From the NCBI GenBank assembly GCA_030141605.1, contig JAQGDQ010000129.1, positions 423,281 through 487,280 of the forward strand: a stretch of DNA of 64,000 bases. Direction: 5' to 3'. This DNA is from Tubiluchus corallicola (Eukaryota > Priapulida > Priapulimorpha > Priapulimorphida > Tubiluchidae). The position numbers and the translations under genes are program-made. The number at the start of each line of letters is the position of its first letter. Position 1 is the stretch's first letter. The notes beneath the pieces are model-generated. The model searched no databases, had not been told where the DNA came from, and saw only the letters and a list, made by a program, of their open reading frames with translations. Of the stretch, positions 1-64,000 are shown one piece after another.

Positions 1-960
1 GTGGTCACGTAAGCCAGGTGTTAAAACTGATCATTAGCATTGATGAGTTTTCTAATGCCTTCTATTCATGCCGCCTACAACGAAACTTGACTTGCAAACA
101 GGTAAAAACAGTTTTATGGGATATAACCATGTAGCTAATTAAATAAAGCTTCACACACCTGGTGAGACTGACCCGCCTGAAAATGTCTTTACAGATAGAC
201 TCTAGAAAATAAAGCTTCTGGCTGCAAGATATCTCAAAATATCAAGATAGATCTTGAAATTATTATGCACAGAAATTATTATAACTTATTTTCAGCACAC
301 ATGGTGCTTCCAGAAGATAAACGAGTGTTAGAAGGAAAACAATGTTTAGTAAGTAATAATTCTCTAAATAATTTTGCGTGAATTGAAAAACAATTGCTGC
401 ACATATTTTTATTTAATTAAACCTCTCTTATTAAACCGTTTGAATGTAAGCATAACATTAAAACATCAATACATGATTTGATTCACCAAGGTGTATCTAT
501 GTCTCTGTGAAAGGTCAAGTCAGAATCTACAAACTGGCCGTATGACCAACAGATCTCATCACTCATCAGAGGTGTGAAGATGACATGCCGGCATTCAGTA
601 TAATCGGCGAGCTCAAAGACATTCTAATTAGTGGAGCATTAACACTCAGTTGTCTCTACAAGACTGGACACAAGTACGCTTTACAGTCGGAGATGCAACT
701 GCAAAGGGTGGACCAGACCAGGTGAGAACAGCATTGGAACAACCTGTATAGCTTTAAACACCTGTGCAAAAACCACGGGTAAACACTGAACACTCAGTTG
801 TCACAGTAAATGCTGAACAGTCCAGTTTTATTATACTGTTAATCACCTGATGTATGGAGTTCTTTTAGTGGTACACTTTTCATTAGATTGCGTCACGTGA
901 ACAGAAGCTAAAGGCCTATTCACATTTATGCTGTATATATTTATTTAAAGTATGTGGGAC

Positions 961-1083
961 AGAAAAATGAGAGAAAAGGGAAGAGAGAGATGTAGGGAGA
1001 GATAGATGGAAGATAAAGAGGAAGATAGAGAGTTAATGAGAAACAACGAGAGAAAAGGAGGAAAAGAGGGTAGAGCGGGGGAC
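961..1083. repeat. Purine-rich (GA) low-complexity tract
   Basis: About 120 bases are almost entirely A and G on the plus strand, with many GAGA and GGAA runs. It is simple-sequence DNA; no coding potential is visible. Confidence 0.8.
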
Positions 1084-1903
1084 ATGAAGAGGAAATAGCA
1101 GAAAACAATTAAGTTTTACTTTCATGATGTTAGAAGCCAATAAAAATTAAATTAAATTTAAATTGCCCTATACGTTTGATTCACAACTATAGCTTCTGGC
1201 CTGTCTGGAGGACAGAACTGTAGGAGTAATTGCACACGTATCTGCAAAGTGAATAGGATAGTTTTGATGGAATGTATTTATACTTTCCCAAACTATGTTT
1301 GTGCATTAGATACGTGCTTTAACTAAATAGCATGATAATTAAGACAGAGTATTCTTTATTCGGTGCTGATCATTAGGCTGCAGAAATAACTGACCATAGC
1401 ACCGTGATATTTTGGTACTAAAAAAATGTATGATGCTAAACCATTTCCTTAAAAACATGTAAAAAAACATGAAACAGTAATTCTGGGTTCAAATAACTCT
1501 GACTAACAGCTTCAATCTACACAAAATTGTGTTATACAGAAGATCTTGATGGGCCACTCCAGGAACGTTGCAGCCACAGTTAAATCTACCTTTATGGAAT
1601 ATAAAATGCTCTTCAGGAGACTATATTTGTGCATAAGATAGACTATTTATTTGTAAACAACTGAAACTCTATTACTCCGCGAGTAAAACTACTTACAGCA
1701 AGGACCAGTAAGCCTTATATAGTTTTCTAATTTGCAAAATCAAATTGATTCCAAAACAAATTACTTCTATTTGTTGTACACTGTAAAATACATGTAAACA
1801 GTTTTTGAATGTTTGTGTTTGAATTAAATGACAAGAGAACAAAATTTTTCTTGAAATCTTTTGTTACTTATGAATTCTTGGTCAAGTTAAATTTCTTGCT
1901 CAC

Positions 1904-1984
1904 GAAATTTAAATTCTCGGCAATTTAAAATATGTGCCGCATAATTTTTATATTATATTTTAAATTGCCGAGAATTTAAATTTC
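1904..1984. repeat. Perfect 30-bp inverted repeat (hairpin)
   Basis: The arm at 1904-1933 is the exact reverse complement of 1955-1984, with a 21-base spacer. The arms are AT-rich but include a CTCGGC core, so a match of this length is not explained by AT composition alone. It could be the core of a foldback element or a cruciform-forming site. Confidence 0.85.
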
Positions 1985-2315
1985 CCAGTTGCATGTCTTT
2001 CAAACAGGTAACAGTAACTTTGTGTGGAAAGTTTTTTGGGACACATTATAATTCCGTTTCTTCTCCTGAAGTGACGCATAAAACCCACATTTTTTGTCTT
2101 TTAGACCTTAACACAGTAATGGTACGAGTACGGTAAGCAGCATTGTAGTCACAGTATTGTGGAACCCAACAGTAGTGTTGCAAATTAATAAAATGCTGAT
2201 GACGGGTCATGAATGTTTATGCAGTAGCAGGTAGTCAAGATCGTTAACATTCTCACAATAAAAATTTCAATATTTTAATAGTTATTTTCATTTTAATTTC
2301 ATTTTTTCTATATCT

Positions 2316-2590
2316 AAATTGATTTGATTGATTGAATATCTTTATTGACATAAACATATGATAATAACAATGTAATAATTCATGTGTTAATTAATACTGT
2401 AAAATGTTATTAAAGCTGTTTCCAGCCCACTTGGGCTTAATAGTTATCTAAATAGTTATCTAAAACTATATCTGTAATTGCAATGTGTATATTATAACTA
2501 ATACTACCAGGCTGAAGTTTCGTTGCTTTAGGCTGACAGCACTAATCAGGCGCAATAACTTTTCCAGATCTAATTCACTGTTAGGTAAAT
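2316..2590 (-). mobile_element. Probable 3' tail of a non-LTR retrotransposon
   Basis: Read on the minus strand, the segment ends in CAATAAAG followed by a short run of ATTCAATCAATCAAATC-type tandem repeats. This is the usual shape of a CR1/L2-like LINE 3' end (polyadenylation-like motif plus short tandem tail). No reverse transcriptase is left nearby. The upstream limit is a guess. Confidence 0.4.
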
Positions 2591-3154
2591 GTTAAAAATT
2601 ATCACGAGACGAAATATATCAAATTCACTGCATAGGTCCGTACTAAATGTTAAAAATTATTATGAGACCTAATTTGTAGTTCCTGACTAAAAATACAATA
2701 AGATTTTATTATTAACAGAAGTGATATGACATTAATAAAAGCTTGCAAAGTCAAAAACAATATTCAATCAAGCAAACATGTTTATGTTATTTTGTCAACA
2801 AATAATTTTATTATGTACCACTAAAATTTTGACTTTTGTACAGAATATTTACAAAAATTCATGGATTCATTACAGCATATTAATCGTACTTGCTAACACT
2901 GGAAATAGCAAGCAATAGCTCTACCAGTTGAACAAAGAAACACATGAAACACGTCATTTTTTTACATGAATAAAACAGGACATTTTTCAAAAGTGGCCAG
3001 TACGTTTTAAAAAATGTGCTTTTAACTCAGTTTCAAACTGATACCATACCACTGCATGCGTGATGAAGCAGCTTAGCACAATTTGGAATTTGTTCAAACT
3101 TTTTGTATCCAAATTTTCTTACACAGGTCCAATAGTCAGTGCTGAAAACAAATG

Positions 3155-6100
3155 CTACCGAAACTCATAGATCGGCACACTATGCTCAGCAACATGTTGA
3201 AGTGACAAGGACTGATACCTACAAAAACAGAAATTCTTGATAATTCTTACAATGCAGCTGAACTCAGAAATGAAGGCTCAGAAATCAAAAACAGAAACAA
3301 AATATTATTAACACCTAATGTAATAACATAACGTGTAAACTTTTCAATCGCTAAATACTACGGAAGTGTAATAGAGCTATTGAAGAAAAAATTTGAACCA
3401 AAAAGTGTTATAGTAAAATGAAAAGTCATTATCACGGAATAAAAAAATCATTGTACAACAAATGCTGCAACCGCTTCAATGCTATTTTGGTTTTCTCTAT
3501 GGTATAGTTTTAATCTGCTTATAATTTGTTTTAATGTTCTGTTGTTAATGATAATCATTAGTACATGAGCTAGATGTGTCAAAATTTTTTGTTATTAAAT
3601 CCGAGTTTAAAATACACCTGTACAAGTTCATTTCAATCACAATTGATGTAAAACATATTGGTCTATCGCTTTGCCCCTGCTGTAACGTAAGCTCGCTCAG
3701 CAGTATTCAGGACAACAGCTCACGTTGAACAACAACTGTCTAAGCTAAACTAAACTAAACTAAACAACATGACAGTCACAACTAATGTCTAATCAACAGA
3801 CAAACTGATTGCACAAATATGCAGAGCAGTAGCTATTTTTAAATGAATTTAACACTTCAAGTAGCCAAAAAATGACTTTTCAATTTAAAGAGAATGTAGA
3901 GACGAAGTTTCAAACCACTATAAAATACAGAGACATAAGTATAATAAAAAAACTAAGCCAGTTAGCTTTGCTTTACAATAAATGAGCAACAAAAATATTA
4001 AGTCTCTCTTGCCTTTAAACATGCGAACATCAAGCCTGCGATGTATGACTTCTTAACTCATTATGTAATAGAAAATGAGTCAGACAGTACACAAGGTTAG
4101 AGATCGATAGATGCAAAATACACACTAAATGAGCTGTTAGTGAATTGTTTGTCTGACTATGCAAGTCAAGGACTCTGAAGAAGTAGCCACGAGAAGCTGT
4201 CAAAGAAATGACAATGAGCATCTGGAAACCCGTACGAAATCACTGCACTATCACTGTTGTAATATTAACTACATTAGTGAGTCTAACATGAAAAATGCCA
4301 GGCAGAGTGCAACGACCCAGTTATTTTGGGTGAGTAAATCCACGGGGTCAAAAAGTGGTACCCTAACTGAATTCGATCATTTGTAACACCATGAAGGTTT
4401 GTTAGGCATGAAGTCAGACATTCTAACTCTCCCAATTGGGAAATTCCCAGTTTTAATAATAGCCTCCGTTTCTCCCAATTTTTAAATATTTCTCCTGATT
4501 TTTCATTAATTGTTACTACGCTGTAAACATTATACAAAATGAGATCTCAGTGAATATTCCCTATTTCTGCCCTTCTACCCTGATAGACAACGGGAAAGAA
4601 ATTGTCCAAGAATGCAGCAGGTAGAATATGTTAACTGATGTTTAATTTGGTGGATGTCATTGCGACTACTTGAGCTCCATCACTGGCAATGAGTTAACTT
4701 TGTCAATTTTCAGCACATGGCGAGATAATACTGGATAATGATAACAAACAGATAGTCGTTGACCACTGCAACATACAACTGTTTGACTTTATGATTTGAG
4801 CACAACCTAATAATTAATTATATGAAACTAACTATAACTCATATTTCCTTTTATTTTTAAAAAAATTACTTTAAATTGCTATCCGTTTCGATATTTCATC
4901 AGTAGGCGCTGCCATACTTAGTCTGCATACACATAACAACATCTTACGTGTAGGGGCGCGCGCTTGAATATACTGATAAGACATGTGTCCAATTCATCTT
5001 GCAACCAATTGCCAAAGCTGAATGTAGTCGTAAGTTGAAGACAGCCTCTATATCTACTGCTGCTGCTGTCATCATTGTCATTATTACTCTTACTGTCTCT
5101 TATTACAATATATAAGAAATGAAATAATGATTATGAAGATTTACCATTCTGAATTCCTATGATAGTAATAGCCTTCAATCAGGCCCTTTGACTTCTCAAA
5201 ACAAATATAATAGAAGCCAGCAAATGAAGCCCCATTTATGTCTTTAATTGTGTGATCTGGAACCAGGAAATGCTCCTGCAATGAATATACAAGCAAACTG
5301 CTTTAGAAAAACTGTCAGCAATTGAAAAACGTTAATTCAATTTGTTTTATTTTTAATGTAATATTTATAGTCACTTTGCATAGTTAACTCAAAGTCACTT
5401 TTCACTAGTTACAGTACAAAAATAGTGGTATTAAGCTTGTACATATAAATCAAAATAAACTCTATGTTTTAAAAGAATTAAACCGAAGTAAATGAACTTT
5501 CAGAGTTTTCCTAAAAATGGGTGGACAATTTCTAATATTCTAATAAATTCCAATGTGAACCAGCCAAGAGTGGAAATCCACGATCGGCAAAAATCTCAAC
5601 CAGCAAAAATGCATGAACTGCTGCAGAAATTGCAGTAGAACTGCTAGCCATCGCATTTTGACAATAATGTTTTATGTGCAGTCTTTCTGATGTTTATTTT
5701 GATGTAAAGGTTACTAACAAACTCATAACATGAAGACAAAAAAAATGCTGCCGTCACGTCAATAAAACTGCTGTTTACAATTCAAATTTCGAAAATCATT
5801 CAAAATTTCCTTAGTGAAATTTTCAATTGATATTATATAAGGTTTGAAAAAGCAAGGTTACAGTTATATTAGCTTTAGAGTAGTTAGTGCAGCTACAAGC
5901 AGTTACTTATTTATCTTAGTTACCAGTATTTAAAATTTATACAAACTGCATAAATTTTTATAATGTTTATCAAGACCAATTATAAATTGTACAGTATGAA
6001 GCATCACGCTATTGCTCAAGATTATACACTTGGACAAATTAAGAGAATCATGGTAATATCATAACTACGATATAGGCTAATATTGTTTTAGTCATACATC

Positions 6101-9100
6101 TCAAAAGTGTAATGAATTACAGAAAGTGCATTACTTGTACAAACTAAACAACACTCAGTTTTATATTACCTTCCATCTCATAAAAACAACATCCGTATGT
6201 CGTAAATCTTCGTAGTTAAAATCATCAGAGTTAAAATTCTTTGCATATTGATAAAACTGGTTAAACTTTCCCTGTAACATAATAAGCATTAGTCATTACA
6301 TGTTTGACATATTATTACCCATTTAGTATAATAGTATAGATCATTATACAATACAATATCAAAGGCACTAACTTTAATTGACTTTTAAAGTAAGAATGTT
6401 AGTGGACAGTCGTACAGGTACTGTCACAAAAACGATATGGACATCAAAAAAGCAGCACATCCAGCTAAAGTGCTATGCTCCAAGAACTGCTCTCAATCCA
6501 ACAGAAAAGAAAGAAAACTAGAAAATATGTGAAGTCTTTCTGCAATAGTTCAGCAAATTGTTAAAATACTCCCTATAAAACTTAGAGACTTCCGTATCTG
6601 GTATCTGCAGTCATACATCATTCTTCATGACGATATATTAGGCAATATTACAGTTTCTAAACACTATTGAGAATGTTAAATTTGGAAAGAGAATCACAGG
6701 CCATATACTCGCTCTCTGTGCCACACAAATTTGCTTAAATTGCTTTTCCCATTATCATGCCAACTGTACAGTAAGTAAAGTGTGTAAGTAAAAATAATTA
6801 AAGAACTAAATTTCTTGTATTTTGTTTCAATTCTGTCTCATGAAACTAAAAAATATCACAGCAGGTCTTCCATTAGAACATGGATTGACATAAACAAGGC
6901 AAAAAACACCTGAATACAATTTGTTACAAGTACTGATGACAATAGGATATGTTCATAATAATATTTTGCTTGCCTTACCCAGTGTTTTTTGTCCACATCT
7001 TCATCCGCATCCCACTTTCGTGTTAAAAATGGATATTTCTTGCTAATTATCTCTCCATCAAAAAATGTGGTAAGAGTAGGATACTCATCTGTCAACCCCT
7101 TAATTTTTAGATATCCGCATAGATATGAATTCTCTTCATCAACATGCTAAAATATGAAAATTGAGCAAAATTTCACAATCGTTCTTTATGTATTTATTTA
7201 TTTACATTATGACCAATTTATAAACTGCAAATTATGCATGCATACATACGATCCAATGATGCTGAATATCAATAAAATACTTTTAAGATGTAAATCAGGT
7301 AGTCAAAATACAAAATTTCTAGCATTAAGAAAATCTGGTAAATAAAGTGTTTCATACATAAAAATAAATCCATTAAGAACTACACTATAACTGGAATCGG
7401 GACACTCAATAGATGTGCAAACCAATGCCTTCATGTGAAGTCATTATGGGCAAAAATTTACTATTCTGTCACGTTTGACCTTGATCTCTTACCTACAAAA
7501 TCGTAAAGCAATGGGTTTCCAGTCCACTAGGTCTTGCCTTGACCAAACCCTGTGCAAAGTTTGGTGATTATAGTTTCAACTGTATTGATTTTATTGCGTG
7601 GACAGTCATATGCGACTAAACACTGTCTCACACTCAACAGCATGCACAGACCAATGACTTTGACAGCAATGCTGTCAAGAATGTCGACTCTGGTTGTGTT
7701 ACCTTTGGCTGTAATGTGGAAAAGGAAGACTTACACTAAACCAAAAAGCAACTAGTCCTTTTGGCAAAGATCAGTAGCTGGTCTCATAGGTTAAACTGTG
7801 AAGGAAGGCAACAATGACAAGTGGCTAAAAGGTGCCACTACAACCGAGTCAGCGGCAGTCCGTCTGACTCTGTCGCAAGTCAATTTCACAACCCATCTTG
7901 CACATCTCATTCCACTTGTGCCACAAAGAATAGTATTGAAATCATAGCATGAGGTTCACTTCCTAGCAAATTGATATTCATCTTGAACAAATCCGTGCTA
8001 TTGGCATTCTTTCCACTAACTGCTACTCCAAGTAATATCTTGGAACATTAACATCACCACCACATGCAGGAGTAACATTGCGAGGAACAAGAATTCTCGT
8101 ACATGAGAAAAAGTTGATGTCGTCTGCAACATTCTTGAAATGCAAAAGCCCACAAAAAGAGTACACTTGCACATTTAAAAGTGTTAGCATTGCACTCATA
8201 ACAAAAATACTCCAAAACCCAAATTAATTTTTTCATTTACCTGTATGTGTATGACAGTATGATTATATTTTTGTCTTAAATTGATATGGCATCTGGAGTT
8301 ATTACATTCCAGTATTGTAAAACTTGAGTGCCACCTCATGTTTAAATCCATTTTTCACCAATGGTTTCAACATAAACCTGTTATTATTGATGACTATGCC
8401 AAAGACATTTGCCAATGTGTTGTCAAATCATGCACATCTTTTTATTGCACTTTTTAAAGTTTTTACGTGAAACTGTATTTTCTGTGCTCATTACCAATAA
8501 AGTGAGACTGAAACTGGCAAATACTACTCAATATTCTAAATGCTGCTTCTTAACTTATGTGCTGCAAGTTGTGAAGTTCAAGTTTTTGCAGTCTCTCATA
8601 GTATACCTACTCCTAATTCCTTCAATGCAACACAAATTTAAAAGCTCTTCTTTTGTCATCCCTGTCAATGTAGAATCTAGTAACAGTTAAAGACTTGAAG
8701 ATGAAACGCAAATTCGACGACTGGTCTCACATGACTGTGACTATGATATTGTTTTCACACATAAAAGTAAAACACAGTTATAACAGTAATATTGGGAATG
8801 AGCAAATTTAGGCTGTGTGAGCAAAGCAGGTCTCATATGTATTTATATAGAGGAGGCGATTACTCTTTTCGCTTTTCCATTGTAGTTCCTTCTAGGTGTC
8901 ACTGCTGAGTTATTTCCAAGAGCTTTTTGTCATATTTTTAGACACCGATGCAGTGACGGCGGTACTGGTCAGATTACAATACAATGCGAGTTACCAAGGC
9001 GTTACTTGTGCTAATTAACACATTGATAACATTACACATTTTACACTGTATGGCGCGGAGCGTACCACTAGCCGAAGTAGGACACTTCCATTAAAGTGCA

Positions 9101-9986
9101 AGTGCTAAATTTGCGGAAAAGCGGTGTCGTACATGGGCAGCCCAAGTAAGGCACTGGCGATTCCTGTCGAGAATCAAGAATTATGACATAATAAAACATA
9201 AATTTAAATTTGTTTTAGAAAAAACTAATGATGGATAGTCCTTGACAATTCATAAATGTATTTTTACAATAATGTCAACATTATTATTAGCTCCATTAAT
9301 ATCATCATAACATTAAACTAAGTATCTAATGCTTTAAAGAGAAAAACTATGTATAGCACATAGCTCGCTAGCCCGTTTACTTAGTAGAAAACAATTACTT
9401 GTCCAAGAGGTAGTGAAACAGACCACATGTCTGTGAAGCGAGACAAAATAAAAAATGATATACATTACGCAAATGTTGGCATCGCCTAAAAAGCGCGCTT
9501 ATTTCACTTCAAAAAGATTAATATCGAAGCCAAATTTAATATTGGCTGTTCTATTAGCTCTGAATAAGATTCTTTTATTTTATCAGATGTATAATAAATT
9601 ATTCAACGTGCACTGACGTTTTCAATTATAATATTATTAAATAAACAAGGACAACGGACGCTGCCTACTTGGGCTAGCCCATGTACGCCAACTGTCCTAT
9701 TTCGACTAGTGTCCTACTCCGCCTCCAACAACACTATAGGTTTAATAAGTAAGCATAACCGAAAAAGTTATTGTTATTTTCGTATAATTATGCTGTCACA
9801 TTCACAGTGTTAAAATACACGTATTCCTACCTGAAGCAGCACCTCCACGTCATAGCAGTTTCCTTTACTTTTCTGATTACCTTGAAATCTGGAACCATTG
9901 TATAACAAAGTTTCCGTTACTCCTGGTTGTTTTGAATGTGCGGGCGCAGGCGGCTCAATTTTAAAACTACAATTTCTAACAGGCAT
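3155..9986 (-). CDS. GID4: GID4, substrate receptor of the CTLH/GID E3 ubiquitin ligase
   Basis: The spliced product is the Vid24/GID4 beta-barrel protein that recruits substrates with N-terminal proline-type degrons to the CTLH/GID ubiquitin ligase. Coding exons (minus strand, 5' to 3'): 9986-9831, 7146-6979, 6271-6170, 5275-5145, 3218-3155. All boundaries are GT-AG, the frame is unbroken and the total is 621 bp (206 aa). Seen motifs include [15 protein letters not shown] (exon 1), [20 protein letters not shown] (exon 2), [20 protein letters not shown] and [15 protein letters not shown] (exons 4-5), ending in APIYEFR-like VPIYEFR. They match animal GID4 nearly residue for residue. The start is the first ATG of a short MPVR N-terminus; longer N-termini are known in vertebrates and an upstream exon cannot be excluded. 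Intron 1 carries a TIR element. Confidence 0.95.
9051..9726. mobile_element. Non-autonomous TIR element, copy 1 of the TAGCCCAAGTAGGAC family
   Basis: This is a reversed copy of the elements near 23987 and 53295. The left end reads GGCGCGGAG...ACTAGCCGAAGTAGGACAC and the right end is its imperfect inverse (GTCCTACTCCGCC). Internal blocks are shared with the other copies in inverse orientation, for example TTATTTCACTTC, AGACAAAATAAAAAATGATA and CTTTTATTTTATCAGATGTATAATAAATT. No coding capacity is visible. It lies in GID4 intron 1, about 100 bp from exon 1. The exact ends and target duplication are unclear. Confidence 0.75.
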
Positions 9987-11794
9987 TATGCGTTTATTCT
10001 TCAAATTCTACGTTTACATTTGGAACTTGTTCGCATGTACTGTAGCGCAGAACCTGAATTGGCGGCGCACCGTTATTCATTACTATAAAACATAGATCGT
10101 AATCTTGCAGAGGCGACAGAGATACAGAGTTAGCATACATCTTCCGTGTAGTTATTTTGCCACTTGCAACCTTGTCAGTTTATAGAGGTTGCAAAAAATT
10201 ACACACTTATAGTAGTACCAGATAGTAGCAATAATGTGCATTGATATCTGGGCTAGTTTTTCCAAGTACATGTAGTAGCAGGCTGGTTTTGTAGATGTCG
10301 AATTATGCTGAGGACCTAAATATGGCGTCATTGCTTCAGTGACCGTTGCGTCTAAACAGGCAATTGCAGCTGTCATTCAAAGTAGAGGGTAATAATAATA
10401 AGCGAAATCAGATCGGAAATGAGCATTAATATAATAGTAAAATGTGGTTGCATAACGACCTTTTTATAACATTCGGTGTGACATAATTATAGTAGGAACT
10501 TCACCTTGCTCATCAGCAAAGATAATTTTAGTCGTGTCTAAATGGGTATCAATATATTTTTTCTATAACAGACAAACAGCCCAGATATAGATCATGATGA
10601 TCATCTATTAAATTTTAGTATTTATTGCAGAGGGTTGGAAATGTTAATTCACGAAACTCACAGTGAAATGAGTAAATCAGTGGCGAATTCACACTTTAGT
10701 CCCCCAGCAAACTATGAATTGGGCCCCAACCATGTGGCAGGAGCGCAAAGCTCAATCGCCTATACCAACTCATCTGCTAGTGTATAAGAACAACAGAACT
10801 GCCTTTAGTAGGGACACACATGTTGTCTTCATGTTGTTCTTGAAGCAGCTACTGGAGTACTTACACTTGAGCGAGTTCCTCCCAAGCAGACTATGAAATG
10901 AGGCCAAACCATATACAGCAGGAGCGCAAAACTCGAGCCTACCATCAACCAACTTGAACAGAGACGAACAAGAATGAGAACCTTCTTGAGTGGAGACAAT
11001 TGCTGTTTAATTAGGAAACTCCCTCACTCTCTTCTGAGACGTGACTTCTGGTTGGCATGGTGTCATTTCCCAGTTCCATCTTTGGTAACATATAATCAGT
11101 CGGAAATCCTGCTCTACTATATAATTATATATAGTTGGAAAGTGACTCATCACTTTTGAAATTTACAGCAGTTTAGTTTTTGATCTCTCGTTTCACTGAC
11201 CTTTAGATGACAAATATAACTCTCAAAATAAATAATGCAATTCAACTTGTCTTGTTGTGACCTTTCATTTGATTCAGTTTAGCTCCAAACATCACAAAAT
11301 TATAATAATAGATAATAGGTATTACCGACGCCATTGTTTTAACCTAATCGTCGCAAAGCAACATCCGAGTTGTCATGTAGTGTATCAGAAGCATGTAGTC
11401 TGAAAAGACAAGAAATGATAGGCATAGCTAGCAAATGGATATACGACTCGGAAGTTCATAGTCAAAGGAGGCTACATTTACACCCCAAAACAATAATACA
11501 TGAACACATGAAGAGTGCAAATAAAAAACTACCCTAACAAGTTATGATCCAAAACTTTCATTCTGATACAAGAATATGTTACCATTTCAGAAACCACTGC
11601 AAGTATCTAAACAAATTCACTCTACACTAATAATTTACTACATTCAGACAGAACATTATTTTTCAATTAAAAACTAATACTAGTACTTTTTATCACATCT
11701 TTAAAATTAGTACAAAATTGCACCAACTTCAAATGTTTCGAATCCAATGGAAACTTAACGTAACAGTCAGCACAATTTTACTAATTTCTCATGG
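9987..11794. other. Interval between the GID4 5' end and the MARS2 3' end
   Basis: The interval should include the GID4 promoter and the MARS2 3' UTR. No gene was recognised. It holds a pair of imperfect direct repeats at 10702-10949 (listed separately). No clear promoter motif can be assigned. Confidence 0.5.
10702..11020. repeat. Two imperfect direct repeats with about 178-bp period
   Basis: The segment near 10702-10770 (CCCAGCAAACTATGAATTGG then GGCAGGAGCGCAAAGCTC) recurs near 10880-10949 (CCCAAGCAGACTATGAAATG then AGCAGGAGCGCAAAACTCGA). The similarity continues more weakly after each copy, around AACAACAGAAC and AACAAGAATGAG. It looks like an old tandem duplication. It is not recognised as a known element. 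Confidence 0.6.
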
Positions 11795-14700
11795 TCACAT
11801 CTTAACTTTCGCATAAATTATGAGTGATTTACTTGGAAGCGGAGTATTGTCATACACAGAAAAACCTTCTGAAATGCTGTGAAAACAAGACAAACTGTTA
11901 ACATTTCTATCATTGTCCGGTACACCAAGTTTAGTCAATAACTGATGTGATAAATTTGGAGTAATAGGTTGAAGTAGTAAGCCACACACACGTAAACTTT
12001 CCATGGCAATATGAAGAACTGTATTCAAGTGAGGCACATCTCTTATATCCTTGGTCAAAGTCCATGGCTTTTGGTTTTGTACAAAAGCATTAGTTGCACG
12101 TAAGCAAGACATTATCTCATCAAGTCCCTTGTAGAAATTATATTCGCTATAGTGGTCCGAAACAGTTTCTGAAATAACATCAAAATAATTACAATCAACA
12201 TGAATTGTTTGTTTTCCATTATGGTGTGCATTAGTAACCATAATAATGACAATTGTAGCAATTATGAAAATCCTTAATTTGCATTTTACTGATTAAATAA
12301 AGTACAAATTCATATACATAAAGTGGCATATCAGTTATACGTGGAGCATCGCACAATGCATTAAAATACTTTTTTAAAGAAACGACCCCACAATTATTTC
12401 AATTTTATTTCATTAGGTCCATATTAACATTGTGGTCGTACTCTTTCCCTGCTGAGTTGGCTGCACTAAGTGAAAAACTTTCAGTTAATTACTTTAGCAC
12501 ACATATATGCATAAATATTTCTCATAATTTATATTTGCTATGAAAGCAGAAGTTTGTCACTGAACAAAAATTGCTCATACTTTTCAAATTATTAGTGACG
12601 TGTCTGTAATGATCAATACCATGAATTTTAGCTGACTGTCAGCTAAAATCCATGATATTTGTCTATCAAACAGTAAAACAATGAATGAGTGCATTGTAGG
12701 TAATCGCTCAACACAATTCCTTTTCCCAGCTTTTATAATATCTGCTTTAAGAAGATATTACAGCGCAAAGTCATCAGCATCAAAACTGTAGTTAAGTGAT
12801 GCGTCAAACAAACATCGACCTGTAAAAGCACTGAATGGTAGTTTTTCAAAAGACGGTTGTTTTTAATGCTAACACACGGGACGACAAAACACCATCAACA
12901 GAAGCACCCGGTACTTGCAAACAATATATTAGGAAGCAAAAATCAATAAGCTTGCCAGAAATTGATCTAAGGTATTAATCTGAACTGACAGTACGTGCCT
13001 GCTAAATGGCTGATGAGATCCACTAAGTTTTTTCCTTCCATACCACACTGGTTAGTAAATGCTTCGAAGCATAATGGAGGAAAAACACGTGCAGGATTTA
13101 CAGCCACAGACGTACAACGATTAAGTAGATTTCCTAAAGTGTCTGCCAGTTCAGCATTCAGCATTTTTACGATCTTCTCTGTGTTATAATCTGAAAAAAT
13201 GGAATCATGCAACACTCACAAGATTCTGCTAAACATGAGATTATAATGTGCATTCTAAGTACGTATTATTACAGAATTATTAAAATAATTATCCAAGACA
13301 ATTTATACAGGCACTTCAAGGTATTTATTATTAAAACAACACAATTTTTATTAAAAACTTTAATGCACAAATGTTTGGACATACTTCTAAACAGTTGTTA
13401 ATTAAAGTTTTTAAATAAAAGTTGTGTTGTCTTAATAATATAATTATTGCACGATAATTATAGCATGCCTCTATTTCAATCACAAATAATAATTGTAAAG
13501 CAAACAATTATAAAGTATAGAACCAATGCATTTATGTCACACAAATAAATCCTAACAATGGATTGCCAAAAAGCAGAACAATTAAAGCACAGTAAATGCC
13601 TAGTGATGTAGTCAATCTAAATAAATTAACATGTTAAACCTTTAGGCTCTGCTGTCTGTTCTTATAAATAGGAAATAATATTTTGAAATGTTAAGAACTT
13701 GTTGCTATATTGCTCTACAGTTCCACCACACAAAGTCAGGATATCTTTTTATATTAATGAAATGCCTACTCACCATAACTTTCTCACTTTTTCGTGAGAA
13801 AACTGCTCAAAAAAATTGCTGCAACAACAGGTATACAGTGCTAAACTCTGTACAGTGAATTGGAAGCAGCAGCTCTAACTTAACAGTTTAACGCTTCTGA
13901 AAATTAATTGCAGCTTAACGATCTTTTGACTAATTAACTAAGGCAAACCCTAAAATTTTATTGCAGAAGGTTCTGTCATATGTCCAAAGAGTCATTAGCC
14001 TGAGTTTCATGTCAATCTGATGACTCGTTGTAGAAACACGAGAGACAGATTAATTGCTAAGAATTAGGAAAGAATTACAAAAGTGGGCTAAGTGAAAACT
14101 AAAACACAGCACTTACTACCATCTGAATGAGGAACACCTTCCCTGAGTAAGAAGTAACGAAAACCATCAACAGAAAAATCATTCATAGCCTTCCATGGAT
14201 CGATAACATTTCCTCTGCTTTTAGACATCTAAATAAGTTAGAAACATTTTATTAGAAATAGGAAAATATGCATTATGTTACGAAAACTTGGTCTAATTTC
14301 TCTAATGTTTTGTGGTTAAACACAATAAAAAGTAATATCATCCTTTCATTGATCAGATAGAGCAAAAGCAAACTATGCAACAAACATTATGCCATTTTTT
14401 AACTGCAGAGCTACTTGTTATATTAACAATATTCATATGATGTTCCCTATTGTAAAATCAAAATAACTTAACTACTTATCAGTTATGAACTATCAACTAA
14501 AAGATATTTTAACTAAATTTGAATAACCTAATTTTTATCCATCAAGGAACAAAAACTGTCTGCAAATACCTTAACACTGTCAACAAGCCAGTGAGAATGA
14601 CACAAAATTTCACCAGGTAAAGACAATCCTGCAGCTAGCAGAAATGCTGGCCAGTATATGGCATGAAACTTGAGAATATCTTTTCCGATAACGTGACAAG

Positions 14701-17700
14701 TAGGAGGCCACATAAAATCAGAACCAGGATATCCAGAAACAGTGAGATAGTTGAAAAGTGCATCTAACCAGACATATATCTGTAAGTTACAAAATAAAAT
14801 AGCAAAAAAGTGCCAGCAAGTAAAAGACTTTCCAAGTAAATATGCAAGGAATATCAAAATAAGTTGAGGAAGACTAAATTCAAATGTAAACAAACAAATC
14901 ACCTGTGTTTCAAAGGCTTTAACATAATTAAGAAAGATGTTTTGCTAGTGAACATGTTATGTGACTTTGACAATAGTTATAACAGTCTGCTTTAGGTTGC
15001 AGATCTTACACTGCATTCAAATAAAAAATGACAAAATGTAATGATGTTCAACAATTTTAGCTAAGAAGCAATCAAAAGAAAAAATGTTTACTGCTGATGT
15101 TGAAAACGCAAATCAAGGATTCAGATGTAATGTTGCACTTTACTCATTATCTATAGTTTGATAAACAATCGATAGCTTCACCCTGCATCCATTTTGTTTT
15201 TCATAAATCAGTACTAAGTTTAAGTCTACATTAAAAAAATAATTTCACACAACTCAACACATGCAACATTATTCATTGTTTACAATGGAAATGACTTACA
15301 GATATACGATAAAAATTTTACTGAAAGTGAACATCCTCGTGAAATTTGACTTGTGCATATAATTGTGAAGCTTTCTAGGTGCGAACTACTATCACTGTAT
15401 CACTGCCACATCACACAATGCATTTGTCAACCAACATAATGCTTTCTGTTAATTGCATAGTAAATTAAATAACACAAAAAAAGCGAAACCTATTCTGTAG
15501 CTATGGCAGAGCTTCAAAACTATTCTGTAGCTCTGCCACGGTGAGCTTCAACATTATTCGTAGTCTTTTAGCCAAAGACTGAAAAAACTTAGAAAATCTT
15601 TAATTTTGTTTATCTCACCAAGAATACAAGAAAAACTAATTATGGTTAGTTAAACTTTTATTTTTTTAAATTTTTATATTAATTTGCAAGCAATGATGCA
15701 AAGCTACTCTACTACATTTACACATGCATACTTACAGTTTGTGTGTGATCCCTAGGCACAGGAATACCCCACTGCAATCTGTTTCTTGGTCTCGAAACTG
15801 AGAGATCCTCTAGTCCTTCCTGTATCCAACCTTTTACCAAATTTTGAAACTTGGCTGGCGTTATCACTAAACACATAAATTTTACTTATGACAAATATAG
15901 ATGTTATTAATAGAATATGTAGTAAAATAAAATTTCTATTGGAAAAATATAATGCACAGTCTAAACAAAGCTTGAATTGATCAGGCTCCCATCCAGACAT
16001 TAGTTTAGCTGTTCTTACTCATGGTATTAACTCTGACAATCAAAAAATATATTGCAAGCACTTCACAATAAATATGTAATACTACTAATCAAAATAAAAC
16101 ACAATGCTGTATATAAATCTTTACCTCCAGCCCGTTCCAACCAGTGCAGCAATGGTTCTCTAAACGCAGATAGTCTAAACATATAATTCTCTTCACTGAT
16201 TGACTGTACGGTACTCCCAGTTTCAATAGACACCTTTTAATCAAAATATTTATTAGAACTGCTGTTTATTTTACATATTGGTACAGCAAACAGTTGACTG
16301 TACTCTCGTAAAATTTTCAGAATGTTTTTTTCAAAACTACACGCATTTCCATTAGACTACACAGCCAATACATTTTCCACCATTTCCTAAAATTCTTAAA
16401 GTTATACAACAGCACGCATTATGGAAAATGATTACATTTATTAAGCTTTGTTAGTCCTGCATTTTACATAACAAGAATTCAGATTGACGTATGAATGTAT
16501 GTTACATTTACTAATTAATTAAAACATTTATTAATTAATTAAAAACCTTTATGGTATCTCCCGAGTTGTCACGATGATCAATTACTTTAGAATCAGGATA
16601 AAAAGCCTCATCAGTCACGCTGTACCAGCCCTTATATTCACCTCTATATATGTACCCTTTTTCAACAAGTCCTTTCTGTAAATAGATTCTGTAAAACTAG
16701 AATTATAAATGGCAGTTTTATTATGTGATGGCCTGTTGCAAGCACGTGTATTTGTGCAAGTACAGTACTTAAATGTCTCACCCTAATTAATACAATATAT
16801 GCACAATCATACAAATATGTATACATATGCACGAGCTGTTCACTTTAAGATCCGTTCTGTAAAAACAAATTTATTAACTGGCTGTCACTTTTAGATACAT
16901 GCATATACTTATTTTTACTATTCACTTTTGTAATCAAGGCAAGCTTTGGTGAGACAACCCTTAAGTTTCAGCCACTTGTCACTGGCTATAGGGCTACAAT
17001 CCTTCAAATTTGCCTAACAAGTCGAATTTCCCCATTGCATCTAACTCCATGTGCTTCCGTTTGTCTAGCTTGTTAACACATTATCTACAAAAACTTTGCT
17101 TAGAAACTTTTTTGAAGCCAACATGACTGTCCATTGTTGTACTTCAGTTATAAAAGGAAATACAAAGTTGAAAAGTCATACGTGTTGTCGTATTCACACA
17201 CTACGTGTTCTTTCTTTTGCAACTTGTTACTGCACATTTAACAAGGATGAATGAACTTACGATCTAAAATTGTAACAGACATATACGCATCTGTCATTTT
17301 CAAAGGACAATATTATGAAACAAAAATTTCTATTCCACAACAATAGAGCCCGTTTTAGCCAAAATCTGCTTCCTATTAACAACAAACGTTTCAGGAACAT
17401 CAGTTTTCCTTCATAAGAAATGCAGCCATATTTAATCTAGTTATAAATATTTCAACTGTTAGTTGTTTCTTATATACCACATTTTTCGTCACCATGATTT
17501 AATTGTTACTAATCTGGGTGCAAATAATGAGCTATATAGAGGTAGAGGATTCCACTGACCTAAACTCTGACTTTGACGTATAATTAATTACATAACAATT
17601 TTAACTTCAGTTATTGCTCTATCATAGTGATCACTCATTAACCCTCCTTACTTGTCCTCTTAAATCCCACTTAACATATTCTATCCTTAGCTCATTCACA

Positions 17701-20700
17701 GTACATTTTTTCTTAATCTTTTATTTTTTACTGAAAATACACTCTTAACAAATTTAACACTCTTTCACAGTGATTTGTGACACAGTGGCATTTTGTGAAC
17801 AAGATCATTTACAGACCAATAGATGAAAATTTTCAGCCTCTGGTGATTGACAATCTTGTTCAAATGCTGTGCAACTATAATGCTACATGTAATGTGTGTT
17901 GTGTTGAAGTAAAAATAAACTTGAACTTGAACTTGACCATTTCATTAAACAGCAATGTTCTATTGTGTTTATAAAAGTTTTTGTTAGCCAACCACATTAG
18001 AAAACTACACAAAAACATATCAGTTCCCAATAATAAACCAATGCATGATATTTTTATGCAGGACAGTTGAAAAAACTACAAACTTACACAACAGCCATTT
18101 TAAACATCATAATATGAATATAAAAAGCATTATAGAAACATATGTATAGGTCCAAACATCTTTAAAACAAAAGCATCCAAAAGTTCCAAAATTTGCATGA
18201 TTTTTTATCAGATAACAAAAACAAACGGTTGGTATGATTTGGTTATGGCATCAACAATCCAAACAAATCCACCCAAACAAAAAGCATATAAATGAATAAT
18301 TCTACCTATAAAATTGACAATAATAAGTACTCACCCAAATTTTCTGCACCACTTCTTTATGCTTTTGCTCAGTGGTCCGCACATAGTGTGTATAGCTAAT
18401 GCCAGCATGATCGAAAAGGTTCTAAAAGTAAAATATTTTATACTCACACAAACCATATATTGGAAGGTTGTCGACAAATTACATAATGCACATCAAGCCA
18501 TTGCAAATTCTGACAGGCAATGTTTATTTTCTGACAATTAATGGTTTTTGTTTTCCAGCAGCATCAAATTTCATCACTTTTGTGTTTTGCTTTTATCAAA
18601 CCTGCCATTTGAACGAAAAGACAGGATACTGGGTGACCCTTTGGTCCCTCTCTGGTCCTAATCCATAATTACATTTATTTAACTTGAAACAACAATATTG
18701 CTGCAAATAAGACTGGAGAAAATAAAATGTTCCGTTTTATGTTCTATGTTTAAATAACATTTAGCAAAATAAATGCTGTTGGAGGGTGTCAATATCAAAC
18801 TCTATGACTAGGTTTATTGTCTTTGTATATTGTGTTATATTATTGTGTATTGCTTCATATCGTATTATATTGTATTGTACTGCATTGTATTCATCAATAA
18901 ACTTATTAATATGAAAACACATCCTTCAAATACTTGTGATTTCAATACTAAATGATATCAAACTGACTCAAAACTACAACCTAACCTTAAAGTATGTGAA
19001 GTAAAATTAGAACAAATTACAAGTTAGTTATAAAGCATCGCTTATGAATTATTACTAAACTTTAAATGCTGCTGAAATATTGTGACAATATCCTTCAGGT
19101 TGCTCGTTAGCTAAGGCAGCTGCTTGCTGAACCTAGAAAAAAGTAAAAATATCAATCAAAAGAAATTTATTTAAATTACTAAAAGAATTGATACACAGAC
19201 AGAAACAAAGATGTATAACAAATTCCTAGCTCAAATGTTTAACTTTAAACATAATAAACCAAGATTTAACAATTTTTGGGGCCAGAAAGCTTTCATGCCT
19301 TACCACTAGTGCACATAAATGTATTACCATGGTGCATTATCAAACACTCGTGATTATCACATACAATATTACAGGAACTTAAAATACAAATAGGTAACAA
19401 CAATAACAGTGTACACTTATATGCCAACAGATAAAAGCAGTCCATTCACGGAATTGGTCATTGGTCTTTAAGCAGGCTGGAAGTGTTTTCGCTGTTCTCC
19501 AGCAATTATTGTTGCGTAATGTTTTTAAGCAACGAACAATAAACGTCTGCCCAACATTTTGTTTTCTAGCCTCGCCGGTCAACTTTGCATACCACTAGCA
19601 AGCATTTTTGAAATTTCTTTTCAAACACATGCCCTGCCTAGTCATTGGTCGTGTGCCAACAACGCCCCAGTATTTAAGAAAGGTGACCATGCAGACCCCC
19701 TTAATTATCTTCCCATTAACTTGCGTAACTTGCAAGGTGATGGAAATTTGTATTAAAGGCGAACTGTTAGATTATCTGTTATTACATAATTTAATCTCTA
19801 AATCTCAACATAATTTTATGAAAAACGGGTCTATATGAACACGGTTACTTGATTGTGTTAATGATTGGTGTAAAAGTGATAATAAAGGTTCGCAATTAGA
19901 TGTGCTGTATGTTGATTATGCAAAGGCCTTTGATCCTTTGATAGCATTGCTCATTCAAAGCTTTTAACCAAATTCCAGTCTTATGGTGTTTCTGGTAATC
20001 TTTTTGCATGGATCCGGGCATTTTTAAGTAATCGTACCCAAAGAGTTCTCGTAGGTCAAGATTTTTCTCAATATAGCCGTTATTTCTATTATTTCTGTTA
20101 TTTCCCAATCTGTTATTTCTGGAACACCTCAAAGCAGTGTACTTAAACCAATTTTTTTGTTTATTATATTCATTAACTTTGTACCACAAGAATTAGCTGC
20201 TATTACTTGTAGGCTATATGTTGACAATCTGATATTGTATGCCTCTGTTAACGACAACAATTCAAATGCTATTGAAACCTCGTCTGTTTGGTGTGCACAT
20301 TAGCAGCTTTCTATATCTGCTCATAATTGCGCTATGTTCCACTTGGAACGCGGTAAACCTCAATTACAATATATCTTAAATGGAGTTACTTTGCCTGCTA
20401 AAAATTAATATAAAGATCTAGGAATACCTTTCTGTTCAAACTTGTTTTCTAAATATGTTAAAGACCAAGTTGCCAAAGCCTTTTCACTGTTTCTCCATGA
20501 AGAACAAAAATACCCTCATGGCTGCTTACAAAGCCTATGTTATGCCACTACTTAAATATTGTACACCAGTGTGGTCTCCGCATCATATGCAGGACATTGA
20601 TGCTAAAGAGAGAGTTCAGCGACATTTTACATGCAGATTATTTGCCCATTGTCAACTTGGTGTTTTTGACTACGTGGACAGATTGCTTATTTTAGATTCA

Positions 20701-23337
20701 CAACCACTCAAAGTCAGAAGGATAATTTTTGATCTTAAGAAGGTTTATAAAATATGCCATAAATTAGTAGATTCGTCATTTGATGATTTCTTTTGTTATG
20801 CTCCTACCCTAAATTTGCGTGGTCACAATAGCAAATTGTTCAAACATTATTCTAGATTAGGTGTATACAAATATTTGTTCGCAAATAGAGTAGTCTGGAA
20901 TGATCTTAATTATGACATAATTAATACATCAAACATTGCCATTTTCAATAGCAGACTAACAAGCTGCAATTTTTAAAGCTACTGCCATTTTAATAATTTT
21001 ACGTAAGCTATTTTTTCTTTATTGTATGTAGTGTATCCCCATTTTAAGTTTCTTTTAAGGTTTTTAGGTTTTAAGTTTTTTTATTTATTGATGAAATTTT
21101 TACTGCTAATGTATTTGATTATAACTGTGATTGTAAATGTATTGCAAATTAGTTTATATTATATTATATGGCTAGCATAAGTGCTATGTGCCTGCTGTCA
21201 TTTTTCTTATAAAAATGTATTTTACAAAAGTAAAAAAAAAGTAAAAAATTCTTGCTGCAAACCAATATCTAGCACTCATTAACTTTTATATAACACAACC
21301 TGAATCAAACTGAAATAGACCGGAATAATTCTGAACTCAAGAATAATCCTCTAAAATGAAATACTGTTCAAATCGGCATATTCGTATATGCAAACATCGT
21401 ACAGGAATTAGACAGAAACAGTATAGCAGAGAAGTCCAACAGCAGCAGTGTTTCCAGTGATCACTACTGCATTTACTAAAAAGGTTAGGCACAATATAAT
21501 TATGATACCCAAGAACATATAATCAAGCAAGGCCAATAGTTACCTTTAAGCCATGCTCGTCAGTACCAGTAGAAAACAAAGTGTCATCACAAAGAAAGCG
21601 GTGCCATCTGTGGGCTGCATCAGCAATTACAGCTGAATACAGGTGACCAATGTGTGGAGCTAGAAAAAAGTGAAAAAGGGAAAAAATGTCAGCCACCAAA
21701 ACTAAATCCTGTAAATAAACAATATGTAAGAGCAATGTTTTAGGACTCTTATACTCTGTAAGTCGTATACTGCCCTCACACATGAATTATATCCCTTTTG
21801 TTGGGTTTACAATTACAGTAGTCGCCGCTTAATAGACTCACTTTGGGACCGATGTGTTTTGACTCAATTAACCAACTGAACCGTTTAACTGATTGGTATA
21901 GTATTACAGGTATAGAAGTATGAGTCATCAGCTTACTATGCACTACAACGGTTTTTAATGAATTTTAGAAACGAACTAGTCCCTTAATTCGTTTGTGCAG
22001 TTAAAAATTAGAAAAAGTATTTTAAAATATTAATTTATATAAATGAATTAGCAATAAGTTAAAAAGTATACTTTTCTAAATCACAGACTTTTCTAAGTCT
22101 GTTTATTTGCAAAAATTACAAAAATTCCTTCAACGTCGGCTACTTCATTTTTTCCTGAACAAGTTGGCCCACAAAGTCCTCCTAATTATAGAAACGTTGA
22201 AAATCTGTTGTTGTGCATGACTAAAACAGTTCTGAATCGTCTGTTCTTATTTGTTGTACGATGTTTACTCTTGTAAGTTACACTGGCTGATTACTGTACC
22301 TGCATGTTTGACTGTTAACTCATAAAGCCCGAAAGCGTGATTTGCAACTAGAACATCAAAAGCAAACTGCTAGGCAACTGATTAAATGTTTAGCTTCCAG
22401 AAATTCTTTGAGTAATGAGGTTAATTGCAGTGGGCGAGCGGATAACAGTTTCAAAGCAAAACCGCTATTAGCGCATGATAAACGTACCTGTTTACAAACA
22501 AAACGGTACTTAATATGATTGTTTCTAGATATATAATGCACAAAAGGGAAGTAAAGATGACATAAAAGTACGAAAAACTGTTTGGTACATACAAATGCCT
22601 TATTTTAAGTATTGGAAAGGAAGGTATTAAGTAAGGAAAAATATTGAGTCAATTAAGTGAAGTTATTTGAGTCAATTGCTGATAGTTTTTATGTATATTT
22701 GAATAGAAGCAGGCTGTTCCGGGCGGTTTTGAGACAATTGCGATTGAGTCTATTAACCGTGAGTCTATTAAGTGGCGACTACTGTATATCAATGATAACA
22801 GCAAGCATTTTGTGAATGAACAAAACCTTCTAATCTATCATCCACAAACTACAATATACTCTCCATTATTTATTGTACATCTGCTCAGCAAATCAACTAT
22901 TGGTCAGCAGAGGCAACAAAAGATGCACATAATTAAATACCTCAGTAAACATACTTAGAAAGACATTACTGGTTCAGAGTGGCAAAGGTGTAAGTAGCTG
23001 AAATCCACATAAATGCAATATTAGAACTACATCATCTTAAGTGTAAAAGTGGCTTGCAACAAATAATTCTTTCACACAATAATGCAGAAAGATCAGATTG
23101 TAACAGTATCAGTTTTAAATTATTACTATCATAAAGGTGAAATTAATTCCCTGTAAGAGCCTTACCTGCATTTACATAAAAAATTGGCGTTGTTATGAAG
23201 AACTTTTTGTTAGTAGAAGAGGTGCATGTTGTTGTACTTGCAGCAGCAAATGTAAACTGGCAGACATTATGGCATCCAACTAAGCAACGTCTAGATGTTA
23301 TTCCAACCAAGGTTACGAAATTAAAACAGCATGTCAT
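11795..23337 (-). CDS. MARS2: MARS2, mitochondrial methionyl-tRNA synthetase
   Basis: This class I aminoacyl-tRNA synthetase charges mitochondrial tRNA-Met. Coding exons (minus, 5' to 3'): 23337-23166, 21659-21544, 19132-19061, 18421-18335, 16675-16547, 16233-16125, 15866-15736, 14779-14570, 14228-14117, 13190-12999, 12168-11795. They total 1704 bp, 567 aa (human about 593). The first 44 residues contain Arg and hydroxylated residues but few acids, fitting a mitochondrial presequence. The catalytic domain shows [16 protein letters not shown] (HIGH at 60-63), [50 protein letters not shown] and KMSKS (342-346). KMSKS is split between exons 8 and 9. The anticodon-binding region follows ([32 protein letters not shown]). 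The start chosen is the first ATG in the open frame before the conserved core. Intron 10 requires a GC donor. Introns 1 and 2 hold mobile elements. Confidence 0.95.
13326..13440. repeat. Foldback repeat (about 40-bp arms)
   Basis: Arms 13326-13364 and 13401-13440 are reverse complements apart from two mismatches and one indel, around a 36-base loop. The motif ACAACACAA / TTGTGTTGT sits in the middle of each arm. The structure lies in MARS2 intron 9. It may be a short foldback MITE. Confidence 0.75.
15490..15562. repeat. Short tandem duplication (30-bp period)
   Basis: The string CTATTCTGTAGCT occurs twice, 30 bp apart, each time followed by a GCAGAGCTTCAA or GTGAGCTTCAA block. A third decayed start (ATTATTCGTAG) follows. 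It lies in MARS2 intron 7. Confidence 0.55.
17879..17936 (+). mobile_element. LINE/SINE-like 3' tail
   Basis: On the plus strand the sequence runs GAAGTAAAAATAAAC followed by three TTGAAC-type hexamer repeats. This is the usual 3' end of non-LTR elements that finish in a short tandem repeat. It lies in MARS2 intron 4. No protein-coding part was recognised upstream, so this is a weak call. Confidence 0.35.
19562..21240 (+). pseudogene. Decayed non-LTR retrotransposon reverse transcriptase (CR1/jockey-like)
   Basis: Broken frames give recognisable reverse-transcriptase blocks in order: [20 protein letters not shown] (19654 on), a frameshifted [12 protein letters not shown] (about 19900-19935), [20 protein letters not shown] (about 19980-20040), a degenerate [10 protein letters not shown], and [10 protein letters not shown], where the usual YADD motif is altered to YVDN. 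A last intact stretch at 20455-20976 covers the RT C-terminal region ([23 protein letters not shown]). Frameshifts and in-frame stops mean it cannot make a full enzyme. An A-rich end at about 21230-21245 may be the 3' tail. It sits in MARS2 intron 2, antisense to the gene. Confidence 0.85.
21816..22784. mobile_element. Non-autonomous TIR element with TA flanks (pogo/Tigger-like)
   Basis: The ends are CAGTAGTCGCCGCTTAATAG... and its inverse, matching at 25 of 26 positions through GACTCAC. TA dinucleotides flank both sides (21814-21815 and 22785-22786). CAGT-type termini with a TA target duplication are typical of Tc1/mariner pogo-Tigger elements. The 969-bp interior shows no transposase frame. 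It lies in MARS2 intron 1. Confidence 0.85.
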
Positions 23338-25053
23338 GGTGTCACCAATGCACACACGTAGCCAGCTTTGTAAAGTTGGCTTCTTTGGCTTCAACAATCA
23401 GCATCAGTGCGTTACTTTTATAGTCGTAGTTAAGCCATTATACATGGTTAACAATGCGCTATTAATATATCAAATTGTGAAAGACTGGACTTTTACAAGA
23501 TGTTATCCGTCACAAAAGCATAAAAATTTTTTTTTACACAATCAAATAATTTAATACTGTATAAATATTATAACATCGCATGTATACTAATAAAACTAAT
23601 ACAGTACACTTGTAAATTTCTTAATGGCCGTAAGATTAACAAGTAACCTTTGCACTTCAGATGATTATCGGATTAACGCACGAATCATTCAGAGTCTCCA
23701 ATAGTTCGAGGTTTTAGTTCTTTGCGCATTGACCAGCTTACAGGGAATATCAACCAGTGCGCTGAAATGCGACGTAGCCAGTTTAAAAAATTAACAATGA
23801 AACGAGCTAAACATAAACGAACAGTTTATACTACAATCCGCAAACTTACTATACAATTCAAGCGCACGCGAATTTCACGAAAACGATTTACAACAATATG
23901 GGGTATCACCGATAGAAGGAAACCGCAGGAAATAGAGATGACGCCTCTTGCCGCACATGGACAGAATGAAAAGAGTTGTTCATATTGGGCGCCGAGTAAT
24001 CCATTAGCCGAAGTAGGACAATTAGCGTATATGGGCTAGCCCAAGTAGGACGCGTCGTACACGGACTAGCCCAAGTAGGACGTGTCATACATGGGCTGCC
24101 CAAGTGGGACACTAGAGATAGGTCGCGAATTGAGTTGTTAAGCGTACTAGCACCGTCCGTTAAAAACGTCAATGCACGTTGAATTTATTATACATCTGAT
24201 GAAATAAAAGAATTTTATTCTGAGCTGGTTGAACAGACAATATTAAATTTGGCTTCGATATTAATGTTGTTGAAGTGAAATAAACCCACTTTTTAGGAGA
24301 TTTCAACATTTGTTTAAGGTATATCATTCTTTATTTTGTCTCGCTTTACAGGCGGGTGATCCGTTTCACTACTTTTTCGACAAATAATTGTTTTCTCCTA
24401 AGTAAACGTTCTAGCGACCTATGTGTCCTCCCTGGGCTTTCGAGCCATGTACAACAGTACTCTACATGTTACAATACTATTGATATTATTAAAACCTTTG
24501 TCTTTGCTTTTTCTAAAAAGTTAAAAATTACTTTATCGTGTTGTGAAGGCTAGCAGCATCTGTCTCATTTTTAAACTTGCAATTATTTCTGTAATAACTG
24601 TGTGCATAGTTTCTGTCTTTAAAACATTAGGTATTTAGTTTAATGTTATGATGATTTTAATGAAGCTAATAATACTGATGATACTATTGTAAAAATACAT
24701 TAATTTTGTAAATTGTCATCCATCATTATTATAAAGTTACTTTTTCTTTAAAAAAATCAATTTTATGTTATATTGTCATCATAATTCTCGATTCTTGACG
24801 AAAATCGCTAGTGCCCTACTTGTGCTGCCCATGTACGGCACAGCTTTTCTGCAAATTTAGCACATGCGTTTTACCGGAAGTGTCCTACTTGGGCTAGTGG
24901 ATAACTCGGCGCCCTACAGTTCAAACTCGAATCACTACGCTTAGATGAAAATTTTGTAGCCAGCATTTTCTGTAAAGAAATCTCATTGTATCACTTTAAG
25001 CAGTTTTTGTACAACGTGCAGAAATCACATAGATTCAATTTGATTTCGACTTG
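23338..25053. promoter_or_regulatory. Divergent MARS2/GLRX3 promoter interval
   Basis: The two start codons face away from each other, 1716 bp apart, so both 5' UTRs and promoters must lie here unless more distant exons exist. More than half of the interval is a TIR element (about 23987-24914). Only about 140 bp separate that element from the GLRX3 ATG. No TATA box or other core motif can be assigned with confidence. Confidence 0.5.
23987..24914. mobile_element. Non-autonomous TIR element, copy 2 of the TAGCCCAAGTAGGAC family
   Basis: The left end GGGCGCCGAGTAATCCATTA...AGCCGAAGTAGGACA and the right end form imperfect inverted repeats of about 34 bp. Behind the left end, TAGCCCAAGTAGGACG occurs twice and CTGCCCAAGTGGGAC once; inverted forms sit near the right end. 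Such clustered subterminal repeats are usually transposase-binding sites. The interior is noncoding. It lies between the MARS2 and GLRX3 starts. A clear target-site duplication was not found, and a few terminal bases (TGTA before GGGC) may belong to the element. Confidence 0.8.
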
Positions 25054-26034
25054 ATGGCTGCCACAGTAGAAACTGTAGAGAAGTTTGATCAGCTGCTAAA
25101 AGATGAAAGTAATTCATTGCATGTCGTTCATTTCAGCGCGGCGTGGACACCACAATGCAAACAAATGGATGATGTCATTTCTGAGCTGGCAAAGGATTTA
25201 TCCTTGTCAACGATTAAATTCGTGAAACTGGAAGCAGAAGATGTACCAGAGTTGTCTATCAGATATAAAGTTGAAGCAGTGCCCACTTTCATATTTTTAA
25301 AATCTGGACAACAAGTCGATCGTATAGATGGTGCACATGCATCAGAACTGACCAAAAAGGCGAAAGCTTTGGCTTCCGGTTCTTACCTAACAACTTCTAA
25401 ACCAAATTTACCAGCCACTGAGGATATTAATGTGCGGATAAAAAAATTACTCAACATGGCTCCGTGTATGCTGTTTATGAAAGGCACGGTTGAGGAGCCA
25501 CGATGTGGCTTTAGCAGACAGATGGTGTCACTGCTTAATGAACAGAAGATCAATTACAGTACCTTTAACATTCTTGCTGATGAAGAAATTCGTCAAGGCC
25601 TGAAGCTGTATTCAAACTGGCCGACGTATCCACAGCTGTATATCAATGGTGAGCTAATTGGTGGCCTTGACATTGTTAAGGAAATGATTGCTAATGGTGA
25701 TTTAGAGAGTATTGTACCAAAGAAACAAGATCTTAATGAAAGATTAAAGGAACTAATAAATGGTTCCACCGTAATGGTTTTCATGAAAGGAAAACCTGAT
25801 GAGCCACGCTGTGGATTCAGCCGTACACTCATTGACTTGCTGAATTCCGCAAATGTTGATTACAAGACATTTGATATTCTCCAAGATGAAGAAGTCCGTC
25901 AGGGATTGAAAATCTTTAGCGAGTGGCCAACTTATCCACAAGTGTACGTAAATGGCGAACTATTAGGTGGTTTAGACTTTATTAAGGAGTTGAAGCAATC
26001 TGAATTAGAATCAATTCTTAAACCGAACATTTAA
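25054..26034 (+). CDS. GLRX3: GLRX3 (PICOT), monothiol multidomain glutaredoxin
   Basis: GLRX3 binds [2Fe-2S] clusters through its CGFS glutaredoxin domains, usually with BOLA2, and serves cytosolic iron-sulfur trafficking. The 326-aa product has an N-terminal thioredoxin-like domain (about 1-108; WTPQC at 31-35, a single-cysteine form of the active site) and two monothiol glutaredoxin domains. These lie at about 125-222 (PRCGFS, Cys151) and 226-326 (PRCGFS, Cys253), each with a WPTYPQ motif and a GG(L)D motif. Length is close to the human 335 aa. The start is the ATG at 25054, giving [11 protein letters not shown]. The whole gene is one exon, whereas vertebrate GLRX3 is split into many. It is divergent from MARS2 and convergent with U2SURP. 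Confidence 0.97.
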
Positions 26035-27298
26035 ATTGGAAATTCTCGAGTTCTATCTGTAGGGTGTTTGCAGAAAGCTCAAAGGTATTTTAATTAGAAT
26101 AGAGATTTACATAGAAACCTATCAAACATGATGAAAAATCATTGTATTATTCTGAATATCCCAATATTTTCAGATTTACAATAGTGTGCGATGCTACTCT
26201 TTTTTACTCTCTGTAAACAGATTAGTCTATTACTTTCAGTCATAGTTACCAAAAACTTAGCTGTCTAGACTGCATTTCCACTGAATATAATGTTTTTACT
26301 ACATGCATTCATGTTTGTTCTATAATACTGTTCTGTATATCCAATATTTTGGACATGCTTATACAAAAAAAAGAAATGTTTAAATTTGATTTGCATTTTT
26401 GGTTTTTCCTGTAATCGTGCTCATCCAAAAATGTACTGCTTACATTTGGTCTGCATTTTAGCATTCTCCTGCAAGTTTGCTTGTCAATTAATTAGTTTGT
26501 ATCAGTTTGTTCAAGTCAGTGTTTAACTGTGATAAACCGTACTGATGTCTAATTATTATGGACATATTTTGTACAAACAAATTTTACACAGAACTCAGTC
26601 ACTACAACAAAATATTTAGTCTAATGTAAATTTTATTGTAAAAATCATACAACTTGCAAAAAATTGATAAAATTGCTGCAAGAACAACAAGATAGAACAG
26701 AACAGAAGATCTACATCTAACCACAGTCCTTGGGGGGGGGGGAAGTGTCCTATGGCTTATTCTAGTTATCATGTAATGTCTTATCTTGTCTCATTTTAGG
26801 AATATTTGTCTCAATATTTCATTTATCATCTACACCTGTTGCTCGAGTCATTCGTAAGAAGAAAAAGGAAAACACTGGATATTTATGCATGTATAACTCC
26901 TGTAAAAAATGGTCTAGATTTTCTTTGAAAAACCAAAAGGGCATGCATATTCCAAAAGTTTGTTCATAAAAGTTTGTAGCAACTATTTTTTTCGAAACAG
27001 CATAGTTTAACAGAACTATGGCACTATTACAATTTTCAAGTATATGTACACGCTATAAATGAATTTAAGGTTAGTTCAGTTTTCAGTTTTCTCATATTGA
27101 TTCTGATGTGCTTGCTCCTAGTACTAGGGATAATCTTGCTTGAGAAATGACATGTACTGGCACAGTATAAGTAATGTATGTCAGACAGAAAAAATAAACA
27201 CAAACAAAATATGTAATTTTGTTTTTGCCTGGAACGTTATATACAAAGTTTACCATTTACGCAGGTAATATTGACATTTGTAACATACAATATGTAAT
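26035..27298. other. Convergent 3' interval between GLRX3 and U2SURP
   Basis: No gene was recognised. The interval should contain both 3' UTRs. A plus-strand AATAAA occurs near 27191 and a minus-strand AATAAA at 26632-26637; which are used is unknown. A run of G residues lies near 26731-26741. There is no clear poly(A) tract directly after GLRX3 that would mark it as a recent retrocopy. Confidence 0.5.
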
Positions 27299-41729
<14,431 letters not shown>

Positions 41730-44408
41730 GGCAAAATTTATAGGATAACTTGAGTTTACTGCACACAAAATATCTAACAAAACAAAGATATCTGTTAAAT
41801 ATTAGTATTCCTAAAGCACAAAACCTCCATAGATGATAATATTTTTATTTTGGTAACTACATCAAGTAACCAAAAAACAAGTGCAAATAACATTTATACT
41901 CCTACTTCATGGAACATTTTAATTTTGGAAATGGAATAATTTCGTATGCAAACACACTTAAATCAAGCTCAAAAAACAATTCAATTTTCCATTTAGTTTA
42001 TTGCTCTAACAATATTGGCAACACAGGTAAAACAAAAACTTGCAAGACAAAACCGCATAATATAAAGTGCTATGGATGTACCCAACCATACTCATGAACA
42101 TAGAAGTGCCCGTCTAGTTTGACATACATTATCTCTAAAAAAAAATTGTCTGTGAACGTAACATTAAGAAACTGGTGTAGAATTTCATTAATTTATTGAA
42201 AATAATTATAATATTGGCTCTATGATCAAGATCGTCAAATTACCATCATTAGAAATATCTATCTAAAAGTAACATTAATCTTTTTTAAGATTTCCACGTA
42301 CAGTTTGGGCTATGCTTTCAAAATTATTGTGTGGTGTAATTTGCACTTGTTGGCTGCTAAAGACTCTTTATTTGTATTTTCTGGACTATATTTCACTTGT
42401 ATTTACTTTACTCGATAATTATCTGTATTTTAGTGATAATTGTAAGATGCAGTGTGGAAATGAATAAACTCTTGAACATAATATTGCATTGTTATTATAC
42501 ATATTTCCAGCACCCCTGATAATATAAAGAACATGTACAATTTTATGCTTGCATAATATTAAAGTGGATCTACACTAGCATTATAATCACGTATCTGCCC
42601 TATTGCATCTTGGCAATGCTAAAGGTAATAATACATCTGCGTTCACGACATACGTACACAATTTTCAATTCAATTCAGTTTTATTTGCACAAATACATAC
42701 AATGTACATTGGCAAAGCAATACACGTTAAATACTACATAAACCGAACAAAATTTCAATAGGCTGTGTGTAAAGTTATTTTCGCAGACAAATGTTAAGAT
42801 ATTCATAGCAAAATATTATTTACATGTTACCCATGGACAAATAATATTACATGTTATTTTCATAGACGAATGTTAACATAACGCTTAGCGTCTAGGATGG
42901 AGCCACAGTACGGCTGAGTATAATGAGTTTCAGTTTATATTTGACTCTCGTACGAATAAAGCAGGACGCACAGGAGCTGCTACTTTTGACTTCAATGGGG
43001 CGTAATGTTCGGGCACTGCGCTGTACCGGACCTGTACGAAAAAAATTATCGGGTTCGGTACCGAACCTCTAAATACGTTGTAAAAATAGTGCTATAAACT
43101 AAAAACAACAAACCACTGAATAACGTACGAAATCAAATCCTTACTTCAAAAGTTGTAAGAGTACATATAAAAAATGCTTTCAACATACTCCTGTTGAAAC
43201 GACTCAAGATTGGGGGCACTAACTTTCGTACAACACGGTTGGAGAAAAAGTGCTTTTTTATATTTGTGTATAAATATCTGATACGTAGTTTTGTTCACGA
43301 CCACGTAACTCTCTAAGAGGACGTTCAAAGAAATCATTCGGATCGTAACCGTGTTCTCATTCAATATTTTGAACATGTTGACAAGATCAATTGTGTCACG
43401 TCTCTCTTCTAAAGCAGATATATTGTCAAGATCCAGATTGCTAGCAAGACATAGACATCTTTGTTGAACCTTTTCCAACTTTCCTTTAAAAGATACGTAT
43501 TGTAGAGCCTAAACAACGACTGAATACTCCAGCAGGTGTCGGTAGAGCCTCATAAATAGGTACAATAACTGATGACTCACGACATACAATTTGTCTTCTA
43601 ATGATGCCAATTCCTTGCTTAGCATTCTTTATAATATGAATAATACGAACACTAAATTTCAGTGAATCGGATATGTAAACCCCGAGATCTCAGACTTTAT
43701 CAACTTGAGGTATCATACCATTACATAAAGTACAAAAAGTGTCAACATTGGCCTGTCTAACCCTGAGCAAAGCATACTTAACAGGTTTCAACGAAAGCAG
43801 CCATTGATCAGACCAAGATTCAATACTGTCAAGGTCTATCTGTAACATATCAGAGACATGTTCGACTTAAACTGCCTGTATAATTTAACATCATCAACAA
43901 ACGTGCTAATAGATGAACTAACATACTCCGTCAGATCACGTATAATATAAAACAATACTTAGGGACCGCTAAGTCAAAAAAGACAAAAGAACTAACACTT
44001 GTTTGATACCACATATCAGTTGTAATTTCGCACAATTTCCTCTTCTGAGCGCTTGAGTTTAAAATTATTAACACTTACAAACTGCTCATAAATTTATTAT
44101 CGCAATAATATGATAGTCACGACATGAACTAAAACCGCAAACGCCAAAACCGGCCATAATGCATTTTCTACTTTTCTGCAAAACAATTAAACAGCAGATT
44201 TTCAAAACAGCACAAAATGACGAATTTAAAATTAGCAAGTTACTTTATTAAACAAATATCTAAAAAAATGTGGCACAGCGAACATGTGCTTAAATTTGTT
44301 TTAATGCAGCACCAATTAGCAAGAGTTTATATAATTACACAGAAATGTGGAATAAGCGTTATAACCGTTTTTTGCATACAGTCACTTCTGGTGGCGTTGC
44401 AGTCGAAA
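41730..44408. promoter_or_regulatory. Divergent U2SURP/TPP2 interval
   Basis: The two start codons face apart, 2679 bp from each other, so the 5' UTRs and promoters of both genes lie here. A truncated LINE takes up about 42660-43960, leaving roughly 450 bp before the TPP2 ATG. No core promoter motif can be named. A frame-compatible splice acceptor-like site (TGTGTGCAG on the minus strand) lies about 30 bp upstream of the U2SURP ATG and suggests a spliced 5' leader. Confidence 0.5.
42660..43960 (-). pseudogene. 5'-truncated non-LTR retrotransposon (RT C-terminal part and 3' end)
   Basis: Minus-strand translation gives C-terminal reverse-transcriptase pieces: SWSDQWLLS and VKYALLRVRQANVDTFC-like blocks (about 43870-43730), LGVYISDSLKFS (about 43680), and MEKVQQRCLCLASNLDLDNI with EERRDTIDLVNMFKIL (43478-43350). 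Stops and frameshifts separate them. The 3' end at about 42775-42663 reads GTGTATTGCTTTGCCAATGT, then ACAAATAAAACTGAATTGAA. It is a near copy of 51535-51655. Whether 42800-43140 is element UTR or unrelated sequence is uncertain. Confidence 0.75.
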
Positions 44409-47400
44409 ATGGACGTTGTAAACAGTGATTTTCCTGTTTTCGGACTTTTACCCAAAAAAGAAACGACTGCGTTGAGTTTTATTAATAAATATCCAGAATA
44501 CGATGGACGAGGCGTTACAATCGCTGTATTAGACACTGGTGTTGACCCAGCGGCAGAAGGTCTCCAGGTAAATGCGTAATCAAATTCATGATACAGAAGG
44601 TGCATTGTGAGCCAGCCTCTTATGTCACAGAGTAGATTGTCAAAATGGCCACCACTTGATGCATATGATTTTTTTTCCATTAGTCTGGGGAAGCGACTAT
44701 TAGGTCTACTAAGTACTATACATTAGTAGTACTTTCACAGGGCCGAGAGAAAAGTGTTTTTCGTCAATTTCACTTCATGATTATTGCACAAACTTGAAGT
44801 TTGGGTTGTTCACTGTTTATTGCATATGTATATATATATATATATATATATCAGTTTTTTATCACCTTCACCCTTCTCCACACACCACAAGGGAATGGCA
44901 CCACCTACCAGAGTCAACAGTCCAGCTTGGCACTCTCAGCCAGTACAGGAGTATCATACGATCGATCTAAACTGGATTAAGGTACGCCACCACATATTGA
45001 ATTCAGTGTAGGGTGCAGCGCCCCTACCTTGAGGAGCTTGGGGATATTTCTACCCGTTTTATTATACACCACTGTAAACTATTTTTGTTTAGTACACGAA
45101 GAAGAAAAATATATATATATATATATATATGTATGTATATATACACAACACAATCACATCTATAGTACATTTGCAATGTTTACAAATGTAATTAGCTACA
45201 AATTTACAATACATGATGTGCAAAATTATACAACAGAAAAAACAATAAAGAGAAAAACAACAATGACTATAATTTTAGACATTATAAACTTTTAAAGTTG
45301 GGCGTCGGGACAGGAAGAGTTCGCGAATGAGGTTCAGGATTTGAACAAAGTTCAGGAACAAGGTTCAGGTGTTGGAACTATCACGCCCCCAATGCCGAAT
45401 GCCCTAGTCATATTTGTTTTAAAGTGAAAATTTGACGAAAATTTACTGTTTCATCTTCTCTGTATGTGATACAAAAAATTTAATAAATGTATTTCTTTTA
45501 CATTAATTCTTAAATTCAAGATATTTTTTACCACAAATGTCTACTGCAGATTTTTTTCTTCTATTTTCACCTGTTTTTAATGCATTTAGTCGTAAGCTTA
45601 TTGTAATAACAGTCTTTATCTGTATTGTTGTCTATTTTCTGTTAAATTAAAAGGTGACAAGTGATGGTCGTCCAAAAATTATAGATCTCATAGACACAAC
45701 TGGTTCAGGCGATATAGATACATCCACGGTTGTTGAAGCTAAAGATGGTGTAATAGTGGGACTGACTGGAAGGAATTTGAAAATTCCTCAGTTGTGGAAC
45801 AACCCTAGTGGGAAATATCATATTGGTGTCAAAAATGCTTTTGAATTGTTTCCGAAAAACTTGCGCGAAAGACTGCAAAAACAGTATCGTGAAAAAGAGT
45901 GGGACCCTCAGCACCGGCTTGCACTTGCCGAGTCATATAAACGACTGGAAAATTTTGAAAGCATACATAATGACAAAAGTCTGACATTTGAACAAAAATT
46001 GATGAAAGAGGAGTTTCAAGCACAAATTGATACCTTAAACAATCTTGATAAAAAGCATGCATATAGTGGGTCTGTGTATGACTGTGTGGTATTTCACGAT
46101 GGTAACACTTGGAGGGCTTGTGTGGATATTAGTGAAGCTGGCAACCTGGAAAATTGTACTGTGCTTGCAAGTTACAGAGAAGAGAGGCAATTTGCAACAT
46201 TCACTAGCACTGATTTAATGAACTACAGTGTTAACATCTACGATGACGGAAACTTGTTAGAAATCGTCGCTAACTGTGGTTCACATGGAACTCATGTTGC
46301 TTGCATTGCAGCTGGATTTTTTAAAGATGAACCAGAAAGGAATGGCATTGCTCCTGGTGCTCAAATTATAGGTGTTAAAATAGGAGACTCGAGGCTAGGA
46401 TCAATGGAGACTGGGACAAGTCTGGTTCGTGCAATGATAAAGGTATTAGTATAAATATTTACTACATTCAGGAATAAGTTTTTTGCAACTTTCATGAATT
46501 TGGGATATAGTGACTGCTTAGCTTGATCTGCTTTGTGTTTTTCATTCTCCTATTTATTTATTCTCTTATTTGGCATGTATAACAATGAGCAAATGTACAA
46601 CATTTTTGAGTAGTCAGCATTGGTTAATTGGTCAATAAGCCTTCTGGTTTAAGTGCTAATACTGTGCCATAAGTTTGCCTTTCTACAAAAACTAAATATA
46701 AAATATATTTTGCTGAATTTGACAATCTGTTGATAACTGTTTTTTCGACTACCTGATTTATTGTGATGCATCTGCAGACATTATGTATACCAGTTCGGGA
46801 ATATCCATATATCAACCCAATCAAGACACTTTAGGATGTATTAAGCGACATTGCTGCTAGCCAGATAATATACTGTCAATTTAAATTGAATGAATATGTT
46901 TTTATGCATGTTGCATGTGATGCTCCAACTTTTGATAGCAGGAGGTTTCTTTTGTGCCAATTTTTAAACTTTTCATACACATGTGTCATTCAACTTCTAG
47001 TTCTTAGCTGCAGTGCAATAAGAGACTGATGAACCACAAAAATTGTTGTTTTTGCAGTCGTTGTTATTTTTGTTGTCATTGCTGCTGCCCGTGATGGTGG
47101 TGGCAGTGATGATAAATAGAAATTACTGTGTTTCATAATTATAATGTGAATTTATTTCAGTATTAAATTAGTATTTTAGCATTCATTTTAAGGTTTATCA
47201 AGAAAAGAAAAAACTAAAACATCAGTAGTAGTTTAAATTTTCTTTTACTTTTGTATTCATTTTTGCAGGTAATAGAGTATAAATGTGACTTAGTTAACTT
47301 CAGTTATGGTGAAACAGCTTGCTGGGAGAACTCCGGACGAATCTGTGATATTATTAGTCAAGCAGTAACGAAGCATGGCATTATATTTGTGTCAAGTGCA

Positions 47401-50049
47401 GGAAATAGCGGACCAGCACTTTCTACCACTGGAACACCAGGTGCAACAACTAGCGCCGTAATTGGCGTTGGAGCATACGTTTCACCAGAAATGATGGCAG
47501 CAGAATACTCGCTAAGAGAGAGGCTACCTGGCAACCATTATACGTGGTCTTCTCGGGGCCCAGCACAGGATGGTCACTTAGGAGTTAGCATATCAGCGCC
47601 AGGCGCAGCTATTACATCTGTGCCTAACTGGACTTTGCGGGGTTCTCAACTAATGAATGGTACATCAATGAGTTCGCCTAATGCATGCGGAGGGATAGCA
47701 TTGTTGTTGTCTGCACTCAAATTTAATCAGATTGCTTACTCTCCATTTTCTGTACGTAGAGCTATTGAAAATACAGCTCAAGTATTAGATGGCATAGAAG
47801 TTTTTGCTCAAGGTAATGGCCTATTACAAGTAGAAAAAGCTCATAATCATTTGATGGAATATAAGTCTTGCCAAGAAAATGATGTAAGTTTTACAATAAG
47901 CATAGGTGGAAAGCGTGGCATTTATCTTCGTGAACCTGCCAACTTGGCAAAACCTGTTGAGATGTCTGTTAGTGTGGAGCCAGTTTTCTTCGAGCCAAAT
48001 GTTATGGAAAATAAAGATAAAGTGTTGTTTAACATGAGATTCAGCTTGTTGTGTAACGCTTCCTGGGTTGCCGCTCCTTCTCATTTGGATTTAATGAATA
48101 TGTCCAGAACATTTACCATCAAAATAAACCCTGTTGGACTGCAGATTGGTGTTCATTATACAGAGATTCAAGCTTATGACGTGAATGGACCCAACAAGGG
48201 ACCATTGTTCAGAATTCCTGTCACAGTTGTTGTTCCTGAACAGGTACATGACACTTTTAATTTCCAACTGCATTTTCCACAAACATCTTTTACTGCAGGG
48301 CAAATAAGAAGGCATTTTGTTCAGGTGCCTGAAGGTGCGACTTGGGCTGTACTTCATTTTCACGTGCGCAGTGATGACTTGAATTCGCGCTTTGTGTTTC
48401 ATATTATGCAGTTGATTCCGCAGTGTACTCACAAGGCTTTAGAGTTCTATAAATTTGTCAACTTGTCTGAGCTAGGTGAAAGCACTCAAGCTTTCAAGGT
48501 TCTGGGTGGATGCACTATGGAGCTGTGTATCTCTAAATGGTGGGCAAGCATTGGATCAGTAGTAGTAGATTACAGTCTCACATTTCATGGCCTAGAGCCA
48601 AATTCTACAGAAATCACTATGCATGCAGCTTGTGGTATTACTCGAATTGATGTTGCATCACCATTAAAGCATGAAGAAATCAGTCCTACTATATCACTCA
48701 AGCATTACGTACAACCACTACGCCCCAATGAAGTCAAAATTCGTGCTTTAGGGCCTAGAGATGTTTTGCCTGAAGGTAAGCAGATATATGAATTAGTTCT
48801 CACGTATTCTTTTCATCAAGTTAAAACTTCTGAAGTTACCCCAGCTTGTCCAGTTCTATGTGATCTACTGTATGAATCTGAATATGAGGCACAGCTTTGG
48901 ATGATTTTTGATTGCAACAAGCATCTCGTAGCATCAGGCGATGCATTTCCAAATCAGTACTCAGTTAAGTTAGATAAAGGGGATTACATACTGAAGGTGC
49001 AAGTTCGACATGATAAAAAAGAATTACTTGACAAACTGAAAGATATGTCAATAGTGGTACAATATAAATTGGCCAATCCACTTTCGTTAGATATCTATTC
49101 AACTCGTACTAGTGCTATGGTTGGCGGAAAAAAAATGAACACTTTTAATTGCCCGCCTGGTGTTTTTATTCCCATATTTATAACACCTCTTGCCGAAGAA
49201 AAGGTGCCAAAAGGATGTGCTGCTGGAAACATGCTGACGGGTACCATTTCCTACGCTAAAGATGAATTAGGACGCAAAGCTTGTACCTACCCTTTCAGGT
49301 ACATAACAACAGACCATATAAAGAAAACTGTGACAAAAAGCAATAACCACAACAAATCTGAGAAAGACAAATCTAAAGAAGATGAATTCCGAGAAGCTGT
49401 TAGAGATTTTAAAATATCGTGGATTGCCAAGCTGGAAACTGATACTTTGTATAAGGAGCTTTGTGAATCTGAAGCAGCTGATCATCTTCCATTGCACATG
49501 GCATGGCTTACTACACTAGATAGAGAAGCTGGTAGAAAGTCGAGGTTGAAAGAAATCATAGATCAGGCTAAACTGGTCATTTCTAAGATCGACATTCAAG
49601 CATTGCTTTGTTATTATGGTTCGAAATCTGACAGTCGTTCTGATGCTACAATAGTCAAAGCCAACATGGACAAAGAAAAGGCCATCCTTATTGAAAGTCT
49701 GGCTCGTCTTGGCTCTGCTAAATTCGAATCGTTAGATTCAGTAGATGCAGCGGAAGTTGATCAGATTCAAGCTGTAACAGCAGAACTCAATGATATCATA
49801 TCTGAAATACTAAAATTTGCTGACTATAGTGATGCCAAGGTCATAGACTTTTCTGTAAATCATGCCATCATAAACCAGCATTATGGACGTGCCCTGAAAT
49901 TAGTTCTGAAACAATTGGAAGAAAAGCCTACAAAGGAGAATGAAGCAGTAGCAGTCAAACTGTATAGAAAATTAGGTTGGAACCACTGTGCTAAGTATTT
50001 CGATAACCTTGTGCTAGTCAAATATCCACCCAGCTACAGATTATTTTAA
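44409..50049 (+). CDS. TPP2: TPP2, tripeptidyl-peptidase 2
   Basis: TPP2 is a giant cytosolic subtilisin-type serine exopeptidase that removes N-terminal tripeptides from peptides released by the proteasome. Three coding exons join in frame with GT-AG introns: 44409-44567, 45654-46442, 47269-50049. They total 3729 bp, 1242 aa (human 1249). The S8 catalytic residues are all visible: Asp42 (AVLDTGVDP), His264 ([13 protein letters not shown]), oxyanion Asn362 (SSAGNSGP) and Ser449 ([14 protein letters not shown]). The long insert between Asp and His typical of TPP2 is present, as is the TPP2-type C-terminal half, including [34 protein letters not shown] and [10 protein letters not shown]. The start gives [19 protein letters not shown], matching the family N-terminus. 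The frame is also open upstream to an ATG at 44217 (64 more residues). It is divergent from U2SURP. Confidence 0.97.
44826..44851. repeat. (TA)n microsatellite
   Basis: An uninterrupted TA dinucleotide run in TPP2 intron 1. Confidence 0.9.
45107..45143. repeat. (AT)n microsatellite, second array
   Basis: A TA/AT run with GTATGTATATATAC at its end, about 260 bp after the first array and in the same TPP2 intron. Confidence 0.9.
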
Positions 50050-51534
50050 CAGTGTGGCTCAGCATAGAAGTTTCTTTGTTTGCTGTGCAGCTCCATGTGA
50101 TCCACTCTGAATAACTCAGGTTACAGTGCTTGTATGTCTCTTTCACTTTTTTGCTTAATTGCATGTGGCTTACTATCATTTTGTGCTTGTTAGCTTTAAC
50201 TTTTTATGCTGCAAAGCAGGTTAATTCATTTTTCCTCGTGTGATGAGTTTTTTTATGTGGTCTTATATACAAAATTTGATAGGCAATTGTACTTACTATA
50301 TCTGACGTTATTGTTTTTATAGTACATTGTTAAATTTCAAAATCTTATTTGCTCACTAGTTTTATTTTAACATTCTTTTTACACTAACTTACAGTATTAA
50401 TTGCTTGCACTTTAGTAATTCTAGAGTGCATATTTCAATGCTGCAGCCTTCAGAAGCTCATTAAGTTTTTGAGGTAAACGTTTTTGACAAAATTTGTCAT
50501 TTTTGCAGAATAGCTAACAGAGTAACACATCAGTTTAGCAGACCAAATTAAAAAATATCATTTGCTAAAATTTGTGGATTTTTAACTTAGTTAGCCAACA
50601 GAGCTTTGATCAAGAATATTGCCAAAGGGTGGAAGCCACTTTTTTACAACACATGAGAATGAAAATTTTCAGAGTTATGAGCCATTACAAAAGGCAGAGT
50701 TTTGGTTTTTCACATGAGACTGAAATTTTTTTCTGTTCATCTTTAATAGTTATCACTAGTTGATTGTTTCTGAGTTTCCGGAAACCATGGTGTTTCAATG
50801 CACAATTTTAATTGCTGATTTAAACTTCAGAGCTATTTTTAATTTTGTTATAATTATCAGCCAACTGAATTTGTCTCCCTATAATAACATAGATCTACGT
50901 ATTTGTATTAATTTAGCACACCACAAACACTTTCACTAGAAGCAAAACGGTGTATGTCATAGAAAACTACGTAACTGCTGCAGTTAAATTCAACACCATT
51001 CATTACTTCAATGAATACTGCCTTTAATTCCATATTTGCTTTTTTTTATCCTCTTTGATGAAATCTCTAGTCCTGTGTCATTTAACGTAGTTGAACAATT
51101 TTAATTGCAAACTCCCATTTAGTATAACACACACCAGACTTTGTACATTACCGCAAAAGATTACATCTTAACCTTTTCCCATCCCTATTTTCACACGTAT
51201 CTTAGTCTCACCTACAGACTCTCAAAATTTTTCTAAAGGTCACCGTTTAATCCCTCTTCCTGCGAGCCTTTATGTATGCACTACACTACAGTATGCAACA
51301 CATAGTTTGCACATTAGCCATGAAGTGTCACAGTTTTAATCCCTTCCTTACTGCCAGGCCAACAAACAAACTGCAAAAATTCATTTAACCATCATTATTC
51401 AATTTTTTTTTTGTTGTTGCGTGCTCCAATATGACTTATTATAAGACGCACTTTTTACTTTTCTTGGAAACGGTCACGTTTCTGGCACTCAAGCACCAGA
51501 TTACAAATTCCAAAATTCACATTTTTATTCCTGT

Positions 51535-51655
51535 TTCAATTTCAATTGTTCAGTCAGCTTTATTTGCGCAAATATATACAATGTACATTGGCAAAGCAAT
51601 ACACGTTAAATACTACATAAAACAAAAAAAACATAATAGGCTGTGTGTAAAGTGC
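51535..51655 (-). mobile_element. Solo 3' end of the LINE family found at 42663
   Basis: About 115 bp are nearly identical to 42663-42775. The match includes the string ACAATGTACATTGGCAAAGC, then AATACACGTTAAATACTACA, and the block ATAGGCTGTGTGTAAAGT. Similarity stops abruptly at about 51655. It is a strongly 5'-truncated insertion, or a SINE sharing the LINE tail. Confidence 0.8.
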
Positions 51656-52121
51656 GTCCGTTTCGTTCATCTGCATTTTGTCTCATGATATCCTTTCATA
51701 CAATGTATGCACGAAATAAGTAGTAGCACACTTTTTACCAAAGCCACAAACGTAACCACTTTCTTCAAAGTAAATTAAATTGGTCTTGTTCACTAAAACC
51801 CCACACCCTCCATCAACCAACTGAGTCACCCTGCTACTAAAACCCTAGCCGTATATCCAGCATCACCGCGTACTCAAAATTTTCCCCCATCTGGGCTTTA
51901 AGCATGAAGCTTCATTTTCAACTGTATAGTTTCTGGGATATTAAGCGAAATAAAAGCACAGAAGTAAATGTACATTAAAATATGAATAATTAGTAACTAT
52001 TCCCATTTTGTCGAAGAAGTAACTCTGGAGAGGAGATCAGTATAGGCTTTATTAATACAATTTACCCTTTTAAAATGTTAACCTGAATTATCACAGTATG
52101 AATTCTTTATTATTACAGTGC

Positions 52122-52184
52122 ATAAGTGATCAAGAATTAAACCCTTAATTAATGCTCACCCCTAATTAATTCTTGATCACTTAT
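52122..52184. repeat. Perfect 19-bp inverted repeat
   Basis: ATAAGTGATCAAGAATTAA at 52122-52140 is exactly complementary in reverse to 52166-52184, with a 25-base spacer. The TGATCA core and arm length make chance less likely than for pure AT repeats. Confidence 0.75.
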
Positions 52185-52769
52185 TCGAAAGATATTGGAG
52201 CAAGTTTTCGAACCACTAGTAAAAAATGGTCTTAAAAGGATCATGCACATTACTTGATTTTGTTCTGCAGTAAAACCACTATTAGTTTGTTAAAAATATT
52301 GCACAGAAACTGCAACTAAACCACACTGATCGCATGATGTTTCAAGCATTTTAATTATAAAGAACGTATGTGACTGAGGTACTGAATTATTCGAATCTAT
52401 AATTTTAGGTTTCGATTTGGATTCGAACTCGAACGTTCGATGCTCACCCATAGAACTAATCCCTCTGCCTTTGCTGAATTTCCAAATTACTAAATTAACC
52501 TGACATTGCGTGAGTTTAATAACAACACAGTGAGTTAGTTAGGAGCAGCTAGTCTTGGCCTGTGTGTTTTGTTACTCTTATCTATTTCATGTCTTTCGTT
52601 CTTTTTTCTAACATTTTAACGCCGAGGTGTTGATCGTGGAGATTCACGGAGATCAATTTATGATATCTATCAAAGTGCGTTTACGATGTTCGCTATTGCT
52701 AGTTTACACTTATACTAACGACCACCAACTTCATCTAAAGCAGTGTAATAGGTGATGATGGTAACTAGG

Positions 52770-53140
52770 TCTGTAAGCTTGGGCAGGCTTGTGTTGTCCC
52801 CTCCCCCCAATCTTCTTCAAAAACTCTTCCAAGTTGCTCTTTACACTGGCAGAATTCACCGCTTCTTCCGTCAACCGGTTACTGGTGTTTATAACCCTTT
52901 GGCTAAAACTGTATTTCCTAAGTCTGCTGTCATCACTAACAGTAAAAAAGTCATTACATTCCAGACCTTCAATCCTATCACAATTCTCAAAACTTCAGTC
53001 AGTCTACGGCGTTCTAGAGGCATCAATTTGCATTTCAGTTTCTGTTCATATGTTAACTCTGGCAAAGTAGCACACTCGATCAAGATTATCGCGCTCTCTT
53101 TTATACACCTTCTAGCAATCTAATATCTTTCACGATGTAG
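52770..53140 (-). pseudogene. Reverse-transcriptase C-terminal fragment (non-LTR)
   Basis: In the minus frames one reads RVYKRERDNLDRVCYFARVN and then, after stops, QMQIDASRTP-like sequence and RLRKYSFSQRVINTSNRLTE followed by EAVNSASVKSNLEEFLKKI. SFSQRVIN plus SLP-like and FKNRLD-like blocks is the usual end of CR1-like RT proteins. In-frame stops show it is dead. It is not a close copy of the 43140 fragment, so probably a different LINE lineage. Confidence 0.6.
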
Positions 53141-53269
53141 GGTCTCCATTCAGCTCTGAAGAAAAAATTAAAGTTGCCTCAAGATAATCCACTTATTAAA
53201 GCTTTCCATGAATCAGTTCAGTCATTAAAAAACCAAGAGGCACCAGGTTACTTAAATGGTTGGATGTAG
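53141..53269 (+). pseudogene. Unidentified 42-residue protein-like fragment
   Basis: After a possible splice acceptor (CACGATGTAG) the plus strand encodes GLHSALKKKLKLPQDNPLIK followed by AFHESVQSLKNQEAPGYLNG and WM, then a stop. The composition looks like real protein, with few AT-biased codon artefacts. It ends about 25 bp before TIR element copy 3. I do not recognise the family; it could be a transposase piece or a lost exon of a host gene. Confidence 0.3.
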
Positions 53270-53294
53270 TGTGAAAAGATTTCAACGGAAAATC

Positions 53295-53970
53295 GGGAGC
53301 GGAGTAGGACAATTGCCGTACATGGACTAGCCCAAGTAGGACGCGTTGTACATGGGCTACCCAAGTAGGACACTAAAGACCCCCAGGTCACGAATTGAGT
53401 TGTTAACCATAGTGGCAGCATCCGTCATCCTTCTTTATTTTTAATAATAATCATCAGCAATGTCAGTACACTTTGAATAATTTATTATACATCTGATAAA
53501 ATAAAAGAATCTTATTCTGAGCTTGTCGAATGAGCTGGCTTTGAGATTAATCTTTTTGAAGTGAAATAAACCCACTTTTCAGGCGATTCCAACATATGGT
53601 TGAGGTATGTCATTTTTATTTTGTCTCACTTCACACACAGCTGATCCGTTTTACTACTTCTTCAAATAATTGTTTTCTCCTAAGCAAATGGCCTAGCGAG
53701 CCATGTACTGCCACGTGGTATACAAGATACTGAGCCATTTACTCTCTGTTATAATACTCTTTGGATTATTGAAATTAATTGTCTGCCTTTCCTCAAAGCT
53801 AAAACTTATTTTTTCATGTTGTGAAGGCTTATATCAGCATCTGTTTCATTTTCAAATTTGTGAGAGAAATCGCTAATGGGCTGCCCATGTACGACACTTG
53901 TTTTCCACAAATTTAGCACATGTGCCTTGGGCCAAGTGTCCTACCTCAGGTAGTGGCGTACTCCGTGCCC
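53295..53970. mobile_element. Non-autonomous TIR element, copy 3 of the TAGCCCAAGTAGGAC family
   Basis: It is in the same orientation as copy 2. The left end GGGAGCGGAGTAGGACAATT is followed by ACTAGCCCAAGTAGGACGCG and CTACCCAAGTAGGACACTA. The interior shares TTTATTATACATCTGATAAA, then CTTATTCTGAGCTTGTCGAA, with copy 2 (ATGAAATAAAAGAATTTTAT region). The right end is GGTAGTGGCGTACTCCGTGC followed by CC. No reading frame of transposase type was found. Confidence 0.8.
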
Positions 53971-54435
53971 TACAAGATACTTTTTCCTAGAGAGTAGCTA
54001 AGGATCGAAACGCTTGGCAGCAAAAGTAGATTTGCCACCACTCCAGATTTGGCCAGGAGTCTTCCGAAATTCAGTCACACATCTGTAGTTAGATCAGATT
54101 TTTCAAAAATTCTGAAATCTGATTTCAACCATCAAACTGAAATTTAAGTGGAAAAACCTAAAACCATGCATGCTATTGAAACATTGAATAAGAGAAAGCT
54201 AAAAATAGCAAAATCTCTATTAAGTAAAATAGTAAACTTATTAAATTAAATTTAAATGATTACATGGCTTCATCACCCTGTCTGCATTTTTTGCCAATTT
54301 TTCTACAGCAGCAGTTGCTGCAATGCAAGTTCCATTTTAGCTTTAATTCACATCACAAATTACACAAACTATTTCCAGCAATTTAAAAACGTGAGAAATG
54401 TATTGGGACTGAGAAGGAACTTCAAAAATTATGTA

Positions 54436-55284
54436 CAGTCTAGCCTCGTTATCTCGCCCCTCGTTATGCCGCCAAACTCGTCTCTCGCCATAGAAAGTAC
54501 CAGGACGGATTTCCTGCTTTGATATTTACCTCGTTAAGTCGCCACCCTCGCTTCTCGCCCTCGCCACGTCATGCTAGGATGAGTGCTTATGTAAACTATG
54601 TATATTCGTTATGTCGCCAAACAGACAAACTCAGAGGTGAATCGATCAATACATATACCGCGTGTCGATCAATATAACCGTGGTATGTAGACAATGCTGC
54701 TGTACTCGATAGACAGACATAATTAATCTAGTGTGTGTCTCACCAGGATTAGATTAGGAGTGCTGTGGTTGGTTAATGCGCAGAGAAACTAAAGCGTCAC
54801 CGATATCCTTACTCTATAACAGGTGTCGACACACTGATGCGATACTTTGAACAGTCTGACAGAGTCACAAGCGACGATATTCAAGGATTGTGTTTGATTA
54901 AACGTCGTGTTGACTGCTTGTGTGTATCATCAATCAAACAGTCGTTACTTCTGAATTATTTCAGCCATCAGTAACTCATTTGTGAACATTTCTAAATCTT
55001 TTGCTAAGTTTATTGCATTTAAGTGTATACTCGAAAAAGGTTTTTTAAATGAAAAAGTAACATTTTAAGATTATTTTTATGACATTTTTTCATTTCTGAT
55101 TTAATGTTGATTGGTATCATAATGCAAAATATGTTTTATATGTACATAGAGGAACACTATGTTAATCAACTATTATGTATATACATATAGACTAACTTCG
55201 TTATATTCCCGTTATCTCGCCATACTCGCCTCTCGCCAAAAATTTGCCCTAGACAGACAGTGGCGAGATAACGAGGCTAGACTG
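54436..55284. mobile_element. Tigger/pogo-like non-autonomous element
   Basis: The perfect 23-bp terminal inverted repeats CAGTCTAGCCTCGTTATCTC plus GCC are flanked by TA on both sides (54434-54435 and 55285-55286). Degenerate CTCGTTATGTCGCC copies recur inside, near both ends. This matches the ends and TA target of Tigger-type pogo elements. The 849-bp interior has no intact transposase frame. Confidence 0.9.
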
Positions 55285-56059
55285 TACATTGCTTGCACTT
55301 GTGTAAGTTTTACACTTTTAGGACTTTCTCAGAGTCCTAAGTGAAGAAATTTGTACTACATTGTGATTTAAATTTCTTGATTTTTGTTTATGAAAAAGTG
55401 CCCATAAAGACGCCTAAAATACAGGAAACTCTGCCCTATGCAGGCCCCACTCCGTAGCTGGCTTTTAACTCCTGGTTTTGGTTCATGACATGGTGGCAAC
55501 CCTAAGCAGAAGGTTAATACTTAATAGTTTGTCCTTCGATGAATGAACACAAATCATGACATGATGAGCACGGAAGTGGTGCTGATAACAAACTGGCATA
55601 GCAGTGTCTAGTTCTTTTTTGCTGGGATTACTTCTGTGTTTACCTGTCTTGATGGAAGATTTAATTCATTTTAGCATTCTACCTGCCCAATGTCTACAAT
55701 AGACGTAATTTGCATATGACTCAGATAAATTTATTTATCTCTTGTAATATACAATAATGTCAAGTACATAAACAAAATAAGTCATTAGTTTACAGAAGGG
55801 GAAGCGAAACAATTGTGGAGGTTGGGCGATTCAGCCACCCTCTTAGTTAAAAAGACGATTTACAGAGAACTGGAATGAAATAAACAAAGTCCTGTCAAAC
55901 TGAAACAATACAGTAATGATAAAATGATTACAAACAAAAGAATCAATCTAGTTTTAAGTGGAAAAACAATAATACCATAGTCAAAAAACATAAACCAGCA
56001 GACATTTCCTTTGCTAATTAGACAAAACAATTGAGAAACAAAAACAAAAAGCTGTCAGA

Positions 56060-56130
56060 AGTATATATTTATCGGACTTGAAATTGGGGTAGTGTATGAT
56101 AAATCATACAATTTCCTTTAATTTACAAAA
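56060..56130. repeat. Dispersed repeat shared with 35200-35275
   Basis: TTTATCGGACTTGAAATTGG and the following GTAGTGTATGATAAATCATA resemble TTTTATCGGACTTGAAATGG and GTAGCATGTGAAAAATCATC at about 35205-35250, and both are followed by a CTTCCTTTAA-like block. The family is unknown. Confidence 0.6.
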
Positions 56131-57128
56131 ACAAATTGGTTTGTGTATGGTATTATAATAACTATCAAATCAAAAGCAAAAACAAAGAAACAAAATTTAA
56201 AGCAAAACAGCAAGCAACTTGTTGTTTTAAGCATAAAAAGCAAGAACTTGAAAACTGGAAATATAAACTGCTAAAACGAATTCATGCATAAAATTATAAA
56301 AAACTACAACCAAAATAATTGTGCTTTAAGAAAAACAAAAATTAAGGAAATTAAGTCAGCATAAAATAAGCCCATGAAATAATGCAACATAATACTAATA
56401 ATAATTTGGTTAACAAAATAGATACATGCAGACAAAGCAACATTACTTTTGTCATTAGAACTGATTTTTCCAAAGGCAAATATTTGCCTTTTGTCAATTT
56501 TATTAGGCTAACTGAAAAGTCTTGTTGAGTACCTTTTATATAAGTACAGGTTTGTTTTTTTTCCGTATCATTTCTTTATCTGCTAATGCATAATGCTGAA
56601 AAAAATACGGAAAATTATACAATATCACTTAACCTTTACACTTATCATTACAAAGACTATATTCACCAATAAAAGTTGCACTGTATTTAGTTACCATATT
56701 TTTAAAGAGACATTAGTAATGTTTACTGGTAATGAATAAAATAATTTAGCACTTTGGTATTTTAATCACTGTTGTCCTTTAGTGGTATTAAATCTTTTCA
56801 ACAAAAAAGCGAATTTTTTGGGGCTGATCTAATGAATGTTCGATACAGGTGCTGTGAATGTTGGATATAGGTGTATAATAAGTTATTATTATTAATAAAC
56901 AGAAAAAAGGTTTGGCAGCGTATTATTCCTGAATTTGTACACAAATTTAGCTAATTCTAATTTATAGATATCAGATAGTTTTGACAGTCTTAGAACAGCA
57001 CATGAAGGCCAGTGCTTGATGAGTACAAACTTTACTCTTTGATGAGCTTTCAATACTGATAACTAATTATAAGAGGAATTTCAAATTCTATCTAATGTCA
57101 GTAATTATAAATGCAAGAAGTATTAGAT

Positions 57129-57265
57129 GACTCACTGTCCAAATGCCCAGATATGTTACTATCCAAATATTCATTGCCCAAGTGTCCGCTACCCCAGTAT
57201 CCAGTACGTCCTTTGCCCAAGAGTGCACTGCCCAAATGTCTACTGTTCAAGTGTCCCCTGCATGC
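57129..57265. repeat. Degenerate minisatellite, about 10-15-bp units
   Basis: Variants of CACTGCCCAAATGTC (for example CATTGCCCAAGTGTC, TTTGCCCAAGAGTGC, TACTGTTCAAGTGTC) recur about nine times. Spacing and sequence are irregular. It gives short open frames that look like Cys/Pro-rich peptides, which I regard as artefacts of the repeat. Confidence 0.6.
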
Positions 57266-58893
57266 ACACAAGTGATCTACAGCCTGCAACAAACTATAGC
57301 TCGAAACATAGATTTAAATGCCACGCATGCGCAGAGAGATTGCTTTCCTGCATATCGATCACTACGTGAGACATTCAAGCTTGCCTGACATTCCCCTGTA
57401 ACACTTCGCCTTGTGCCGCCTCATTGTGTACCACCTTGCCATGTACTGTAGTACACTGTGCCTCCCTGTGCAATAGCTTACTCACTATTGTTTTGGCTTA
57501 GTGATAGTTGAGCGAGGGTGCAGCACTGCAGTACATAGAGGTTTCAAGCAAGCATGGTCGTCCCAAGTATTCTCAGGCATTAGTGTGTGCACATTATTTG
57601 GATTCAAGAGGTTTTAGATAAACCTGGTCTGTCTATCTGATGCATCATTTCAGCCAGCTAAGGCTTTTATCAAGTTTAGGCAGATTTTGTAATAAAAGCA
57701 ATTAATTGTGAAAGTTCAGCCACATAAGCTGTAAACAGTTATTTTCAAGTCAGCATTTGATGCCAGAACATATTAAACTTTAGTTACTTCCAAGTCAGAA
57801 TTGGGTAGTGAAACTTGCTTGGTTATTGCCAAATCTAACGTTGCTGTTAGCTAGCCTTAACTTATTTAGTACTGAGGTAATGTTTTAGGTAAGTGCTATC
57901 GACTTACACAAACTTTGAAATAATATATTACCCTCACAAAACTTTGTTACAATATACTTCCTCAATGGGCACAAATCTGTATTTTTTCAGAAGTGCGTTC
58001 GATGCTAATAGGTGGCACGCTTCTGAGAATTACACAGCTGCGAGCCAAAATGATGATCAGGAGGGAATTAAACAGAGTAAGATGGATACTCCGTCAATTA
58101 GTTAAAGCAAACAGGAATTAATTTTAGTCAAGTATCAGTTGTAAATTAGGCATTAATAGATAGCCAACGAACTTTCTAAGTTTGATACTTTTGCTGAAAC
58201 AATTGCTTCCATTAAAGTGGCATTTTAGGCAAACCTGTCACCGATCTCCATGGTATGCTTGTAAATTGTAGTCAAGCATACGCATGTATCATTTGTTGCA
58301 ACCAACTGTACTGACTATACACCATGACACCAATTGTATACCACACAACAGACCATGGTACTTGTATTAGAACTTAGCACCCATTGTTGCCTCACTTTTT
58401 GTGAAAGAGTCTAGCAATCTCTCTCTGTGTACTCATAGCATTAAAATCTATGAGCTCAAAATCAGTTTAGTGTAAATGTGGTTCTTAATTTACTTACATT
58501 TTTGTTGGTGTGTCACTTCTGCTGTTATTGCTCATCTTTTGAAGCCCATTTTGATTTGGATTTTTTCTCATTTCTGCAGTACTCTATTGTGATGTCACAC
58601 AGAATTTTCCTATACAAGCCTATAGTTATTAATAAATGCTGTTTTTCTTTATAAGTAATTGCCAAAACAGAATACATTCTTCCTTATCCCATGCCCCATC
58701 CCTCTACAAAGTTTTGTGGAAATCTGCAAGCAAATTTTGTGTAATCTTGTTAACTAACCAATGAGTATGAAAATGTAAATTACTCAGCAAAGGTAATAAT
58801 GTGTTTGTTGACAGTTTTTATTTTCAGAATGGTAAATTCAGAATGGTGCCTGATTTTTGAAGGCAGACTGAGCTTTTTATAAATTATCTTAAT

Positions 58894-61800
58894 ATGCCAT
58901 TTACCAGTCTTTGGGCTCTTGACACGACAGGTCAGCCTTATCATTTATCCACTGCAAAAACTGAATGGCATCCATGTGGAGATAGACACACAGAGCTTAA
59001 GCGCATTTCTGCAGCTGCGCAATCAGTGTGGGCTCTTGGTGGTGATCAGCAAATATATTTGTATGTTCCTTCTAGTGATTTGCCAATACGGGTACAAGAA
59101 AATACTTTTGAAAATCAGGTATATAAGTTTTTGTAGTATATATATATATTCTTAAGTTATGTTGACGTGCGCAAAGTAGTAGTATGGCTGAGCAATCTTC
59201 GTTTACAAAATTAACAGTCCTGAATAGTAACAGAATGATTTGCATGTAACATTAGCTTTTGCAGCCAGAGCTATTATGTTATAACAGCCCTCCGTAATGA
59301 TGTGATTATTGTACTGAGATTTTAAGAGAATCAGAAAACTGATTCAATTTTACTTGCTTACCGAGGAATAGCTGTACCAGAACATTTGCGTCACAAACAC
59401 TTGTGGTACAAAAATTACCTTATTTTGAATTTTGAACGTCCTTACAATGTGTTTGGTGCTTTGAATAAGCAGGGTTTCAATAATAAGGTTAGTAATTCTT
59501 CCATTGTGGTAACAGCTTAGAAATCCTACAGTAGGCATATCTGGATTTGTATTAGTACAACTTCCTTAATAGTTTTTTAAATGTGCATTTACAAGTAATT
59601 TTAACGATCCTTTAATAATTTATAGCGTTGGCGTCCCTTGAAATATGGTGGCTGGACTGATCAGCTGATTTTTTCTGACCGACCAAATTTTAGCAGTGCT
59701 GATGGCAAAAAAGCTTTACGCAAAGAACATTTCCGGCTTCCGAGTTCAGCGTGGGAATGGGAAGGTGATTGGCACATACAGGAAAGCATTGATGGGCAGT
59801 TAACTGGACCAGAGGTATCAACATTTTAAGATTTAGATTTTTGTGGGTCTTTCAGCTGCACCACATGTGGGCAACTGGTAGTCTGAGGGCCAAATCCAGA
59901 CTCTGAAACTTTTTCCCAGATCTCGTTGCCAGTAAATAACTTCAATGTTTCAAGCCGAGTCACAGGCGAGACATAGGATTTGCAGCGATGATTTTAGACT
60001 CCATGAATGTTATTATTCCTATCACTCATCGTTATCATGCATTGCCATGGACAATAAAAAATTCAGGTTAACTTGCAAACACAAAGGTCATGAAACGTGC
60101 AGGGTAAACATCTAAGTTAGGGGCCTTGTCATTGATTTGTGAATGGTGACTTCGGCTCAAAGGGTACCAAGGATTACATACATCACTCAGCTGTTGTCAT
60201 AACATTGAATCACTTGGAAACTGTAGTACATAGAGTCACAAAATTAAGCAAAGTCTGAAGTAGGGACTGATATAATGGTATGTTTAAAAAACTCCTGTTG
60301 GTTAAGTGCCCGAGATAGGAGACAAAACATGAAAATTTTGAATAACTCAGAAACTGTATTAACTAGAGTCACAATGCTAGTAAGGATAGATGCTTAGATA
60401 ATGGTGGATAAAAGCTCAGTTAATTTAAAGGCCCAAAATAGGAGCTAAAATGTGGAAATGAGAGCAAACTACTCGGTCGCATATGAATAAACTGCACTGC
60501 ATTAATTCAAAGAGTAACAATTGTCAAGGGTCACATTGCAAAATTTTGCAAATGTAATATTGGTCTGAACCAATAATTTGTAGAAGAGAAATTTTAGCAT
60601 ACTTTTATATCACAAAACTCTCAATATCAAAAATGTTCAAAAATGCTTCGAAACACTCTCACATCTAGACTGTCAAATCCATAGTTTTTTTTTTTGGGGG
60701 GGGGAGGGGGTGGACAGGAACATAGTTCTCTACAGACATTTTAGCTTTGTATTTGCCCATCTTCTATGGCTCTTCATTTGCATTTGTTGCAATTAAAATA
60801 TTTAGGGATGGATGTATGCTGTGGATTTTCCTCGACCATGGCATATAGAACAGCAGTGGAAGTCTACAGTCCGTCGACGAAAGTGGATCCGATTCCGCAA
60901 GTTTGTGAGATTCAACACTTGGATTCAGGTACTTAAATTTTAATTTTTAATATAGGGTATATACAATTATTCGTCATTTTACCTTCAAATAGAAGAATCA
61001 ATATTATTCTTATAGTGATACATACGTTTGAAAAAGCTTCTGTCTTGAAATATTTTTGTTGGAATGTACTTTATCATTTCACATTCAACATAGCATTTGG
61101 AATTTCTTAAACATGTTATTCCTGGAAAACAGGAAATTGACTCTGAAGCAGTAGCGTGCAGAAGGGGGGCAGAAGGTGCAATGGCCCCAGGCATCCATAT
61201 TGGGAGGGCATCCATTGAAAGAGTGAAATAAAAATTTAGTTTTTGAAATTTGAAATTGTTTCTGTTAACTTCAATGTACAAGCACCTGACAGTACCACAA
61301 GCTGGTGTGAATGTGGATCTGTGTTTTGATAAGTGAGACCAAAGTAGAAAATCTGTTACATCTAGATACTTCCGATTAAGACAATTTAAAGTAACTTAAG
61401 GAGATTAAGATAATGTGCGTTGCATACAGATTACTGCGTTGCCATCGCATTTTCAATCGCAAATTCTGAAAGATCATTTTCAAAACTGAAATTAATAAAA
61501 ACACATCTTAGGTTTTTCACGTCACAAGAGCAAATGACCAGCCTGGCTTTAATCAGCAGTGAAAAATCACAGTTGACGTAAAAATGAAACACTTCAAGTA
61601 TTTTCTGACAGGAGATCTCATTTGGGGAACTGAACTTATTAAATGGGGGCAGATTTATATTTAATTTGAATAATGTGTTTATTTCTTGTTTCATCTGTTT
61701 TTACATATTTAAGATGTCTTCCTTTCTCACATTTTTCAGTGCTAGGTCCTATAGTCCCCTTACTTGAGTTTTGGGGTATCGGGGAGTTGGACCCGGGCAT

Positions 61801-63915
61801 CAAACCTCTACACGCTACTGCTCTGAAAATTTTGTGTGTCTTAAAGTTAAAAAGTTTTATTTTAACATAATAGCTACTTGATAACCAGTGTTTTTTACTG
61901 ATAGGAGTCATTTTTGTATTGTAGTATGATAAGATGCACTCAAAACATCACTTATTCTTCCAAAAGTTTGATCTGAAACCTAACTAGTGATGTAACTAAC
62001 TAAACTAAAAGAGTCTACTGTAGTGGCATGTTTTGTCATTTTGTTAGTCAGTGGGTTTATTGTTTTTTGTTTTTGTGTGGAATACATCAGCGTGGGTACA
62101 ATTAATCATACTGTGATAGATCAGTGTAGAAAGTAATTTTCAGGATTTACAGAATTTCAAAGTATAGCAATGAATTTTTAAGTCTGCTACTGACTTAAAG
62201 TAACTGACAGCAAAAACAGAAACTAACTGAGATTTCATTGTGTTCGTATAAGAACATTTTTTTAAATAGATTGTTTTCATAGTTTTAATGAATATACTTT
62301 ATTTGTACTTATTAGCATTATAAGTGTTTTCTAAGTAAAGCAAATCCCTCAAATGAAAATAGAAAAAATTAGCTGATTTTATGGCTACAGGTGCCAGCAG
62401 CAGCAGATGAGCCATTTATTGATGTTGCAGTAGGAGGTAGTCAAATATCTGGTGTATCTACAGATCATCTTAGCGTTTGGGCTGTAACCATTTCTGGAAA
62501 GGTATCATCTATATTATATTATATATAACTTGGCACACTACCAATCAGAATTCAGTGCTCCTATGGTAGGGACGGATAAACCTTTCCTTATCGAGATAAC
62601 CTTTTGCATTACATGTATTCAGAAAGAGTGTCTTGCTTCTTCCCTCACTGTTTGAAACTGTCCAGATGAAATTTTTTGAGGATTACACAGAAGTTTACTG
62701 AGCAGACCCAATGTTGCTCAGCTTTAGTCGCTAAGCGTCCACTGTGACACTTAACCATTTTCCTCGTGCCCTGCATTTTTTACATATATCTAGTAATTTT
62801 ACAATCAATGAAATGAGAAACTGTTAAAGTAATAATACCATAGTAAAGTATTTTCAGTTATAAACTAGTCAAGAATTCAAAGTAATGGGTTATTTGTTCA
62901 TTGGTTTTTTTGTGATTAAGTGGCTGGATATGCTATAGAATCCGTTTCTTTGTGAATATTTCGTTTATAACATAATTTTTCTGCTTAGGGTAACTAAAAT
63001 AATTATGTTAGTAATCCGTTAGGCTATCTGTGTTCAAATAAAGTTGTGCAACATGTTGTGACATGCGATTATCAGTTTCTACTCTCTGAAAGCGATAAAC
63101 GAGGGGGCAGTAAGCAATCTGAAACCACCTGAAGTTTATCCGAAAATTTATTTTTTATTTTGTTTCTTTTTAGATCTTTGTAAGGAGAAGAATTTCACAA
63201 ATGAATCCAGAAGGAAATTCATGGACCTTGGTTCCTGGACTTGTCGATTGTGAAGTAAACCAGATTAGTGTAGGACCAACTGGTTTAGTTTGGGCTGTAA
63301 CATGGAATGGTCGCATACTTTCACGCTTTGGTATTACAAAGGATTGTTTGATTGGTATGTTGAAAATAATGGGTTAAAAAGTGTGTGGTTATTTTCATTG
63401 TCTTTTCTTATACTTAACATATTCTGGGTGTTTCAATGTAACTTTTTTGGAAAATACGGCTATTTATGAAGAATCAGTTTCTTCTGTACATTTAAACCAG
63501 TTGATGCAATATAAACAGAATTTATTAATACCAGCAAATATTTATATTTGAATGATTTGCAGGTACGGCATGGTACGTAGTTCCTGATCCATCAGTAAAA
63601 ATTGAGCAAGTCACCGTTGGAGGCAATGCTGCTTGGGCAATTGGAGCCGGTGGCTCGGTGTGTTTAGTTTATTTATAAACATTACAGAAAGGGAATGATT
63701 ATAGCTGTACTAATCCTAGTGAGCATTTCCATGGTGATTGCTGTTCTGAATGGCTGTCTTCTTAATTAAATTTTCTGTCATTCACTTTGTAGGTATGGTT
63801 CAGGAAAAATATATGTGGTGCTATGGCTAGTACAGACGTAGAGGCTTGTATTGGCACTGGATGGGTGGAGATGATAGGCTGTTTCCAGTCAATTAGCATT
63901 GGGCTTAATGACCAG
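58894..63915 (+). CDS. TECPR1: TECPR1, tectonin beta-propeller repeat protein (5' part)
   Basis: TECPR1 acts at lysosomes and autophagosomes, binds the ATG12-ATG5 conjugate, and recognises exposed sphingomyelin through its DysF domain. Seven exons join in frame: 58894-59118, 59626-59814, 60806-60928, 62391-62501, 63174-63354, 63563-63657, 63793-63915. All are GT-AG; 1047 bp, 349 codons. The protein starts MPFTSLWALDTTGQPYHLST (first tectonin strand). It continues with a DysF region at about 66-175 (RWRPLKYGGWTDQLIFSDRP; SSAWEWEGDWHI; GWMYAVDFP; RRRKWIRF), then repeated tectonin strands (LSVWAVTISGK, VNQISVGPTGLVWAVTWNGR, VTVGGNAAWAIGAGG, ISIGLNDQ). The gene continues past the window; the animal protein is about 1150 aa, so roughly 70 percent, including the PH domain and second propeller, is missing here. 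Confidence 0.95.
60683..60712. repeat. Homopolymer T/G tract
   Basis: A run of T is followed directly by a G-rich run broken by single A and T bases, in TECPR1 intron 3. It is simple sequence and a likely site of length error. Confidence 0.8.
61149..61820. mobile_element. hAT-type non-autonomous element with 8-bp target duplication
   Basis: The left end CAGTAGCGTGCAGAAG and the inverse of the right end (CAGTAGCGTGTAGAGG) match at 14 of 16 positions. The 8-bp flanks are CTCTGAAG (61141-61148) and CTCTGAAA (61821-61828), 7 of 8 identical. CAGxxGCGT-type ends with an 8-bp duplication are the hallmark of hAT insertion. The 672-bp interior encodes nothing recognisable. It lies in TECPR1 intron 3. 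Confidence 0.85.
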
Positions 63916-64000
63916 GTTAGAAACATGATACACTCTATATGCCTTCTCTACCACTTTTTGCCATGTTCAGCAGTTGAGGTATAGGTGAGGACTATCAGAA

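Follow-up and report, generated by a model that had tools for sequence, protein, structure and literature searches.

Among hAT elements, motifs in subterminal position are known. The termini of Ginger elements are TGTNR, as in Gypsy LTRs (PMC2836005), and Ginger2/TDD elements generate target-site duplications of 4 or 5 bp (PMC2836005; PMC10045372). Ginger2/TDD terminal inverted repeats (TIRs) are about 50-180 bp long (45-297 in the published table), and the target preference, which differs between Ginger1 and Ginger2, is the AT-rich RTATAY for Ginger2 (PMC2836005). Duplications of 5 bp are also attributed to hAT5 in PMC12730594, which refers to Repbase Reports 2007.

The window, i.e., the whole stretch of 64,000 nucleotides that was analyzed, contains an element that is probably a non-autonomous (MITE-like) DNA transposon lying between two genes, with a Ginger2/TDD-like transposase acting in trans as its best-fitting source. 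It represents an ordinary and probably undescribed mobile-element family of moderate copy number.

Structure of the window copy

The element occupies positions 23983-24918 on the plus strand and is a complete non-coding copy of 936 bp, as determined from its alignment to >40 genome copies, its ends, and its duplications. Perfect 5-bp GTTCA duplications border it on the left (23978-23982) and on the right (24919-24923). An earlier note on this DNA had set the borders at 23987-24914, which are indeed the limits of the paired TIR arms (23987-24023 and 24878-24914); comparison of ends among relatives, however, places the true borders 4 bp further out on each side. The arms measure 37 nt and are 89% complementary, close to the degenerate TIR of about 34 bp noted before. 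With the 4-bp outer terminus added, the T-end repeat spans 23983-24023 on the plus strand and pairs with the A-end repeat at 24878-24918 on the minus strand (TGTAGGGCGCCGAGTTATCCACTAGCC), the latter being supported by both arm pairing and the genome-wide end pattern.

The termini are TGTTGGGCGCC, here decayed to TATTGGGCGCC, and TGTAGGGCGCC, the TGTT terminus (decayed to TATTGGGCG) forming the left end and the TGTA terminus the right. The copy belongs to the subfamily with CGAGTAAYCC ends, is ~6.7% diverged from the family consensus, and lacks a long open frame of its own. Inside the 37-nt arms lie further inverted and direct copies of a short motif. Near the T-end, 4 copies of TAGCCSAAGTAGGAC form a subterminal array on the plus strand (24005-24110, offsets 23, 55, 85, and 114 from the end), each corresponding to half of an imperfect 28-bp palindrome, and motif search detects 2 inverted copies near the A-end on the minus strand (24813-24896, offsets 23 and 92).

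Two more copies are found in the window. The first (9047-9730, minus strand, 684 bp) is recognized by motif, ends, and a 4-bp ACAC duplication; the other (~53291-53974, plus strand) is recognized by motif and ends, has a decayed left end, and shows no clear duplication. Thus, three copies in 64 kb, as reported previously, are present, but they do not form a single subfamily: the A-ends of both additional copies are of the GGAGTACGCC type, which assigns them to a second subfamily, unlike the element at 23983-24918. Elsewhere in the window, positions 47251-50049 encode tripeptidyl peptidase II in an uninterrupted frame of 932 aa with five Pfam matches.

Family size and subfamilies

The genome search was performed on the species' own assembly (343.5 Mb, 2344 contigs), where DNA search yields dozens of near-full-length relatives with 77-86% identity. 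The search with the TIR that had been proposed earlier, carried out with a degenerate 27-base end pattern at <=2 mismatches, gives 348 forward and 356 reverse matches, i.e., 704 termini, compared with 0 for the reversed-pattern control. The end pattern of the second subfamily has 274 matches, which partly overlap those of the first pattern. A third subfamily, with TGTTGGGAGCCGAGTGGACC at both ends, has 309 matches, and since seventy of these are perfect, it is probably the youngest group as judged from its sequences. The genome thus holds several hundred non-coding copies, with redundant contigs inflating genome-wide counts.

Six identical copies (L015-L020) were considered as a recent burst and rejected, as their shared flanks indicate one insertion on redundant contigs. 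Six contigs (C1752, C1831, C1974, C2072, C2074, and C2107) share one locus with identical flanks, pointing either to redundancy in the assembly or to a large duplication of recent origin; C1787/C2264 and C1338/C1677 give the same picture.

Complete copies have one TGTAGGGCGC end and one TGTTGGGCGC end. The general form of the termini is TGTW...WACA, with TGTWGGGCGC at both ends, and 55 of 68 end pairs combine a T-end with an A-end, as defined by position 4; the two ends are therefore not equivalent. A consensus, which the earlier note had called for, was built from 44 first-subfamily copies and is 806 bp long. Copy lengths vary widely, from about 350 to 1000 bp, with the ends remaining constant, and the family TIR is 27-37 bp long. 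The features that make an element MITE-like are all found, namely inverted terminal repeats, a target duplication with an empty site, and many copies that have no transposase gene.

Target-site duplications and empty site

Target-site duplication, previously left to be defined, was assessed on 68 end pairs that remained after deduplication; the automatic search had mis-paired eight or nine of them. Exact 5-bp duplications are detected in 25 of the 68 pairs and exact 4-bp duplications in a minority of 11, compared with means of 0.5 and 0.4 in shuffled data, respectively (maxima 3); duplications of 6-9 bp are absent from all 68. At the third base outside the 5-bp duplication, read outward, 46 of 50 flanks have a pyrimidine and none has G, on both sides, and the target is weakly palindromic (AGTT-NTNAN-AACT).

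A third-subfamily copy at C1902:408708-409447 sits inside a hAT element, and other copies of that hAT provide the empty site. Three of them (L045, L046, and L048) read TATAATGGCGGAACTTAAC unbroken, and L037/L122 have a 740-bp copy between GCGG and GCGG, so that the comparison shows a clean insertion with a 4-bp duplication. L023, considered as a second empty site, was dropped owing to a deletion near the junction.

Such ends and duplications invite comparison with LTR retrotransposons, since TGT...ACA ends together with 4/5-bp duplications occur in Gypsy-type LTRs, and the copies might accordingly be solo LTRs (TG...CA ends, 4-6-bp duplications). This reading, however, is highly improbable: it does not account for the 27-37-bp inverted repeats with inverted subterminal arrays at both ends or for the range of lengths between constant ends, and among the copies listed no two on the same strand flank an internal region or gag-pol.

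Alternatively, an element of this kind might be moved by a hAT5-type transposase, which we regard as unlikely. The 5-bp duplications ascribed to hAT5 (PMC12730594) speak for it, as do the 115 hAT transposase matches in the genome and the binding of the hAT transposase Herves to sites at or near its own transposon ends (PMC3143072). A uniform hAT or hAT5 duplication, however, is difficult to reconcile with a mixture of 5 and 4 bp that lacks 8 bp and in which the 4-bp class makes up 30% of exact duplications. Furthermore, the abundant hAT family has CAGKGGCGTCGTGC (CAGKGG) ends and an 8-bp duplication matching at 7/8 positions, and sits in a family copy as cargo, while family ends bound 0 of the best 30 of the 115 hAT matches, which were read with their flanks. 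Judged from these ends and junctions, the abundant hAT is excluded as the source for the copies examined. As for the nesting itself, L056 (572-1755) is a hAT-derived element with CAGKGGCGTCGTGC ends inside a family copy, and L037/L122 show the reverse arrangement; the hAT and the family were therefore active in overlapping periods.

Subterminal palindromes and their expansion

The earlier note had described a 15-16-bp motif in direct and inverted copies near each end, and counts agree with it: when <=3 mismatches are allowed, TAGCCCAAGTAGGAC is found 17 times in the window, compared with 0.81 expected from shuffles. Genome-wide, the exact motif with one base free has 744 matches and the control 1, which together with the termini bears out the earlier view of a TIR family whose subterminal repeats are clustered. 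Of the 28 positions in the unit GTCGTACATGGGCTAGCCCAAGTAGGAC, 24 agree with the reverse complement of the unit, and the 15-bp motif is consequently half of an imperfect palindrome. In the consensus, T-end motifs at offsets 23, 55, and 84 represent three copies, and across individual copies their number varies from 1 to 6, with 3 being the commonest and 4 found in the window copy. A-end motifs lie at offsets of 23 and about 92 across copies.

In two copies the array has expanded to well over 15 and about 96 units, from the 1-6 that ordinary copies have. The larger array, in a second-subfamily copy (C1636:25881-29353), consists of 95.7 tandem units of a 29-bp version. Seen at the level of the locus (L119, C1636:25850-29380), positions 695-3469 are a 29-bp minisatellite of 95.7 units with 93% matches, derived from the subterminal palindrome and placed between two family termini. 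A second, separate expansion is observed at C165:54941-55493, where exact motifs recur mostly every 30 bp and family termini lie at 54323 and 55576; this array has well over 15 units. With its clean palindromic array, expanded in two copies, the family offers a simple example of how transposon sites become minisatellite DNA. The broader proposal that the family is an orphan cut-and-paste group, characterized by asymmetric TGTA/TGTT ends, mixed 4/5-bp duplications, and expandable 28-bp palindromic transposase sites that seed minisatellites, seems improbable to us.

Search for an autonomous partner

All exact T-ends were paired with A-ends, and the inner side was read for about 50 unpaired T-ends and 10 second-subfamily A-ends. 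The autonomous copy with a transposase sought since the earlier note did not emerge: none of the about 70 copies read, including the longest pairs of 3.1, 3.5, and 4.8 kb, has a transposase between such ends. As far as a transposase in these copies could decide it, the earlier reluctance to place the elements in a known superfamily is justified. The unpaired T-ends and second-subfamily A-ends lead only to MITE-size or truncated copies, simple repeats, or other transposons.

Several candidates were rejected. At C167, a 7-kb pair proved to be an inverted duplication that contains tandem repeats but no transposase; the locus (L021, C167:7000-14800) has one family end per arm and a tandem array in which several frames are open (CEQKSTKRTVLFAQLT repeats). 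The hAT fragment in a 2-kb copy at C215 belongs to a nested hAT, which has CAGKGGCGTCGTGC ends and is flanked by a GCACCCGT/GTACCCGT duplication. The 3.1-4.8-kb pairs at C390, C1636, and C147 hold other repeats, the 29-bp minisatellite, and simple repeats, and a reverse-transcriptase-like frame with no Pfam match is also among their contents.

Among the integrase-core matches, the top group includes an IS481/IS3-type ORF of marine Bacteroidetes affinity, which has no family ends and was likewise rejected. Many further integrase-core (rve) matches exist, nearly all of them compared with the termini by coordinates only. The sole PF24764 integrase fragment has no family ends nearby; it is an integrase core fragment (L025, C1369:11893-12114, rva_4) beside microsatellites. 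The locus L124 (C1820:879350-880750) encodes an intact 371-aa IS481/IS3-type transposase with 65-67% identity to marine Bacteroidetes. The 975-kb contig on which it lies also contains a eukaryotic family copy, which would imply lateral transfer, a symbiont, or mis-assembly. A related fragment is present on C1658 (L123); matches on C1700, C1721, and C1830 score identically, and C31 has other strong matches.

These results bear on whether the family has the ends and 4/5-bp duplications of a superfamily with an undescribed transposase. Genome-wide pairing and the about 70 copies read yielded no transposase with family ends, and the literature search with termini and motif gave no transposon paper among the matches listed, which look like chance; both points agree with such an orphan group. 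We consider it quite unlikely all the same, as the termini and duplication length already fit a described group, and autonomous copies are often lost or unassembled.

Returning to the Ginger2/TDD-like source that we favor, the transposase would be supplied in trans and would bind the subterminal palindromes as a multimer. It may then pair the two element ends, and strand transfer would join the TGT...ACA ends to target DNA with a stagger of 4 or 5 bp, in the manner of retroviral-type integrases.

Neighboring genes

To the right of the element, the open frame at 25054-26034 (plus strand) encodes thioredoxin and glutaredoxin domains and corresponds to GLRX3, with its start at ~25054. To the left, a minus-strand exon within 21526-21786 matches methionyl-tRNA synthetase, with a further exon upstream and the start at ~23337; according to the earlier note and an apparent N-terminal exon, the gene is apparently MARS2 rather than MARS1. 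Open frames resembling a LINE-type reverse transcriptase, as judged by eye, lie near MARS2 at 19529-20973. The start codons are 1716 bp apart, and the element fills 936 bp of this gap (54.5%), ending 135 bp before the GLRX3 ATG, in line with the earlier statement that more than half of the upstream region shared by the divergent pair is taken up.

This position raises the possibility that GLRX3 and/or MARS2 use the window copy as a co-opted promoter or enhancer, the palindrome array providing putative host-protein sites. The small remainder upstream of GLRX3 and the share of the gap that is filled would be consistent with such a role, but we consider it very unlikely. The motif-bearing ends of the window copy are 7.3% diverged from consensus (16/218) and its interior 6.4% (35/546), and as this difference is not significant in what is a weak test (Fisher p=0.63), the array shows no sign of extra constraint. 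Taken over all copies, divergence amounts to 7.1% for the ends and 8.9% for the interior. Moreover, the motif array is family-wide and not specific to the MARS2/GLRX3 site. The suggestion that the motifs serve as protein-binding sites for the host genes is thus not supported, and use of the element by the neighboring genes appears, from these sequence comparisons, unsupported as well. The window copy would most simply be a neutral insertion that left 135 bp to the GLRX3 start codon, and an array beside MARS2/GLRX3 should not be read as a regulatory module from sequence alone.

Comparison with known systems

The exact ends, duplication length, target preference, and subfamilies allow the family to be masked and classified. 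A Ginger2/TDD-like, integrase-type source appears to be the best fit because the TGTNR termini and the 4/5-bp duplications match; Ginger2/TDD elements share with the family TGTNR...YNACA termini and 4- or 5-bp duplications, and non-autonomous derivatives are expected of them. Membership in Ginger2/TDD, however, is not claimed and the superfamily is regarded as unproven, since the TIR is shorter, the target is not RTATAY, and no transposase was found. In the family, a flush TIR of about 37 bp is followed by further inverted motifs, whereas most Ginger2 repeats are longer, and the target is AGTT-NTNAN-AACT instead of the Ginger2 sequence. The family also differs in its subterminal palindrome array, and no counterpart of the H2C2 zinc finger and DDE integrase-like transposase of Ginger2/TDD was found between the family's ends in the copies read.

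As for hAT5, the 5-bp duplications are shared, and subterminal motifs are found in hAT elements as well, but the 4-bp minority class sets the family apart, as do the CAGKGG ends, duplication of about 8 bp, and unrelated end sequences of the genome's own hAT. MITEs in general resemble the family in being short and non-coding, with a TIR, a target duplication, and hundreds of copies, whereas the family is somewhat long (about 700-980 bp) and has an expandable 29-30-bp array. Internal tandem units that seed satellite-like arrays are likewise described for the foldback transposon Tetris of Drosophila virilis, in the available part of PMC4079207. In comparison with Tetris as presented there, the family's unit is its subterminal palindrome, and two family termini enclose the largest arrays seen.
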